Part shown: positions 1 to 64,000 of the stretch, piece by piece
Layout: every line of letters starts with the position of its first letter
Numbering within the stretch: the stretch's first letter is position 1
Assembly (NCBI RefSeq): GCF_023705585.1
Contig: NZ_BOQE01000001.1
Coordinates: 2,109,001-2,173,000, forward strand
From: Collibacillus ludicampi
Lineage (GTDB): Bacteria > Bacillota > Bacilli > Tumebacillales > BOQE01
Direction: 5' to 3'
DNA: 64,000 nucleotides
Notes under the pieces: generated by a model
The model's database searches: none
Seen by the model: the letters and a program-made list of their open reading frames with translations, nothing else
Told to the model about the DNA's origin: nothing
Program-made: the position numbers and the translations under genes

Positions 1-103
1 CAGAGTGCCTCCTCGTTAACGTGAAGAGTACGGGGGCTGGTGCCAATCATATCGTTTATCATCACCAATCTTATTGTACACGATGATTGATTGACTGTCT
101 GTT

Positions 104-1535
104 CACTAGTGTTGCATAAATTATAACTGAATTTTCTGCGTTTTAATCTAATGCTATTTTAACAAAATAAGGACAGAGAACGTTAAAGGTAGCCCCGCCC
201 ATTTGGTATAATATGTATATTCTAAAAAGAAAGGGTTCCGTTACTGTCCTGTATTCTGGCATGCCGATTCATTGCTGAGATCTCTTACCTTCGCCTTTTT
301 TTCGATGATCTATTGTACTTGAACCATTCTATGTAATCGCACCATAAGAAGGCCTTTAGACTTCGAAGCAACTCCAATAAGCTTTTGGTAGTTTGAATTT
401 GCATCTTCATTAGAATCATCAGACAATAGGTGATCAAAGCAAGATACACTTGGTTCCAAACCGCCGTTTCGGAGAGACCATAAAACGTTTTGATTCTCAA
501 ATGTTGTTTCATCCATTTAAAAAACAATTCGATTGCCCATCGTGTACGATATATGTCACTGATCTCTTCTGCTGACAAATCAAAACAGTTGGTAATAATT
601 CTTATGTCATTGCCCTGTGAATCCTTTGCCTCGACCAGTCGAAGTACGTGATCCATGGGCTTTTGAGGGGATCCTAGCAACACTTTTGTGTCCGCAAGGA
701 CAGGACTCTCATGAAGCACTTGAGATTCCAGAAGGTAGAACGTTGCATTGTCCTTCAAACGGGTAACAAAGCCTATTCCCCTACGGCAATAATCATCAAA
801 TTTCTTGTAATCGACATAACCACGATCAAACACATAGATGGCTTCCGAATCATCAATCAAGGAATCCATTTGTGTGATGTCATTAGGCTTCGCCGTCGTT
901 AGACGAATCTGTTCAGGATAGACTTCATCATGATCGACAAATGCCAAGCTCACGTGGATTTTTATTCCCGCTTTGGTTTTCCGAAAGCTCGCCCAGCGGT
1001 ATTTTGATAAACATAAACTGATCGTAGTTGAGTCTATGATTTTGTATGGCTTCCGCCCGGCAGGGTTAGCAGCCATGCATTGGATTTTTCCAACTAAAGA
1101 AAAAAACAGATGAGCGAGTAGATCGGTATCCACCTGACGGTGTTTCCGTGAAAGTTGCGAATAGCTGATGGAATCTAATTGCAAGAATTCTTGCATATGA
1201 GGATTCAAGATATCTGCCGCAACGGCACGTAAACTTTCACGTTTTTGCAAGATGGCGTGCAGAAATAACAGGACGTAAGATTTCGTAGTAAGCTTCTTAG
1301 CGTATTTATCTTGTTGGTTTTGATCTACTTTTTCTTGAAAATTACACTGAAAAAGTGGTTCAACCCATTTACCAAATGCCGAAAGTAGGGTATCCTTATC
1401 CTTGTCCATAAGTGTATTTCCTTTCAATGGATTTGGACAGGACTACCTGACCTCTCCATTGTAAAGGATTTTTTTATTTAAGAGATGAAAAAAATAATAG
1501 AAGAATATTCTGAATTAATTAATGCAACACTAGTG
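104..1535 (-). mobile_element. IS4-family insertion sequence, complete
   Basis: The element is 1432 bp and holds one transposase gene on the minus strand. Its ends are inverted repeats that begin CACTAGTGTTGCAT (104-117 on the plus strand, and the complement ending at 1535). Both ends are flanked by the same 9-bp sequence, CTGTCTGTT, at 95-103 and 1536-1544, which is a target-site duplication. Intact ends, intact duplication and an open transposase frame together suggest a recent, possibly still active, insertion. The joined flanks show no recognisable interrupted gene. Confidence 0.93.
285..1427 (-). CDS. IS4-family DDE transposase
   Basis: This 380-residue transposase fills the IS4 element. 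The N-terminal third resembles the DUF4372 region common in this family. The catalytic domain follows: a first Asp in IIDSTTISL (about residue 131), a second in FDRGYVDYKKFDDY, and the IS4 signature Y-R-x-RW-x-I-E-(6)-K near residue 290 that supplies the final Glu. The length is normal and the frame is uninterrupted, so the enzyme should be functional. It would excise and insert its own element by a cut-and-paste reaction. Confidence 0.93.
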   Translation of the reverse strand: MKGNTLMDKDKDTLLSAFGKWVEPLFQCNFQEKVDQNQQDKYAKKLTTKSYVLLFLHAILQKRESLRAVAADILNPHMQEFLQLDSISYSQLSRKHRQVDTDLLAHLFFSLVGKIQCMAANPAGRKPYKIIDSTTISLCLSKYRWASFRKTKAGIKIHVSLAFVDHDEVYPEQIRLTTAKPNDITQMDSLIDDSEAIYVFDRGYVDYKKFDDYCRRGIGFVTRLKDNATFYLLESQVLHESPVLADTKVLLGSPQKPMDHVLRLVEAKDSQGNDIRIITNCFDLSAEEISDIYRTRWAIELFFKWMKQHLRIKTFYGLSETAVWNQVYLALITYCLMILMKMQIQTTKSLLELLRSLKAFLWCDYIEWFKYNRSSKKRRR

Positions 1536-1681
1536 CTGTCTGTTAAGATTTCGTTAACTCATTTATATCTCTTAAAATTGTAATCGGTACGGTCAATCCG
1601 CCAAAAAGTGACTTAGAAATAAGCGCTGTAGCAGGGAAAATACGATAATACATTTTAACGAACATGTAAGCAGGGAAGTCC

Positions 1682-1906
1682 ATGAAAAAGTCTCGTATCT
1701 CTCGAATTCGCTGGTATATCGAACATCGGCTAGAATACTTGGAAAACAAGCAAAAGAAATTAAAAGCAATCGCGCAAGGAGATCACCCGGAACAAGTGGA
1801 AACCTCTCAGATTGACGCAATATTGCAATATGTAGAAAACAAGGGGAGGATTCAGGAACTTAAACATATCATTCGTCATATGGAGGAAAAAGGGGAAGAC
1901 TGGTAA
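1682..1906 (+). CDS. small charged helical protein, unknown
   Basis: This 74-residue frame has an ATG preceded by AGGGAAG at a workable distance. The product is highly charged (many Lys, Arg, Glu), has no membrane segment and looks like one or two amphipathic helices, possibly a coiled coil (YIEHRLEYLENKQKK, then a Gln/Glu-rich second helix). I recognise no family. It lies between the IS4 element and the conjugation fragment, so it may be a cargo or accessory gene of that mobile region. Its codon use is plausible, but a chance frame is not excluded. Confidence 0.4.
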   Translation: MKKSRISRIRWYIEHRLEYLENKQKKLKAIAQGDHPEQVETSQIDAILQYVENKGRIQELKHIIRHMEEKGEDW

Positions 1907-1994
1907 GGCAATCAACCTCATTTCTCTTTAATCGCCATTCAATCTGGAGAATATACTGAGAAAATTAATTGAGGTAAATTCTACTAAAAAATGG

Positions 1995-2000
1995 TATAAT
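1995..2000 (+). promoter_or_regulatory. candidate -10 box before the conjugation genes
   Basis: A perfect TATAAT lies about 170 bp upstream of the virB4-like gene. The only -35-like element, TTGAGG at 1969-1974, is 20 bp away, which is longer than ideal. This is a weak promoter candidate for the plus-strand conjugation genes. Confidence 0.3.
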
Positions 2001-2141
2001 TTCGTTCTGGATAAGAAGTACGGTGGTAGTAGCCACAGCGTAGCATGAGTAAAAAGGGGGCGCCTAATTCCTCTTGCGTTCGGTTACGCCGCAAACAAAG
2101 ACAAAAGTCCAATAAGACGATAAACCTTTCTTTTCTCCCCC

Positions 2142-2169
2142 TCCTCTGAAACAAGGAGAGGGGGTTTTT
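2142..2169 (+). promoter_or_regulatory. GC-rich hairpin overlapping the virB4 ribosome binding site
   Basis: A CCCCCTCCT-type arm and a GGAGAGGGGG arm form a stem followed directly by TTTTT and the GTG start of the virB4-like gene at 2172. The 3' arm contains the only plausible Shine-Dalgarno sequence. The same layout recurs at 4471-4502 before the next gene. It can act as a terminator or as a ribosome-site-hiding hairpin. Confidence 0.5.
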
Positions 2170-2171
2170 AT

Positions 2172-4459
2172 GTGCTACCAATCCTGTACATCGATGACAA
2201 TCTGATTTTTGATACTTCTGGCCAGGCCTATGCTGTATTCAAGGTGCAATCAGAACCGTATGCCTTTCAACCGCAACACATCAAACATCAGGTCATCGAT
2301 CGGGTGACGCGGGGGCTGATGAGCCTTTCCGGAGAGTTTTGGATTTTTCTCTTGTCCAAGCAATGGTCCGTAGATGAGATCCTGCGGGAGATGGGCCGAC
2401 AATCCAGAAACCCGGTTTGGCAGGAGCACCAGAAGGAAGTCCAGGACTATCTTCGGTACTATCTACCCTTCCACAGGGTCAACCTGATCGTTGTTCCACT
2501 CAACCGGCAGAGGATCACCATTGACCTCACTATGGACAACTGGAAAGACTGGTTCAAACAGGCTGCGGCCGGACTGATGGATGTGAAGAACCGATTTTTA
2601 ATGGGCCAAGAGATCATTCCGGAAGAACGTCTCGAAGCCGCAAGAAAGTCGACGGAGGAATGGCTTGCGGGCTCGCGGGGGTAAGACCTGGTTGAGACCG
2701 ACACGGACCGTACATATGGCTTTGTCCGATGTACGGATGATCGAGCGCCCGACGCACCTGGTCATTGAGCATCCGGAGGGGGCGAAATCCTACCAGACCT
2801 TTTTCGCCACAGTCTCCGTGCCTCAACCGATCCCAGAAAACCAGCCGACCGGCTTTGAATGGCTCTACGGGGTGCTGGAAAATACCCCGTTTCCTGTAGA
2901 CACAGCCATTCATGTGCGGGTGGAGGAGGCACACGAGGCCCTGGAACACCTGCGAAAGAAGAAAAAGACGGCTGAAGCGCAGTACAGGGAGTGGGTGGAC
3001 AACGACGAAGATGTACCATTGGAGCTGGAGGAAGACATGGCGGCCGTGGCTTCTCTTGAAAAGAAACTCCGATCGAGACAGACGCTTGTACATGCGGTGA
3101 CGGTGTTTTCGATTGGAGCATCTGATCCCAGAGAACTCAGGGACCGGACCGAGCGGTTTCAACAGATCGCAGGGACTTACCACACGCTGGTGAGGGCTCC
3201 CGGAGACATGAAGCGGATGTTTCAGGCCTTCTATCCGTTTGGGGAAGAACTGCCCACGAGCTGGGAGATCCCGATGGACCCCGGTGTGTTGGGAGCGGCT
3301 GTACCGTTTGGAACTCGATCGTTAGGGGACTCCATCGGGTTCTGGCTTGGCAGGCTCCGGAACAGGCGTCCGGTTTGGATGGACCCCCGACTGCCCATCC
3401 TGAGGAATATGACGAGCGCCATCTTGCTGGCGGGTACACTTGGCAGCGGAAAAAGTTATGCGGCGAAATACTTGGCTACGATGCTCCTAGCATGGGGAGC
3501 AAAGGCGTTTTACATTGACCCCAAGGGAGATACGGATGCCTTGGAGGAGTTGCCGTTTGATACGTTGATCTTGCGATTTACCGTGGATTCCAACACTCGA
3601 ATATCCCCTTTCCGCATCGGGAACGTGCAGGACGCACGGGCGATCATGGAGATCATTTTCAATCCGCTTGGTGACGACCATCGACAAATTGTCATCAACC
3701 AGGCCGTGGAACAAGTGTTAAAAGGAGATCAGTGGGACATGAGAGCATTTCACGCGGCGGTTCTGAGCATCTACGAGAACTCTCCGGAAGCCCTGGAACG
3801 GGAAGAAGCGAGGCTTGTGGCCGAGCGGGTGAGGCTGATGAAGGCACATGAGATCGGCAGACTGTTCTTTGGCCGTGACACTGGGGAGAATCTCTTCGAA
3901 CACGATCTCGTGGTTGCCATTGTCCGTGGACTGACTCTTCCGGACAAAACGGTACCCAAGGAGAAATGGACGGAGACTGAACGATATTCTGCTGCGATCC
4001 TATATGCCGTGGCTACACTAGGTCTGCGGCGTCTCATGGCTCTCCCCAAGTCGGTGGTGAAATGTCTGGCCATTGACGAAGCCTGGGTGTTGAGACGGTT
4101 TGAACAGGGGCAACGCCTGCTCAATGAGGCAATGCGTTTCTCGAGGGCCGAAAACCTGATCCCGATCATTGCCACTCAAAACGCGACAGACTTCCTGCCC
4201 AGGCCCGATGAAGAAGATTTAACCGGTCTCTTCGCCTGGAAAATCATGTTGCACCTGTAGCCAGGACCAAGTGGAAGCGGCCCTTCGTATTCTCGGCATG
4301 ACCGACGAAGATCCGCGGCATTGGACGAAACGGTTTGCTGATTATCGGGATGGACTCGGGCTGGCTCGTGACCCCGAAGGCCGGATCGGGGAGCTGAAGA
4401 TCGAGGTGTTACCAAAAGTGCTGGACCAATACTTTTCGAGCACGCCGAAAAGCGAATAA
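2172..4459 (+). pseudogene. VirB4/TraE-like conjugation ATPase, two frameshifts
   Basis: This is a VirB4-family type IV secretion ATPase, which powers DNA transfer at the inner face of the membrane. It is read in three pieces: 2172-2684 (N-terminal CagE/TrbE-like region), 2665-4260 (rest of that region plus the ATPase) and 4253-4459 (the end). The Walker A motif is GTLGSGKSYAAK (about 3433-3468), the Walker B region is CLAIDEAWVL (about 4066-4095), and ATQNATDF follows. The first shift is near 2665-2684 and the second near 4250-4258; restoring the frame gives a continuous family-like protein of about 760 residues. The GTG start at 2172 uses AGGGGG inside the hairpin above. It could be a decayed gene or two sequencing indels. 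The DNA is visibly GC-richer than the flanks, which suggests transfer. Confidence 0.82.
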
Positions 4460-4470
4460 TTTTTCTCTCG

Positions 4471-4502
4471 CCCCCCTTTCTAGATTGAAAGGGGGTTTTT
4501 TA
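4471..4502 (+). terminator. terminator-like hairpin overlapping the virB6 RBS
   Basis: CCCCCTTTC, TAGATT and GAAAGGGGG form a perfect 9-bp stem followed by TTTTTT, a textbook intrinsic terminator. The GTG start of the next gene lies only a few bases beyond (4505), and GAAAGGGGG is also its only Shine-Dalgarno-like sequence. The hairpin may therefore control both termination and translation. Confidence 0.65.
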
Positions 4503-4504
4503 TT

Positions 4505-5197
4505 GTGCGGCGTCGGATCACGTGGATCATGTTTTTGATTTTCGGGCTTGGAGTCGGAGGTGAATCTACGGTCTATGCGGCGGACCCGCTGCTAACCTCT
4601 CCCGATTTTGAGGAACCGTCCTATCCGATATCCAACTATACATGGGACGCGGATGGTTTCTTCGGAAGGTTTGATCCCTTATACGGGATGGCCAACGCGC
4701 TTTTTCTTATCGGGGTCTTTTTGATCCGGCTTTCGATGTGGGTTTTGAATCTGGGGTATGCCCCGTCGGAGTGGCTGGCCCCGTTTCAAGCGATCTCAAA
4801 TGCGATCCAGAAGAGTCACTTTTTGGACCACCTATGGCCCTTATTCGCCATCGTGGCTGGTTGGGTACTTCTCAAGGATCTGTATCAGCACAACATCCAG
4901 CGAATGATGCGGCGGGGCGTGATGTTTCTGATCGTCATGGTGTCCCTTCTCTTGTTCAAAAGTTTAGGGACCGTCCAGTACATCAAGATGGTCACGAGCG
5001 CCATCGATGCCTTGAGTTATGCGACGAGCGGCTGGGTGTTGACCTTGGATCAGCCGGTGGACCCGAATAAGCCCCAGTTGACACAGGCATCGAACAACAT
5101 CGACAAGGAAATCTGGAACCGTCTCGTGGATTATCCGTGGCAATTAGGGGAAATCGGAACACTTGGAAAAGTGCTAGGGAAAAAGGATGTAGAATAG
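4505..5197 (+). CDS. VirB6/TrbL-like conjugation membrane protein, N-terminal half
   Basis: This 230-residue protein has a signal peptide (FLIFGLGVGGESTVYAA, cleavage near residue 25), a short extracytoplasmic region and at least three hydrophobic segments (near residues 65-85, 110-125 and 135-160). The pattern fits the first half of the VirB6-like channel proteins of Gram-positive conjugative elements. It ends at a TAG (5195-5197), and the following gene is in the same reading frame and continues the expected family architecture. It is therefore either a separate polypeptide or half of a protein split by a stop codon. The GTG start uses the SD inside the preceding hairpin. Confidence 0.6.
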   Translation: MRRRITWIMFLIFGLGVGGESTVYAADPLLTSPDFEEPSYPISNYTWDADGFFGRFDPLYGMANALFLIGVFLIRLSMWVLNLGYAPSEWLAPFQAISNAIQKSHFLDHLWPLFAIVAGWVLLKDLYQHNIQRMMRRGVMFLIVMVSLLLFKSLGTVQYIKMVTSAIDALSYATSGWVLTLDQPVDPNKPQLTQASNNIDKEIWNRLVDYPWQLGEIGTLGKVLGKKDVE

Positions 5198-5221
5198 GTT
5201 CAGGGGATTGTCGGAGGGGAC

Positions 5222-7189
5222 ATGAGTGTCAGTGAAAGCACCCCGTGGCGGGATGTTCTCCTGCACCATGGAGTGGGCTCCGACAAGCGAAAAGATCTGG
5301 CAGCGATTTTGAACAGGGATGACCATCCCGATTCAAAAGCGGCCTTTGCTTCGCCTTATCGCCTGACCCTGGCCTTGTTTGCGTTGATTGCTCAACTGTG
5401 TGCGTTTGTTTACTTGATTACGTTGGGGGTCATGATGAACTTGGCCTATATCTTGTACCTGGCCGCGATGTTGGCGGGTATTGTCATTTTGCCTTTGGCG
5501 ATAATTCCGTGGGACTACAGCCATAGCCTGTTACGCTGGTGGGTCAAGGGACTGTCCGGTTCCATCGTGGTTCGTCTGGGGCTAAGTCTTTTCGTCGGAT
5601 TGACATTTTTGGCGGTAAAAATTTTCACGCCGAATGTGAATGCCAACGATGGCAGTGCGATCGGCAGTATGCTCTTGTACGCGGTCTTTTTCGTTTTCGC
5701 CTTATGGGTTTTGTCCCGCCTGTGGAAACGAATGCAACCGATACAGAGGCTGACAAGGGTTGCATCGGCTCCGCTCCCGGCCTTTGCGGGGAGCGGTGGC
5801 GGAGCCCATTCCAACAACCATATGCCTCCCTTGTCTCTTCCTGATGACGGAGATTCTTCTTCGCGCAGAATTGACCCGGATCGGCAGGGGAACAATGATC
5901 TCCCGGCGCTTCGTGAGATTTGGGGGAAAAGAAAGCCAGGTTTGGGCAAGGCGCTACGCAAAGCTGGATGGAAAGCCTTGCGCGGGGATATCGCAGGCGC
6001 GGCCGTTTCCCTGACAACAGAAGTGGCGAAAGAGATTGCGAAAGGAAGCGGAGAAACGCTTAAAGTGGCCGGAAAGGGATACTACGACATTTGGAAGGAC
6101 ACTGGCGGTGTCAGTGGGGAGTCCCTGAAAATCGCCAAAGACATGCTTTTAAAAGGCCGTCATTGGAAGAACAAACAGGCGGCGGACACTTTCCATCAAG
6201 CGGATGCAGCAACAGGCCAAGAAAACGAGGAACGAAGGAATTCCCGCCGTCCGATCGATCCGGATCGTTTGAACGTGGAGGGACAAACGCCAGAAACACA
6301 TGATGAGACCTATTGGAATTCCCTGTACCGGGAGGATCCCCGGCGGCCGTCGTCACAGGAAATTCCTGCCCCACGTGATGCAGAGGATTGGCAGAGTCTG
6401 TATCAGACCGAGCCGCAGATACGGTCTAAGAAGCAAGAGACAAATCAGGAACATGGGGCAACAGAGGCGGAACAGGGGGACCGGGGAGATCAGGCATCCA
6501 CGCCTTCTGCAGAAATGAACCAAGAGGCACCATCTGTTGGATCTCGTACATCCCGGTCTGGTATCCATCATGTGGTGACCGATGATCCGGCCCGTGCGGT
6601 GAACCCCGATGCCGACCAATCAGGGGTTGTGGAGCTGAGTCGACTGATGGGGACAGAGGAACATGTTCTCAAGCGACACGAGCCATCTCAACAGTTAGGG
6701 CAGAATGAACCTTCTGAAACGGATGACCGTAAACTGGGTGCTTCCGAACCGGTCCGTCAAAAGCGGGAGGAAGTTCCTAAGCCTGAAGAGGAACCGGCGG
6801 AGTGCAATGTCCAACGGATCAATGCAGATCGTCAAATGGTGCAAACCGACGACCATGAAGGAAACCTTTCAATTGCTGCTGAAAAATTGAGTAGAGTAGA
6901 TGAGTCACAAGATCACGTTCTGAGTGAGACATCTGTAGAAGCAGAAGCAACGGACTTGACAGAAAAACCTGCGGAAACCGAGGGAAGAAAGCAAGCACAT
7001 GAGGAAGAGCCGAAGACTGCCCCAAGAATTTGGCGTGAAAAGCCGGATACGGAGCCGGATCGGCCTGTATCCTCCCCATTCCGAAAGGCTCCGCCGTTGC
7101 TAAGTAGGATTGAGCAACGCAGTGAAACTGAAGAAACACCGGATCAGGCTTCTCGAATGAACCCAGATGATCCTAAGGTTACTCTTTAG
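5222..7189 (+). CDS. VirB6/TrbL-like conjugation membrane protein, C-terminal half with long charged tail
   Basis: This 655-residue protein starts with a soluble stretch (WRDVLLHH..., residues 8-40) like the cytoplasmic loop of VirB6-like proteins. Four to five membrane spans follow between about residues 45 and 165. The rest, about 480 residues, is a hydrophilic, Glu/Arg/Pro/Gln-rich tail of low complexity that probably lies in the cytoplasm and may be disordered. The ATG has a strong GGAGGGG ribosome site, so it can be translated independently. It is in frame with the upstream gene across a TAG and 24 bases. I infer a mating-channel component that partners with the VirB4-like ATPase. Confidence 0.6.
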   Translation: MSVSESTPWRDVLLHHGVGSDKRKDLAAILNRDDHPDSKAAFASPYRLTLALFALIAQLCAFVYLITLGVMMNLAYILYLAAMLAGIVILPLAIIPWDYSHSLLRWWVKGLSGSIVVRLGLSLFVGLTFLAVKIFTPNVNANDGSAIGSMLLYAVFFVFALWVLSRLWKRMQPIQRLTRVASAPLPAFAGSGGGAHSNNHMPPLSLPDDGDSSSRRIDPDRQGNNDLPALREIWGKRKPGLGKALRKAGWKALRGDIAGAAVSLTTEVAKEIAKGSGETLKVAGKGYYDIWKDTGGVSGESLKIAKDMLLKGRHWKNKQAADTFHQADAATGQENEERRNSRRPIDPDRLNVEGQTPETHDETYWNSLYREDPRRPSSQEIPAPRDAEDWQSLYQTEPQIRSKKQETNQEHGATEAEQGDRGDQASTPSAEMNQEAPSVGSRTSRSGIHHVVTDDPARAVNPDADQSGVVELSRLMGTEEHVLKRHEPSQQLGQNEPSETDDRKLGASEPVRQKREEVPKPEEEPAECNVQRINADRQMVQTDDHEGNLSIAAEKLSRVDESQDHVLSETSVEAEATDLTEKPAETEGRKQAHEEEPKTAPRIWREKPDTEPDRPVSSPFRKAPPLLSRIEQRSETEETPDQASRMNPDDPKVTL

Positions 7190-7265
7190 TAAGCAGGCAA
7201 CCGTGGATAAGGTTGCCTTTTTTTGTCGTTCGAAAGTATACTATAGACAAAAGGAGAGATGTTCG

Positions 7266-7682
7266 GTGGATAAAAAAGAACTGCGGGTGAGCGGGGAATA
7301 CCTTCGCGAACTGCGCCAAAAGAAAGGGTTAACTCTGGACCAGGCGGCAGAAGTCGTCGGGTGTTCCACAGGATACTTGAGTCACATTGAAAGGGGAAGT
7401 AAAAGGAACCCGAGTTATAAAGTTATCGTTGGCTTGGCGAAGCTATACGGTCTCTCTGTGGAGGATCTTATCGGAGAAGTCGCACCACCCATCCATACCG
7501 TGGACCTTATCGAGCAACTGTATAAGGCGGATTTCGTTTTATACGAAGGCCGCGAGATCGACGTCCGTGACGATTTTGTGGCAGAACGAATCGAGACGGG
7601 TATTCGGATGGGGATCTTATGGGCTTTGGATTTGATTGAGCAACGGAAAAAGGAAGAGGAGGACAGGAGGAGGCGGAGATGA
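7266..7682 (+). CDS. XRE-family HTH regulator
   Basis: This 138-residue protein carries a Cro/CI-type helix-turn-helix at residues 8-64 (LRELRQKKGLTLDQAAEVVG...YLSHIERG), typical of repressors in integrative and conjugative elements. The C-terminal half (residues 70-125) is helical and ends in a basic run of Glu, Lys and Arg. The GTG start at 7266 is chosen because AAGGAGAG lies 8-10 bases upstream; the frame opens further upstream but without a ribosome site. It overlaps the next gene by 4 bp (ATGA). I infer a regulator of the conjugation module. I do not know its target. Confidence 0.8.
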   Translation: MDKKELRVSGEYLRELRQKKGLTLDQAAEVVGCSTGYLSHIERGSKRNPSYKVIVGLAKLYGLSVEDLIGEVAPPIHTVDLIEQLYKADFVLYEGREIDVRDDFVAERIETGIRMGILWALDLIEQRKKEEEDRRRRR

Positions 7683-7972
7683 TCAACGTATTTGTTTATG
7701 GCACATTGCTTACGGGAGAGCGGAACCATCGGGTGGCGGAACCGTATATTTGCAGTGTACAGCCAGGGCGAGTGCGTGGCCGTCTGTATGATGTCGGGGT
7801 GTTCTCGGCGTTGGTGCTGGATGAAACGGACCGGGGGATTGAAGGGGAATGGTTCGATCTGGAGGAGGAAGGACTTTCGGTTCTGGATCGGCTGGAAGGC
7901 TATCATGGCCCTTACAGCATCGACCATTCCGGTTTTAAACCTGGTGCAAAGCTGAAAGAACTTGTACATTGA
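7679..7972 (+). pseudogene. gamma-glutamylcyclotransferase-like protein, truncated at the C terminus
   Basis: The N-terminal 80 residues match the GGCT/AIG2-like fold: the VFVYGTLLTGERNH start, the GRLYDVGVFSALVLDE strand region and the LDRLEGYHGP segment. Family members continue for about 40 more residues after this point with a conserved Tyr and further strands. Here the sequence diverges after residue about 80 and stops at 97, so the 3' end has been lost. The break coincides with the end of the GC-rich conjugation block, so it probably marks a recombination junction near 7915-7970. The gene overlaps the XRE gene by 4 bp. A short intact variant is possible but less likely. Confidence 0.6.
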
Positions 7973-8031
7973 GAATAACGAATGAAACTGAAGACATCCA
8001 TGATTTAGACGGAGGTCTCAGACGGCAGACA

Positions 8032-8071
8032 AAACTCCCTCTCTACCATATCAGTAGAGGGAGTTTGTTCT
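8032..8071 (+). terminator. hairpin after the truncated GGCT-like gene
   Basis: AAACTCCCTCT (8032-8042) pairs perfectly with AGAGGGAGTTT (8056-8066). The T-run is short (TTTGTT), so it is a moderate terminator candidate. Confidence 0.55.
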
Positions 8072-8097
8072 GTATATATACAAAACTGAAACGCAGC

Positions 8098-8325
8098 TTA
8101 AGGGCATTCCGCCCAGTCGGATTTCCATAGCCAATTAGCTGATTTTTTAAATTCATGAAAAAGAAATACGAGCATCGCCTGCACTGACACTTTTTGAAAT
8201 CCCCAAAAAGTGGTCCAACGAAAACCATGCTTGTAAATCCGCAAACACACGATCAATTCTTCGGCCTATGGCTTGCGAAGCATACGGACACCTCTTACCA
8301 AAATAAATCTGTGTGACTATTCGAC
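8098..8325 (-). pseudogene. transposase C-terminal remnant
   Basis: Read on the minus strand, two frames together give a transposase-like C-terminus. The first frame reads RRIDRVFADLQAWFSLDHFLG, like the IERVFG-LK-WFGL region of IS5/IS1182-type transposases. After a frameshift near 8185-8195 it continues FQKVSVQAMLVFLFHEFKKSANW and ends at a stop at 8098. No start, no DDE residues and no terminal repeats remain. I assign it by motif resemblance only. Confidence 0.5.
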
Positions 8326-8370
8326 AAAAAAGCGTGTAGACCTTGTACTTTAGGTACTTTGTCTACACGC
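8325..8370 (-). terminator. intrinsic terminator of the SLH gene
   Basis: GCGTGTAGAC (8332-8341) pairs with GTCTACACGC (8361-8370). On the minus strand a run of six T follows. It lies 40 bp after the SLH gene stop. Confidence 0.85.
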
Positions 8371-8411
8371 TGAAGCCATAACATGACGTATGACTTATTT
8401 ATCAATTCCTA

Positions 8412-9410
8412 TTATTGATTATTTGTTGTGGTGCCATATACGTTTGATGCTACTGTCTCTGTAGATGAAGAACCGTTAGTGTTACCCGTTGTAGTGATTT
8501 GAGTTGACTGGCTTCCTGAAGTTGAACTACCTACGGAATTCTGATTGGAAGCCGTTGTATTGGAAGTTGTAGACTCATTTTCTACAGAAGTTCCTGCAGA
8601 TTGTTGAGAAACAGTGGTTTCCGTTCCAGAAGATGTAGTTGTTGTAGTTGTAGCAGATTGATCGCCCATTACAACAACTGTACTATCTTGTAAGCGATCA
8701 AGTAATGTAGCAGCTTCCGCGCGTGTAACCACGCGATCAGGTCTAAAAGAACCATCACCATATCCGTGCATCAAATCATATTTAACTGCCGTAGCTACAT
8801 AAGGTTGGAGAGCTTGTGGAATCTTTGTGTAATCTTTCGGGAATTTTTCTTGTAATAATTGTGTAGCAGTATCGGCATCTAACAATTGCATCTCCGGATT
8901 TTGCTTGAGTAAGATTTTTACTAAAGTGACTGCTACGTCTTCACGCTTATCGCCTTCAAAGGGCTTGAACAGAAGACCACCATCTAAAGTACGATATGCA
9001 TCAAAGTAATCCTTAGCGGCTTCTACATATTTATACTCCCAAGAAGTAGGAGGCACATCTTCAAAGTCTTGTTGAGTAGAATCATTTTTTAATTGAAAAT
9101 ACCGCGTAACCATCGTAGCGAATTCTGCGCGTGTCACCTGAGCATCTGGATCAAATTTCTGTTTACTTTTACCGGAGAGTATCCCTTTTTTTACGAGATC
9201 CATGATGTATTTTTTTGCCCAATGTCCTTTTACATCGTCGAAAACGACTGTGTTATCGACAACATTGGTGGTATTCGTAATATGAATGTTTTGCCGAGCA
9301 TGACCGTTCCCTATAATTTGAATGTTTCCGTTTCCCCCTTGGGCAAAAGCGGGAACCGCATTGAATGAAAGGGCGGAAATCATAGATAAAGTAGCAATGG
9401 TTTTTTTCAC
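8412..9410 (-). CDS. secreted S-layer homology (SLH) domain protein
   Basis: This 332-residue exported protein has a signal peptide (MKKTIATLSMISALSFNAVPAFA). Three SLH-type repeats follow: residues about 57-105 (DVKGHWAKKYI...VTRAEFATMV), 116-170 (a divergent one, FEDVPPTSWEYKYVEAAKD) and 190-240 (YVATAVKYDLMHGYGDGSF...TRAEAATLLDRL). The last 90 residues are Ser/Thr/Asn/Gln-rich, a likely wall-spanning or glycosylated tail. SLH domains anchor proteins to pyruvylated cell-wall polymers. The GTG start has AGAGGTGA 8 bases upstream. Two TGAAAT-N-ATTTC(A/G) palindromes in its promoter region suggest control by the nearby HTH-DUF1232 protein. Confidence 0.88.
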   Translation of the reverse strand: MKKTIATLSMISALSFNAVPAFAQGGNGNIQIIGNGHARQNIHITNTTNVVDNTVVFDDVKGHWAKKYIMDLVKKGILSGKSKQKFDPDAQVTRAEFATMVTRYFQLKNDSTQQDFEDVPPTSWEYKYVEAAKDYFDAYRTLDGGLLFKPFEGDKREDVAVTLVKILLKQNPEMQLLDADTATQLLQEKFPKDYTKIPQALQPYVATAVKYDLMHGYGDGSFRPDRVVTRAEAATLLDRLQDSTVVVMGDQSATTTTTTSSGTETTVSQQSAGTSVENESTTSNTTASNQNSVGSSTSGSQSTQITTTGNTNGSSSTETVASNVYGTTTNNQ

Positions 9411-9460
9411 AACACATCACCTCTGTTAATTTTTATTTCATAAGTATAATAAACCATTAA

Positions 9461-9493
9461 TGAAATTATTTCATAGAATATGAAATCATTTCG
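9461..9493. promoter_or_regulatory. tandem palindromic operator candidate upstream of the SLH gene
   Basis: TGAAATTATTTCA (9461-9473) and TGAAATCATTTCG (9481-9493) are two 13-bp palindromes whose starts are 20 bp apart, about two helical turns. An identical first copy occurs at 14873-14885 upstream of the HTH-DUF1232 gene. Confidence 0.6.
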
Positions 9494-9568
9494 AGTAATT
9501 TTTGTGTAATTTTCTTTAAGAAAAATATAATTTTCTCTGTCAAGGAAGCGATCTCTTGATAATTTGCA

Positions 9569-11479
9569 TTAGAGAGGGGGGTTATAAGGCCTCTGAAATG
9601 ATAGTGCCGTGTCCACTACTCCGGATTGTGGATCATAGGAGAGCAAGTCTGCTCGCTTGTTTCCATCAAGGTCTGCTGTCATGATGATTCGATTTTCTCC
9701 CCGCGCCCAAGGACCGAAGCGCTCTCTTACCCGCACAAAAGCCGCCCTACCGTTTGAATTCGCTTCTTCCCATACGCCATATTGAGGATAAAAGAGAAGT
9801 AGATCCGCTTTACCGTCACCATCTACGTCTCCAACCGTGACGCGTGCGTTCGCGACCGCATGGTACCAGACATGCCACGGGGAAAAGACACCGTTTCCTT
9901 CCGAGAGTGAAACGTAAGCCGTATGATCCTCGTTGGACCAAAGAATCAGATCTGCTTTTCCGAATCCGTTTACGTCTGCCAAAAAGTACTGAGCGTCTTT
10001 CTTCAGCAGGGGAGGTACGCGTAATATATCCTGTTTCACTGTATTTTTATTAAATGTAAAGGAACGAAACATGCCTGTCTGTTTATCGATCATGACCAGT
10101 TTTTCTTTACCATTTCCTTCAACATCCCCTACGAGAATATCATCGTATTGTTGAGGAAGAGTATAATCGCGCACATGTATCAACTGATGGCCATTGCTGA
10201 TATACAGGTGTCCGGTTCCGTTCGTATCCAAAATGAGTAAATCCGATTTTCCGTCACCTGTGAAATTTCCCGTTAGAATCCGTCCGTTTAGAGGTTTCTT
10301 GATATCAAGCCAAGTTTCCCAAGGTTTGAGAGTCCGATTCCGCGGCCATGTTAGGCGATCGGTCTGCACATAAATCTTCCCTTGCTTCGGATCCACCGCG
10401 ATTCGATCAGAAACACCGTTTCCTTGCAGGTCGGCGGTACCGACAAAGCTCGTCCCTTTAGGGAGTACAATTCGGTGCGCAGGACTAAAGGGGACTACAT
10501 CAAAGATCGTGGCAAAATGATAACCGCATGCGCACATCCCAGTAACCAATTGATGTAAATAAGAATTCGTCCCCTTCTTATAGCGGTAAACCGGAAGTCC
10601 GTCTCTCATTTCGACCTTGCCATCTTTATCTCGTACAGGCTCAAGATAAGGAAATTCTAAATAAGGGTGAAAGTACATACTCGCTAACACATTTCCTTTT
10701 TTGGCATCATTGAGAATGCGTTGAATGCTTGTCTCGTCCTGAACATAACGGAGCGGGGCCGGTATATAGACAACACCCAAACTCGGATTTCCCCAATGAT
10801 TGACATCTTCACGATAAACGACATCCTTCAGGGAGCGAAAGTCTAAGAAGTCGGGTTCATACAGGATTCCCATGTAGGAACTAAATACCTCCCTCTGAAT
10901 TCGTGTATCTGCATAGTGAGGAGACTCCCAGAAGGACGGAGTCAGTCCTGCGGCCTGAAACGCATGCAAACTCTTTTCGATGCGGGAGGCAGCATAGGCA
11001 GCCGTTTGGCTCTCCGGGGCATCCGGGACGTCAAATTCGCGACCGATGCTGGTATTTTCGAATCCATCCGGTCGTTTTTTGTTTCCATATTGGTGGGTAT
11101 ACCCGTGCATGCCGAGAATGCCTCCATGTTCCGTCGCATACTTCATAAGTTCAATAAATGGACGGCTATCTCCGTTAGGATTTTCAATAGACACATCCGT
11201 CCATGTCTCATATCCAATTAACCGCCGGTCACGTGGGATTAAGGCAATATGAAAAGGGACGTTCTCTTCGGATAGATAATCAAAAACAGCTCTTAACTTT
11301 CCCAACTGATCCTTTGTTGCGTAAGGGCCACCAGGTCCTACATCTTCTAGGCGAAGAAGGGCAAAATGACTGTGCATGGAAGGAAAATCATTATCGGGTT
11401 CGGCTACGCTCGTTGATGAACATGTAACACAAAGTAAAGTGAGCGTGAATAAAAGAATGAGTAGTCTGTGGTGTCTCAT
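9569..11479 (-). CDS. exported DUF2334-type deacetylase-like protein with FG-GAP/VCBS repeats
   Basis: The 636-residue product begins with a hydrophobic export signal (LLILLFTLTLLCVTC). Residues about 35-320 resemble the DUF2334 branch of the polysaccharide deacetylase fold: ALLRLEDVGPGGPY, FHIALIPRD, GILGMHGYTHQYG with metal-ligand-type His residues, and SFWESPHYA. Residues 340-630 contain repeated FG-GAP/VCBS-like units with Asp-rich calcium-type motifs (GDVDGDGKADLLL, ADLDGNKRADLLSY). It is likely a cell-surface enzyme or carbohydrate-interacting protein. It is monocistronic on the minus strand. The catalytic assignment rests on fold resemblance. Confidence 0.78.
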   Translation of the reverse strand: MRHHRLLILLFTLTLLCVTCSSTSVAEPDNDFPSMHSHFALLRLEDVGPGGPYATKDQLGKLRAVFDYLSEENVPFHIALIPRDRRLIGYETWTDVSIENPNGDSRPFIELMKYATEHGGILGMHGYTHQYGNKKRPDGFENTSIGREFDVPDAPESQTAAYAASRIEKSLHAFQAAGLTPSFWESPHYADTRIQREVFSSYMGILYEPDFLDFRSLKDVVYREDVNHWGNPSLGVVYIPAPLRYVQDETSIQRILNDAKKGNVLASMYFHPYLEFPYLEPVRDKDGKVEMRDGLPVYRYKKGTNSYLHQLVTGMCACGYHFATIFDVVPFSPAHRIVLPKGTSFVGTADLQGNGVSDRIAVDPKQGKIYVQTDRLTWPRNRTLKPWETWLDIKKPLNGRILTGNFTGDGKSDLLILDTNGTGHLYISNGHQLIHVRDYTLPQQYDDILVGDVEGNGKEKLVMIDKQTGMFRSFTFNKNTVKQDILRVPPLLKKDAQYFLADVNGFGKADLILWSNEDHTAYVSLSEGNGVFSPWHVWYHAVANARVTVGDVDGDGKADLLLFYPQYGVWEEANSNGRAAFVRVRERFGPWARGENRIIMTADLDGNKRADLLSYDPQSGVVDTALSFQRPYNPPL

Positions 11480-11899
11480 TGATCCTCATCCCTTACTTAC
11501 GCAATTATTTCTATTGATGAACAACAAATCTTTGATGTTAGAGAAAAAGTGGACTCTCAACTAAAAAAACGACAGATTCATAGGGATAAAGAAGAATCCG
11601 TTCTACGTTGGTGGGATGAATCTTGAAATACCATCCAACTGTATAGAGGATCTCATTTCATCATAGTACCCAAAAATAATAAAATAGCTGAAAAACCATG
11701 CGAAGACAACTTTTATCATATAAAAATAAGAAATTCCCAGGAATTTCCGGTTACTGTTCTTCTTTCCCGGGGCCTGTAGCTATACTTATAAGCGGAATTA
11801 AAAAAGTATAGAAATTCGGATAACTAAAGTTCGCCCATAGTTTGTTTTAACTTATCACATACTATAGTGGAAATTATCCTTTGGTTCGAGGTGAGGGTT
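11480..11899. other. intergenic region, no gene seen
   Basis: This 420-bp AT-rich region lies between divergent genes. It must contain both promoters, but I could not single out a convincing -35/-10 pair. Short hydrophilic frames are present without ribosome sites. I see no repeats or RNA structure worth naming. Confidence 0.5.
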
Positions 11900-12730
11900 A
11901 TGATAAAACATTTTCGCATAGTTATAGCTTTGACGTTAGCGAGCTTTTTGTTTGCAGGTTGTACAACAACTGAAACACCGAAAATCTCCAATTTGAATAA
12001 ACCTCAGCAAAAGACTGCAAGTACTCCTGATCTCGCCGATGGTCCTGAATCACAAAATCGAACGATTTTACCCATACATAAGGCATTGGAAGGAAGCAAT
12101 TTATCTGGAATTTTATTTTATAAGGGCCCAGCGAACGTAAAGAAAGCTGCGTTAACATTTGATGATGGTCCAGATATCCGTTTTACTCCACAAATATTGG
12201 AGATTTTAAAGAGACATGGAGTGAAAGCCACCTTCTTTATTATCGGGACAAGGGCACAAGCACACCCTGAGATGGTACGACGTATCGCACAAGAAGGGCA
12301 TGTAATTGGAAATCATACTTGGACCCATCCAAATTTAAGGAAATTGTCTCCCGGTCAAGTTCGTGCCGAAATTGATAAAACGAATCAAGAATTATTTAAA
12401 ATTCTCGGATATTACCCAGATCTATTTCGACCACCTTACGGGAGTACAACCCCCAGTGAAGTTCGTGAAATAGGCTCCATGGGGTACAAGGTGATTGATT
12501 GGTCGGTGGATACAAGAGATTGGGCGGGAACACCAACAACACAGATTATGAATTATGTACGGAGTGAAATAAGCCCAGGAGGTATCATTTTAGAGCATTG
12601 TGCAGGGGGAAGAGGGGAAAACCTAAATAATACTATTAATGCTTTACCTCAAATCATTTCACTTCTGAAAGCGCAAGGATTTACACTCGTTACTGTGCCG
12701 GAACTTTTAAATATCCCCGCAACAATGTAG
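11900..12730 (+). CDS. lipoprotein polysaccharide deacetylase (NodB domain)
   Basis: This 276-residue enzyme has a lipoprotein signal with lipobox LFAGC, so it is anchored outside the cytoplasmic membrane. The NodB domain (about residues 75-270) is complete: TFDDGPD with the catalytic Asp and metal Asp, HTWTHPNL with two metal His, RPPYGS, and a late LEHCAGG segment that carries the His of the last motif. Such enzymes remove N-acetyl groups from peptidoglycan or surface polysaccharide. The ATG at 11900 is preferred over the upstream in-frame codon because GAGGTGAGGG precedes it and the signal peptide starts there. Confidence 0.9.
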   Translation: MIKHFRIVIALTLASFLFAGCTTTETPKISNLNKPQQKTASTPDLADGPESQNRTILPIHKALEGSNLSGILFYKGPANVKKAALTFDDGPDIRFTPQILEILKRHGVKATFFIIGTRAQAHPEMVRRIAQEGHVIGNHTWTHPNLRKLSPGQVRAEIDKTNQELFKILGYYPDLFRPPYGSTTPSEVREIGSMGYKVIDWSVDTRDWAGTPTTQIMNYVRSEISPGGIILEHCAGGRGENLNNTINALPQIISLLKAQGFTLVTVPELLNIPATM

Positions 12731-12759
12731 CAATCTTATATAGTTGATCAGAATGACTC

Positions 12760-12797
12760 GAAAAAACAGGACTGGAATCAAAACCTTTCCAGTCCTG
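12760..12797 (-). terminator. terminator of the LCP operon
   Basis: CAGGACTGGA (12767-12776) pairs with TCCAGTCCTG (12788-12797). On the minus strand a T-run follows (A7 at 12760-12766 on the plus strand). It sits between converging genes and may work for both. Confidence 0.8.
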
Positions 12798-12823
12798 GAA
12801 TGAAAGCACTGTCATTTCGAGTG

Positions 12824-14146
12824 TTAAGGAGCATAAACGACGAGAAAGGGTCTGTCGTCATTCAAAGGAGCTACAAATTCGTTGGCCGTACCTAAAGCAC
12901 GGGCAACGGCCCAGCCCCAAGGCATATGTTTACTTGGATAATAGATCGATAGACGTGTGGCGTTTCGACCGGGCCCTGCATATGTAACCTGGAATCCTTT
13001 GTTTTTTAATGTTTCTGCCACCTCTTGTGAACCATATACCACAACTGGAATCTCTTCGGGGTTCGGGAGAGTAGGGAGACCTAAATCCGATCCTGTCGAC
13101 CCTAAAGGGGCCAGTTTTTTTGCAATCTCTTTTGGATCTAATACATCGTAGTACGCGCCTGTAATATAATTTTCTTTATTAAAATTCGGTGCGGGCGCAT
13201 CGGCAAGATTCATGGAGTCACGAATTGTACCTAAAGAGATTTTCTGAACCTCAGCTCCGGCTGCTTCCATACCGATCCCGACCAATCTAGAAGGACTGAT
13301 ATTCGTTGCAATGTCCTTACTCCAAATGTTGAGCAGTCTCTGTATGGCAGCAGGATTTTTGGAAGAATCCAGTACCTTTTGTTTTAATATCTCGAGTACC
13401 TGCATTTCAGCTTCCTGCCGCTGAAAGTCGTTCACACGATAATTATTTCCCGCTTGGTTTTGTCTGACACGAATATAAGCAAGGGCTTGCTCTCCATTCA
13501 ATATTTGCTTTCCGGGTTGGAGATCGACACCACTATGATCCGGATCATATAAGCGGGCGGGTACATCAACTTCGATTCCACCCACAGCGTTGATTGCATC
13601 TACAAACCCTTGAAAGTCAGTCACAATGTAATCATGAATCGGTAATCCCGTCATTTTTGATACGGCCTGCATGGTAAGCTCCGGACCCCTTTCTGGAGAT
13701 TGCTGCAGTCCAAGCGTAAAAACAGATTTAATCTTTGGAATCGGAATATCCCAATCCGGTAACGCAATTAAAGTATCGCGTGGGATGGAGATCAGGGTCA
13801 CGACATGTTTAGAGGGATCTATATGTACAACAAGGAGGGTGTCTGCCTGCCCCCCGGAAGAACCTAATGACAAGGGATTCGTAGCATCCCGCGCATTGTT
13901 GGCGATAAGCAAAAGATTGATCGGTTCCGTATTCCCTGTCAAACCTTGCCCGATCTCATTGACAACATTTTGCATCATTTGTTTCTGATGGGTCATCAAG
14001 GCATATGTGAATGAACCTAGCAGCAACGTCCCGGCAAATAAACTCAAAGAAAGCAGAAATCTTTTGCGAAACTTTTTTTTCTTGTTTGGCTTCCCGCGAT
14101 GTGGATTCATAGTTGCTGAAACTTCCTTTCGAAACGGGTTTTTCAT
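12824..14146 (-). CDS. LytR-CpsA-Psr (LCP) cell-wall polymer ligase
   Basis: This 440-residue protein has a basic cytoplasmic N-terminus (RGKPNKKKKFRKR), one membrane anchor at about residues 30-52 and an extracytoplasmic LCP domain at about 75-300. LCP hallmarks are visible: NLLLIANNA, ADTLLVVHID, LISIPRDT, GGIEVDVP, LNGEQALAYIRVR and the DFQRQ segment. A LytR_C-like domain occupies about residues 345-435. LCP enzymes transfer lipid-linked polymers such as teichoic acid or capsule to peptidoglycan. The start overlaps the upstream gene by 4 bp (ATGA), which suggests translational coupling; an alternative ATG lies 36 bp downstream with AAGGAAG before it. Confidence 0.92.
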   Translation of the reverse strand: MKNPFRKEVSATMNPHRGKPNKKKKFRKRFLLSLSLFAGTLLLGSFTYALMTHQKQMMQNVVNEIGQGLTGNTEPINLLLIANNARDATNPLSLGSSGGQADTLLVVHIDPSKHVVTLISIPRDTLIALPDWDIPIPKIKSVFTLGLQQSPERGPELTMQAVSKMTGLPIHDYIVTDFQGFVDAINAVGGIEVDVPARLYDPDHSGVDLQPGKQILNGEQALAYIRVRQNQAGNNYRVNDFQRQEAEMQVLEILKQKVLDSSKNPAAIQRLLNIWSKDIATNISPSRLVGIGMEAAGAEVQKISLGTIRDSMNLADAPAPNFNKENYITGAYYDVLDPKEIAKKLAPLGSTGSDLGLPTLPNPEEIPVVVYGSQEVAETLKNKGFQVTYAGPGRNATRLSIYYPSKHMPWGWAVARALGTANEFVAPLNDDRPFLVVYAP

Positions 14147-14826
14147 TCATCAGATTGAGGCTTGTACTTTGATAAAATTTTATAAAAAACAAACCCCGCA
14201 ACGATGGCATCATCGACGTATCCATATGGAATGAAAAAATCAGGAATAAGATCAATTGGAGTAACAAAGTAAAGAAGAGTGGCCATAATCCACGCATGAG
14301 CCTGTTTTGTGAGTTTGGTACTCTGAAGCCATTGATACATCGTTTGAAGTTGTTCTATGAAGCGTCCATGAGCTTTTATCTGTGTCAATTTTGTTCTGAA
14401 TTCCTTCTCAATCAGTTTGTTAAGGTCGTGGTTTAAACAATACTGGTAAAGTCCTCTCAGAATTTGAAATAAAAGATGATAATCCACTTTTGGACTATGA
14501 TGATTTTCATTTGAACAATCGTCCGCATGTAGAAGGTGACTCATTTTCTCGTAAAATTGGAGGGCATGAATTCCATCTTGTGAGCTGATGAACTGTTTCA
14601 AAGAATCATACACTTCAAAAAGTATAGGAGTCTCTAAAATTTTGGCTATCCCTTGAACCTCTTCCTCGCTTGGGATTCTTTTTCCGGTCATAATACGGGA
14701 GAGAGCGGCTTTGTTTGTCTTTACACATTCTGAAGCATTCATTTCTTCTACCAGCTCTTCTGCAGTCATTCCTTTTTTCTGCAAAAGATAGCGAATACAA
14801 TCCCCAAATCGTTTCATTTCAGTCAT
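14143..14826 (-). CDS. HTH regulator fused to a DUF1232 (YkvA-like) membrane domain
   Basis: The 227-residue protein joins an XRE-type helix-turn-helix (residues about 4-62, IRYLLQKKGMTAEELVEEMN...ALSRIMTGKR) to a C-terminal DUF1232 segment (about residues 180-220, HAWIMATLLYFVTPIDLIPDFF), a short hydrophobic hairpin motif known from YkvA-like proteins. This suggests a membrane-tethered transcription regulator. The ATG at 14826 is chosen for GGTGATG upstream. A perfect TGAAATTATTTCA palindrome lies 47 bp before the start and recurs before the SLH gene, which implies autoregulation and envelope control. It is co-transcribed with the LCP gene. Confidence 0.8.
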   Translation of the reverse strand: MTEMKRFGDCIRYLLQKKGMTAEELVEEMNASECVKTNKAALSRIMTGKRIPSEEEVQGIAKILETPILFEVYDSLKQFISSQDGIHALQFYEKMSHLLHADDCSNENHHSPKVDYHLLFQILRGLYQYCLNHDLNKLIEKEFRTKLTQIKAHGRFIEQLQTMYQWLQSTKLTKQAHAWIMATLLYFVTPIDLIPDFFIPYGYVDDAIVAGFVFYKILSKYKPQSDE

Positions 14827-14872
14827 AATCATCACCGTAACTGAATATATCATGAAATATTTACGATAACAA

Positions 14873-14885
14873 TGAAATTATTTCA
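14873..14885. promoter_or_regulatory. palindromic operator candidate, TGAAATTATTTCA
   Basis: This perfect 13-bp palindrome is identical to the copy at 9461-9473. A degenerate copy, TGAAATATTTAC, lies at 14853-14864, again 20 bp away start to start. Confidence 0.55.
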
Positions 14886-15042
14886 GAACAGTGAATGACC
14901 ATTGCGGTAGCAATCTCTCTTTCATATACTGGATTTGCTGAACGCTCATCACAAGGTGATTAATAAAACCTTTACAATCAAAGAATTGACATAATAAAAT
15001 CAACAGCATAAAATGACTGATGGATTGAAAAGAATAAATAAA

Positions 15043-15272
15043 TCCTCGTTAGGCGAGGCGTCTATACAAACAAAGGCCACTGCCCGGAAACGTCGAAAGA
15101 CGCCAATGGGTAGAACAGGTATTGCCGGATTAAGGCTTTACATAATGTGGCTGAGCGATCGTGCTCTACGTTGTATAGTGCTAAAGCTCAACTAGGGGGA
15201 TTGATGACCTTCTTTTCTGTGTGTTTATGAAGAAGCTCACTACCCCCTGTAGATCATTACAGGGGGTTTTTT
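15043..15272 (+). ncRNA. M-box magnesium riboswitch (ykoK leader) with terminator
   Basis: The aptamer is recognisable by its highly conserved blocks: CGTTAGGCGAGGC, TCTATACAAACAAAGGCCA, CTGCCCGGAAACGTCGAAAG, CGCCAATGGG, AACAGGTATTGCCGG, TTACATAATGTGGCTGAG, TGCTCTACGTTGTATAG and GCTAAAGCTCAAC. The expression platform is a strong terminator, CCCCCTGTA/TACAGGGGG followed by TTTTTT (15243-15272). A TAGGGGG stretch near 15193-15199 can pair with the CCCCC arm as an antiterminator. Magnesium binding should favour termination. The downstream gene is an Nramp-related transporter, a known M-box partner. Confidence 0.95.
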
Positions 15273-15694
15273 ATGGAATCATAAGGGGAGGTGATGGGAA
15301 TGGACGGGTATCCCCTAAAACTATCAAAAAATATTTACAAGCATAGCATAATGGAGGGGATTTTCTCGGCAAAAATCATACCATTCAACCGTCAAATACC
15401 AGAACAAACCCGTATGAATGCACATCATTTTTTACTAAAATCACTGTTGCTAAACAAAAGGAAGTGGCGAGTCCCGCAAACGATTGACCTTGTTGGCTGG
15501 CGATATAAAAAATCTTGCTTACGGAATTCAAATTTGCTATCGAATCAGTCTTTTGATTCATAAATCATGAGAATCATTCAATCCTTGAAGGGGGTGATGG
15601 GCATGGGAGATGGACCCAGTTGTCGAATGTGTGTTCGAAAATCAACGGATATAACTACCCATTTAAAACTTCAATTCCAAGGAGGTAATCTGTC
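15273..15694 (+). other. long leader between the M-box and the transporter gene
   Basis: These 422 bp contain no recognised gene. Two short frames have good ribosome sites and similar starts: one from about 15294/15300 (GGAGGTGATGGGAATGG, about 88 codons) and one from about 15603 (GGGGGTGATGGGCATGG, running into the transporter gene in another frame). The repeated GGTGATGGG-ATGG block at 15289 and 15593 is striking. They may be leader peptides that add a second control layer, or remnants of duplicated sequence. Confidence 0.4.
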
Positions 15695-17320
15695 ATGCTG
15701 GATAACCAAGCTCTCAACCTATCATCCCCTGTGCTTGACGACGCTCATGAAGGCGACATTCGTGGAGCGTTTGGAACCATACGCAAACAGGATACGGCCC
15801 CGCGCAAAACTTGGGGGGCTCGGCTTCGTACGTTACTGGCTATCATGGGTCCCGGTCTCATCGTCATGGTAGGCGATAACGATGCTGGCGGCATCGCTAC
15901 GTATGCTCAGGCCGGGCAGAACTATGGAACGAGCCTGCTATGGGTGCTTCTGCTTCTCATTCCCGTATTAATCGTGAACCAAGAGATGGTCGTGCGTTTG
16001 GGTCTTGTGACTGGCGTAGGACACGCTCGCCTCATCTTTGAACGATTTGGACGTTTCTGGGGGGCTTTCTCTGTCGGTGATCTTTTCATCGTCAATTGTC
16101 TGACCCTTATCACAGAGTTCATTGGAATCGACTTGGCGATGTCGTATTTCGGAGTCAGTCCCTATATTTCCGTTCCAATTTCCGCATTGCTACTCATTGC
16201 AATAACCGTGACTGGCAGTTTCCGCCGCTGGGAGGCGTTCATGTACCTCTTCATCTTGGCGAACTTTTTAGTGATTCCGCTTGCGATCTGGAGCCATCCA
16301 CATGCCGGTCCAGTAATACACGACTTTTTTGTTCCCCATGTTCAAGGTGGCCTGAATTCGGATGCACTGTTGCTCATTATTAGCATGGTTGGTACCACAG
16401 TTGCCCCTTGGCAACTGTTCTTCCAGCAGTCAAATGTGATCGATAAGCGCCTGACTCCGCGTTGGATGTCCTACGAACGGGCGGATACGGTCATCGGTGC
16501 ATTCGTCGTGATTCTCGGTGCGGCGGCTTTAATCATCGCTACTGCGTTCGCCTTTCAGGGTACCAATCTTGCGGGTGCGTTTACCGATGCGGGTGCGGTC
16601 GCAAAAGGTTTGGCGGAAAAAGTCGGGCCGTTGTCGGGGGCCTTTTTTGCGATTGTCTTGCTAAACGCTTCACTGATTGGTGCAGCTTCTGTCACGCTCT
16701 CCACATCGTACGCCTTTGGCGATGTGTTTGGCGTCAAACATTCCTTGCATCGAAACTGGCGGGACGCTCTGGGCTTCTATGTCAGCTACACCATCCTCAT
16801 ATTGATATCCGGAGGGATTGTACTGATCCCCCATGCACCACTCGGCCTGATCACAACGGCGGTGCAGGCACTCGCGGGTGTACTGCTTCCGAGTGCAACG
16901 GTCTTCTTGCTCTTGCTGTGCAATGACAAGGATGTTCTGGGTCCTTGGGTCAACAAAATGTGGCTGAATGTAGTAAGCAGTATTATTGTCGGTGTTCTGG
17001 TCATGCTCTCATTTATCCTTGCCGTGACAACCCTTTTCCCTGACGTGAACGTACAACTCTTGACCGTGGTTTTGGCAGGCATTTTGGTGATCGGACTTCT
17101 AGTCGCTGGTTTGCTATATTATCGTCAACGAGGGAAAAATCCCACATATCCCGAATCTGAACAGGATCGCATGACTTGGAGGATGCCTCCATTGAGTACG
17201 CTTCCTAAACCGGTATGGTCGAAGACACGCAAGTTGGGCATGATCTTATTACGCGGCTATCTACTCGTAGCAGTCATTATGTTGATTGTTAAAGCTGTGC
17301 AACTTTCGCTTGGGCATTAA
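15695..17320 (+). CDS. Nramp-related magnesium transporter (NRMT)
   Basis: This 541-residue membrane protein has the Nramp fold with about 11-12 spans. The first-helix metal site, DPGN in Mn/Fe Nramps, reads GDNDAGG here (about residue 59). The sixth-helix motif, which reads MPH in Mn/Fe transporters, is changed to APW (TTVAPWQLFFQQ, about residue 234), so the metal-ligating Met is missing. Loss of that Met is the mark of the Nramp-related Mg transporters, and the M-box riboswitch upstream independently points to magnesium. AAGGAGG lies 9 bases before the ATG. I infer Mg2+ uptake across the cytoplasmic membrane. Confidence 0.88.
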   Translation: MLDNQALNLSSPVLDDAHEGDIRGAFGTIRKQDTAPRKTWGARLRTLLAIMGPGLIVMVGDNDAGGIATYAQAGQNYGTSLLWVLLLLIPVLIVNQEMVVRLGLVTGVGHARLIFERFGRFWGAFSVGDLFIVNCLTLITEFIGIDLAMSYFGVSPYISVPISALLLIAITVTGSFRRWEAFMYLFILANFLVIPLAIWSHPHAGPVIHDFFVPHVQGGLNSDALLLIISMVGTTVAPWQLFFQQSNVIDKRLTPRWMSYERADTVIGAFVVILGAAALIIATAFAFQGTNLAGAFTDAGAVAKGLAEKVGPLSGAFFAIVLLNASLIGAASVTLSTSYAFGDVFGVKHSLHRNWRDALGFYVSYTILILISGGIVLIPHAPLGLITTAVQALAGVLLPSATVFLLLLCNDKDVLGPWVNKMWLNVVSSIIVGVLVMLSFILAVTTLFPDVNVQLLTVVLAGILVIGLLVAGLLYYRQRGKNPTYPESEQDRMTWRMPPLSTLPKPVWSKTRKLGMILLRGYLLVAVIMLIVKAVQLSLGH

Positions 17321-17420
17321 TTTTCAATCGTCATCGAGGAAGGGGCAATCCATGGTCCCATCAGACCGGTCGATGTTTAAGTCTTGGAATGAAGCATGTC
17401 AAATCTTTCGATACAGTATA

Positions 17421-17464
17421 AAAGTCCTCGTTCTCGCCATTAGGCAAGACCGAGGACTTTATTC
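17421..17464 (+). terminator. terminator after the NRMT gene
   Basis: AAAGTCCTCG (17421-17430) pairs with CGAGGACTTT (17451-17460), with an inner extension (TCTCGCC/GGCAAGA). Confidence 0.8.
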
Positions 17465-17553
17465 ATTTAAAAATTTTACTCACGTTTTGGAGATTTGATT
17501 CTAAGTATAAAAAAGGCAGTTATTTTCACCATAAGCACGAGGAGGAAATACAT

Positions 17554-18243
17554 GTGACTTTGCTATACTTTACACTCCATGTTGTTACCGCACTACTATG
17601 TGGCATGATCATTGGTTTTGAAAGACAATGGCGACATCGAATGGCCGGATTACGAACAAATGCTCTTGTTGCTTTGGGCTCTGCTTTGTTTGTATCACTC
17701 GCTGGGATCATTGTTGGTGAATCCAGTCCCACTCGTATCGCTGCTCAGGTGGTGTCGGGGATAGGTTTCATTGGTGCAGGTGTGATCATGCATAAATAAG
17801 GAGGTAATGTTCAGGGATTAAATACGGCAGCTACATTATGGTGTAGCGCCGCTGTTGGAACACTTGCGGGCTTAGGATTTATACTTGAAGCATTCATTGC
17901 TACTGTTCTTGTTATTGGAACGAATCTTTTCTTGCGTCCGATTGCCGAAAAAATCAACAAACAGCCGATGAATCAAACAGAAATTGAAACACGTTACAGT
18001 GTTCGAGTTGTATGTCGTCAGATTGATGAAACCCGTATTCGTGCTTTATTGCTCCACGCGATCGGAAACGAACAACTCTTCTTGCGCTCGTTACATAGTG
18101 AAGACCTCCATGATCATTCAGGGAAAATGGAGGTCATAGCTGAACTATTCACTCAGGGGCGCAGAGACCAATTAGTTGAATCAATTGTAGGTCGTGCCAG
18201 TTTAGAAGAAGGGGTAAGTTTTGTGAGTTGGGAAGTTGTTTAG
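17554..18243 (+). pseudogene. mgtC: MgtC-family protein interrupted by an in-frame stop
   Basis: The first 81 codons (GTG at 17554, SD GAGGAGG) give the MgtC N-terminus: ALLCGMIIGFERQWR, MAGLRTNALVALGSALF, VVSGIGFIGAGVIM. A TAA at 17797-17799 interrupts it. The same frame continues with the conserved GLNTAATLWCSAAVGTLAGLG and a C-terminal ACT-like domain, ending at 18243. Reading through the stop gives a normal-length protein of about 229 residues; the lost residue is probably Gln or Glu (HK-stop-GGNVQG). MgtC proteins take part in low-Mg adaptation, which fits the neighbouring Mg transporter. No in-frame restart with a usable ATG is visible right after the stop. Confidence 0.88.
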
Positions 18244-18301
18244 TTTACGGGATAAAAGGAAGCACGGCTGGCACTTGAACTTTGGAGTCAGTAAGCAAAA
18301 A

Positions 18302-18334
18302 GGTATCTCATCGAACGGATGAGGTACTTTTTTT
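18302..18334 (+). terminator. terminator after mgtC
   Basis: GTATCTCATC and GATGAGGTAC form a 10-bp stem followed by seven T. Confidence 0.85.
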
Positions 18335-18362
18335 GCATAGGTGAGAACGAAAACCTCATATC

Positions 18363-18380
18363 GATAATGAATATCATTTT
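18363..18380. promoter_or_regulatory. Fur-box-like site
   Basis: GATAATGAATATCATTTT matches the 19-bp Fur consensus at about 15 positions. A weaker AT-rich copy (TATTTATTATCATTG) lies about 45 bp downstream. Both precede the ferritin-like/VIT1 gene. Confidence 0.6.
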
Positions 18381-18502
18381 ATCCTAAATTAAGCTGTTTT
18401 TTGAGATTAATATTTATTATCATTGAATTTCTTTATTTTTCTCTGGTTTTTAAGGCTATTCATGAATATAATAAGTGGTGGGAAACAAAGGGAAGGTAAG
18501 AA

Positions 18503-19663
18503 ATGGTAGCAAAAAAAGAAAAGGAGTTATTAGGGATTATGAAAGATCTTAAGATAAAATTATTAATCGAAAACTGGCGAAGAGAGATGGAAGCCGTAGT
18601 GTTATATAAGGCATTAGCTCAAAAGGAAACCGATCCCAAACGAAAAATGATTTTATCTCAGCTTGCAGATATAGAAGAAAAACATACAAAACTTTGGGAA
18701 CAAGAACTTAAAACTTTAGGCTATTCCCTTGATCAATTACCATCGATTTCGTTACCGAAAAGCTTGAAAAAAGAGGAAATGTTACAGCGAGTTTTGGATG
18801 TAGAACACAGTAATGCTTCTTGGTATAAATCCCAACGAAATCTAATTGAAGATGAAAATCTCGTTCAGATTCTTAATGAAATCGAAGAGGATGAAGCCAA
18901 TCACGAAGGGACCGTGGAATCCTTCACAGAGAAGAAAACAGTGGTAAGTCAACTACTTGAAAAAATTTGGGATGAGGAAAAATGGCATAGGCGGCATACT
19001 GGTGGTTGGGTCGGAGATGTTATCTATGGTGTCAACGATGGGCTTGGTGCTATTTTTGGAATTATTGCTGGAGTGGCCGGATATACCAATAGCAATCATA
19101 TGATTTTGGTATCTGGTTTCTTTGGTGCTTTGGCAAGCACCTTATCCATGGGCGCAGGAGCTTGGCTGGCGACGAAATCAGAAAACGAGGTAATGGAGAA
19201 AGAATTAGATCGTGAGCGAAAAGAAGTCCTTGAAAACCCCGAGCACGAAAGAGAAGAACTGGCTCTTTTATATCAACTAAAAGGTTTTACTAAAGAAGAG
19301 TCTGAGACCATTGCGAATAGAATTTCTCAAAATCCGGATCAATTTGTGAAGACCATGGCACAAGAGGAACTTGGAATCCATGAGACAAATGAGGGCAACC
19401 CTTGGGTTTCCGCTTTTTATGGATCCATCTCTACGTTCGTTGGCGGGATTATTCCGCTTATTCCGTTTTTCTTTTTATCGGGTCTCCCTGCCATGATCAT
19501 CGCAGGTGTCGTTTCTATACTCGCTCATTTTGCTGTTGGGGCAGCTAAAAGTTTAATTACCGCTAGAAGTTGGTGGGCAAGCGGTTTAGAAATGATGACT
19601 GCTGGAATTATTGTAGGTGTGATTTCCTACGTTCTAGGATATTTGGGTACAATTTTATTATAA
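18503..19663 (+). CDS. ferritin-like domain fused to VIT1/CCC1 iron transporter
   Basis: The 386-residue protein has an N-terminal rubrerythrin/ferritin-like helical domain (about residues 15-145) with spaced Glu/His pairs (RREMEAVVLYKAL, DIEEKHTKLW, VLDVEHSNAS, EIEEDEANHEG) that can hold a di-iron site. The C-terminal VIT1/CCC1 domain (about 165-386) has the family motif GDVIYGVNDGLGAIFGI and about five membrane spans. This architecture matches membrane-bound ferritin (MbfA)-type iron exporters. A Fur-like site lies upstream, which supports an iron role. The gene is monocistronic with its own terminator. Confidence 0.88.
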   Translation: MVAKKEKELLGIMKDLKIKLLIENWRREMEAVVLYKALAQKETDPKRKMILSQLADIEEKHTKLWEQELKTLGYSLDQLPSISLPKSLKKEEMLQRVLDVEHSNASWYKSQRNLIEDENLVQILNEIEEDEANHEGTVESFTEKKTVVSQLLEKIWDEEKWHRRHTGGWVGDVIYGVNDGLGAIFGIIAGVAGYTNSNHMILVSGFFGALASTLSMGAGAWLATKSENEVMEKELDRERKEVLENPEHEREELALLYQLKGFTKEESETIANRISQNPDQFVKTMAQEELGIHETNEGNPWVSAFYGSISTFVGGIIPLIPFFFLSGLPAMIIAGVVSILAHFAVGAAKSLITARSWWASGLEMMTAGIIVGVISYVLGYLGTILL

Positions 19664-19730
19664 ACGAATTAAGGGACTGATGTTCATCAAACGAAGAATG
19701 ATGACAAATGCTTCTCAACCGCATCACACA

Positions 19731-19769
19731 CGCTGACAAACTGTAATTTTTAGTTTGTCGGCGTTTTTT
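19731..19769 (+). terminator. terminator after the VIT1-type gene
   Basis: CGCTGACAAACT (19731-19742) pairs with AGTTTGTCGGCG (19752-19763), followed by TTTTTT. Confidence 0.88.
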
Positions 19770-20033
19770 ACATTCAAGGCTCTTCTTTATCCTTCTGATC
19801 ACCGCCAACATAAAAATAGTATATTCCATATAAAACTTTTCCTTTATTTAAGTGATCATGATTTTCAATTTTTTATTAACTTTTGAGCGCTTTTTACTTA
19901 GTATATCGAACCATTTTTCTTATTTTTTAAGCTCATTCTTTTTCTAATAGTTGACATAGATTTTTGTAAGTTCATGCTCTATACTTTGGAACGAAAATAT
20001 TGGGGTACTCATCCTATACAGGAGATGATCGTT

Positions 20034-21026
20034 TTGTTTTTTAAATACCAGAAAAAGGGGCGTTCATCATTTCCTTTGAAAAAGAAAAACAATCGCATTA
20101 CCATCACCATGATCATGATCATCTATATGATGATTTCAACCGCTGCACTCGTTTTGTATGGACCTTTTGAAAATCTGCGCAGTGCAGTGATTGGTGCCAT
20201 ACTCACAAGCCGGCATCCATGGCTCATCACTCCTTTTTATTCAGCCTCTACATTGGCAAAGTATCGGCCTGTTTCCTTAGATACAATGGACCGGGGAACA
20301 ATGCGGACTGGGGACTTTGCAAACATTCACGATAACGAAATCGAAGTGGTTCCGATTCAAACAGCCAAATATTCCGGCTGTTTATTGATCATTCATGATC
20401 CAAAACGTGTACATGTGGCGGTGACAAAATATTTAAACTCTGTTGGCGAAACAGTCAGTGAAATGGTGAAGGATTCCGGTTCGATCGCCGGTATTAATGC
20501 GGGAGGATTTATCGACGGTGGGCATGGTACGGGGGGAATACCTCTCGGTATCACCATTTCACGAGGAAAGTTTATCAGTGGAGATCAAACCTCGAGGGAA
20601 CCTGTTATTGGAATCACAAAAAGTGGCGCACTGATCGTCGGCAAATATACGTTTCATGAACTTGAGCAATTGGGAATCTTAGATGCGGTCTCGTTCGGAC
20701 CGGAACTTGTTCAAGACGGGAAACCTTATTTAAAGGCTACCGATGGATCCTGGGGCTACGCACCGAGATCAGCAATTGGTCAACGCAGAGATGGAGCGAT
20801 TTTGTTGCTTGCCCTATCCGGACGGGGGAATGGTGGAATTGGTGCAAGCTTGCTCGATTGTGAGCAAGTGATGTTGGAACATGGCGCATATGTGGCAGCC
20901 AATCTGGATGGAGGATACAGTTCTGAACTTTATTATAAGAATCAATTTCTTGTACCTCCGTCGAATCCCCTTGGAGAAAGGTACGTGGCGACAAGCTTCG
21001 TCGTAGATGGGGGGAATACTACGTGA
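20034..21026 (+). CDS. phosphodiester glycosidase (NAGPA) domain protein
   Basis: This 330-residue protein has one N-terminal membrane anchor (ITITMIMIIYMMISTAALVLYG shortened: about residues 25-47) and an extracytoplasmic NAGPA domain. Visible hallmarks are SIAGINAGGFIDG, PLGITISRGKF, RSAIGQRRDG, LLLALSGRG and AANLDGGYSSEL. Such domains cleave sugar phosphodiesters in exopolysaccharides or wall teichoic acids. The start is uncertain: a TTG at 20034 has GGAG at the best distance, and an ATG at 20025 overlaps that ribosome site. The stop overlaps the start of the next gene by 4 bp, so the two are co-translated. Confidence 0.8.
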   Translation: MFFKYQKKGRSSFPLKKKNNRITITMIMIIYMMISTAALVLYGPFENLRSAVIGAILTSRHPWLITPFYSASTLAKYRPVSLDTMDRGTMRTGDFANIHDNEIEVVPIQTAKYSGCLLIIHDPKRVHVAVTKYLNSVGETVSEMVKDSGSIAGINAGGFIDGGHGTGGIPLGITISRGKFISGDQTSREPVIGITKSGALIVGKYTFHELEQLGILDAVSFGPELVQDGKPYLKATDGSWGYAPRSAIGQRRDGAILLLALSGRGNGGIGASLLDCEQVMLEHGAYVAANLDGGYSSELYYKNQFLVPPSNPLGERYVATSFVVDGGNTT

Positions 21027-21952
21027 GAAAAAAGTGGATGATGAACAAAAAGGTATCCATATGGACGGGAGTTTTTACCTTGTTCACACTGTTCCAACTG
21101 GTGACACTCCATAAGATCGATAAATTTTTGCAGCCTCCCGTCTCGTCCATGGAAGGTTCTACACAAAAGGAACAAGAAATAGTAACTCTCATGCCCCCCA
21201 AGAACGCAGAACAAGTGATGTATAGCCAAGATAAACAGTACATGGCTTATACAACAAAGGATACGTTGACGATTGCCGGAAAGGAAGGAACCATTTTTCA
21301 ACGAACGGTGGGGCAGGTATCCTATATGCAATGGCTGGGAAATACGAATACCCTTTTATATTTTGTCCAAGGCTCTTACTTGGATGCATATTTATTACCA
21401 TTAAATGAAGCAAAATCCTATTTGATTCACGAATGGATTGGAAATCAGCGGAAAGTTGTAAACACCTTTTTCTCTCCGTACATGGAATACTTATATATTG
21501 AATTGAAAAATGGTTCAGTGTATGAAGTTTACAAGTATGACGCGGTAAGCGGAATCCGTCAATTACCATTGGGGGACATACAAATCTCACGCATTGATTA
21601 TGACGAGCTTTCTGATCAGATGAATATAACGAGTTCTTTTGGCGGAGTCTGGCGTTACATGAGTGATCGATTGTACCGTCCGGACGGTTCGCTCGTCATA
21701 CCGGCTGTGGCAGTTAATCAGCCGAATCCAAGAGCTGATAACCATCACTATCTTGAGGGAAAGAAACCATCATCCATGTCAAGCAATGAAATGAAGAAAT
21801 CCAACGACATTACATCTAAAGAGACTCCTAACAACATAAAGCAGTCTAATACTACTGTCGTACCTCCTTCAGCCAAAACAACAGGAAGTACGGTGGCGGA
21901 TAAATCACCCGCTGGATCTTCTAACCAGGTGAAAGCTCCAATACAAAAATAA
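21023..21952 (+). CDS. membrane-anchored extracytoplasmic protein, unknown
   Basis: The 309-residue product has a basic start, one membrane span (about residues 13-30) and an extracytoplasmic region with repeated Tyr-rich strand patterns (MAYTTKDTLTI, LLYFVQGSYLDAYLL, YLYIELKNGSVYEV), reminiscent of incomplete beta-propeller blades. A low-complexity Asn/Ser/Thr/Lys tail covers the last 75 residues. It is translationally coupled to the NAGPA gene, which suggests a partner in surface-polymer processing. I recognise no named family. The GTG start is set by the 4-bp overlap. Confidence 0.7.
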   Translation: MRKKWMMNKKVSIWTGVFTLFTLFQLVTLHKIDKFLQPPVSSMEGSTQKEQEIVTLMPPKNAEQVMYSQDKQYMAYTTKDTLTIAGKEGTIFQRTVGQVSYMQWLGNTNTLLYFVQGSYLDAYLLPLNEAKSYLIHEWIGNQRKVVNTFFSPYMEYLYIELKNGSVYEVYKYDAVSGIRQLPLGDIQISRIDYDELSDQMNITSSFGGVWRYMSDRLYRPDGSLVIPAVAVNQPNPRADNHHYLEGKKPSSMSSNEMKKSNDITSKETPNNIKQSNTTVVPPSAKTTGSTVADKSPAGSSNQVKAPIQK

Positions 21953-22305
21953 GTGATATCGCATATAGTCTTTGATAATATAAAAAACAGAGGCAATAAA
22001 GGCTAAGAACAAACGCTTTAGTTGAGAAGGTTTCTCTTGATCGAAATCGTTTTAGATCACTAACAGAAGATATTGCTTTCCCATATTTGATGAATGACCT
22101 TACGGCTTCCATTATGGAAAACCTTATCCACGTTGAATTCTGGCAAATTCAATGAAACCGTGATAAACTGTTGGCGCACTCATAAAACCTCGTATTTGTT
22201 GTTAGTTAAACACCAACAATACTTGAGGATTACGAGTGCTTTTTCAATGTCAACCACTTTCGTGGTGATGAACCGAATTAAGTTTCAAAAAGTGGGTGTT
22301 TAAAG
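21953..22305. other. intergenic region with a long hairpin
   Basis: There is no gene here. A reading stretch at about 22020-22155 resembles protein (VEKVSLDRNRFRSLTEDIAF) but has no start and is too short to assign. A long imperfect hairpin follows at 22176-22239. Confidence 0.5.
22176..22245 (+). terminator. long-stem terminator
   Basis: About 26 bases starting GCACTCATAAAACC pair imperfectly with the block ending GGATTACGAGTGC (22214-22239), followed by TTTTT. Confidence 0.65.
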
Positions 22306-22941
22306 ATGGATGAAAATTTCGGAGTGGAGAATCCACTAGAAAAAGTTGAAGAAGAATTGAGAGAGTTGGAAGAAAAAGAAGAAAAGTGGGAACGAGAAGA
22401 GCACAAACAACGCAAATTCAATAACTGGATTGCAGTTACAATTAGCGTGTATGCAGTATTTTCAGCTCTTTCTGGACTTCAAGAAAGTCAAATCACAACC
22501 GACACCTTATTGGAAATGGATCAAGCAGTACTGTTGCAAGCAAAAGCTTCCGATCAATGGAATTACTACGATTCGAAAAGTACGAAAAACGATGTAATCA
22601 AAGGACTGTCCCAACTTGTACCTGCTTTACAGGGGGATGCATTAAGTAAACAAAACGTACTAAACGAATACCAAAGTAGCATGAAAAAATTTGATTCAGA
22701 TAAGACAACTCTACAAAAACAAGCCGATGACTTAGAGAAGCAACGGGATGAGACTATTCAGCATACGAATCAACTGGTTCTTAGACACCACAAAGCAGGA
22801 ATGGCAACAACTTTTTTCCAAATTGCAATCGTATTGGCTTCTGTGGCCTCTATCTTGCGAAAGAAACTTTTCTGGTATGGATCGTTTGGTGTAGCTTCCA
22901 TTGGTCTTATTTATTTATCTTCGTTGTTGTTATCCAATTAA
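22306..22941 (+). CDS. DUF4337-family membrane protein
   Basis: The 211-residue protein has an acidic N-terminal coiled coil (residues 12-45), a hydrophobic segment at 43-62, a segment with the DUF4337 hallmark ASDQWNYYDSKSTK (about residues 88-101), a second coiled coil (125-165) and two C-terminal spans (168-210). Members of this family are uncharacterised small membrane proteins. It appears monocistronic, and the ribosome site (AGTGGGTG) is weak. No functional clue comes from the neighbours. Confidence 0.75.
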   Translation: MDENFGVENPLEKVEEELRELEEKEEKWEREEHKQRKFNNWIAVTISVYAVFSALSGLQESQITTDTLLEMDQAVLLQAKASDQWNYYDSKSTKNDVIKGLSQLVPALQGDALSKQNVLNEYQSSMKKFDSDKTTLQKQADDLEKQRDETIQHTNQLVLRHHKAGMATTFFQIAIVLASVASILRKKLFWYGSFGVASIGLIYLSSLLLSN

Positions 22942-23041
22942 TCCACATGGCGTTTATCAAAAAAAACCTGTCTAGGCATGATTCATACTGCGGGGCAATT
23001 ATGTCTGCTTTCATGGCAAAGAGGTAGTTTGTTCGCAGTCT

Positions 23042-23074
23042 GAGAGGGGGGGGACGAACCCCTCCTCTTTTTTT
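23042..23074 (+). terminator. terminator after the DUF4337 gene
   Basis: GAGAGGGG and CCCCTCCTC form a GC-rich stem with a short loop, followed by TTTTTTT. Confidence 0.8.
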
Positions 23075-23145
23075 CTTCCACTCCCGTATAGAGGTAAGCG
23101 TAAAATAATCCCCACCTTTTGAAGAGATGGGGATTTTCGTATGAT

Positions 23146-24722
23146 TTACGTATTCTTTTTTATAGCCCGGCAGGTAAGCGGTAGGCTTTCTGACCAAGGG
23201 AGAAGCTGATCTAAGGAATCTTTGTCTTTCATATCTAGGTTAGGTAGTTTCTCAAAGAGATAGGTAAGATAGAAATAGGGATGTAATCCATTTTCTTTCG
23301 CTGTCTCTATGATACTGTAAATGATCGCACTCGCCTTTGCACCACGCGGGGTATTGGAGAACAACCAGTTTTTGCGACCGATCACAAACGGTTTGATCGC
23401 GCGTTCACTTCGGTTGTTATCGATCTCCAATCGCCCATCTTGTAAAAACGCCTCTAATTTTTCCCACTGGTTCAGACAATACAAGATTGCCTGACCGAAC
23501 GCACTTTTGGGCAACACTTTCGGTTTCTGGGTACGTAGCCATGCCAAAAAAGCATCCAACACAGGGCGGCTGCGTTCTTGACGGATTTGGTAACGTTCCT
23601 CAGGCGTGCACTCCTTTAAGTCCCGTTCAATCGCAAAGAGTTGATTGCAGAAATTGAGTCCCTCTTTGGCTGCTACCGGTGACGAGCGCTTCGATTCAGG
23701 CAGCGCCTTGAGTGCCTCATCGAATTTGCGCCGGGCGTGAGCCCAACAACCGACCAGGGTCACATCCGGTATCCCATGGTAACCCGCATAGCCATCGACG
23801 TGCAGGTACCCTTTGAAACCGGAAAGAAACTGACGCGGGTGTTTGCTCGCCCGTGTCGTCTGGTAGTCATAGAGGATGATGGCCGGACCTTCTCTCCCGG
23901 TGCGGTACAGCCATAGATAAGAAGTCGTCTGTGCGGCCCGACCCGGTTCGCGGAGCACTTGTAAGGTCGTCTCGTCTGCGTGCAGAATGTCCTGCTTGAG
24001 TAAGTGCTCGCGCATGCGATCATAGAGCAGACTCAACCAGGTATTCGCTCCGTAGAGGATCCAGTTGGCCAGGGTCTGACGAGACAACTCGATCCCCAGG
24101 CTTGCAAACTGTTGCTCTTGTCGGTAGAGAGGCATGCTCTCCACATATTTTTGACTCATGATATAGGCCATACTGGAAGGAGACGCCAAACTCCCCGGAA
24201 AGACGGGGGCAGGCATAGAGGCTGTGATAATCGGCGTACTTGTCTCCTCACGCTCACAACAGCGGCAGGAGTAGACGTAACGGACATGCTTGACCACTTT
24301 GACTTCGGCCGGAATGATTTTCAGCTCTTGCCGTATCTCCGTGCTCATTTCATGCAAAGAACCACCGCAACACGAACAAACCTGCTCCTCAGATGGCAGG
24401 CGATACTCGATCGTCTCCACAGGCAGGTTTTCAAGCTGGGTTTCCCGGTGGCCGCGTTTTTTCGAACGGCGATACGTAATGGTTTCGAGGGTAGGCTCCG
24501 CTACAGTGGGATCGGCCTCCACCTCGGCTTCATTAAAAAGCTCAAGCTGATCGGCATTCGTTCGCTCGAAGAGCCAAACCGGCGCTGTTGGCTAAGACGA
24601 AACTGCTCCTCATACCACTTCAGCTTGGCAGTGAGTTCAGCAATTTGATTTTTCAGCAAATCGCGTTCTTTTTGGAGATCTTCAATTGTAGTAGGTGTCG
24701 GGTTCGGCGTATGATTTTTCAT
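23146..24722 (-). pseudogene. tnpC: IS66 transposase TnpC, frameshifted
   Basis: TnpC is the IS66 DDE transposase. The N-terminal part (from ATG 24722, MKNHTPNPTP) has the IS66 leucine-rich coiled coil and the RRFGSSSER motif. The frame then breaks near 24570, and the body (23146-24522) continues in another frame with the CSCCGGSL zinc motif, the catalytic [25 protein letters not shown] and [21 protein letters not shown] segments. The junction fits loss of 4 bp from a repeated GAGC. The element is probably unable to move by itself. Confidence 0.9.
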
Positions 24723-24792
24723 AATACTATTGATTTCGACAACATACCGCGAATTCCTTTTTTTAATCCCAAAGTCTAATTGGGTGTACATA

Positions 24793-25149
24793 TCATAGAA
24801 TCGTACGCGCAGTGACGGCAGGGTGAGCTTGTCGCTGTTCGAGAGATAGACCATCGAGTAGCCAACGCAACTCCCGACGACTAATTTTCAACGGTACGGC
24901 GCTCGCTTCTTCCGGCCACTGAAATTTTCCTTTCTCTAATCGGCGGTAATAGAGCCAGAAACCGTTGTGTTCCCAATGAAGAATCTTCAGTTTATCTCGC
25001 TTTCGATTGCAGAAAACGAAGAGACAGGGCGAGAAAGGGTCGAGTTCAAACTCTTCCTTGACGAGCACAGCTAACCCGTCAATCGATTTCCGTAGATCGG
25101 TGCTTCCGCAGGCCAGATACACTCGCTCTACGCTAGCTTCGCTTAGCAT
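24793..25149 (-). CDS. tnpB: IS66 accessory protein TnpB
   Basis: This 118-residue protein is a clear IS66 Orf2/TnpB: VYLACGSTDLRKSIDGL, LFVFCNRKRDKLKILHWEHNGFWLYYRRLEKGKF and the WPEE segment. It is full length. Its start overlaps the end of tnpA. Its exact role is unknown, but IS66 elements need it for efficient transposition. Confidence 0.95.
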   Translation of the reverse strand: MLSEASVERVYLACGSTDLRKSIDGLAVLVKEEFELDPFSPCLFVFCNRKRDKLKILHWEHNGFWLYYRRLEKGKFQWPEEASAVPLKISRRELRWLLDGLSLEQRQAHPAVTARTIL

Positions 25150-25460
25150 AACGTTTGGAGTGTTCGCACGACGTCTGCCAGCAGCGCGGGATCAAAGCCA
25201 GGCTGGATCTCTACGGTTGCTTGCCCTACTCTAACGAGCAAGGTGTTTCTAGACTCGTCAGGCTGCCCGTCCACTTCTACCGATATCCATTTGGATGATG
25301 GGGTCACAACGGCTTCTTTGTGTTCAATCTTCCGGAGCCAATATCGGAACTGATGAAGCTTCAACTGATGAGCTCTACACCAAGCTGATGCACTCTGTCC
25401 GCTAGCCCGAAAAGCAGCGATCCGTACCTCCCACTCTTTTCTTAATTCTGCATGGGACAT
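25143..25460 (-). CDS. tnpA: IS66 accessory protein TnpA
   Basis: The 105-residue protein has the TnpA helix-turn-helix-like N-terminus (EWEVRIAAFRASGQSASAWCRAHQLKLHQFRYWLRK) and a variable C-terminal strand region. It is intact and is the first gene of the IS66 operon. It probably binds DNA. Confidence 0.92.
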   Translation of the reverse strand: MSHAELRKEWEVRIAAFRASGQSASAWCRAHQLKLHQFRYWLRKIEHKEAVVTPSSKWISVEVDGQPDESRNTLLVRVGQATVEIQPGFDPALLADVVRTLQTLC

Positions 25461-25682
25461 TGAAAGTTCTCCTCTCCGAATATCTTGAGGAGATTATCTC
25501 AAATACAACACGAGGTTAGTAGGTGGGAAGTATTTGACGCTTACAGAAAACCGTATGTTTGAGAAGTTCACCTATTGTATAAAAGTTGCACTAATGAATA
25601 GTGAAAGAATTCGTTCTTTTTTGATGAAATCGCTTGTCATATAATTTGCTTAAACAAGCATTACCCTAAGGGGAGAAAATTC

Positions 25683-27542
25683 ATGCTTTTGACATCGCGA
25701 TCTCATAAGCTGATATGCATGATTTTGGATTCACAAGAACCTGTCCGAATTAAAGACATTGCCCGAGAATTGCAGGTAAGCGAACGGACGGTGAAATATG
25801 ATCTGGAAACCGTTCGCAGTTGGTTGCAACGTCATAATATTGAGTTACAATCCCAACCGCATAAAGGGATTTGGATAGAAGATACGGGTATCCGAAATCG
25901 ATTGTATAGTCTTTTGAACGATGGCCAAGGCATTGAAGTATTTCTTCACCCCCAGGAAAGAGTCAAACATTTAATGCTGGAATTATTGTTGCAAGACAGT
26001 CCTATGAAAATCAACGATTTAGCCGGGAAATTACATGTGAGTAGAAACACGGCGATTTCCGATTTATCCATGGCTGAAAATCTTTTGGGAAATTGGAATG
26101 TCTATGTGGAACGGAGTCGGTTTGGAGTTCAGGCAGTTGCGACCGAAATAAACCGGCGTTTGGCACTAGAAAATATCATACAGGGTCTATTTAGCGGAAA
26201 CGATATGTTCAATCTTGTTGAGGGGATCATTCAAGGGAGCGACATTCCTTTACCGGTTGGTCGGACGATGGAAAAACTTCGTCTATCAAGAGATGATATC
26301 CATGCGATTTTCCAAGCAGTGAATAGCATGGTGAATACATGTGAGAAAGGCAACGGAGTACATTTTACAGACCGGATGATCATTGGGATTTATATTCGGT
26401 TGTGCATTGTGATCCAACGCCTTCGCTCCAATCATGAAGTGGTCTTGGAATCTAACGAAATTCTATCTGTTAAAAAACTAAAAATATTTAGTGTGTTACA
26501 GGAAGTTCTCAATGATCTATCGGTTCGTTTGGGTGTAAATATCACAGACCATGAAGCCTGTTTTATCAGTCAACATATGATTGGCATGATTTTACCCGCG
26601 ACGAATGAAGGGATAGAGGATTATTATTCTCTGACCGTGGAATTGATTTCACAAGTAAGCGGTCGAACGGCCATTCATTTCCGGGATGATGCTCTTTTAT
26701 TTGAACATTTGTTGGCACATATGACAGAGAAATTAACAAAATATCGACACGGTGTGGTAGATCCCAATCCTCTCATCTCCGATATTATTCGTTCCTATCC
26801 GGATTTGTTTCATATTGTGAAACAAGTTTGTCAGGATATGTTTTGTAAAATGAATGTTCATTTTTCCGATTCAGACATTGGGTATATTGTGATGCACTTT
26901 CTTGCTTCGCTTAAGCGGATGCAGGAAATGACCAAATGTAAAGCGTTGGTGGTATGTGGAACCGGGAGAGGAACCGCTCAATTTTTAAAAATCATTTTAG
27001 AACATGAAATTCGCCATCTCAAAATTGTTGGCTGCTGTTCCGTATCAGGGTTAGAAAGGCAAATCCAGTTGCATAAACCCGATCTGGTAATTAGTGTGGT
27101 GAATGTTCAAGCGTCGGTTCCCATCGTGGTGGTCAATAGCATTCCGAATCGCCAAGACCTCGATTCGGTCCGGGAAGTGATAACAGAACTTCGTTCACGA
27201 CAGAATCAAAAAGTGACGGTTGATTCACCGCCGTCCGATCTCTCTTCGTTAGAGCAATTCACGCAGGAAGTGATTTGCAAAGGATTTGATCTTAGCCGGA
27301 CGATTCTTTCTGAAATGAAAGATTATTTGAGTGATCAGCGTGCTGAAGGATTGGCTTTGCATCTGATGTTAATGGTTAGCCGTTTGGCGTTTGGTTCAGC
27401 TTATGATGACAACAGTGTGAATCATGAGTGGACATCTGAGCCGATGGCGGTCATTCGTGAGAAATTGATGCACATTTTTCGAGAAAAAAATCTTGTGATT
27501 CCCGAAAGCGAAATCCATGCGATTCTTTGTTATTTTGTCTAA
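25683..27542 (+). CDS. BglG/MtlR-type PRD transcription regulator with EIIB-like domain
   Basis: The 619-residue regulator begins with an HTH (residues 5-65, IKDIARELQVSERTVKYDL) and a second HTH of Mga type (80-135, DLAGKLHVSRNTAISDL). Two PRD domains follow (about 165-280 and 290-395) with conserved phosphorylatable His residues (DHEACFISQHMIG; VHFSDSDIGYIVMHFLAS), then an EIIB-like domain with its Cys in VVCGTGRGTAQFL (about residue 422). The C-terminal 90 residues form another PRD-like helical region instead of the usual EIIA. Such proteins switch operons on or off according to PTS phosphorylation. It heads the operon and surely controls it. Confidence 0.9.
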   Translation: MLLTSRSHKLICMILDSQEPVRIKDIARELQVSERTVKYDLETVRSWLQRHNIELQSQPHKGIWIEDTGIRNRLYSLLNDGQGIEVFLHPQERVKHLMLELLLQDSPMKINDLAGKLHVSRNTAISDLSMAENLLGNWNVYVERSRFGVQAVATEINRRLALENIIQGLFSGNDMFNLVEGIIQGSDIPLPVGRTMEKLRLSRDDIHAIFQAVNSMVNTCEKGNGVHFTDRMIIGIYIRLCIVIQRLRSNHEVVLESNEILSVKKLKIFSVLQEVLNDLSVRLGVNITDHEACFISQHMIGMILPATNEGIEDYYSLTVELISQVSGRTAIHFRDDALLFEHLLAHMTEKLTKYRHGVVDPNPLISDIIRSYPDLFHIVKQVCQDMFCKMNVHFSDSDIGYIVMHFLASLKRMQEMTKCKALVVCGTGRGTAQFLKIILEHEIRHLKIVGCCSVSGLERQIQLHKPDLVISVVNVQASVPIVVVNSIPNRQDLDSVREVITELRSRQNQKVTVDSPPSDLSSLEQFTQEVICKGFDLSRTILSEMKDYLSDQRAEGLALHLMLMVSRLAFGSAYDDNSVNHEWTSEPMAVIREKLMHIFREKNLVIPESEIHAILCYFV

Positions 27543-27560
27543 AGGAAAAGGAGGATAAAG

Positions 27561-28685
27561 TTGGATCTTCTCATTCAAAACGGAACGGTCGCGGATCCTT
27601 CTCAACGCATTTTTCGTTCTCTTGATGTGGGAGTGAAAAACGGAAAAATTGTTGGACTCTTTGAACCGGGGGCGATTTCCGCGGAATCGGCGAAGGTAAG
27701 AATCGACGCTTCCGGATGTTTGGTGACCCCCGGGTTCATTGACCTTCACGTCCATGTATTTGAACATCGGACAGAGTTAGGAATTCACGCGGATCTTGTC
27801 GGGGTGAAGCAAGGGGTGACTACGATTGTAGACGCCGGAAGTACAGGCTCTCGTGATTTCCAATCATTCCTTACCGAAGTTGTTGAAAAAAACCAAACGC
27901 AAGTGCTGTTGTGGATCAATATCGCTTCCCAAGGACTTTGTGATGGCCGTTCGGAATTATCGGATCTGAGTATGTTGAAGCCGGATGAAACAGAAGCGTT
28001 AATCAATCAATACCCGGTGATACGGGGGATTAAAGTCCGCATGAGTCGTTCGGTCGTGAAGGGAAACGGCTTACAGCCTTTAGTCATTGCCAAGAAACTC
28101 GCACAAAAAGTGGGACTCCCTCTTATGGTCCATATAGGAAACGCTCCGCCTCGACTTGGCGAGATTCTGGATCTGCTCGATGCTGGTGATGTTGTTACAC
28201 ATGCTTTTCATGGGAAGGAGGGCGGGATCGTAGATGAAAATGGTTCAATACTTCCGGAAGCGGAGAGAGCACTCAAACGAGGTGTACTTTTTGATGTAGG
28301 ACATGGCAGTTCAAGTTTCAGCTTTCGAACCATGAAGCGGGCAAAAGAACTCAACGTTTTTCCTCACACAATCAGTACAGATATTTATTGTGAGAACATA
28401 AATGGTCCCGTTTTCAGCCTGGTTACAACGATGACCAAATTGTTATCCCTTGGTTTTACTGTTGAGGAAGTGATTGAAGCCTCGACGTGGAGACCTGCGA
28501 AAGTGTTGGGCTTATCGAACGAAATCGGAACTTTGAAAGAACAAACGATTGCCGATATAACCATTCTAAAAATGATTCCGGAACCGATTACCTTGATCGA
28601 TTCTGAAAATGAAAAGATGGTGGGCAATCCTCATTTGCTGGTTCAATACACGATAAAAGCAGGAAAGGTTTTGAAACATGTTTGA
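27561..28685 (+). CDS. amidohydrolase/deacetylase-family metallohydrolase
   Basis: The 374-residue enzyme has the dihydroorotase/NagA-like amidohydrolase fold. Metal ligands are visible: DLHVHVFEH (about residue 62), an acidic/Lys region at VRMSRSVVKGNG, VHIGNAPP (about 190), THAFHGK (about 214) and TDIYCENINGP with the catalytic Asp (about 274). TTG start with AGGAGG at ideal spacing. It lies next to DgaE/DgaF-type genes, which suggests deacylation of an N-acylated amino-sugar acid before the lyase step. The substrate is inferred from context only. Confidence 0.85.
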   Translation: MDLLIQNGTVADPSQRIFRSLDVGVKNGKIVGLFEPGAISAESAKVRIDASGCLVTPGFIDLHVHVFEHRTELGIHADLVGVKQGVTTIVDAGSTGSRDFQSFLTEVVEKNQTQVLLWINIASQGLCDGRSELSDLSMLKPDETEALINQYPVIRGIKVRMSRSVVKGNGLQPLVIAKKLAQKVGLPLMVHIGNAPPRLGEILDLLDAGDVVTHAFHGKEGGIVDENGSILPEAERALKRGVLFDVGHGSSSFSFRTMKRAKELNVFPHTISTDIYCENINGPVFSLVTTMTKLLSLGFTVEEVIEASTWRPAKVLGLSNEIGTLKEQTIADITILKMIPEPITLIDSENEKMVGNPHLLVQYTIKAGKVLKHV

Positions 28686-29037
28686 TGATCTGATTCAAGA
28701 GATTTCGAAAAAAAATCCATTATCCTTACAAGAAAAGAATGAATTAATTTCATTGCTAGTGAATGTAAAAGAAAAGACAGAAAAGATCTCGCTTTCTTTT
28801 ACAAAGGAACGATGGGTAGCGATAGCCGTTCACTTGTTGGCGTTTATGCGGCGGGTGAAACAAGGTGAATCTTTGCCCCCCATTGAACAAGAGATATGGG
28901 ACCAAGTCAGCCAAGAGATGAAAGATGTGAGCCAACAAGTACTGCAGACTTATGGCATGGACAAAAATCAAAATATTGAAAATACCGAAATATTCTTGCT
29001 TGCCGTTCATTTCGAAACGGCAAAATTTGAACAATAA
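28678..29037 (+). CDS. stand-alone PRD-like domain protein
   Basis: The 119-residue, all-helical protein matches a single PRD domain: NELISLLVNVKEKTE, a conserved RWVAIAVHLLAFMRRV with the candidate phospho-His, and a final ILLAVHFETAK-like segment with a second His. It overlaps the amidohydrolase gene by 8 bp. In related operons this small PRD protein always travels with the SFCGS/DUF431x genes. It may be a phosphorylation sensor or a subunit of the transport system. Confidence 0.75.
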   Translation: MFDDLIQEISKKNPLSLQEKNELISLLVNVKEKTEKISLSFTKERWVAIAVHLLAFMRRVKQGESLPPIEQEIWDQVSQEMKDVSQQVLQTYGMDKNQNIENTEIFLLAVHFETAKFEQ

Positions 29038-29051
29038 CGGGGGAAGAAGGA

Positions 29052-29417
29052 ATGGAACGAAAAGTAAAAGTGGTTATCGGTGACCGATTGGGAAAAGGTC
29101 AGAAAGTGGCAAAAGGAGTTGAGTCGGCAGGTGGAATACCTATTTTGATTCCGGGTGTGGGTGCAGACATGAAGGTTGGGGACTTCATGCATAAAGAAGG
29201 GGCTGACTTTGGCATTTCCTTCTGTGGAAGTGGTGGTGCGGGAGCATTAACCGCGAAAACGAAATATCATTACCCGGTTGAATTTGGCCTTCGTTCGATT
29301 GAAGCGGGTATTACTGCTTTGCGGGAGGGAAAGAAAGTCATTGGCTTCGGGTTTATGGACACGGAAGAGTTGGGCAGGCGGCTCACCGAAGAGTATATCA
29401 AAATCATAGGAGGTTAA
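29052..29417 (+). CDS. glycine-rich SFCGS-family protein
   Basis: This 121-residue protein carries the family signature SFCGSGGAGALTAKTKY (about residues 57-73). The Cys in a Gly-rich loop after a beta strand resembles the phosphocysteine loop of PTS EIIB domains (compare CGTGRGTA in the operon's own regulator). The N-terminus has a Rossmann-like strand-loop (VKVVIGDRLGKGQKVAKGV). No membrane segment. I infer a cytosolic, possibly phosphocarrier, part of the transport module; no member's function is known to me. Confidence 0.8.
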   Translation: MERKVKVVIGDRLGKGQKVAKGVESAGGIPILIPGVGADMKVGDFMHKEGADFGISFCGSGGAGALTAKTKYHYPVEFGLRSIEAGITALREGKKVIGFGFMDTEELGRRLTEEYIKIIGG

Positions 29418-29419
29418 CG

Positions 29420-29758
29420 ATGTACAAATCTTTCACCCACACGCTAACACTAAGTGGAGTCGGAGAAACAAAGGAAGCGGCATTCAATAAAATTTTTTCA
29501 CAGATTCAGAGGAAAATCGCACAAGACATCCCAGGAATCCCCTTGCGGATCGAACCACAAAATGTGGAAATCATTCGTGCAAAGGAAACGATATACACGG
29601 AGCGATTCATGGGAATTTTCTTTCCGCGAAAACGAACACGCTATGAGATTACAGCACAAATTACCGTTCAATTGCGTATCATAGATGTTTCGAAGATTGA
29701 ATTTGAAAGAGAAGAAGAGCATCTGACAAGGGTCCAGCACTTGATTCGTATGGAATGA
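29420..29758 (+). CDS. DUF4312-family protein
   Basis: The 112-residue soluble protein starts 2 bp after the SFCGS gene, with an AGGAGG site. It has the family pattern FTHTLTLSGVGETKEAAFNKIFSQIQ and a later ERFMGIFFPRKRTRYEI segment. It has a mixed alpha/beta make-up and no membrane span. Function is unknown. Its fixed place between SFCGS and DUF4311 suggests it is a subunit of the same complex. Confidence 0.8.
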   Translation: MYKSFTHTLTLSGVGETKEAAFNKIFSQIQRKIAQDIPGIPLRIEPQNVEIIRAKETIYTERFMGIFFPRKRTRYEITAQITVQLRIIDVSKIEFEREEEHLTRVQHLIRME

Positions 29759-29788
29759 AGAAAAATATCATGATATAGGAGGAATGAA

Positions 29789-30574
29789 ATGGAAACTCTA
29801 GTCATTCTATTGGAATCCATTATTATTGGAGCACTCGTTGGATTTGGTGTGGGTGCCGGTGCCGCGAGAATGTTCCATGCCCCTACTGTACAGGGGATGG
29901 GAGCGTTCCGAACCTATGGGGAATTGAACGCCTGTGAAGGGGATCCTATTGCACACTTTTCATTTGGTCTAGGGTTTTTGTTCAACTCATGGGCTTCCAT
30001 TGTAGGTGCGGGAGCTTTTACTCAAGACGTGGAGCACCGGATTATTCCAAACTGGGCGGCTGCCGCATTGTTATGGAAAAACAGAAATGTCGAAGAAACA
30101 TTGCACAATCCGAAAAAAATGGCTTTTGCGGGTGCGATCGTGGGAATGATCGTCGTTACTGTTATGAACTCAACGGCCGCTTCGATTCCCGAATCGATGC
30201 AAAAGGTAGCCACGGCGGTATTAGTCCCCGCTGCAAACTGGTTGATTAACCCGATCATGCCGATTGTATTCTGGACGGCGGCGATGGATGCCGGAAAACG
30301 TACCGGCGTGTGGGGGACTGTTCTTGGTGGAGTGGCACATTTGATCATGGGGAACGCTGTACCGGGCATTGTGTTGGGGATTTTAATAGGAAAAGGGATC
30401 GACGACAGCGGTTGGAACCGAATTACGAAAACACTCGTGACTGCTGTGATTTTACTGTTTATCCTCAGCGGATTCTTCCGCGGTTTTGATGTGAAATTGT
30501 TGCAAAGCATTCATGTAACAGTTCCTCAAGGGCTCATTGAATTTCATAAGCTCTTTGGTTCCGAGGTGAAGTAA
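29789..30574 (+). CDS. DUF4311-family integral membrane protein
   Basis: The 261-residue protein has about six to seven hydrophobic spans: an N-terminal Gly-rich span (IIIGALVGFGVGAGAARMF), a central NACEGDPIAHFSFGLGFLFNSWAS motif that is well ordered around charged and His residues, and several Ala/Gly-rich spans to the end. SD AGGAGG. With DUF4310 it forms the membrane part of the proposed transporter. No transport activity has been assigned to this family as far as I know. Confidence 0.85.
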   Translation: METLVILLESIIIGALVGFGVGAGAARMFHAPTVQGMGAFRTYGELNACEGDPIAHFSFGLGFLFNSWASIVGAGAFTQDVEHRIIPNWAAAALLWKNRNVEETLHNPKKMAFAGAIVGMIVVTVMNSTAASIPESMQKVATAVLVPAANWLINPIMPIVFWTAAMDAGKRTGVWGTVLGGVAHLIMGNAVPGIVLGILIGKGIDDSGWNRITKTLVTAVILLFILSGFFRGFDVKLLQSIHVTVPQGLIEFHKLFGSEVK

Positions 30575-30575
30575 A

Positions 30576-31223
30576 ATGGATTATCAAAATAGAGGTTTTT
30601 GGTATTCAGAAAATGCTTTCATCTTATTTGTCGCTTGTCTCTCTGCCGGTATCTTCGCAGGAACTCATATGTACTATGTCTACCATGTTGGCGCATTCAA
30701 TGATATCGCGGTTGTTGCTTTACTGGCTGCCGGAATAAAAGGAGGAAGCTTCGGTGCAGCCGCCGCTTTTGGGGCGAGCTTCCTATTCGCCCGTGTGCTG
30801 GAAGGCCCTCTCGTTGGAATCCTGGATATCGGTGGGGCCTTGCAGACCGGAGTGGGAATTGGTATTCCGGCTATCATGCTGGCCGCGGGCATTACGGGTC
30901 CATTAGCTTCTTTTCCTCTCGCTCTTTTGACAGGTGCAGTGATCGGTGCAGTCATTGGGCTTATCATCGTTCTCATCCGGAAATTCACAATCAATTCAGC
31001 AAACTCCACCTTTGGGGCTGATGTCATGATGGGGGCGGGTAACGCGGCGGGCCGTTACCTGGGACCACTGATTGTGATTGCTGCTATTATGGCATCCATT
31101 CCAGTAGGAATTGGAGCAACAGTAGGAGCGGCAATTTTCTATGCTTATAAGAAACCGATCGCTGGAGGAGCCATTTTGGGAGCCATGATCATGGGAGCCA
31201 TTTTCCCAATCGTTACAAAATAA
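30576..31223 (+). CDS. DUF4310-family integral membrane protein
   Basis: The 215-residue protein starts 1 bp after the DUF4311 stop. It has about five to six Gly/Ala-rich spans and repeated GG/AGI patterns (LLAAGIKGGSFGAAAAFGASFL, GADVMMGAGNAAGRYLGPL). It probably pairs with DUF4311 to form a channel or carrier. The split into two small membrane proteins plus two small soluble ones recalls the C/D and A/B division of multi-subunit PTS permeases, though I see no sequence identity to them. Confidence 0.85.
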   Translation: MDYQNRGFWYSENAFILFVACLSAGIFAGTHMYYVYHVGAFNDIAVVALLAAGIKGGSFGAAAAFGASFLFARVLEGPLVGILDIGGALQTGVGIGIPAIMLAAGITGPLASFPLALLTGAVIGAVIGLIIVLIRKFTINSANSTFGADVMMGAGNAAGRYLGPLIVIAAIMASIPVGIGATVGAAIFYAYKKPIAGGAILGAMIMGAIFPIVTK

Positions 31224-31272
31224 TTACAAATTGGAGCTGGATTTCAGTCGTAAAATTTCGAGAGGTGTTATG

Positions 31273-32391
31273 ATGGGTATTTATCAGGACTTCGGATTAA
31301 AACAAATCATCAATGCAAGCGGAAAAATGACGGCACTAGGCGCAAGCGCAGTCCATCCGGAAGTCGCAAAGGCGCTCTCGGATGCCTCGATGGACTATGT
31401 GGATATTCACGAACTTATGCTGGCAGCCGGTAAAATCATTGCAACCGTTACAGGTGCAGAGGATGGCTGCCCCACTTCAGGGGCCGCTGGCGGAATCGCG
31501 ATCAGCGTGGCTGCCGTCATTGCAGGAACCCATTTGACCAGGATTGAAAAGCTTCCATTTTCAGATGGACTCAAAAATGAGATTGTGATCCAGAAAGGGC
31601 ATGCGATTCATTTTGGGGCTTCGATCACGCAGATGATTTCCTTGGGTGGAGGAAAAGTAGTAGAAGTCGGTCAAGCCAATCATGTGGAAAAGAAACATAT
31701 CATGGAAGCCATCAATGAGCAAACGGCAGCTATTTTTTATGTAAAATCGCATCATGCCGTTCAAAAGGGTATGCAATCACTGGAAACGATGATTTCGATC
31801 GCAAAGGAATATCAAATTCCGATCATTGTTGATGCGGCTGCCGAAGAAGATCTGCGCAAATATATTGCCATGGGAGCGGATCTCGTGATTTACAGTGGCG
31901 GTAAAGCGATTGAAGGACCTACTTCCGGGTTTATCTGTGGCCGCGCCTCTTTGATTGAAGCTTGCCGTGCCCAATATAAAGGAATAGGCCGGGCGATGAA
32001 AGTAGGAAAGGAAGCGATTGTAGGGTTATTGACAGCTCTTCGGCGTTACGGATTCAAGGAAGATTTATCTCAGGAACAGCGGCGGCGGATGTTATGGTTG
32101 ATCGAACAGATAAAAGACATCAACGGAATTGAAGGAAGCATTGTACAAGATGAAGCAGGGCGCGACATTTACAGGGCCCAACTCAAGATTGATTCGAAAG
32201 TACTTGGAATGAGCGCGCATGAATTGATCCGTCGTTTGGAAGAAGGCAATCCCGCCATCTATACGCGGAATCATTATGCCAATATAGGGATTATCAATAT
32301 AGATCCAAGACCCTTGTTACCGGGTCAAGAACAATTGATTGTCAAACGTATAAAAGAAATCGTGGAGGAGACATATGAACATTCAATTTAA
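31273..32391 (+). CDS. DgaE-family PLP-dependent ammonia-lyase
   Basis: The 372-residue enzyme is of the SelA-like fold type I PLP group, DgaE branch. Residues seen: QIINASGKMTALGAS, TSGAAGGIAISVAA, IIVDAAAEEDL (the Asp that pairs with the PLP pyridine) and IYSGGKAIEGPTSGF with the Schiff-base Lys (about residue 216). DgaE releases ammonia from D-glucosaminate-6-phosphate to give KDGP. I chose ATG 31273 because GAGGTG lies 5 bases upstream; an upstream in-frame codon has no ribosome site. It is not SelA: it sits in a sugar-acid operon and overlaps dgaF. Confidence 0.86.
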   Translation: MGIYQDFGLKQIINASGKMTALGASAVHPEVAKALSDASMDYVDIHELMLAAGKIIATVTGAEDGCPTSGAAGGIAISVAAVIAGTHLTRIEKLPFSDGLKNEIVIQKGHAIHFGASITQMISLGGGKVVEVGQANHVEKKHIMEAINEQTAAIFYVKSHHAVQKGMQSLETMISIAKEYQIPIIVDAAAEEDLRKYIAMGADLVIYSGGKAIEGPTSGFICGRASLIEACRAQYKGIGRAMKVGKEAIVGLLTALRRYGFKEDLSQEQRRRMLWLIEQIKDINGIEGSIVQDEAGRDIYRAQLKIDSKVLGMSAHELIRRLEEGNPAIYTRNHYANIGIINIDPRPLLPGQEQLIVKRIKEIVEETYEHSI

Positions 32392-33094
32392 TGTACTCGC
32401 AAAAAATGTACAAAATGCAAAGGAAATCATGGAAGTCACCGACGGTCACGCTTTGATCGGAATCATGGTAAAACATTTTCCCACTGTTGATGATGCTGTC
32501 AAGACTGTACAGGAATTTCAATCGGAAAATATTCCGGTTTCGGTTGGATTGGGAGCCGGGGATCCGGCACAGTGGGAGAGAGTCGTTCAAGTTTCCGTGC
32601 GTACGAAACCGGCCCATGTCAATCAAATATTTCCTGCCGCTGGTTATACGATCGCTTCCTTGCGAAGCGTCAAGAGTGAACAAACCATTGTGAATGCAAT
32701 GATCACACCGAGTGGGACACCCGGCAAGGTGTTTATTTCGACAGGACCTGTCAGTCAGCAATATCAGGAACCTGTTTCCTGTGATCTGGCTGCAGCCTTG
32801 CTGGCAGAGATCGGTGTTCCATCCATCAAGTTTTATCCTATTGAAGGTAAAAAGAGATTAGATGAAGTGGCTGAGATGGTTAAAGCTGCAGTGCGTCATC
32901 AGATCTATATTTTTGAACCGACCGGGGGGATTGACGTGGATTCGTTACCGGAGATTGTAAAGGTTTGCGCGGAACACGGCGCAAAGCGAATCATTCCCCA
33001 CATCTACACGTCCATTATTGATAAAGAAACGGGATTCACCCGCATCGAGGATGTTCAGGCATTGGCCCAATCTGTATCCAAATTGACACTTTAG
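32375..33094 (+). CDS. KDGP aldolase (DgaF family)
   Basis: The 239-residue enzyme matches the DgaF branch of KDGP aldolases, which split 2-keto-3-deoxy-6-phosphogluconate into pyruvate and glyceraldehyde-3-phosphate. It has a TIM-barrel pattern: NIPVSVGLGAGDPAQW, PAHVNQIFPAAGYT, VNAMITPSGTPGKVFISTGP, SIKFYPIEGKKR (candidate Schiff-base Lys) and FEPTGGID. ATG with GGAGGAG; it overlaps dgaE by 17 bp. It is the last enzyme of the operon. Confidence 0.86.
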   Translation: MNIQFNVLAKNVQNAKEIMEVTDGHALIGIMVKHFPTVDDAVKTVQEFQSENIPVSVGLGAGDPAQWERVVQVSVRTKPAHVNQIFPAAGYTIASLRSVKSEQTIVNAMITPSGTPGKVFISTGPVSQQYQEPVSCDLAAALLAEIGVPSIKFYPIEGKKRLDEVAEMVKAAVRHQIYIFEPTGGIDVDSLPEIVKVCAEHGAKRIIPHIYTSIIDKETGFTRIEDVQALAQSVSKLTL

Positions 33095-33186
33095 AAGAGA
33101 TAGAGGACAGGCATGCTTGCAGCATGTTTCAGACGGAAAATTCATGTTGAAGAAACGATTCGTGTATCTCGCACAAAACATAAATG

Positions 33187-33220
33187 GCTCGTATCTTTAA
33201 TGAAAAGATACGGGCTTTTT
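33187..33220 (+). terminator. terminator of the DgaE/DgaF operon
   Basis: GCTCGTATCTTT pairs with AAAGATACGGGC, followed by TTTTT and a further T-rich stretch. Confidence 0.88.
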
Positions 33221-33300
33221 ATTTTGTAAGCCGTGAATCTATTCGTGACCGGAGTAATGACTGAAATTATCAAGTAATGATCGATTGGAATAGAAGTATT

Positions 33301-33337
33301 TATTCATTTGTGAATAATAAGTATTCATTATTGAATA
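33301..33337. promoter_or_regulatory. tandem operators TATTCA-N4-TGAATA
   Basis: Two 16-bp palindromes, TATTCATTTGTGAATA (33301-33316) and TATTCATTATTGAATA (33322-33337), start 21 bp apart, about two helical turns. They lie about 165 bp before the ureohydrolase gene. No regulator gene is adjacent. Confidence 0.65.
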
Positions 33338-33445
33338 ACAAGGATCTATATACCTTTCATGGGAACTTTTGTGTACTTATTTATAATTGTGCGAAAAATT
33401 GATTAAAATCTCGAATATTTCCTATTAACGTAAAGTCTAAATGAT

Positions 33446-33462
33446 TGGAATAAATGTTGCAT
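33446..33462 (+). promoter_or_regulatory. possible sigma-54 (-24/-12) promoter
   Basis: TGGAATAAATGTTGCAT keeps the GG and GC pairs at the exact spacing of TGGCAC-N5-TTGC. It lies 37 bp before the ATG of the ureohydrolase gene. Sigma-54 controls arginine/amine catabolism in Bacillales, but no enhancer-binding activator is in this window. Confidence 0.4.
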
Positions 33463-33498
33463 ACTTTCATTTTCAGTTACATAAAAAGGAGGATCATT

Positions 33499-34473
33499 AT
33501 GACAAAGTACCAACCGAAAGATTCATTTCAGTCTCCGCGTTTCTGTGGACCCCGAACCTTTATGCGTCTCCCGCATGTTGATCGGATAGATGATCAAATG
33601 GATTTTGTCATTCTAGGCATTCCGTTTGATTCCGGTCAATCGTTTCGTACGGGAGCCCGATTCGGGCCGGCGGCGATTCGAGATTTCTCGATTTTGTTAC
33701 GTCCCTTTAATCCTGAGCAAAACATCAATTTGTTTGAATACGTGTCTGGTGTCGATTACGGTGATCTCCCTGTAATCCCCGGGTATATTGCGGAAACCTA
33801 CGACAAGATCGTGGAAGGATTGGATCCAATAGTTGATAAAGGGATTATTCCCATAGTTTTGGGAGGGGATCATTCGATTACTTTGGGGGAACTTCGAGCC
33901 ATCGCCAAGAAACACGGTTCGGTCGCATTAGTACATTTCGATGCTCATTCAGATACATGGGACAGTTATTTTGGACAAAAATACAACCACGGGACACCGT
34001 TTCGTCGGGCAGTAGAAGAAGGATTACTCGATGTATCTCGATCAATTCAAGTGGGGATGCGCGGTGGCTTATACTCACCGGAAGACTTACAGGATGCCCG
34101 GGAACTGGGCTTTGAAGTCTGGACAACCAATCAATTTAAGCAAGTCGGTGTAACACAAATGCTGAACGTAATCCGAGAGAGGGTTGGAGAAGGTCCGGTT
34201 TTCTTGTCGTTTGACATCGATTTCCTTGACCCCGTTTATGCGCCTGGGACCGGCACTCCTGAAGTTGCCGGTGTGAGTATTGACGACGCATTAGCTTTAG
34301 TAAGAGGTCTTACTGATTTAAACTTTGTCGGTTTTGATTTAGTTGAGGTTCTTCCCGCTTATGACAGCGGACAAATTACAGCGGCCGCTGCTGCCAACAT
34401 AGTATTTGAATTTATTACATTGATTGCATTAATGAAACGGCAAAAGGTTCAACAGAAGTCGGTGATGATGTAA
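33499..34473 (+). CDS. agmatinase-family ureohydrolase (guanidinobutyrase/guanidinopropionase-like)
   Basis: The 324-residue enzyme is a binuclear-Mn ureohydrolase. Metal motifs are intact: GGDHSIT, HFDAHSDTWD and SFDIDFLDP. The N-terminal RFCGPRTFMRLPH resembles Pseudomonas guanidinobutyrase and guanidinopropionase more than arginase. It would hydrolyse a guanidino compound to urea and an amine. The ATG at 33499 has AAGGAGG; the frame extends upstream without a ribosome site. The next genes (aldehyde dehydrogenase, NCS1 permease, cyclase) suggest a guanidino-compound or amine catabolic operon. The exact substrate cannot be read from sequence. Confidence 0.88.
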   Translation: MTKYQPKDSFQSPRFCGPRTFMRLPHVDRIDDQMDFVILGIPFDSGQSFRTGARFGPAAIRDFSILLRPFNPEQNINLFEYVSGVDYGDLPVIPGYIAETYDKIVEGLDPIVDKGIIPIVLGGDHSITLGELRAIAKKHGSVALVHFDAHSDTWDSYFGQKYNHGTPFRRAVEEGLLDVSRSIQVGMRGGLYSPEDLQDARELGFEVWTTNQFKQVGVTQMLNVIRERVGEGPVFLSFDIDFLDPVYAPGTGTPEVAGVSIDDALALVRGLTDLNFVGFDLVEVLPAYDSGQITAAAAANIVFEFITLIALMKRQKVQQKSVMM

Positions 34474-34486
34474 AGGAGGAATTCGT

Positions 34487-35962
34487 GTGCAGGAATCACA
34501 TCATATTTTCATACAGGGAAAATGGCGGAAAGGAGAAGGAGGGATTCGCAAAATTATGAATCCCTCCTCCGGGGAGGTACTAACTGAAGTAAAAGAAGCC
34601 ACAGAGGAACAAGTGGATGAGGCTGTCTTGGCGGCCCGCCGAGCATTTGAAACAACCAACTGGGCTGAGAATATCGAGTTGCGGGTTCAAATGTTGCGTG
34701 AATTATCAGATAAATTAGAGGAATCTGCCGAGGAATTTGCTCTACTGGAGACTCGAAACACGGGAAAACCGATCCGCGAATCCCGGCTAGATGTGAGTGA
34801 CTCAATAACATGTCTCCGCTACTATGCGGATCTTGTTGCAAATAGGATCTGCTGGGAGAAAGAGATGTACGACGGTACGATAAGCAAGGTGGTGGAAGAG
34901 CCAATTGGGGTATGCGGATTGATTGTTCCATGGAACTTCCCATTGTTGCTTGGCATATGGAAACTTGCTCCCGCTCTGGCTGCCGGTAACACTGTAATCT
35001 TTAAGCCGTCAGAAGTAACACCACTCTCGTTTTTGAAACTAACAGAATTGATCGAAAAGAGCGAAATGCCCCCGGGAGTGTTTAACCTTGTCTTGGGGGA
35101 AGGCCGCTCTGTAGGGCATTCGCTTGTAGCCCATCCGGAAGTGGACAAAATTTCTTTTACGGGAGGCTCTGCAACAGGACGCCGAATCTATCAGGAGTGT
35201 GCCAAGAACTTAAAACGTGTTTCTCTGGAATTAGGAGGTAAATCTCCGTTATTGGTGTTCGACGATGTGGATCTAGCAACTGCTGTTGATTGGGCAATGT
35301 TTGGTTCATTTTTCAACCAGGGGCAAGTATGTGTTGCTTCCTCTCGTATCCTTGTGCACCAATCCTTATATGATGATTTCTTAACCCATCTTTCTGCAAG
35401 AGCAGCTCAAATTGTGATTGGGGATCCTGTAGATGAAACAACCGAAATGGGGCCTCTCGTTAGCGAGGCTCATCGCAAGAAAGTGGAAGAGTATATTCAA
35501 ATTGGATTAACAGATGGTGCTCGGTTGTTAAGCGGAGGGCAACGAATTCCTGACCGTTCTGGTTACTATCTGTCACCCGCAATATTTACGGATGTAAAAC
35601 AAGACATGCGAATCGTACAAGAAGAGATATTTGGCCCTGTAATTACTGTTCAACCTTTTAAAGAAGAGATAGAGGCGATTCAACTGGCAAACGATACTCC
35701 TTTCGGTCTTGCAGCCGGGGTATTGAGTAGAGATCTGGAGCGGGCTGAACGGGTGGCTGGTCGCCTAAGGGCAGGTACAGTATGGATTAACGGATACCAT
35801 ACTCCACACGTTGAAACTCCTTGGGGTGGTTTCAAACAAAGCGGTATAGGGCGTGAGTTAGGGCCCCAGGGCTTAGCTGCATTTACGGAAGCTAAACATA
35901 TCAATCGGAATCTTCAACTACAACCAATTGGTTGGTATTCGAACAAGGGGGTTAGTTCATGA
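34487..35962 (+). CDS. NAD(P)-dependent aldehyde dehydrogenase
   Basis: The 491-residue enzyme is a full-length ALDH: VPWNFPLLLGIWKLAPALAAGNT, the FTGGSATGR cofactor loop, the catalytic Glu in LELGGKSP and the catalytic Cys in FNQGQVCVASSR (about residue 283). It resembles betaine/aminoaldehyde dehydrogenases. GTG start with AAGGAGG, 13 bp after the ureohydrolase. It probably oxidises an omega-aminoaldehyde or guanidinoaldehyde produced around the ureohydrolase step. Confidence 0.9.
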   Translation: MQESHHIFIQGKWRKGEGGIRKIMNPSSGEVLTEVKEATEEQVDEAVLAARRAFETTNWAENIELRVQMLRELSDKLEESAEEFALLETRNTGKPIRESRLDVSDSITCLRYYADLVANRICWEKEMYDGTISKVVEEPIGVCGLIVPWNFPLLLGIWKLAPALAAGNTVIFKPSEVTPLSFLKLTELIEKSEMPPGVFNLVLGEGRSVGHSLVAHPEVDKISFTGGSATGRRIYQECAKNLKRVSLELGGKSPLLVFDDVDLATAVDWAMFGSFFNQGQVCVASSRILVHQSLYDDFLTHLSARAAQIVIGDPVDETTEMGPLVSEAHRKKVEEYIQIGLTDGARLLSGGQRIPDRSGYYLSPAIFTDVKQDMRIVQEEIFGPVITVQPFKEEIEAIQLANDTPFGLAAGVLSRDLERAERVAGRLRAGTVWINGYHTPHVETPWGGFKQSGIGRELGPQGLAAFTEAKHINRNLQLQPIGWYSNKGVSS

Positions 35963-36056
35963 TGAAGTATTTTATGCAGAATGTAATATAGGCATCGTGT
36001 ATTCATGGATAAAAGATCTGTTTGTTCTCAAGTATATCCATTTAGGAGGTTGACAG

Positions 36057-37444
36057 ATGACTAACCATCATCCTTTCGCCCATGATAGTATCCAGCCTAC
36101 ACCGATGAACGCGAGAACGATGGGATTATTCCCTGCGTTTTCACTATGGTTAGGTTCGAACGTTGTTGTAACCACGGTCTTTACAGGGCAGCTTCTCGTT
36201 CCCGATCTGCCTTACTTAACAGGCCTTGCCGTGATTCTTTTCGGTTCCCTTATAGGAGCGATTTTTCTGATTCTCACTGGAAATATTGGAACACGTACGG
36301 GTCTACCTACTATGGCACTATGCCGGGGGGCCTTTGGGACACGGGGAGCTCATTTGCCCTCGTTATTAAATACGACTGTTCTTATTGGATGGAGTTGGAT
36401 TCAAGCCTATATGGGGGGCTCAGTATCGATCATGCTGTGAAAAATCTTACAGGGTATAGCAACATCAATTTCTGGACCGTTTTCACTCAAGTGGTGGTGG
36501 TTCTTATCACGATCTATGGGCATAAAGGAATTGAAACCTTTGCATCATTAGCTGCACATTTTATGGTCATATTAGCGTTTGTCCTCTTTGGGTATTTGTT
36601 TACTGAGTATAATATCGGAGACTTGATTCATCTACCAACCAGCCAAAATCCCAAAAATACAGTCATCACTGGATTTGATATAGTTGTGGCTACGGCGTTT
36701 TCTTGGCTCCCGCTTGTATGTGATTATAATCGGAATGCAACATCATCGAAAACAGGAATAATTGGAACGTATGCTGGATACAACATTGGAACATTTTTAG
36801 CCATGGCTCTTGGAGCTACAGTTTCTGGTCTCTCAATCCTAAGTAACATAACCCAAACCTACGATCCCACTGATCTTATTGGAAGCAAACATCCATGGTT
36901 AGGCTTATTACCAGCACTGGTGATTTTCGTCTCGGTGGTCTCCACTAATGTTATGGCACTCTATAGTTCTACCCTGTCTTATTTGGCTGTTTTTCAAAAG
37001 CAAAAATATCTGGCTACAACGATCGTTATTGGAGTAATAACCATTCTTGGTGCATTGTTAAAACAATGGTTACTTGATCATTTTCAAAATTTTTTGCTAA
37101 TGATTGGAACACTTTTAATTCCTGTGGGCGCTTTGATGATCGTTGATTATTATCTCGTGAACAGAGGTTATTATGATCCAGATGAGATTATTAATGGTAC
37201 GAAGAAGCTATATTGGTATTTTAAAGGAGTAAACGTATATACTTATATTTCTTACTTTCTTGGAGCAGGATTCGGATACTATTTCACGTATGTCCGTACT
37301 CTTCCAACGGGAGCTACGATATTAACTTTTTTGGTAACATCTGTTGTATATTGGGGACTCATTAAAATGACAGGAAAGAGTGTGGTACCCAAGAATATCG
37401 AAAAGCCCAGAGAACTATCAACCGGATTTCAAAATACCAAATGA
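36057..37444 (+). pseudogene. NCS1-family (cytosine/purine-type) permease, frameshifted in a G run
   Basis: Codons 1-127 (ATG 36057, SD AGGAGG) give the N-terminus of a codB-like NCS1 permease (PAFSLWLGSNVVVTTVFTGQL, GTRTGLPTMALCRGAFG, IGWSWIQAYMGG). The frame stops at 36440. The rest continues in another frame from about 36412 (LSIDHAVKNLTGYSNINFWTVF, then ten or so spans) to 37444. Adding one G to the six-G run at about 36412-36417 joins both parts into YMGGLSIDHAV and a normal protein of about 462 residues. It could be phase variation, decay or a sequencing slip. The likely role is uptake of the nitrogen compound used by this operon. Confidence 0.88.
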
Positions 37445-37517
37445 TTAAGAAGGTGTACGATACGAAAAGAGAGACGTACTGATGAAATACTCTAAAAGGA
37501 GAAAGCGAGGGTTAAAT

Positions 37518-38174
37518 ATGATCAAGATTAAAAAAATAGTAGATCTTTCTCTTCCTTTGACGAATGATACGCCGATCTATCCCGGAGATCCCCAACCGAA
37601 CATCAGTGTAGCCACGACCATTGAAAAGGAAGGCTACAACTTGCACTATGTACACATCGGTTCGCAGACAGGGTCACATGTGGATGCCCCTTATCATTTT
37701 TGTGATCATGGTGAGCGTATAGATGAATCTGACTTGCGGTTATTTATCGGAACCGGTGTGGTCATTCCTGTAACTGGAAAAGGAGAGCAAGAAGAAATTA
37801 CTTTAGATGATGTAGAAACTTACTTGGATCGATTAGCTCCGGGCAAGATCGTGTTATTTCATACCGGGTGGTCCCAATATGCGGGGGAAGAAAAGTACTT
37901 TCGCCATCCGTATGTCAGTGTGGAAGTGGTGGATGAGATGATTCGTAGAGGCATACGCACCTTTTGCATTGATGCAATTAATATGGATGTCACCGGCGGA
38001 ACGTCATTTCCAGTACATGATGCGGTTGCGGCGGTCAACGGAATTATTGCGGAGAATATGACAAACTTCGAATCAATTGATTTCCCTGATCCGCTAATAA
38101 CGTTGTTTCCGTTAAAAATTGCGGGAGCCGACGGCTCACCTGTTCGTGCGGTTGCGATTGAAATAGAAAAGTAA
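37518..38174 (+). CDS. cyclase-family metal-dependent hydrolase (kynurenine formamidase-like)
   Basis: The 218-residue enzyme has the cyclase-family metal motif SHVDAPYHF (the HxxxDxPxH type, about residues 54-62), an N-terminal DLSLPLTNDTPIYPGDP and the C-terminal GADGSPVRAVAIE. Family members open cyclic or acyl amides (kynurenine formamidase, isatin hydrolase). The ATG at 37518 has GAGGG; upstream codons lack a site. It is last in the operon, so it probably hydrolyses an amide or lactam intermediate. Confidence 0.85.
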   Translation: MIKIKKIVDLSLPLTNDTPIYPGDPQPNISVATTIEKEGYNLHYVHIGSQTGSHVDAPYHFCDHGERIDESDLRLFIGTGVVIPVTGKGEQEEITLDDVETYLDRLAPGKIVLFHTGWSQYAGEEKYFRHPYVSVEVVDEMIRRGIRTFCIDAINMDVTGGTSFPVHDAVAAVNGIIAENMTNFESIDFPDPLITLFPLKIAGADGSPVRAVAIEIEK

Positions 38175-38254
38175 TCTATTTTTGATTACTTTTAATTTCA
38201 ATTTGCGGTACGGAAAACCTGCCGTTATAGTTATTGGATCACGAACCATCAAAT

Positions 38255-38278
38255 CCCCGGGGTGGTTTCCCCGGGGAA
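38255..38278. terminator. GC-rich hairpin between converging genes
   Basis: TCCCCGGGG, TGGTTT and CCCCGGGGA form a 9-bp stem. There is no T-run, so it may be a weak bidirectional terminator. Confidence 0.5.
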
Positions 38279-38292
38279 GCGGAATCGAACAA

Positions 38293-39636
38293 CTAAATCA
38301 TTTCGTTGTCTTTTTTGGGGACGAGAAGGATAGAAAGGGAAGCAAGTAGACCCGCAATAGCAAATGTATAAAAACTAAACATCTGATTCATGCCCTTCGA
38401 CATCAATAGACCGATAATAATCGGGCCTGATATCGCCCCAATTCTTCCGACTCCCAGCCCCCATCCCAAAGCTGTTGCCCGAGAGTGGGAAGAAAAGTAT
38501 TTCGTAACATAGGCATTTAACAACTGTGTATTTCCAACAGAACCAAATCCGGCGAGCCCGACAAGAACATAGACAACAAAAATGGACGATTTTACAGATA
38601 GAAGAGCAATACAAATGGCAGCTAATAGATACGAAAAGCCAATGAGACGCTGAGATCCCCAACGGTCGGCTGCCAGGCCAGCTATCAGTGTGCCCACAGC
38701 TGCGGTAAGGTTGAGCGTAAGCATGAAGGATAGACTTGAACCCAGCGGGTAACCTGCCTTTTTCATCATTTGCGGTAACCATGTGTTGAGGCCATAGATT
38801 AAGAACATACTCATGCAATAGGTTACCCATAATAGAAGCGTAGCTCTTATATATTTTCTAGAAAAAAGAGTAGAGAGTCCTTGCCATTTATTTTTCGGAT
38901 CCCGTTGCCCTTCTTCCATTTCTATTGCTTTTATATTGAGATGATAGCGCTCGCAGATTTTTTCCGCTTCTTCTTTACGATTCCGAGCGAGAAGGAAATT
39001 CACCGATTCAGGCATATACAAAATAATGAAAGGGACGAGAAGAATTGGCAATATACCAATCCAAAACAAAAAACGCCAGCCATGATTTTGCAGCAATAGT
39101 ATGGATAAGACTGCTCCAAGAACAATCCCAAAAGAGTAGCCGGTAAACATGACCGCATAGATAAACGAACGGCGCTGAACGGGTGAATATTCAATGGTAA
39201 GAGCGGAAGCGGTAGGAATGACTCCTCCCAAACCGATTCCCCCGACAAAACGAATGAAACCAAAGGTTTCCGGTGTTTGGGCCATCGCAGCCAACCCCAT
39301 TGTAATAGAAAAAACCGTTAAGCTGAAAATCAGAGTCCATTTCCGCCCGATTAAATCTGTAATTGTCCCTACCATAATGGCGCCAAATAGCATCCCCAAC
39401 AAAGCGTAACTGCCAATAGCCCCCGCTTGAACAGGGGATAACGCCCATTGCTTGTCTTCCAAAAGCTTGGGAAGGACAGCACCGTATATCCCCAAGTCAT
39501 AACCATCAGCCAACATCGAGAGGAAACAGAAAATAACAACGAGTACTGTCAAAGATGGAATAGAAACCTTATGATGTATCGCAATGCCTTCTTTTAAACG
39601 ATTTTTTTCCATCAATTTCAATGGTTTATCACTCAT
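38293..39636 (-). CDS. MFS transporter, aromatic acid:H+ symporter type
   Basis: The 447-residue protein has 12 spans and the aromatic-acid/H+ symporter signature around DGYDLGIYGAVLP (first span Asp) and the GTITDLIGRKWTLI loop. It lies downstream of the homogentisate genes on the same strand, 107 bp after the flavin reductase gene, with its own AGGGGGT ribosome site. I infer uptake of the aromatic substrate of this cluster (a phenylacetate- or benzoate-like acid). Confidence 0.85.
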   Translation of the reverse strand: MSDKPLKLMEKNRLKEGIAIHHKVSIPSLTVLVVIFCFLSMLADGYDLGIYGAVLPKLLEDKQWALSPVQAGAIGSYALLGMLFGAIMVGTITDLIGRKWTLIFSLTVFSITMGLAAMAQTPETFGFIRFVGGIGLGGVIPTASALTIEYSPVQRRSFIYAVMFTGYSFGIVLGAVLSILLLQNHGWRFLFWIGILPILLVPFIILYMPESVNFLLARNRKEEAEKICERYHLNIKAIEMEEGQRDPKNKWQGLSTLFSRKYIRATLLLWVTYCMSMFLIYGLNTWLPQMMKKAGYPLGSSLSFMLTLNLTAAVGTLIAGLAADRWGSQRLIGFSYLLAAICIALLSVKSSIFVVYVLVGLAGFGSVGNTQLLNAYVTKYFSSHSRATALGWGLGVGRIGAISGPIIIGLLMSKGMNQMFSFYTFAIAGLLASLSILLVPKKDNEMI

Positions 39637-39743
39637 GGATTTACCCCCTTAGGTTCCATCCCGGGAAGGATGGGATACCTCCGTTTCCCATCCATTCCCC
39701 CAAAAAGTAATGAATGCTCGGGCTATTCATGAGTACATCCAGA

Positions 39744-40391
39744 TTACTTTTTCTCATGATTGAAATCTTCCCTGTTATGATAAGTGGGGCGCGGATAATC
39801 GAAAACCTGGCCGATCGTCGTGTAACGCGTGCCCGCCAATCTTCCGACAGGTTTTAGCCTGTCTACATCGATTCTTCCGCTGTCCAGCAATTCATCGGCA
39901 ATGTGAAAACAGAGAACTTCACCGATGATGACATCTGCATTGGGTGCATCCTCATGGCCACCCAGCGTGAGATGTTGATGTAACCGGCATTCCATGGCAA
40001 TTTTACACTCTTGAATTCGTGGAACATCTACGATGTGCCCTGGGATCACAGTTAACCCTGCTAACTCAATTTCGCTGATATCTTCCGGCGCGTCGATCGA
40101 TGTGTAATTGATTTTCTCCACATTCGCTTCATCCACAATGTGTACGATAAACTCTTTCTTCTCAACTGCATTACGTGCCGTATCCTTCATGATCCCTCCC
40201 TGTTTTCTCATACAGCTAAACATGAGAAGCGGGGGCTCGGTACCAATAACATTAAAAAAACTGAAGGGTGCCGCATTCACGATTCCTGTTTTGCCAACAG
40301 AGGTAACAAAGGCAATGGGACGCGGAAGGACACTGCCTATTAATAGTTTGTAATTGTCTTGCCGCGTTTGTTCCGATGGGAAAATGATCAA
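39744..40391 (-). CDS. flavin reductase-like FMN-binding protein
   Basis: The 215-residue protein has the flavin-reductase-like split barrel: YKLLIGSVLPRPIAFVTSVG, VNAAPFSFFNVIGTEPPLLMFS, KDTARNAVEKKEFIVHIV and the GEVLCFHI strand. It overlaps the luciferase-like gene by 4 bp (ATGA). A pair like this is typical of two-component flavin monooxygenases in which the reductase feeds FMNH2 to the oxygenase. Confidence 0.88.
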   Translation of the reverse strand: MIIFPSEQTRQDNYKLLIGSVLPRPIAFVTSVGKTGIVNAAPFSFFNVIGTEPPLLMFSCMRKQGGIMKDTARNAVEKKEFIVHIVDEANVEKINYTSIDAPEDISEIELAGLTVIPGHIVDVPRIQECKIAMECRLHQHLTLGGHEDAPNADVIIGEVLCFHIADELLDSGRIDVDRLKPVGRLAGTRYTTIGQVFDYPRPTYHNREDFNHEKK

Positions 40392-41395
40392 AACACGTTC
40401 ACTCCCTTAAAAGCCGGCATCACTTCACGTGCAACCAATTCTATCGATTTCATCACTTTTTCATGGGGCATGCCGCCGAAGTTCATCAGCATCATGACGT
40501 GATTCATCCCGATCGCTTCATATTTCCGAATAAGCTGGATCACATCCTCCGGAGAGCCTATCGCCAATTGTTCTTTGGCTAACAGGTCGTCATAGCGTGC
40601 ATTTTTCCCGTACTGTCTGGTCTTTAAATAAAGATTTATGTGCTCTTCACTATCCTTTCTGGCTTGTTCCGACGTTTCGGCAACATAGGTGTGAAGCGCT
40701 AACGGGATTTCCAGTTGATCAAGATCGTAACCGCTTTCTTTATAGGTTTCTTTGTATCCTGAAAGAATTTCTTCAAGTTCATGGATGGAATTCGCATTGA
40801 CGTAAGGAATCCCCATGATCGGATATCCCATTTTTGCGACATAGTACGCACCCGCCGGGCGAAGGGCAGCGATCCAAGTAGGAGGCATCGGGCGCTGAAC
40901 AGGAAGTAGATTCAACTCTACATCGGTACACTCAAAATAGTTCCCCTTAAACGAAAAACGCTCACCGCTCCATGCCAATTTAATGATCTCCAGGGCTTCA
41001 TTAAAGATATGCGCCTTATTCTCTGTGGTCATATTGAAGCCAGCGAATTCGTGTGGCAGATAGCCACTGCCGATACCAAAATTTAAGCGTCCGCCGCTCA
41101 GTACGTCGGCAAGGGCGTAGTCTTCCGCTATGCGCAGCGGATTATGAAGAGGGAGAACCGCTACGGATACACCAAGACGGATCTTTTTGGTTCTCTGCGC
41201 GGCAGCCGCAATCAGCATATTGGGTGAAGTAAGGACGCCGTACTCACTGAAATGATGCTCGGCATACCATACGGAATCATAGCCGAGCCGGTCACCTGCC
41301 TCCGTTTGTTGAAGGACTTCTTCAATAAACTGTTCAGGTGTTCGGTCATACACGTGTTTGTAATTATCAAATACGGTAAACAAACTAAATTTCAT
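40388..41395 (-). CDS. luciferase-like (LLM) flavin-dependent monooxygenase
   Basis: The 335-residue TIM-barrel protein is an LLM-class enzyme: YDSVWYAEHHFSEYG, TSPNMLIAAAAQRTKKIRLGVSV, NPLRIAEDYALADVLSGGRLNFGIGSGY and AIGSPEDVIQLIRKY. It uses reduced FMN and O2 to insert oxygen. The start at 41395 has GGAGAG 6 bases upstream; an ATG 6 bp earlier overlaps that site. It is paired with a flavin reductase and placed between the reductase and homogentisate dioxygenase, so it may hydroxylate an aromatic acid to homogentisate or a related diphenol. Confidence 0.88.
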   Translation of the reverse strand: MKFSLFTVFDNYKHVYDRTPEQFIEEVLQQTEAGDRLGYDSVWYAEHHFSEYGVLTSPNMLIAAAAQRTKKIRLGVSVAVLPLHNPLRIAEDYALADVLSGGRLNFGIGSGYLPHEFAGFNMTTENKAHIFNEALEIIKLAWSGERFSFKGNYFECTDVELNLLPVQRPMPPTWIAALRPAGAYYVAKMGYPIMGIPYVNANSIHELEEILSGYKETYKESGYDLDQLEIPLALHTYVAETSEQARKDSEEHINLYLKTRQYGKNARYDDLLAKEQLAIGSPEDVIQLIRKYEAIGMNHVMMLMNFGGMPHEKVMKSIELVAREVMPAFKGVNVF

Positions 41396-41440
41396 TTTCA
41401 TCTCTCCTAAACCAAATTTTGAGTATCTTTTTCCATGTAC

Positions 41441-42610
41441 TCAGGATTTTGGAAGCCACGAATACACATAATTTTCGTCTTCGCAAGAAAGGGCCTGTTT
41501 GGTGATGCGAAGTGGTTTGAAAGTATCGATCATTACTGCATATTCATAAGTATCTTTTTTGCCGATACTCGCTTCAATCGTTCCAGGATGAGGCCCATGA
41601 GGTAATCCCATCGGATGAAGCGTCATCGAACCTTCGCTAATTCCTTTCCGGCTCATGAATTGACCATCCACGTAATAAAGGACTTCATCGCTATCCACAT
41701 TGCTATGATAGTATGGTGCGGGGATGGCTTCCGGATGATAATCAAATAACCGAGGGACAAAAGAACAGATCACGAACCCTTCCCCCTCAAAAGTTTGATG
41801 CACAGGTGGAGGCAAATGAATTCTGCCTGTAATAGGCTCAAAATTCTTGATATTAAAAGCCCAGGGATACAAATATCCATCCCACCCGACAGTATCTAAT
41901 GGGTGAAAACCATATTCGTAACTGTGCAATTGATTGTGCAGTTTGACGCGTACCTCAAACTTCCCCTTTTCATCATGTGTAACAAGTTCTTCCGGTGTCC
42001 GGATATCGCGCTCGCAATAGGGGCTGTGTTCCAGGAGTTGCCCATGTTCGTTGCGATATCTTCTGGGAGTTGTGATCGGACCCGATGACTCGATGACAAG
42101 AAAACGGGTCGCTTCAGACTCCATGACGACCCGATAGGTAGTTCCCACCGGGATCACCAGGTAATCCCCTTCCTCATAGGAAAGTTTGCCGAAAATCGTT
42201 TCGAGATACCCCTTTCCTTCATGTACAAAAAGGATCTCATCCCCTTCCGCATTCCGGTAAAAATAGTCCATTCCCACTGCAGGACGGCAAACAGCGATTC
42301 GTACATCTTCATTCCCCAGAAGATAGATTCGCCCCATGACAGGGTCATTGGATTCGCCCTGATGTTCAAGGGAAAAAGTTGCAAAATGACGATGTTGAAG
42401 AGGAATGGATTCCGCATACTTTGGTGTCAAATCTCTAATCTTTCCAACATGCTCAATCTCAGTAGGAGCATTCAAATGGTAAACAATCGATTGAATGCCG
42501 GAGAAGCCTCTCGTTCCCATCACCTGTTCCCTGTATAAGGTTCCATCTGGCTTCTTAAAAACCGTATGGCGCTTTGGAGGAATCATTCCCCGTTTTTGAT
42601 AAAACGGCAT
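41441..42610 (-). CDS. hmgA: homogentisate 1,2-dioxygenase
   Basis: The 389-residue protein is a bacterial homogentisate dioxygenase: QKRGMIPPKRHTVF start, YYHSNVDSDEVLYYVDGQF (iron-ligand His/Glu region) and LHPMGLPHGPHPG (third ligand region). It opens the ring of homogentisate with Fe2+ and O2 to form maleylacetoacetate. ATG with AAGGAG. The neighbouring FAH-family gene would act later in the same path. No maleylacetoacetate isomerase or hydroxyphenylpyruvate dioxygenase gene is nearby. Confidence 0.9.
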   Translation of the reverse strand: MPFYQKRGMIPPKRHTVFKKPDGTLYREQVMGTRGFSGIQSIVYHLNAPTEIEHVGKIRDLTPKYAESIPLQHRHFATFSLEHQGESNDPVMGRIYLLGNEDVRIAVCRPAVGMDYFYRNAEGDEILFVHEGKGYLETIFGKLSYEEGDYLVIPVGTTYRVVMESEATRFLVIESSGPITTPRRYRNEHGQLLEHSPYCERDIRTPEELVTHDEKGKFEVRVKLHNQLHSYEYGFHPLDTVGWDGYLYPWAFNIKNFEPITGRIHLPPPVHQTFEGEGFVICSFVPRLFDYHPEAIPAPYYHSNVDSDEVLYYVDGQFMSRKGISEGSMTLHPMGLPHGPHPGTIEASIGKKDTYEYAVMIDTFKPLRITKQALSCEDENYVYSWLPKS

Positions 42611-42625
42611 GTTATCATCTCCTTT

Positions 42626-43597
42626 CTATTCAATAATGTTATTTGTGAGGGTTCCCATACCTGTAACGGAGAGGGAGACCGTGTCGCCCGGTTCTAGCCA
42701 ACGATGAACCTCTTCTCCCAGTTCAAGCAAACATCCGTTTCCCACGGTTCCCGAGCCAAGAATTTCCCCCGGATAAAGGGTGACATCCGCTGAAGCTCTT
42801 TCAATCATCTGAGCGAAGGTATAATAAATGGTTTCAAAGTTTCCGGATGAAATCTCGTTTCCATTTATATAAGCTTTCATTTCCAAGCGATAACGCCCGT
42901 TGGCTGTCTTGTAACGATCCAATTCATCAGGCGTTACGAGATAAGGACCTAAGGATGTGGCAAAATCTTTCCCTTTTGCCGGTCCCAAACCTACCTTCAT
43001 CTCTTTTATCTGAAGATCGCGGGCACTCCAATCGTTCATAATCATGTAGCCAAAAATATAATCGGCAGCTTTCTCAGCAGGAATATCTCTACCTTTTTTG
43101 CCGATGACACAGGCGAGTTCCAATTCGTAATCCAGGCAACGGCTTAGCTTTGGCCTTCGAATCGATTCTCCTGTACCTACTACAGCCAGATGATTGGAAA
43201 AATAGAAGACAGGTATCTCATACCATTCCGGAATCACTTCAAGCCCTCTTCGCCCTCTCGCATTTTTAACATGTTCTTCAAATGCATAGAAATCACGTAT
43301 CGAAGGGGGCCGGGGTATGGGGGCGAGCAACTTGACATTGCGTATTGGTACTCCAATCTCCAGAATGACTTCCGGTTTGCTTTGTATCGATCCATGGATT
43401 TCCTTCCATTGCAAGGAAACCTCTTCTCCCGCTTCAATAAGAGACAGTAGGGATTCAAATACGGGCGGAGAATCCCTTCCTTGTGATCGGAACCAGTCAG
43501 CTGCTGCCTCCAATGGAATCATGTACTCTTCATCCTGAAGTTCAACAATCCAGCCCACCTTTTCTTTGCTCTGATCGCAATACGTCACCCATTTCAT
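42626..43597 (-). CDS. fumarylacetoacetate hydrolase (FAH) family protein
   Basis: The 323-residue protein has the FAH C-terminal fold: RDFYAFEEHVKNAR, LDYELELACVIGKKG with the metal-binding Glu residues, NDWSARDLQ, KGKDFATSLGP and ILGSGTVGNGC. In this cluster it would cleave fumarylacetoacetate or maleylacetoacetate to acetoacetate and fumarate. The start at 43597 (GGAGGT 7 bases upstream) is preferred over a longer frame. It is the first gene of the hmg operon and lies 33 bp behind a long-stem terminator. Confidence 0.88.
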   Translation of the reverse strand: MKWVTYCDQSKEKVGWIVELQDEEYMIPLEAAADWFRSQGRDSPPVFESLLSLIEAGEEVSLQWKEIHGSIQSKPEVILEIGVPIRNVKLLAPIPRPPSIRDFYAFEEHVKNARGRRGLEVIPEWYEIPVFYFSNHLAVVGTGESIRRPKLSRCLDYELELACVIGKKGRDIPAEKAADYIFGYMIMNDWSARDLQIKEMKVGLGPAKGKDFATSLGPYLVTPDELDRYKTANGRYRLEMKAYINGNEISSGNFETIYYTFAQMIERASADVTLYPGEILGSGTVGNGCLLELGEEVHRWLEPGDTVSLSVTGMGTLTNNIIE

Positions 43598-43629
43598 CCG
43601 TACGACCTCCGTTATCGTGAAAAGGGAAT

Positions 43630-43701
43630 AAAAAAACGGCTGCAAAATACATGATGTCTCCCCCCATCTTCGGTGAGTAACACTCATGTACTTTACAGCC
43701 G
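43630..43701 (-). terminator. long-stem terminator or attenuator ahead of the hmg operon
   Basis: CGGCTGCAAAATACATGA (43637-43654) pairs with TCATGTACTTTACAGCCG (43684-43701), with 16 of 18 Watson-Crick pairs and the other two G-U in the minus-strand RNA. Seven T follow on the minus strand. It closes the DUF3870 unit and sits just before the FAH start, so it may attenuate hmg expression. Confidence 0.8.
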
Positions 43702-43757
43702 CGTTTATCTACTACAAAGAGATGAAGGTTGTTCATCCCCATAGATATCCGGCTCTT

Positions 43758-44120
43758 TTAAGATACAGTTGTCATCATTCTCGAAGAATTTCGACATTCA
43801 AAGTAGCGATCGAATGCCGACCGAATGGCCTGGATGATGGCCCCTAACGCCGGAACAAAAACTTGATTCCGGATACGTTCAACCAAAGGATCCATTCCCA
43901 ATTTTAAATCGTATCCCTTTACTAACTGGCTAATGAATTGATTGGTTAGATCCATCACAAATGTGAAAGAAGCATCCATAATCGTATCGGTCTTTCGATC
44001 CACAACCATTACAAAACCAATGACTTTCTGTACTTCATATAGGGTGGTACCTTTCGGTAATTGAGCAAAACCCGCTACCAATACATGATTTTCATCATAT
44101 TCTAGAGGCAAATTACGCAA
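43758..44120 (-). CDS. DUF3870-family protein
   Basis: The 120-residue protein has the DUF3870 pattern: HVLVAGFAQLPKGTTLYEVQKVIGFVMVVDRKTDTIMDASFTFV and a C-terminal AIIQAIRSAFDRYF. Family members are small proteins found beside catabolic and transport genes; none has a proven function known to me. TTG start with GAGGTG 10 bases upstream. A cre-like site lies 64 bp before the start. Confidence 0.8.
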   Translation of the reverse strand: MRNLPLEYDENHVLVAGFAQLPKGTTLYEVQKVIGFVMVVDRKTDTIMDASFTFVMDLTNQFISQLVKGYDLKLGMDPLVERIRNQVFVPALGAIIQAIRSAFDRYFECRNSSRMMTTVS

Positions 44121-44183
44121 AAGGTATCGTCACCTCGCTAAATATCATTATTTTTATACTATTTTAACACTTGTTTCACTTGG

Positions 44184-44197
44184 TGTAAACGCTTTCT
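44184..44197. promoter_or_regulatory. cre-like site (CcpA)
   Basis: TGTAAACGCTTTCT fits the catabolite-responsive consensus TGNAANCGNWNNCW. It is placed to repress the DUF3870-hmg transcription unit when preferred sugars are present. Confidence 0.6.
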
Positions 44198-44491
44198 GAA
44201 GAGTTATAGTGGTGTCAGACAATTCACTTGATTATGCAGTTCGAAGCCGTTCATCCAGTCACGGATTCAGGAGAATGTCGATTGAGAAAACATTTCTTTG
44301 AAAGAAATGGTATGATAAAAGTAGGCTCTCACCCTGGAACATTCATTTTGTTGTGATTTCGATAAAAATGAGTTCAAAGACTCCCGTTTTTGTTGTATCA
44401 TCACATAATAGTAATAAGCTTGAAATGTCACGATAAATGGTAAGGAATCTATGCGAGATTATACTATTTTATGACAAAGCGGCTCAAATCA

Positions 44492-44530
44492 ATGTCTTTT
44501 ATACCGCTTAAAGACTGAATATAAAGACAT
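44492..44530. promoter_or_regulatory. inverted repeat upstream of the TetR gene
   Basis: ATGTCTTTTAT (44492-44502) and ATAAAGACAT (44521-44530) face each other across 18 bp, just before the TetR ribosome site. This is a candidate autoregulatory operator. Confidence 0.45.
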
Positions 44531-44561
44531 CTATACGTTCAGTACCTTAGAGGTGATACAG

Positions 44562-45236
44562 TTGGACAAAAAAAACATTCAAAGGATCCGCATCATGCAG
44601 TATTTTATTGAAGCGACCGTGAAGATCATCAAAGAAGAAGGAATCGAAAATGTGACCATCCGCAAGATCGCCGATCTGGCGGGCTACAATAGCGCGACGA
44701 TCTACAACTATTTTCAAGAAGTCTCTCACTTGATCTTCTTCGCGGCGATGACATTTCTAAAAGAGTATACGGATGCGCTTCCCCGCTATATCGCGCAAGG
44801 GAACAGCCCTTTGGAAAAGTATATCTTGATATGGGAATGCTTTTGCAAATACTCGTTTGCGGAACCTAAAATTTACCATGCTATTTTTTCATCCGATCTG
44901 GGCGGGCAACCGGAAGATTTGATCCAAAAGTACTATACGATTTTTCCCACCGACATCACGGATCTCCCGGAAGAGCTGATTCCGATGGTGCTCGAGTCAA
45001 ATTTGACAAAGCGAGGAAGAATCGCTCTCGAAAGATGTGTCAAAGAAGGATACATCAAAGAAGAAAACGCGGAAGAGATCAACGAAATGGCTACATTGGT
45101 GTGGCAAGGAATGCTGACATTGCTCTTGAACAAAAGGCGCAACCTGAGTCCGAATGAAGCCGCACAGGTTGTGATGAACTATATCCGGCAAATCGTTCTC
45201 AACGCCAATCACTTTGAATTTCCGGCAAGGCAGTAA
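44562..45236 (+). CDS. TetR-family transcription regulator
   Basis: The 224-residue protein has a TetR N-terminal HTH (residues 8-58: ATVKIIKEEGIENVTIRKIADLAGYNSATIYNYFQEVSHLIFF) and a long helical ligand domain. I choose the TTG at 44562 because GAGGTG is 6 bases upstream. It converges with the SSS symporter gene and is likely to control that gene or the neighbouring catabolic operons. The ligand is unknown. Confidence 0.9.
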   Translation: MDKKNIQRIRIMQYFIEATVKIIKEEGIENVTIRKIADLAGYNSATIYNYFQEVSHLIFFAAMTFLKEYTDALPRYIAQGNSPLEKYILIWECFCKYSFAEPKIYHAIFSSDLGGQPEDLIQKYYTIFPTDITDLPEELIPMVLESNLTKRGRIALERCVKEGYIKEENAEEINEMATLVWQGMLTLLLNKRRNLSPNEAAQVVMNYIRQIVLNANHFEFPARQ

Positions 45237-45319
45237 CATTGTCATGGGCCCGATATCGGTTGGACAGAAGCATGAGGTTAGCGATCCAGCCACAGGTTTC
45301 ACAAAGCGATCATAAGAAA

Positions 45320-45346
45320 CGGGTCCGAGTTGTCAGCTCGGACCCG
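45320..45346. terminator. hairpin between tetR and the SSS symporter gene
   Basis: CGGGTCCGAG and CTCGGACCCG form a 10-bp stem between converging genes. No T-run is present. Confidence 0.55.
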
Positions 45347-45362
45347 CTGGAAAATGGTGAAC

Positions 45363-47066
45363 TTAAGCGGATATATTCGACATTTCGCCCGCTTGCTTCC
45401 TGTGGAGGTTGGTCAGCGGCAAAGGTGGGCAAATGTTACGTGTCAGATACGAGACGACAAAGATCGTGATCAAACCGGCCAGCATCGCAAATGTTCGGAA
45501 CGGGAAGAGCACCACGCCGTCATGAATCATCGGATAGGGAAGTATCGGAGGAAGTTTCAGTAACCGTTCACCGCATCCGACCCGCAAGAGGAAGGCAACG
45601 AAATAACCGGCAAGCGAGCCGTATTTGTTCGCTCCTTTGTAAAACAGCGCTGCGGTCAGTTGCGGGAAGAGTATGCAGTAAACCAAGTCGCTAGACAGGT
45701 ACCACAATGCGTACACGCTTTTTGCCGACAATGCGATTAAAGTGGCCGCCGAACCGATAATGATAATGGCACGTTTGATAATTCTATCCAATTGCGCTTG
45801 ATTGGCCTGCGGTTTCAGCAGCGGGCGATATACATTCCACGCAGCCATGCCGGACGCCGACAACATGGAAGCGGCTACTGCAGCCATCACGGCGGCTGCC
45901 AGTCCACCGAGGGCAATGGCACCTACAAAATCAGGTGTCATGTATTTAAAAACGTATGTGAGGATCATCGAGGAATTTTCCGGTGCAGTCGTTCCAAGTG
46001 CTTTCCAGTCAGCGTTGTATCCGGCTATGCCGATCAAGGTGGGAGGTATTGCGGCGAACGCACATAAGATTCCGGCGGTGATGGATAGCCACATGGCCAC
46101 ATTTTCATCTCTGGCGGACAGCACCCTCTGGAAGTAGCTTTGCCACGGAATGCCGCCAAGGATTAAAAGCAATGCAAAATCCCACCAGTTCCAGTACATA
46201 TCGCCCCAAGCGGGATCTTTCCAACCCATCAAGGGAGGAAACAAACTCATGGATCCTTGCATGCCTTCCGCGTAATGGGCGAATGCCTGGCTGACTCCAC
46301 CAACGTGGGAGAAAGCAAACGGTAAAGTTAAAAACAACCCGATAAACATAATGGACAATTGTAAAACATCGGTATGTGCAACCGCCCATAAACCTCCAAC
46401 GACCGTGTAAGCGAGAGCAACCACCGCGGAAAAAATGATAGAAACGGTGAAGCTCAAACCGAGAATCATGCCGAAGGTGGTTCCCAGTGCGGTCAAGATC
46501 GCGGCGCTCCAAAAAATTTCTCCGAGTACCGCCGGTACGTACAACAGACTGGCCATCCGTTTGCCAAACCTCGCTTCCAACGGATCCAGCATCGTCATAA
46601 ATTCATACCGCCGCATCTTTTTGGCGTAGAAAATCCCGCCGACAATCAGGCTTACGGAATAGCACCAAGGCGCTTGTGTCCATACAAAACCGGATTTATA
46701 AATATTTTCCGCGGTGCCGGTGATATATCCCCCTCCCACCCAGGTGGCTGTCATTGTAAACATGGAAATCCAGAGAGGCATCGCCCTCCCCGCGACCAAC
46801 ATGTCATCCGTCTTCCCTCTTTTATTTCGAATCGAAACGGCTCCGATGTAATAAATCACGCAATACAGGATCAGGGTCATCATTAATCCGGACCAATAGA
46901 TCGGAGTGTTTGAAACAAGGGAGTAGATATAAGCAATGGCTGTAAACACGACAAAGCCTGCGATTGAAGTTCGGGCAGGTGTCCACAACTTGGCTCGGTT
47001 CTTGTCCGGCATCGTCTGATTTTCCAAAGTGGAAGGCGCTTCAGCCGCTGTATTGAATTCACTCAT
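45363..47066 (-). CDS. sodium:solute symporter (SSS family)
   Basis: The 567-residue protein has about 13 spans. SSS features are visible: RNKRGKTDDMLVAGRAMPLWISMFTM (first core helix), TWVGGGYITGTAENIY, PLEARFGKRMASLLYVPA, and a Ser-rich eighth helix region, AAAVMAAVAASMLSASGMAAWNVY, for sodium. The start at 47066 has GGGAGG. The substrate is unknown; given the region it may be an amino acid, choline-like compound or organic acid. A decayed copy of its C-terminal end occurs at about 54945-54985. Confidence 0.88.
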   Translation of the reverse strand: MSEFNTAAEAPSTLENQTMPDKNRAKLWTPARTSIAGFVVFTAIAYIYSLVSNTPIYWSGLMMTLILYCVIYYIGAVSIRNKRGKTDDMLVAGRAMPLWISMFTMTATWVGGGYITGTAENIYKSGFVWTQAPWCYSVSLIVGGIFYAKKMRRYEFMTMLDPLEARFGKRMASLLYVPAVLGEIFWSAAILTALGTTFGMILGLSFTVSIIFSAVVALAYTVVGGLWAVAHTDVLQLSIMFIGLFLTLPFAFSHVGGVSQAFAHYAEGMQGSMSLFPPLMGWKDPAWGDMYWNWWDFALLLILGGIPWQSYFQRVLSARDENVAMWLSITAGILCAFAAIPPTLIGIAGYNADWKALGTTAPENSSMILTYVFKYMTPDFVGAIALGGLAAAVMAAVAASMLSASGMAAWNVYRPLLKPQANQAQLDRIIKRAIIIIGSAATLIALSAKSVYALWYLSSDLVYCILFPQLTAALFYKGANKYGSLAGYFVAFLLRVGCGERLLKLPPILPYPMIHDGVVLFPFRTFAMLAGLITIFVVSYLTRNICPPLPLTNLHRKQAGEMSNISA

Positions 47067-47636
47067 ACGGTTTCCCTCCCGTTTTGAAAGATTGCCGATC
47101 TGTTGAAGCAAACAAAGACGGTTCTTTTCGGCTAGTAAGGGTCAAATGAACTACTAAAAATTGGGGTAGTATGGTAAACTATTTGTATTCACTTGATAAG
47201 AGCCAGTTCTTTTCAAGTGGCAACCGGCTGAATGTGACACGTTTGGATTGGGACAACCGACATCGTCACATTCGGCCCTTTTCAAGGAGCCGCTTCTGCA
47301 CCTCCTTTCCGCAGTTGGATTGTAAAAGGGGATGTCGTGAACGCATCACCTTCTTTCGCCGGGTTTCAAAATATCATTAACCAATGTAACGAGCGATCCG
47401 TTTGCCCGTTACATTAGTTAACCTTCCTGGGGGAGCGTTTGTAGCCTTTCATCGTATGTAACTCATCATCATAATCCGTGGTTTTATCAGTTTTCTCATA
47501 ATTGCGATTATTATGAAGTTAAGATATGTCTCTTTCCTTCCCTCTCCTTGCATCGATAGACTTTCTTGATTTCTTTAGAAAGCGATATCATTTGTTCCAA
47601 ACGGAACTGTATGTCGCATGAAAGCGCTTTACTATT

Positions 47637-47830
47637 TTCGTAAGTCATGAAGCGAAGCTGCCACTTGTTGGCGAACGCGGTCACCCATTTCATCGGCATT
47701 ACGAACGACACGATAATGGTCGGTGACAAGGATCGTATCAATCATGAACCATATGAGAGATCCGTTCAGTCAATCGTTTGGCGTTTTCGAATGTGAATGC
47801 AGCATGTTTACCTTTTCGGTTTTGAATGAT
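47637..47830 (-). pseudogene. decayed coding remnant, unrecognised
   Basis: Two minus-strand frames join into one protein-like stretch: KHAAFTFENAKRLTERISHM, then after a frame change near 47745, DTILVTDHYRVVRNADEMG and RQQVAASLHDLRK to a stop at 47637. It has no good start. I recognise no family; it may be the last part of a lost regulator or enzyme. Confidence 0.25.
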
Positions 47831-47895
47831 TGTTAAAGATTACTATAGCAAAAAAGATAGATATGTCAATTGCAAAAATTCAGTTAAATTTGTCA

Positions 47896-47925
47896 TTGAC
47901 TATAATATAATCACGATGATAAAAT
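47896..47925 (+). promoter_or_regulatory. promoter of the choline-oxidation genes
   Basis: TTGACT (47896-47901) and TAAAAT (47920-47925) are 18 bp apart. An AATCAC/GTGATT inverted repeat with the shared TCACGAT motif (47911-47917) overlaps it. Confidence 0.5.
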
Positions 47926-47985
47926 AATTGTGATTTCTGATAATTACAAATGTTCTACATATAAAGTGTCTGAGGGGGGATTGGA

Positions 47986-49455
47986 ATGCGAAAGATGATG
48001 TACATTGACGGAAAATGGGTTTCGGCACGTTCTGGCGAAACGAAGGAAATCATCAACCCTTACAACCAGGAGGTGATTGCCGTTGTTCCGCGGGGTGACC
48101 GCGAAGATGCACGCGATGCAATCCGGGCTGCTCGAAAAGCGTTCGACGAAGGGGAATGGCGGAAAGTAACGGCTCCCGAAAGGGCAGACATGCTGTTTCA
48201 GGTAGCGGAGAAAATCAGGAAGTATAAGCAAGAGTTGGCGGAACTGGAAACGTTGAATACGGGAAAAACACTCACCGAAAGCCTAGCGGACATGGATGGC
48301 ATTGCCGCCGTGTTCCAATATTATGCGGGATTGGCAGACAAGGACGGAGGCATGATCATCGAATCACCTATACCGAACTCCAGCAGCCGGATGGTGAGGG
48401 AGCCGGTTGGCGTTTGCGGACAGATCACGCCCTGGAACTATCCCTTATTGCAAGCATCTTGGAAACTCGCCCCGGCGTTGGCGGCAGGCAACACCGTAGT
48501 CGTCAAACCGAGTGAAATTACCCCTCTGACGACCTTAAGAATCGCGGAGATTTTTGAGGAGGTGGGCTTTCCTCCCGGCGTGGTCAACGTAGTGCTAGGG
48601 CCTGGCTCAACGGTCGGACAAGAAATAGCGGAAAATCACGATGTCGATTTGATTTCTTTCACCGGTGGCGGTGTCGCCGGCCGCCAGATTATGCAGGCGG
48701 CGGCAGGCAACTTCAAGAAAATATCGCTTGAATTGGGAGGAAAAAACCCCAACATCGTGTTTGCCGATGCCGATTTTGATACTGCGGTGGATTATGCGCT
48801 GAATGCTGTATTTTTCCATGCCGGACAGGTCTGTTCAGCCGGTGCGAGGCTTCTTGTGCAGTCATCGATCCACGACAGATTTGTGGAAGCGGTTGTGGAG
48901 CAGGCGAAACACATTCGCCTCGGGAATGGATTTGATGAAAAAACGCAAATGGGGCCGGTGATTTCAGCCGAACATTTGGCGAGCATCGAAAAATACATTC
49001 AAACGGGCATCCAGGAAGGGGCCAAATTGGTTTTAGGAGGCAAAAGGCCAGCCGATCCCGAACTGCAAAAAGGATTTTTTATTGAACCTACCATTTTCAT
49101 CAATTGCCATACGAATATGAGGATCGTGCAGGAAGAGTCGTTTGGGCCGGTTCTCACGGTTGAAACGTTTGACACCGAGGAAGAAGCGGTTCGCCTGGCG
49201 AACGACACGATTTACGGTTTGGCGGGGGCAGTTTGGACGCAAGACATGAATCGGGCGGAGCGGGTATCTCGACAGTTGCGGATGGGTACAGTTTGGATCA
49301 ACGATTACCACCCCTATTTCCCGCAAGCGCCGTGGGGAGGTTACAAACAGTCTGGCATCGGGCGGGAATTGTGCCATGTCGGATTGGAAGAGTATACGGA
49401 AATCAAACATGTGTATATGAACTTGGATCCCAAACCCATGGGATGGTTTCAATAA
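47986..49455 (+). CDS. gbsA: betaine aldehyde dehydrogenase-like ALDH
   Basis: The 489-residue enzyme is a full ALDH with the betaine-aldehyde-dehydrogenase look: the MYIDGKWV start, ITPWNYPLLQASWKLAPALAAGNT, FTGGGVAGR, the catalytic Glu in LELGGKNP and the catalytic Cys in FHAGQVCSAGARLLVQ (about residue 285). It would oxidise betaine aldehyde to glycine betaine with NAD+. The choline-dehydrogenase-like gene follows 50 bp later. SD GAGGGGG. The symbol follows the B. subtilis pair gbsA-gbsB and rests on family likeness plus gene order. Confidence 0.82.
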   Translation: MRKMMYIDGKWVSARSGETKEIINPYNQEVIAVVPRGDREDARDAIRAARKAFDEGEWRKVTAPERADMLFQVAEKIRKYKQELAELETLNTGKTLTESLADMDGIAAVFQYYAGLADKDGGMIIESPIPNSSSRMVREPVGVCGQITPWNYPLLQASWKLAPALAAGNTVVVKPSEITPLTTLRIAEIFEEVGFPPGVVNVVLGPGSTVGQEIAENHDVDLISFTGGGVAGRQIMQAAAGNFKKISLELGGKNPNIVFADADFDTAVDYALNAVFFHAGQVCSAGARLLVQSSIHDRFVEAVVEQAKHIRLGNGFDEKTQMGPVISAEHLASIEKYIQTGIQEGAKLVLGGKRPADPELQKGFFIEPTIFINCHTNMRIVQEESFGPVLTVETFDTEEEAVRLANDTIYGLAGAVWTQDMNRAERVSRQLRMGTVWINDYHPYFPQAPWGGYKQSGIGRELCHVGLEEYTEIKHVYMNLDPKPMGWFQ

Positions 49456-49505
49456 AAATCAGTCTGACCAAATCTATCTGAAAAGTGAAAGGAGAGGAAA
49501 CGACT

Positions 49506-50708
49506 ATGTTCATGCGGTTTGAAAGAATGGGTAGACTCAAAAGTTTTGAAATGCCGACAGTGGTCAAACACGGGATCGGTGCAGTCAGGAACACCGGGGA
49601 AGAAGTGAAAAATTTGGGTGTTTCGAGAGTATTGCTTGTCACCGACCCGGGGGTAAGAAAGGTCGGATTAATTGAGCCGGTGCTGATCAGCCTGCAAGAA
49701 GCGAAAATCGATGTGGTGATCTTTGATGAAGTAGAACCGAACCCTTCGATTCATGTCGTCGCAAGAGGAACGGAAATGTATCTGAAAAACAAATGCGACG
49801 GATTGGTTGCGGTAGGCGGCGGAAGCTCGATGGATACGGCGAAAGCAATTGGAGTCGAGGTGGTGCACGGAGAACCTGTGCTGAATTATGAAGCGGCGGA
49901 AGGAAAGAAACCGCTTGAAAAACGGATTCCTCCGTTGACCACCATCCCCACCACCGCGGGAACAGGCAGCGAAGTCACGCAGTGGGCTGTCATCACAGAT
50001 CCCTATCGCAAATTCAAATTCAATGTGGGCGGTCCGCTGATCGCCGCTCATCTGACGATTATTGATCCTGAACTGCATCTTTCGATGCCTCCGCGCATTA
50101 CAGCTGCTACCGGAATTGACGCGCTGTCTCATGCGATTGAGTGCTATACATGCCACTATGCGCAGCCGATGACGGATGCGGTGGCGTTATTGGCAATGGA
50201 ATACATTGCAAAATATTTGCGTCGCGCATATGCAAACGGGCATGACATCGAAGCGCGTTACGGCATGGCTAAGGCCGCGATGCTGGCCGGATTGTCGTAC
50301 GGCAGCGAATCGGCCGGCGCCGCCCATGCGATGGCACAAACGCTTGGAGGCATTATTCCGGTGGCGCACGGTGAATGCGTAGCAGCCATGTTGGGACCGG
50401 TGATGGAATACAACTGGATGGGAGAACCGGAAAAATTCGCCCGCATCGCTCAGGCATTAGGGGTAAATATCCATGGCATGAGCGTTGAAGAAGCGGCGAA
50501 AGCGGCGGTGCGCGAGGTGTACAAACTGGTGCAAGACGTTCAGATTCCAAGCTTGGAGGAGCAGGGAGTTCCGCGGGAAATGATTCCCGAATTGGCCGAA
50601 GCCGCTTTCCACGACCCGCAAACAGTGGGGAATCCCCGTGACATTAACGTTAAGGGATACGAGTGGATCTATCGCCGTTGCTTCAATCTCGAACCGTGTA
50701 CGGTTTGA
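49506..50708 (+). CDS. gbsB: iron-type alcohol dehydrogenase, choline dehydrogenase (GbsB)-like
   Basis: The 400-residue enzyme is a group III (Fe/Zn) alcohol dehydrogenase: GGGSSMDTAKAIG for NAD binding, PTTAGTGSEVT, and metal ligands in GIDALSHAIECY and GIIPVAHGECVA. Position next to a betaine aldehyde dehydrogenase points to choline oxidation, as for GbsB in Bacillus. ATG at 49506 with AAGGAGAGG. Two hairpins (50745-50818) end the unit. Confidence 0.8.
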   Translation: MFMRFERMGRLKSFEMPTVVKHGIGAVRNTGEEVKNLGVSRVLLVTDPGVRKVGLIEPVLISLQEAKIDVVIFDEVEPNPSIHVVARGTEMYLKNKCDGLVAVGGGSSMDTAKAIGVEVVHGEPVLNYEAAEGKKPLEKRIPPLTTIPTTAGTGSEVTQWAVITDPYRKFKFNVGGPLIAAHLTIIDPELHLSMPPRITAATGIDALSHAIECYTCHYAQPMTDAVALLAMEYIAKYLRRAYANGHDIEARYGMAKAAMLAGLSYGSESAGAAHAMAQTLGGIIPVAHGECVAAMLGPVMEYNWMGEPEKFARIAQALGVNIHGMSVEEAAKAAVREVYKLVQDVQIPSLEEQGVPREMIPELAEAAFHDPQTVGNPRDINVKGYEWIYRRCFNLEPCTV

Positions 50709-50744
50709 CGATGGCCGTCCGTTCATCAATATTCGCCTGTGTGT

Positions 50745-50818
50745 AACCGGCCTTTCGGGGCCGGTTTCCACTTTCTTTTCAGATCGAGTAGGAAGGGAAT
50801 AGCCCCTTCCTGCTCGAT
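50745..50818 (+). terminator. two consecutive terminator hairpins
   Basis: AACCGGCC/GGCCGGTT (50745-50766), and then ATCGAGTAGGAAGGG pairing with CCCTTCCTGCTCGAT (50783-50818, one T-G pair), followed by a T-rich tract. Confidence 0.8.
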
Positions 50819-50899
50819 TGCTTCTTTTTCATCCGAATCCGTAGCGGGTGTTGATCATCGGCGGCAGAGATGCGGAGTCGCCCGCGAAGTGACAAAACA

Positions 50900-51724
50900 C
50901 TACAGCAACCCCTGATCCTTCATCGCATCGTGCAGAACCTTGTAACCCTCAATGCCTTCGCCATCAGCCGGCACCCATTCATTGAGCCCTTCCATCTCCA
51001 TCATCTTGCGGATCTCCGGCTCTGCAGGATCCATCGCAAACAGCAGCTCGCTGAATCGTTTCCCGAGCGCGTCGTCAAAATCGGGCAGAACTGTAAAGTT
51101 GCAATGGGAATAGCCGGGGGAAGTCCACACCGATTTGATCTCATCCGAAGAAACCATTCCCTGTTCCAGCATCCGAATCCACGTCGATTCACCGATCGCG
51201 CCAGCATCCGCTTCCCCCTGTTTCAGCGCACGCAACACCTCATATTCGCTGGTGCCTGTGTCCCCATGTTTGCCGACATCGAGGTTAAATCGGATGAGTT
51301 GCAAATCGGTTTCCGGGTCGATCTCGTTTTGTTTCAGAAAATGATAGGGCAAAATCGCAGCCTGCGCAGAGTCGGCACTGCCCAGAGCGAACCGCTTGCC
51401 TTTCAGATCCTGCAAGGAATCGATTCCACGATCGGCGCGCGCGACGATTTTCGAAGTAAAGTGGATGTCCGTATCGCGCATTCCCAGCACTTTCGCTTTG
51501 CCTTCCAGCGTCTCCTGTATCCGCACGTACGCCACGTTGGTATTCCATGCGATATCGATGAAACGGTTCAGCAACGCATCGACCTGGGCTTCATAATTGG
51601 AGAACAAAACATAATCGATCGGGAAGTCGTTTTTCTGATAATAATCGCGGATGATATCCCAGATTGCAATCACCTTCGGATCGTAGGCAACCGCTCCGAC
51701 CAACAGTGCATGTTTCTTGCTCAT
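50900..51724 (-). CDS. PhnD-like substrate-binding-fold protein without signal peptide
   Basis: The 274-residue protein has the PhnD/SsuA-type periplasmic-binding fold: YDPKVIAIWDIIRDYY, EAQVDALLNRFIDIAWNTNVAYV, SLQDLKGKRFALGSADSAQA, GEADAGAIGESTWIRM. It begins directly at the domain, with no signal peptide or lipobox, so it should be cytosolic. No ABC permease or ATPase gene is near. It is the last gene of a three-gene operon with a flavin enzyme and a di-iron fusion protein. It may bind a ligand for that pathway or be a catalytic relative (compare decarboxylase/THI5-like use of this fold). GGAGGA precedes the ATG. Confidence 0.8.
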   Translation of the reverse strand: MSKKHALLVGAVAYDPKVIAIWDIIRDYYQKNDFPIDYVLFSNYEAQVDALLNRFIDIAWNTNVAYVRIQETLEGKAKVLGMRDTDIHFTSKIVARADRGIDSLQDLKGKRFALGSADSAQAAILPYHFLKQNEIDPETDLQLIRFNLDVGKHGDTGTSEYEVLRALKQGEADAGAIGESTWIRMLEQGMVSSDEIKSVWTSPGYSHCNFTVLPDFDDALGKRFSELLFAMDPAEPEIRKMMEMEGLNEWVPADGEGIEGYKVLHDAMKDQGLL

Positions 51725-51758
51725 GAACCATTCCTCCTCCGTGTGTCGATCTGTACGC

Positions 51759-52886
51759 CTAGAACAACGGGATTCCCGCCACCGATTTGCCGACCCATTC
51801 CTTTAACACCTCGGTGGTCGGCGCCATCACCGTTCCCGCCCGAGCGTCACGCAAATACCGTTCCACCGGCAGTTGCTGCGTGTAGCCTTGACCGCCGCAT
51901 ACTTGCATCGCCAGGTTCGTGACTTTGATTGCAGACTCAGAAGCCAGCACTTTTGCTTGCATTACGCGAAGCACAGCGTCTTCCTGTCCTTCAATTGCTG
52001 CTTTCGACGCATTTCGGGCAAACAAGGAAGCTGCTTCCACCGCACCGAACATATCGGACAGATAAAATTGAATCGCCTGGATATCCGCCAAAGACCTTCC
52101 ATCCGCGTATTTTCTCGTTTTCGCATGCTGCAGGGCAGTCAGGTAAGCTCCTCTCGCCAGGCCGACATTGACGCCCGACACGCCCAAGATAAAGAAAGGA
52201 GCCACCACCTCAAAAATCAGTCCCATCCCGTCGCCTTCCGCTCCGACCAGTTGCGCATGGGGCACGCGCACATTTTCCATCACCAAAGAGATGCTATTGT
52301 TCCCTCGCAGCCCGATGCCGTTCCACTCTCCTTCAAAACGGACACCCGGCGTGTCTCGATCGACGATGAACATGTTCAATCCTTTGTCAGCAGTTGGCGC
52401 ATTGGTAAGAACGAGCAGAAAATCAGCGTGATCTCCGTTCGTCACAAAGCTTTTCCGGCCGTTTAGAACGAACGTATCTTCGTCCAATGCCGCCCGGATT
52501 TCCGGCGTATAAAAATGGGCTCCTGTGCCTGTCTCGCTGAAAGCCAGCGTCCCGATTTTCATTCCTTCGGCGATAGGGCGCAGATAGCGCTCTTTTTGAT
52601 CCTCGTTTGCCTTTGCGGCGACCACCATCGTGGCGCAGGAATGCATCAGATAACACATCGCTGTCGATCCGCAGCTTTCTGCAATCGTTTCGGTGACCGC
52701 CACCAAATCTTCCAGCGTTCCGCCCAAACCTCCTGCTTCCTGCGGCACGAGCAAACCGAGCAAGCCCGCTTTTCCAAACGCTTTGAACGCTTCCTTAGGG
52801 AACCGCTTGGTGCGGTCGATTTCCGCCGCCAGAGGTGCTATGACTTCGCCGGTGATTTGTTTCGCCAGTTCCAAGACGGATGCCAT
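51759..52886 (-). CDS. acyl-CoA dehydrogenase-fold flavoprotein lacking the usual catalytic Glu
   Basis: The 375-residue protein has the whole acyl-CoA dehydrogenase fold: AFKAFGKAGLLGLLVPQEAGG, CYLMHSCATMVV, AFSETGTGAHFYTPEIRA, NGRKSFVTNGDHADFLLV and CGGQGYTQQLPVERYLRDAR. The segment that normally reads YEGT with the catalytic Glu reads MAPT here (ARAGTVMAPTTEVL). So a classical alpha-beta dehydrogenation is doubtful; a flavin monooxygenase-like or other reaction is possible. The ATG at 52886 is chosen for AAAGGAG; a GTG at 52907 that overlaps the upstream stop is an alternative. Confidence 0.85.
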   Translation of the reverse strand: MASVLELAKQITGEVIAPLAAEIDRTKRFPKEAFKAFGKAGLLGLLVPQEAGGLGGTLEDLVAVTETIAESCGSTAMCYLMHSCATMVVAAKANEDQKERYLRPIAEGMKIGTLAFSETGTGAHFYTPEIRAALDEDTFVLNGRKSFVTNGDHADFLLVLTNAPTADKGLNMFIVDRDTPGVRFEGEWNGIGLRGNNSISLVMENVRVPHAQLVGAEGDGMGLIFEVVAPFFILGVSGVNVGLARGAYLTALQHAKTRKYADGRSLADIQAIQFYLSDMFGAVEAASLFARNASKAAIEGQEDAVLRVMQAKVLASESAIKVTNLAMQVCGGQGYTQQLPVERYLRDARAGTVMAPTTEVLKEWVGKSVAGIPLF

Positions 52887-52903
52887 ATGGATCCCGCTCC
52901 TTT

Positions 52904-54190
52904 TCACATAAAATTTGGTGTATGCTCCATTGAAATTTTCTCTGCAGTGGACCGATCGATGCCGATTTGCAGCATGCGTTGAATCCGGTGTTCGTACATC
53001 GCCTCGCGCAATTGTTTGACCCTTTCAAAGCCGATTTTCAGCTGTTCTGGGGTGCGGCCTCCACCCGCGAGTATCGCGAGCGCTTCCATCAGTTGCGAGT
53101 TCTCGTTGGTGCCTGCGCCTGCCAGAAATTCGTTCCGTTCTTCGGCCGCTTGCACCAGCGCTCCTACCAGCTTCGGGTTACGCATCAACATGTGGCGAAC
53201 GTGCCCGATCCCGTAGGCGACGTGGCGGCCTTCGTCGATTTTTGCCAAATGGACAATCTGTTCGGTGACCGGATCTGGCGCGTGATCCTCGATGAAGTTC
53301 AGCAGGTCGAGAAAGGTGCCCTCGCCTAGCACATGCAGCAAAAACGAGGACTTGAAATAATCCTCCTGAATAAACAAACTGTGCAGCGACCGCTCGGTGA
53401 GCGTGGAGGAATATTGCAGTCCACCGCCGTTGGCGAGCGCCCGTTTCATAAACGCTTCGATGTGCCGCGCCTCGTCCTGCACCAAAGTGGACAGGTACAT
53501 CAAGACTTCAATGTAGTGAGGATGGATCCGGGCCATGAACTTGGCAGGGATGTATAGAGCCGAGTACTCGTTCTCCGCCAGAAAGGTCATGATCTGACAG
53601 ACGGCCCACTCCATGTCATCAGACAGCGGCCGCAACTGGTTCCAAGCGATGTCGGTCGTCGCATTCCACTGGCTCACTTTCGCCTGTTCGTACAGATCGA
53701 GCAGATTGTCCGCCCAGACATCCTCTTTGCGAATCAGGTCAAAACCGAAATCCGGTATGCCGGGCTCCGCCACCGCTCCCCTCGGGACAAACCCGATATA
53801 AGCGGGTGCTTGTTCCAGCAGATCGCCGACGCGTCCCTGAAACCAATCCCGAATATCCAGCCTGCCGCCCGTCCGCAAGGGAATTCGGGTGCCCCAGTCC
53901 GGTTTCTCACCGGTAGACAGGTGCGTGTTACGGAGAAAAAAACGGTAGTGGTCGCCGCCATCCATCACATTCAACAACGAAATCTTATGTAGTCGGCACC
54001 AACTGCGCAAATCGTCTTTCAAATGCGGATTTGTACTGACAATCTCCAATAACTGATTGTCTCCGAGCCGCTGCAGCGCATTTTTGATCAGCAAAAACGT
54101 TTCCGAACTGCTCGGCAAATGGCCGAGTTCAAGCCTGTCTTCCGGCGTGACGCCCAGCAACCCGTATTGTTCCGGCGAGGATTCGCTCAT
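52904..54190 (-). CDS. TusA-like domain fused to a ferritin-like di-iron protein
   Basis: The 428-residue protein begins with a TusA-like domain (residues about 18-90: LGHLPSSSETFLLIKNALQRL, QLLEIVSTNPHLKDDLRSWCRLH, LLNVMDGGDHYRFFLR). The CPxP cysteine of true TusA is missing (GHLPSS). A linker follows, then a ferritin-like four-helix region (about 190-400) with the di-iron pattern E, ExxH, E, ExxH: ENEYSALYI, QDEARHIEAF, GEGTFLDLLN, IDEGRHVAYG. This resembles R2-like or PaaA/AurF-type oxygenases. It is the first gene of a three-gene operon. I know no characterised protein with this architecture; the reaction is unknown. Confidence 0.82.
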   Translation of the reverse strand: MSESSPEQYGLLGVTPEDRLELGHLPSSSETFLLIKNALQRLGDNQLLEIVSTNPHLKDDLRSWCRLHKISLLNVMDGGDHYRFFLRNTHLSTGEKPDWGTRIPLRTGGRLDIRDWFQGRVGDLLEQAPAYIGFVPRGAVAEPGIPDFGFDLIRKEDVWADNLLDLYEQAKVSQWNATTDIAWNQLRPLSDDMEWAVCQIMTFLAENEYSALYIPAKFMARIHPHYIEVLMYLSTLVQDEARHIEAFMKRALANGGGLQYSSTLTERSLHSLFIQEDYFKSSFLLHVLGEGTFLDLLNFIEDHAPDPVTEQIVHLAKIDEGRHVAYGIGHVRHMLMRNPKLVGALVQAAEERNEFLAGAGTNENSQLMEALAILAGGGRTPEQLKIGFERVKQLREAMYEHRIQRMLQIGIDRSTAEKISMEHTPNFM

Positions 54191-54247
54191 TGAAGCCCCT
54201 CCTTTCTTTATAACAAAATTCTATCATATTCATAACTATTAGTAAAT

Positions 54248-54254
54248 TCACGAT
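54248..54254. promoter_or_regulatory. shared TCACGAT motif in the di-iron operon promoter region
   Basis: ATTCACGAT lies 58 bp upstream of the TusA/di-iron start, inside an AT-rich stretch bracketed by ATTCATAA and TTATGAAT. The same core occurs before gbsA and before grdE. Confidence 0.4.
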
Positions 54255-54336
54255 AATTATGAATTCAGCTTTCGCAGTTTCTAGTTCCGTCAAGTTGACG
54301 CTAGACAAAGAGTCTGAATTTTGATAAAAAATAATC

Positions 54337-54353
54337 ATAGTTATAATAACTAT
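54337..54353. promoter_or_regulatory. 17-bp perfect palindrome
   Basis: ATAGTTAT-A-ATAACTAT is a perfect palindrome 43 bp before the UPF0316 gene and about 150 bp upstream of the minus-strand operon. This is an operator candidate. Confidence 0.5.
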
Positions 54354-54395
54354 TTGTCACAATACAATGGTGGAGTATGCAAGGGGAAATGGGGG

Positions 54396-54917
54396 ATGTC
54401 ATTGTATTTCATTCTGATCATCATAGCGATCAATATTACCTATGTAGCATTATTCACAATTCGAGTGATCCTCGTAATTAAAGGTCAGCGATTTTTGGCA
54501 TCCGTACTCTCTATGTTGGAAGTATTTGTATACCTCATCGGGCTATCGATCGTTCTAGATAACCTTAACAAACCGATAAATGTTGTTGCTTATTGTTTGG
54601 GTTGGGGGATGGGAGTGTACGTTGGAAGCAAATTTGAGGAATATCTGGCTCTTGGACATTTAATCGTACAAGCGGTCATTGATTCACAAGAGGTGGAAAT
54701 ACTTCCGAAATTGAGGGAACGTGGATACGGTGTAACTTCATGGGTGGCTGACGGCAAAGACGGAAAGCGATTAGTGGTACAGGTTTTGACGAAAAGGAGT
54801 TGTGAACGGGAACTCGTTCAGTTTATTCATCATCTATCCCCTCACGCATTTGTCATTTCTTATGAACCCAAAAACTTTAAAGGGGGCTTTTTAATCAAAA
54901 AATTGAAAATTGATTGA
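54396..54917 (+). CDS. UPF0316 (YebE-like, DUF2179/DUF5698) membrane protein
   Basis: The 173-residue protein has three N-terminal spans (residues 1-75: ILIIIAINITYVALFTIRVILVIKG, ASVLSMLEVFVYLIGLSIVL, YCLGWGMGVYVGSKFEEYLALG) and a soluble C-terminal DUF2179 domain (RERGYGVTSWVADGKDGKR, VQVLTKRSCERELVQFI). The family is widespread and uncharacterised. The start is set at the ATG preceded by AAGGGGAAATGGGGG. It has no evident link to the neighbours. Confidence 0.87.
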   Translation: MSLYFILIIIAINITYVALFTIRVILVIKGQRFLASVLSMLEVFVYLIGLSIVLDNLNKPINVVAYCLGWGMGVYVGSKFEEYLALGHLIVQAVIDSQEVEILPKLRERGYGVTSWVADGKDGKRLVVQVLTKRSCERELVQFIHHLSPHAFVISYEPKNFKGGFLIKKLKID

Positions 54918-54937
54918 ATGATATAATGATCCTATTG

Positions 54938-54987
54938 GAGGCTGTCCATGGCAAAGGCGGGCAAATGTTGCGAGTCAGAGCAGAGGC
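54938..54987 (-). pseudogene. remnant of an SSS-symporter C-terminus
   Basis: On the minus strand this reads LTRNICPPLPWTA, almost the same as LTRNICPPLPLTN near the end of the intact SSS symporter (45363-47066). DNA identity is also evident (GGCAAAGG-GGGCAAATGTT on the plus strand). Only about 15-20 codons remain. Confidence 0.55.
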
Positions 54988-55016
54988 AAAAAAAAAACGA
55001 GGGGCTGTGTGCCCCT
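54988..55016 (-). terminator. terminator of the MFS gene
   Basis: AGGGGC, TGTGT and GCCCCT form a stem; on the minus strand a run of ten T follows. It lies 66 bp after the MFS stop. Confidence 0.8.
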
Positions 55017-55081
55017 TGGCAGACAGGACTTGTTCATATCTATCCTGTTTTGTGAAACTGGTGAGTCTTAAAATGATTGCG

Positions 55082-56467
55082 TCAGAGTTGTCTCTCACTT
55101 AACTTATGGATCCTACTAGTTGTTGTTTCAACAACACTTGATGATGGAATCGAACTCGTTTCAGATAATGTTTTGCCTTTTGTCTCCGGTGCCCACGCAA
55201 TTGACACAAGCAGTCCAAGAAATGTAATACCGGCACCGATCAACATTGTTGGGCCAACACCAATACTGGTCAAGGTATAAGGCAGAATAAATGTTCCTAT
55301 AAATGCTCCAATGCGGCTGAAGGCGGTTCCTACCCCAACCGCTGAAGCCCGAATTTCCGTAGGGAAAAGTTCATTAGGGTAAATCCAGTCAAGCACATTG
55401 GGGCCGCCGGAAAAGAGGGCATAAACTGCAAATCCACTGATAATCACCCATAAAGGGGGATTCGGAAACACACCCAATATCAATAACCCTATGGTCATAA
55501 TCGCGAAGCACCAAATGATCAGCGGACGTCGTCCCATCGTATTCACTAAGAATAATGCCGGGATACATCCTATTAGGAAGAACATGCTAATCAGCGCTTC
55601 CCCAATATATGCTAAGTTTCCTTGACCAAGATGAAATGCATCCAAGATTTCCGGACCAAAGGTATATATCGCGAATAATGGTATAATTTGAAATGTCCAA
55701 AATAGCCCTATAAATAAGGTTCTTTTTAAATAATCGCCCTCAAACATTTTACTGAATCGAGTTTTTTCTGTTTGTTCATCCAATTCACTGATATCTGCAT
55801 CGGGTCCGAAAACTCGCTTAACAATCTGGCGGGCTTCTTCTATGCGCCCCTTACTGATCAGCCATCGAGGCGATTCCGGTGTACCCCAACGCATAAGCAC
55901 GAGTATAAGAGCTGGAATGGCGCTACTCCCGAGCATCCATTTCCAAGAATTTGTACCCGTTCCCATCATGAGTAGATATCCGACAATATCGGCTACCGTT
56001 GCTCCCAAATACCACATGACTAATAACATTCCCAACATAGGCCCACGGTACTTTCGGGGAGCGAATTCTGCCAGAAGGGACGTCGCAATCGGGTAATCGG
56101 CACCGATGGCGATCCCAATAAGAAATCTCAAAATAACGAGTTCAAGCGGACTATTCACAAACATTTGTAAAATTGAAACAATAATAATTAATATTAGATC
56201 GATTGTATACATGACCTGACGACCTATGAGATCCGTCAAATATCCAAAAACCAATCCACCAATAAAAATTCCTGCAAGAGCTGATGCACCGATTAAACCA
56301 CTCCAAAATGCATCGAGATGGAGTTGGGGACCTAACTGGGTTAATGCGATCCCAATAATACTCAAAATGTAGCCGTCCAAAAATGGGCCACCGGCAGAGT
56401 AAATGGTTAATCGCCGATGAAAAGGTGTTAAGGGCGAATCTTCAACTATCGCTTTCGAATCATGCAT
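55082..56467 (-). CDS. MFS transporter (sugar porter/MHS-like)
   Basis: The 461-residue carrier has 12 spans and the MFS loop motif GYLTDLIGRQVMYT plus PESPRWLISKGR at the sixth-span end and PNELFPTEIRASAVG, all typical of the sugar-porter and metabolite:H+ families. It is divergent from the grd operon and shares the 490-bp region with a cre site. It could import a grd substrate (for example betaine, sarcosine or a precursor); this is inference from position. GGAGGG precedes the ATG. Confidence 0.85.
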   Translation of the reverse strand: MHDSKAIVEDSPLTPFHRRLTIYSAGGPFLDGYILSIIGIALTQLGPQLHLDAFWSGLIGASALAGIFIGGLVFGYLTDLIGRQVMYTIDLILIIIVSILQMFVNSPLELVILRFLIGIAIGADYPIATSLLAEFAPRKYRGPMLGMLLVMWYLGATVADIVGYLLMMGTGTNSWKWMLGSSAIPALILVLMRWGTPESPRWLISKGRIEEARQIVKRVFGPDADISELDEQTEKTRFSKMFEGDYLKRTLFIGLFWTFQIIPLFAIYTFGPEILDAFHLGQGNLAYIGEALISMFFLIGCIPALFLVNTMGRRPLIIWCFAIMTIGLLILGVFPNPPLWVIISGFAVYALFSGGPNVLDWIYPNELFPTEIRASAVGVGTAFSRIGAFIGTFILPYTLTSIGVGPTMLIGAGITFLGLLVSIAWAPETKGKTLSETSSIPSSSVVETTTSRIHKLSERQL

Positions 56468-56738
56468 TTCTCATCCCTCCCTGAATCCTTTACGAATCAC
56501 ATGACTTTCATTACAAGCCGACAGCAAAAGAATTCAGAATTTACAACCCCCCTACTGAAGATCATGAACTCGATGATTTTTAAAAAGATGCTTTTGTATA
56601 ATTTTTCTGAATTTTAAAATAATAAATAGCGCTAGTTTCCTTCATAATCTCAAATAATCATTCCTCTATCATGTGGCCGGTTGCTTGCGCAATGATCCGT
56701 TTAGCGATTTATGATAGATCCCCCCTCCTTCGGTAAAC

Positions 56739-56751
56739 CGAAATCATTTCG
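56739..56751. promoter_or_regulatory. CGAAATCATTTCG palindrome
   Basis: This perfect palindrome shares GAAATCATTTCGAG with the site at 9481-9493. It lies between the MFS and grdE genes. It may be a third site for the HTH-DUF1232 regulator, or chance. Confidence 0.3.
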
Positions 56752-56762
56752 AGATAAACAAA

Positions 56763-56776
56763 TGTAAGCGTTTTCA
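56763..56776. promoter_or_regulatory. cre-like site (CcpA)
   Basis: TGTAAGCGTTTTCA is an excellent match to the cre consensus. It lies 24 bp upstream of the P1 -35 box of grdE and about 295 bp upstream of the MFS start. Confidence 0.7.
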
Positions 56777-56799
56777 ATAATGATGGTAGGTGTTCGTTT

Positions 56800-56906
56800 T
56801 TGGGTATTCTTGTAACAATGATTATAATGTATTCACGATTGAAAAACAATCACTTTTCGAAAAATTTAAAAATATGCTTCACAAATCATATAACCAGGAT
56901 TATAAT
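56800..56906 (+). promoter_or_regulatory. two candidate grd promoters
   Basis: P1: TTGGGT (56800-56805) and TATAAT (56823-56828), 17 bp apart, with the shared TCACGAT motif at 56833-56839 near the start point. P2: TTCACA (56878-56883) and TATAAT (56901-56906), 17 bp apart. Confidence 0.6.
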
Positions 56907-56921
56907 ATAACCAAGATTATA
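56888..56921. repeat. tandem 17-bp direct repeat at the grd promoter
   Basis: ATATAACCAGGATTATA (56888-56904) is followed at once by ATATAACCAAGATTATA (56905-56921), with one difference. The repeats overlap the P2 -10 box, so they may bind a regulator. Confidence 0.75.
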
Positions 56922-56954
56922 AAAACGGAGACAGATGTAAGGGGGGAAGACTGA

Positions 56955-58262
56955 GTGAAGCTAGAAATCGGGAATTTTTATGTACGGGACGTGGTGTTTG
57001 GAGATAAAACCGCTTACCAAAACGGAGTGCTGACGATTGACAAGGAAGAGGCGATCCGCGTTGTTTGCGAGGACGAACATATCACCGATGTTGACATCGT
57101 AATCGCCAAACCCGGTGACCGCGTGCGAATCACGCCGGTGAAAGAAGCGATTGAACCGCGCTGCAAGGTGTCAGGTGGGGTACTGTTTCCGGGAGCGCTC
57201 AATAAGTTGATCCCTGCCGGCACAGGCCGCACACACGCATTAAAAGGCAGTTGCGTGTTGGCGGTCGGCAAACGATGGGGGGGATTCCAGGACGGTTTGA
57301 TCGATATGAGCGGACCGGGCGCAAAACAAACGATGTTCTCGCAATTGATCAATATCTGTCTGGTTGCCGACACAGATGAAGAGTTTGAACGACATGAACA
57401 GCAAAAGAAAAACAGGGCGTTGCGGTGGGCGGGAATGCGCCTCGCCGAATACATCGGAAATTGTGTTCGGGATTTGGAACCGGAAGAAGTGGAGACGTAT
57501 GAATTACCGCCGCTTGCCCAACGCAGTGAGGATTTGCAACAATTGCCCGGCGTCGTCTATGTCTTGCAACTTCAATCGCAAATGCTGGAGGAAGGCTACA
57601 ACGCGCTGGTGTACGGGTGGGACGCCAATCACATGCTGCCTACCTTGATGCACCCGAACGAACTGTTGGACGGCGCCGTGATATCAGGTAGTTTCATGCC
57701 GTCTTCATCCAAAATATCGACTTACCAGCATGTCAATAATGCAACGATTAAGCGTTTGCTGAGAGAGCACGGAAAAACCATTAATTTTCTGGGTGTGATT
57801 GTTTCCAACCTGAATGTGCAATTGGAGGAAAAGGTCCGATCCGCCCTGTTCGTCAGGCAGTTGGCAACGTCGCTGGGAGCCCAGGGAGCGATCGTATGCG
57901 AGGAAGGGTACGGAAATCCGGACGCCGATTTTATCGCCGTGATTAACGAGTTGGAGGATGCGGGGATCAAAGTAGTCGGCATCACCAATGAATGCACGGG
58001 CCGCGATGGCCGTTCACAACCGCTGGTGGATTTATCGGAAAAGGCGGATGCGATCGTGTCGACCGGAAATGTTTCGCAGCTTTTGCGGCTACCGCCGATG
58101 GAAAAAGTGATCGGTGATTTGGAAGCGCTGGCGAGAGACGGCAATTCCGGAGGTTGGGAAGGATGCGTCAAGCAAGACGGTTCGATTGAAATGGAAAATA
58201 ACGGAATGTTTTGTTCGGATGCAAACACGGGGGATTATTACAAAACGGTTGTCGAGTATTAG
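56955..58262 (+). CDS. grdE: glycine/sarcosine/betaine reductase component B, GrdE-type proprotein
   Basis: The 435-residue protein aligns with GrdE/GrdG/GrdH along its length: the EIGNFYVRDVVFGDKTAY start, GRTHALKGSCVLAVGKRWGG, NHMLPTLMHPNELLDGAVISG, EHGKTINFLGVIVSNLNV and GNPDADFIAVINELEDAGIKVVGITNECTGRDG. Protein B binds the substrate through a carbonyl made by proprotein cleavage. In glycine-specific GrdE the cleavage is at an Asn-Cys near residue 242; here the equivalent stretch, SGSFMPSSSK (residues 244-253), has only Ser. GTG start with AGGGGGG. Substrate may be betaine or sarcosine rather than glycine. Confidence 0.88.
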   Translation: MKLEIGNFYVRDVVFGDKTAYQNGVLTIDKEEAIRVVCEDEHITDVDIVIAKPGDRVRITPVKEAIEPRCKVSGGVLFPGALNKLIPAGTGRTHALKGSCVLAVGKRWGGFQDGLIDMSGPGAKQTMFSQLINICLVADTDEEFERHEQQKKNRALRWAGMRLAEYIGNCVRDLEPEEVETYELPPLAQRSEDLQQLPGVVYVLQLQSQMLEEGYNALVYGWDANHMLPTLMHPNELLDGAVISGSFMPSSSKISTYQHVNNATIKRLLREHGKTINFLGVIVSNLNVQLEEKVRSALFVRQLATSLGAQGAIVCEEGYGNPDADFIAVINELEDAGIKVVGITNECTGRDGRSQPLVDLSEKADAIVSTGNVSQLLRLPPMEKVIGDLEALARDGNSGGWEGCVKQDGSIEMENNGMFCSDANTGDYYKTVVEY

Positions 58263-58274
58263 GAGGTGAACCGG

Positions 58275-59588
58275 GTGAAGAAAGCTGTCCATTATATCAA
58301 TCAATTTTTCGGACAAATTGGTGGGGAAGAGAAAGCGGACTATGAACCTGAAATCAGGGAAGGGGTTGTGGGCCCCGGTTTGCTGTTGAAAAATCTGCTG
58401 GCGCCTGACATCGATGTCACCCATACCATCATTTGTGGCGACAATTTTTTCAGCTCGAAGAAAGAGACGGCGATCGAAACGATCCTCGGTTTTCTGGCCG
58501 ACAAAGAGTTTGATCTGTTTATAGCGGGACCGGCTTTTTTGGCGGGAAGGTATGGATTTGCCTGCGGCGAAATTTGCAAAGCCGTAGAGGAGCGGTTTGG
58601 CGTCCCGACCATCACCAGTATGAACGTCGAAAACCCAGCAGTCGAAATGTTCCATAAGCACATGTACATTTTCCCCGGCGGAAACAGTGCGGCTGCCATG
58701 CGCAAAGATCTGTCGACAGTGGCAGGTTTCGCGAAAAAGCTGATAAATGGAGCCCAACTTGGCCCGGCCAGGCAGGAGGGGTATTTTCCGCGTGGCATCC
58801 GCTTGGAGTCGTTTGTCAATCCGCTGGTGCCAGCGGCGGACCGGGCAGTTGACATGCTTTTGAAAAAACTGAACGGAGAACCGTTTGAGACGGAGATGCC
58901 GATGCCGAAAGTGGATCGCGTACCGATCGCCCCACCTGTGGATGTAAGCAGGGCGATCGTGGCTCTAGTGAGTTCCGGCGGCATTGTTCCGGCAGGGAAT
59001 CCCGACCGGATTCAGTCCGCGTCCGCCACGAAATGGGGAAAATACAACATCGCCGGATTGGAATCGTTACAGCCCGGCGAGTGGCAGACGATTCACGCCG
59101 GATTTGATCCATCTTTTGCAAACGAAAATCCCAACGTCATCGCGCCTGTGGACGCTTTGCGTGAATACGAAAGAGAAGGGAAAATCGGCAAAATTCACGA
59201 TTATATCTATTGCACCGTCGGAACCGGGACATCCCAGGCGGACGCAAGCAGGATGGGCAGAGAAATCGCCCAACAATTGCACGAAGCAAACGTTTCGGCT
59301 GTGATTCTCACTTCCACCTGAGGGACCTGTACTCGTTGCGGTGCAACGATCACAAAGGAAATTGAGCGAACCGGGATTCCGGTTGTGCAAATGGCGAATC
59401 TGGTGTCGATTGCAAAAACAGTTGGCGCCAACCGGATTGTACCGACCGTTGCGGTTCCCCATCCGCTGGGAAATCCGCTCCTTACAGCTGAAGAGGAGTG
59501 GAAGATGCGGAAACACCGGGTCGGTGTCGCGCTGGAAGCTTTGGCGACCGAGATCGAGCAACCGACGGTCTTTGAAGTCCGCATCTGA
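58275..59588 (+). CDS. grdB: selenoprotein B of glycine/sarcosine/betaine reductase (GrdB-type), Sec at codon 349
   Basis: The frame runs through a TGA at 59319-59321 to a real stop at 59586-59588, giving 437 residues, the usual length. The TGA lies in LTST-U-GTCTRCGAT, where this family has selenocysteine followed by a CxxC. After it the protein continues in family style: KEIERTGIPVVQMANLVSIAK, TVGANRIVPTVAVPHPLGNP, TVFE. It forms protein B with GrdE and passes a carboxymethyl group to GrdA. GTG at 58275 with AGGAGG. A conventional gene caller would stop it at 59321 and lose the last 88 residues. Confidence 0.93.
59319..59348 (+). promoter_or_regulatory. grdB UGA codon and SECIS-like hairpin
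   Basis: CGTTGC (59334-59339) pairs with GCAACG (59343-59348) around a GGT loop. The loop begins 21 nt after the first base of the TGA, within the window used by bacterial SECIS elements. Confidence 0.75.
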
Positions 59589-59618
59589 CGGAACATTTTG
59601 CTGAAAGGGGTGTCATGA

Positions 59619-62063
<2,445 letters not shown>

Positions 62064-62067
<4 letters not shown>

Positions 62068-62381
62068 TTGAGGTGAACAAGGACAATTTTGCTGGAGAAG
62101 TGCTTGCATCCTCGAAGCCGGTGTTGGTCGACGTATGGGGTCCGACATGCCAGCCGTGTTTGGCTTTGATGCCGCAAGTCGAGGAGCTTGCCAACAAATA
62201 TCAGGATCAAGTGAAGGTGGTGAAACTCAACAGCGCGGAAAATCGCAGATTGTGCATTGATCTTCGCGTCATCGGATTGCCCGCATTTCTGTTGTTTAAA
62301 GAGGGAAAAGAAGTAGAGAGGCTGAGTGGAAAGGACATCGACATCGAGGATATTGAGAAATGCTTGCAAGCGAATCTTTAA
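62064..62381 (+). CDS. trxA: thioredoxin of the grd system
   Basis: The 105-residue thioredoxin has the active site WGPTCQPC (about residues 28-35) and the cis-Pro region IGLPAFLLFKEG. It starts inside the grdC stop (ATGA overlap), which sets the start at 62064. It passes electrons from TrxB to the reductase selenoproteins. Confidence 0.92.
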
Positions 62382-62420
62382 AAATAGTATAAACATATAC
62401 TTCAGACTGGAGGAGATCAC

Positions 62421-62882
62421 ATGTTAAAAGGCAAAAAAGTGTTTATCGTGGGGGAAAGAGACGGCGTTCCAGCGCCCGCAGTGGCTGAGTGTGTGAAAGC
62501 AGCCGGCGGGGAAGTCGTCTTCATGGACACCCAGTGCTTCGTCTGAACAGCGGCGGGAGCGATGGACCTGGAGGTGCAGGGGACGCTGAAGAAGGCGGCC
62601 GAGGAGTACGGAAACGAGAATGTTGTCGTGCTCCTGGGCTCTCCGGATGCTGACAGCGCGGATATTTACGCGGAAACGGTGACCCTCGGCGACCCGACCT
62701 ATGCAGGTCCGTTGGCTGGAGTCTCGTTGAGACTCGCTGTGTATCACATTTTGGAAGACGAGGTTAAACAACTGGTGCCGGAAGAAGTCTATCAGGAACA
62801 GGTAGGATTGGCCGAATTGTCGCTGGACAAAGAGGCGATTTGCGAAGCGATGCAAAGAGCAAGGGCTAGATTGTCCGACTGA
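62421..62882 (+). CDS. grdA: selenoprotein A of glycine reductase (GrdA), Sec at codon 42
   Basis: The frame starts at ATG 62421 (AGGAG upstream) and passes a TGA at 62544-62546 in the hallmark motif [13 protein letters not shown]. It then runs through [43 protein letters not shown], which is diagnostic for GrdA, to a stop at 62880-62882: 153 residues, family length. The Sec carries the carboxymethyl group between components B and C. Without recoding the gene would be annotated only from an internal start. Confidence 0.95.
62544..62580 (+). promoter_or_regulatory. grdA UGA codon and SECIS-like hairpin
   Basis: CCTG (62567-62570) and CAGG (62577-62580) close a GAGGTG loop that contains GGT, 29 nt after the TGA. 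The stem is short, so it is less certain than the grdB one. Confidence 0.55.
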
Positions 62883-62918
62883 GAGATGTTCTATAAACTC
62901 CTGCGTGTGGCAAAGAGC

Positions 62919-62957
62919 AAGACCGCTGGTTTCAAATCCGAAGCCGGCGGTCTTTTT
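62919..62957 (+). terminator. terminator of the grd operon
   Basis: AAGACCGCTGG pairs with CCGGCGGTCTT (one G-U), followed by TTT. It lies 37 bp after grdA. Confidence 0.85.
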
Positions 62958-63139
62958 GATTTACAAGGATTTCGCCAGCTTCAGACCCGTTGTCTCGAGC
63001 CTCATACTTTGTCGATTGCAAGGTGATCTGCATGTCCTTCGTGAAATATTTCACATAAAAAACGATTCAGGAAAGGGGAGGAAAAGGGAAATCGTCATTT
63101 ACCGAATCCTTGCCCCTGTTTCATAACACGATAATATTT

Positions 63140-63961
63140 TTACAATGAATAAAGTTTGTTGTTTACAAGCCGTGAAAGGATCGGTTTTTGATCCCAGATT
63201 CTTCTGCTCTCGGCTCTCCGTTTTTGAACCTCGGGTTCTTCAAGCAACAAAAAGAAATTTTTGGTCGGGAGAAAACCCAATTGGTGTTTTTCACACAATC
63301 GATCCAAATATGGACGCATCACTTCCGGGTTGGAAGATTGATGACCGGTTGCGGAAAAAGCGTATAATACACTGGCGACGGGGACTCGTTTGACGCGAAA
63401 GTGTTCAGACACGCACAAAAAGAAATCCCAATCCCAATAATGAGAAACGGAAGGATCGAAATATCCGATCGTTTCATGAATGCTTTTTTTGTAAAGCGTT
63501 CCTGAGGGAACGAATGTTGAAAATTTCCTCATGCCTGCAGGATCGTATTCGTACGCAAACAAAAATGTATGCGTAGGAATGCGAACCTGGTCTTTGATTT
63601 CGTAATGGAAAATTTCCACATCTGAATAGACCAAGTCATACCCATCGATTTCGAGAACCATCGTTTCGATATGTGTGGGCAAAAGCAGATCATCGTCGTC
63701 GCAAAGCAGGATATACTCTCCTTTGGCACGTTTCACACCTTCGTTGCGTGCCATTACATGATAGGATTTTTGTTCGAGTTCAATGATATGGATGGGTAAT
63801 TCAGGGTACAATGTTTTCACAAAATCGACCGAATCCCCTTGATCGTTGACGATGATCACTTCAAAATGTAAATAAGTTTGATGACATAAAGACTCTAACA
63901 ATTCGCACAAAAAATAGGGACGATTAAACGTCGGGATCACCACAGAAACCAACGGTTGCAA
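63140..63961 (-). CDS. family 2 glycosyltransferase
   Basis: The 273-residue enzyme has the GT2/GT-A fold: SVVIPTFNRPYFLCELLESL for nucleotide-sugar binding, NEGVKRAKGEYILLCDDDDLLLP with the metal-binding DxD, and FDPSVSHYWDWDFFL as the acceptor-side motif. It probably adds a sugar to a surface glycan or protein. TTG start with GAGGTG 5 bases upstream. It is convergent with grd and unrelated to it; the promoter lies at the window edge. Confidence 0.88.
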   Translation of the reverse strand: MQPLVSVVIPTFNRPYFLCELLESLCHQTYLHFEVIIVNDQGDSVDFVKTLYPELPIHIIELEQKSYHVMARNEGVKRAKGEYILLCDDDDLLLPTHIETMVLEIDGYDLVYSDVEIFHYEIKDQVRIPTHTFLFAYEYDPAGMRKFSTFVPSGTLYKKSIHETIGYFDPSVSHYWDWDFFLCVSEHFRVKRVPVASVLYAFSATGHQSSNPEVMRPYLDRLCEKHQLGFLPTKNFFLLLEEPEVQKRRAESRRIWDQKPILSRLVNNKLYSL

Positions 63962-64000
63962 AGAATCACCTCTACATTCATAGTAAAAGGAAAATTCACG

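What the first reader, a model, noticed from the sequence alone, without database searches (positions are those of the whole stretch)
50900..54190. Three-gene operon of unknown chemistry
A di-iron fusion protein, a flavoprotein of acyl-CoA dehydrogenase fold and a cytosolic PhnD-like binding protein are transcribed together with tight spacing. Two redox/oxygen-type enzymes plus a ligand-binding protein look like a dedicated oxidative pathway, perhaps for a C-N or C-P compound. It is the best candidate here for an undescribed enzyme system.
Basis: inference. Interest (0 to 1): 0.8.

Follow-up and report, generated by a model that had tools for sequence, protein, structure and literature searches.

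The report
Conserved oxidative gene trio, substrate unknown
Three neighbouring bacterial genes, encoding an iron-dependent oxidase-like protein, a flavin enzyme that has lost its usual catalytic residue, and a transporter-type binding protein that stays inside the cell, travel together in several bacterial phyla and probably form an undescribed oxidative enzyme system.

Summary
On the minus strand, 54190-50900 encodes a TusA-like/R2-like di-iron fusion (FERR), an acyl-CoA-dehydrogenase-fold flavoprotein (ACAD) and a leaderless PhnD-fold protein (SBP), spaced 17 nt (or overlapping by 4) and 34 nt. The trio is conserved: all 20 genomes found with FERR carry SBP beside it and 19 ACAD (the twentieth contig ends there), in Bacillota, Helicobacteraceae, Armatimonadetes and Acidobacteria by record title; six of the 20 were found through FERR alone. 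An ACAD-SBP pair without FERR is related to mycobacterial Rv1679-Rv1680, which have NCBIfam names but no function that I found. ACAD lacks the dehydrogenase glutamate in 25 of 25 rows; SBP has lost the oxyanion motif and has invariant DS, HGD and HC in 26 of 26; FERR keeps its candidate di-iron ligands, but its TusA-like domain lacks the sulfur-carrier cysteine. The C-P reading fits poorly and the choline context is not conserved. I favour oxidation of a small S-, Se- or N-containing metabolite. selD occurs in 21 of 22 cassette or pair genomes, a modest association given base rates of 30-66%. Substrate and reaction are unproven.

The parts
52904..54190 (-). FERR: N-terminal TusA-like domain (residues 31-87) without the sulfur-carrier cysteine, joined to an R2lox/VlmB-like four-helix di-iron domain (about 147-424) with candidate ligands E206 or E208, E240xxH243, E290 and E320xxH323; conserved H-T-x-N-x-M C-terminus
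   Evidence: Pfam PF01206 32.3 bits; NF006200 R2-like ligand-binding oxidase 44 bits, below its cut-off of 194; these residues invariant in the 13 rows and in every row that reaches them; model pLDDT 76 with Z 23.2 to VlmB 8wvr and 22.4 to R2lox
51759..52886 (-). ACAD: acyl-CoA-dehydrogenase-fold flavoprotein with MAP in place of the YEG that carries the catalytic glutamate (a start at GTG 52907 is also possible)
   Evidence: PF00441/PF02771/PF02770 above cut-off; NF049984 Rv1679_FadE16 332 bits, below its cut-off of 600; motif in 16 of 16 rows and 25 of 25; alignment to 5ol2_C
50900..51724 (-). SBP: cytosolic PhnD/transferrin-type substrate-binding-protein fold with a remodelled cleft (W60 N61, R83 D84 x D86, D118 S119, H153 G154 D155, E160, H207 C208)
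   Evidence: PF12974 132 bits; NF049985 Rv1680 318 bits, below its cut-off of 400; model pLDDT 93.3; Z 26.5 to 7s6g PhnD; motifs in 26 of 26 rows
54218..54246 (-). promoter-like site (TTTACT-17-TAGAAT with TG before the second hexamer) upstream of FERR; one of five on this strand between 54218 and 54402
   Evidence: 7 promoter-like sites on both strands of the region, 2.6 expected; a consensus match only
50782..50819 (+). 16-pair terminator-like hairpin between the convergent gbsB and SBP genes; reported with a T-rich tail on the + strand only, so it fits gbsB better than SBP

Best explanation
The trio is a self-contained, patchily spread cassette that oxidises one small metabolite in the cytosol. 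Shown: the three genes are an inherited unit; FERR keeps a full set of candidate di-iron ligands; ACAD lacks the catalytic base of true acyl-CoA dehydrogenases; SBP has no leader, and its cleft differs strongly from that of oxyanion-binding relatives. Inferred: SBP binds the substrate, and possibly catalyses, through its D/HGD/HC residues. ACAD then uses its flavin for something other than alpha,beta-dehydrogenation (flavin-peroxide oxygenation, or cleavage of a C-S, C-Se or C-N bond, as recalled for base-less relatives such as 3-sulfinopropionyl-CoA desulfinase). FERR uses O2 for a further oxidation, its degenerate TusA domain serving as a docking or handling module, not as a persulfide carrier. 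The likeliest substrate class is a small organosulfur, organoselenium or hydroxylamine/amine compound; which one is not known.
For: Operon and co-inheritance: 20 of 20 FERR genomes with SBP, 19 with ACAD; gaps from -41 to 116 nt outside the frame-broken L023; two gene orders; distance matrices of the three proteins correlate at r 0.93-0.98 over 17 loci. Candidate di-iron ligands conserved; fold neighbours are O2-activating enzymes: VlmB azoxy synthase, R2lox and aldehyde-deformylating oxygenase, Z 22-23. ACAD base lost in 25 of 25; after Rv1679 its best NCBIfam matches are acryloyl-CoA reductase, cyclohexane-1-carbonyl-CoA dehydrogenase and 3-sulfinopropanoyl-CoA desulfinase. SBP pocket remodelled in 26 of 26. 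S/Se hints: TusA-like domain; apart from Rv1680 the nearest SBP model is the putative selenate-binding TIGR04553, 123 bits; sub-threshold SBP relatives lie 2-7 kb from selD on the same contig in G030, G031, G032 and G036, 4 of the 26 genomes with weak matches only; partner genes of the ACAD-SBP pair elsewhere include OsmC-like, MetE-like and DoxX-annotated proteins; an alkanesulfonate monooxygenase gene lies 3.4 kb from the trio in L028; selD lies about 6 kb from the pair in Miltoncostaea; selD in 21 of 22 cassette or pair genomes.
Against: No substrate or electron donor is evident from the trio itself. The selD association is weak within groups: hypergeometric p 0.023 (5 genomes, order of G064) and 0.080 (6 genomes, phylum of G072), and selD is common there with or without the cassette (186/392, 196/297), so shared ancestry may explain it. 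One trio genome (G070, a MAG) has no selD. Mycobacterium tuberculosis carries Rv1678-Rv1681 but, as I recall, no selD, so the pair at least can work without selenium. The TusA cysteine is lost, which argues against sulfur carriage. In the HMMER alignment with R2lox the first ligand position falls on N207, between two invariant glutamates (ligand numbering recalled). The ACAD structure was not modelled. RD-x-D is shared with one ABC binding protein, so not every conserved SBP residue is new.
Confidence: 0.4

Rival explanations
1. The trio serves selenium (or sulfur) supply: it frees selenide or sulfide from an organoselenium or organosulfur compound, feeding SelD and the selenoproteins of the host. 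This is the narrow form of the best explanation.
For: selD in 21 of 22 cassette or pair genomes; SBP scores higher for TIGR04553 than for PhnD in the window (123 versus 71 bits), L034 and L040, and a protein annotated as TIGR04553 type sits with transporter genes, mnmH and selD in Sphaerotilus; weak SBP relatives near selD in G030, G031, G032 (with selA) and G036; selD near the pair in Miltoncostaea; an ATP-grasp gene and a CUAEP-tail radical SAM selenoprotein downstream of the trio in G082; selA next to selD in the window genome.
Against: Base rates of selD are 47%, 66% and 30%. In the acidobacterial L059, TIGR04553 scores below PhnD (41.8 versus 44.3 bits). The CUAEP protein passes its cut-off in only 3 of 25 genomes or records, on another contig than the trio in two of them. 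selA, selB and selU queries found no such gene in the flanks of the cassette loci held, apart from a weak selA match to a DgaE-type gene in the window.
Confidence: 0.2
2. The trio makes a small natural product or cofactor with an N-O or N-N bond: a VlmH-like flavin N-hydroxylase plus a VlmB-like di-iron azoxy synthase.
For: Best aligned structure of FERR is VlmB, 8wvr, Z 23.2 over 256 residues; an ATP-grasp gene lies beside the trio in G082.
Against: R2lox (22.4) and aldehyde-deformylating oxygenase (22.1) are tied with VlmB. ACAD matches Acyl-CoA_dh_1 better than Acyl-CoA_dh_2 (87 versus 64 bits), and its better NCBIfam matches are dehydrogenases and a desulfinase. Among neighbours I saw no ligase or flavin reductase by eye; this was not searched with models.
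Confidence: 0.15
3. A detoxification or thiol/peroxide-stress unit: the proteins remove a reactive compound (peroxide, sulfenate, reactive aldehyde or similar).
For: Self-contained patchy cassette without transporter; OsmC-like, carboxymuconolactone-decarboxylase-family, glutaredoxin-domain and CcdA/disulfide-oxidoreductase genes near the ACAD-SBP pair in other genomes.
Against: tblastn with the OsmC-like, carboxymuconolactone-decarboxylase-like and DoxX-like partners found no match in the trio loci then held (glutaredoxin and CcdA were not used as queries).
Confidence: 0.12
4. One reading: catabolism of a phosphonate or a choline-derived amine.
For: PhnD-type fold; gbsB and a sarcosine/betaine reductase operon lie on either side in the window.
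Against: STSG motif lost; gbsB found in none of the other cassette flanks tested, gbsA only as a 39% identical aldehyde dehydrogenase 4.7 kb off in G008.
Confidence: 0.06

Closest known systems
Rv1678-Rv1681 cassette of Mycobacterium and relatives (NCBIfam NF049986, NF049984, NF049985, NF049973)
   Same: ACAD (35-36% identical) and SBP (44-45%) are homologous, adjacent and in the same order on Mycolicibacterium vanbaalenii and Rhodococcus opacus plasmids
   Different: Those have a Rv1678-type (in Rhodococcus DoxX-annotated) membrane protein and a Rv1681-type radical SAM protein in place of FERR; the window proteins score below the curated cut-offs. No function found in print
R2-like ligand-binding oxidase (R2lox) and VlmB azoxy synthase
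   Same: ferritin-like fold, Z 22-23, and two ExxH motifs
   Different: 17-19% identity over the alignment; N-terminal TusA-like domain and conserved C-terminal tail are extra; NF006200 cut-off not reached
PhnD / PtxB / HtxB / ArrX / AioX binding proteins
   Same: whole fold, Z 22-26
   Different: no leader, no ABC gene adjacent in the window, STSG lost, HGD and HC present
Acyl-CoA dehydrogenases, including 3-sulfinopropionyl-CoA desulfinase
   Same: three-domain family; E 2e-60 to the solved 5ol2_C
   Different: glutamate base absent, MAP motif instead
Thi5 HMP-P synthase and other enzymes built on the binding-protein fold
   Same: Thi5 among Foldseek matches; cytosolic use of the fold (recalled)
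   Different: only a fold-level match (TM about 0.5); active-site residues not compared

Membership tests
Rv1679 family acyl-CoA dehydrogenase (NF049984) | score over curated cut-off (600 bits) | tested here: not met
   332 bits
Rv1680 family SBP-like protein (NF049985) | score over curated cut-off (400 bits) | tested here: not met
   318 bits; no genome of 61 over the cut-off
Rv1678-Rv1681 cassette | ACAD and SBP adjacent, same order | tested here: met
Rv1678-Rv1681 cassette | Rv1678-type membrane protein and Rv1681-type radical SAM protein alongside | tested here: not met
   window neighbours are DUF5698/DUF2179, MFS and gbsB genes
R2-like ligand-binding oxidase | two ExxH plus two further Glu ligands | tested here: met
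   the first Glu may be E206 or E208, both invariant
R2-like ligand-binding oxidase | curated family score (NF006200, 194 bits) | tested here: not met
   44 bits
R2-like ligand-binding oxidase | Mn/Fe cofactor and Tyr-Val ether cross-link (recalled) | not testable with these tools
   needs protein
VlmB azoxy synthase | closest structure clearly above other di-iron oxidases | tested here: inconclusive
   Z 23.2 against 22.4 and 22.1, tied
TusA sulfurtransferase | domain score over Pfam cut-off | tested here: met
   32.3 versus 28.6 bits, residues 31-87
TusA sulfurtransferase | CPxP catalytic cysteine (motif and its place recalled) | tested here: not met
   no cysteine at that place in the 19 rows that cover it; three rows have one four or more residues earlier
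Acyl-CoA dehydrogenase | Pfam N-terminal, middle and C-terminal domains | tested here: met
Acyl-CoA dehydrogenase | catalytic glutamate in the C-terminal domain (position recalled; aligned to 5ol2_C) | tested here: not met
   MAP for YEG in 25 of 25 rows. The alternative site of isovaleryl-type enzymes (recalled) shows no conserved Glu in block 232-256
PhnD-type ABC binding protein | fold | tested here: met
   Z 26.5
PhnD-type ABC binding protein | leader peptide, adjacent ABC genes, STSG motif | tested here: not met
   TIGR03431 70.6 bits, cut-off 261
Anti-phage defence systems (PADLOC) | match of any of the three proteins | tested here: not met
   0 families at E up to 0.01

The most novel reading that the evidence does not exclude
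The cytosolic SBP is an enzyme and not a binder: its fold has been rebuilt with invariant Asp, His-Gly-Asp and His-Cys residues. With the base-less flavoprotein and the di-iron/TusA fusion it carries out a new oxidative route that makes or breaks a small organoselenium or organosulfur metabolite, linked to SelD-using bacteria, with a parallel version in mycobacteria.
Probability: 0.13. Interest if true: 0.85.

Novelty: new variant of a known kind. Interest (0 to 1): 0.58.

Why it matters
It links three well-known protein folds, each altered at its functional site, into one conserved unit of unknown chemistry, and ties it to the named but, as far as I could find, undescribed Rv1678-Rv1681 region of mycobacteria. 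The Bacillota trios give a tractable way in. If the SBP proves to be catalytic, it adds to the few enzymes built on the periplasmic-binding-protein fold.

Tried and rejected
Phosphonate and choline readings: set aside for lack of conserved context and because of the changed pocket. Anti-phage defence: no PADLOC match. Riboswitch upstream as a clue to the substrate: Rfam at gathering thresholds found none beside the cassette in the window and 15 further loci (some loci have short flanks). CUAEP radical SAM partner: over its cut-off in 3 of 25 genomes or records and near the trio in one, so not a general part. Plasmid copies of FERR: none at E 1e-10. SBP relatives in a 244-genome draw of the phylum of G073: only G073 itself at E 1e-40. 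Literature: Rv1678 0 papers; Rv1680 3 papers in the listing, of which I read one passage, in PMC8562490, that calls it a putative phosphonate transporter component; Rv1679/FadE16 2 papers in the listing, of which I read passages of PMC5017210, a hypoxia proteome. For Rv1681/moeX 30 of 316 papers were listed; the titles and abstract starts concern tuberculosis diagnostics, vaccines, drug-resistance variation or unrelated words. Searches for CUAEP, R2lox with TusA, and selenium with acyl-CoA dehydrogenase showed nothing on the trio in their listings. PMC2922099 (passages only) treats other peptide clusters. For the azoxy search only the listing was seen. A neighbourhood scan in Actinomycetota chromosomes could not be run, as no genome handle was at hand. 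A third hypergeometric figure (0.069) assumes that the 61 genomes all lie in the draw; the printed lists do not prove it, so I give it no weight.
Full report
Observation. Upstream is a 130-nt gap to a divergent ORF, with several promoter-like sites; downstream a hairpin lies between SBP and the convergent gbsB. The neighbours are an aldehyde dehydrogenase ORF (gbsA-like by eye) and gbsB (NF053866, 743 bits), a DUF5698/DUF2179 gene, an MFS transporter and a sarcosine/betaine reductase operon.

Conservation. A scan of the genome collection with SBP gave 13 loci. FERR is adjacent in 12 and ACAD in 12; L034 has only ACAD-SBP, and L033 starts at a contig end just before SBP. Searches with a FERR profile gave 6 of 297 genomes in the phylum of G072 and 5 of 392 in the order of G064; each draw contained genomes already known (1 and 4), and the six new ones all carry ACAD and SBP beside FERR on the same strand. 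In all, 20 genomes have FERR, 20 have SBP beside it, and 19 also ACAD (G072 is cut). The order is FERR-ACAD-SBP in Bacillota and the two Helicobacteraceae MAGs, and ACAD-SBP-FERR in the Armatimonadetes MAG and in the five complete acidobacterial loci. The cassette is rare and patchy (2.0% and 1.3% of the two draws), while the three proteins diverge in step (r 0.96, 0.98, 0.93 over 17 loci). That fits inheritance or transfer as a unit, but shared species history would also raise these values. FERR is frame-broken in L023 and L028, and ACAD in L023.

The pair without FERR. ACAD and SBP occur together without FERR in G073 (L034), G046 (with an OsmC-like gene) and G044 (with MetE-like and OsmC-like genes), where a FERR profile found only short matches within its N-terminal third, and on three actinobacterial plasmids, where only the plasmid records were searched. 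In Mycolicibacterium vanbaalenii the pair stands between a Rv1678-type membrane protein and a Rv1681-type radical SAM protein, and all four score over the NCBIfam cut-offs that bear the M. tuberculosis names; Rhodococcus opacus has the same set, its radical SAM gene seen only as tblastn pieces. So the window trio is a relative of that cassette in which FERR takes the place of the other two. The window ACAD and SBP do not reach the cut-offs (332 of 600, 318 of 400 bits).

Sites. FERR: the invariant acids and histidines E206, E208, E240xxH243, E290 and E320xxH323 are kept in all 13 rows and in all rows that reach them. Which of E206 and E208 is the first ligand is open, as N207 falls on the R2lox ligand in the alignment (ligand numbering recalled). 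The C-terminus reads HTPNFM in 14 and HTRN(F/L)M in 5 of the 19 rows that reach it. The TusA-like domain has no cysteine at the place of the CPxP motif (recalled) in any of 19 rows, though a W-C pair later in the domain is kept in 18 of 19. ACAD: the C-terminal motif that in 5ol2_C reads IYEGTSE reads (V/I)MAP(T/S) in 25 of 25, so the usual base is gone; the block that holds the alternative base of isovaleryl-type enzymes (recalled) shows no conserved acid. SBP: over 26 rows WN, RD-x-D, DS, HGD, a following E and HC do not vary. Two ABC binding proteins aligned with them have WL, SSTSG and DY at the matching places and lack the HGD segment; one of the two shares RD-x-D. The SBP cleft therefore differs from a phosphonate or oxyanion site in most liganding positions that I can recall for PhnD. 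I could not measure distances, since no model coordinates were in the script folders.

Structures. The FERR model (pLDDT 76, under 50 at 1-10, 92-102, 113-155 and 157-159) aligns over residues 147-424 with VlmB (Z 23.2, rmsd 3.0, 256 residues), R2lox (22.4) and aldehyde-deformylating oxygenase (22.1), a tie. The SBP model (pLDDT 93) aligns with PhnD 7s6g (Z 26.5, rmsd 3.5, 259 residues), HtxB, ArrX, PtxB and AioX; Thi5 is a distant Foldseek match.

Selenium test. The window genome has selD with one in-frame TGA and selA beside it, and the window itself has a SECIS element in the betaine reductase operon. selD was found in 21 of 22 genomes with the cassette or the pair (19 with FERR, 3 without), missing only in the MAG G070; G771, not in that list, also has it. 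Background: 186 of 392, 196 of 297 and 76 of 250 genomes. Within the first two draws the chance that all cassette genomes have selD is 0.023 (5 genomes) and 0.080 (6 genomes); the centres and some others were known beforehand. selD is present in all 14 genomes of the window's own order listed (G000-G013), so G000 and G008 add nothing. Weak relatives of SBP lie 2-7 kb from selD in G030, G031, G032 and G036 (4 of the 26 genomes with weak matches only), which bears on the wider SBP family and not on the cassette. The association is suggestive and no more.

Mechanism. The most economical reading is an oxidative unit in which SBP holds a small cytosolic substrate, ACAD does flavin chemistry other than acyl-CoA dehydrogenation, and FERR activates O2. 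The sequence changes are shown; the reaction, the order of steps and the substrate are inference. The S/Se leaning rests on the TusA-like domain, the TIGR04553 resemblance, the partner genes of the pair, one alkanesulfonate monooxygenase 3.4 kb away in L028 and selD; the N-oxidation alternative rests on VlmB.

Verdict. The specific C-P and choline readings are not supported. New variant of a named but, as far as I could find, undescribed kind.

Noticed in passing
window 56955-62067, +: Sarcosine/betaine reductase operon (GrdG-like and GrdH-like, both under their own NCBIfam cut-offs; TIGR01918 selenoprotein B over it; thioredoxin reductase; component C beta over its cut-off) with a SECIS_4 element at 59322-59359 right after the stop codon that ends the GrdH-like reading frame.
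   Followed up: partly
window 47986-50708, +: Aldehyde dehydrogenase ORF (gbsA-like by eye) and gbsB (choline dehydrogenase, NF053866 743 bits): choline oxidation to betaine near betaine reductase in one region.
   Followed up: no
window 15038-15205, +: M-box (magnesium) riboswitch, 159 bits, upstream of an ORF that looks by eye like an NRAMP-type metal transporter (15695-17320).
   Followed up: no
window 25683-33094, +: DgaE-family ammonia-lyase gene (TIGR01437, 498 bits, at 31231-32391) inside a run of small genes after what looks by eye like a PRD-type regulator.
   Followed up: no
L059:3125-5891, -: An ATP-grasp gene and a CUAEP-tail radical SAM selenoprotein gene (NF040546, 672 bits; in-frame TGA) follow the trio in an acidobacterial genome; the radical SAM protein also scores 345 bits (cut-off 450) for the arsinothricin enzyme ArsL.
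   Followed up: partly
L040:1-8843: Miltoncostaea plasmid: selD lies on the opposite strand, one gene away from a run with DM13, DoxX-annotated, Rv1681-like radical SAM, glycosyltransferase and DUF2064/NUDIX genes that leads to the ACAD-SBP pair.
   Followed up: partly
L028:10234-12803, -: Alkanesulfonate monooxygenase gene (TIGR03565, 612 bits, over its cut-off) and sulfonate-type ABC transporter genes 3.4 kb or more from the trio in Bacillus sp. DNRA2 (the ATPase is under its cut-off and the permease is by eye).
   Followed up: partly
L007 (G032) and G030, G031, G036: Weak SBP relatives lie 2-7 kb from selD on the same contig, in L007 also beside selA: probably selenium-linked binding proteins of the wider family.
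   Followed up: partly
L023 and L028: FERR is broken by a frame change in Paenibacillus sp. P25 (with ACAD) and in Bacillus sp. DNRA2: decay or sequencing error, not decided.
   Followed up: no
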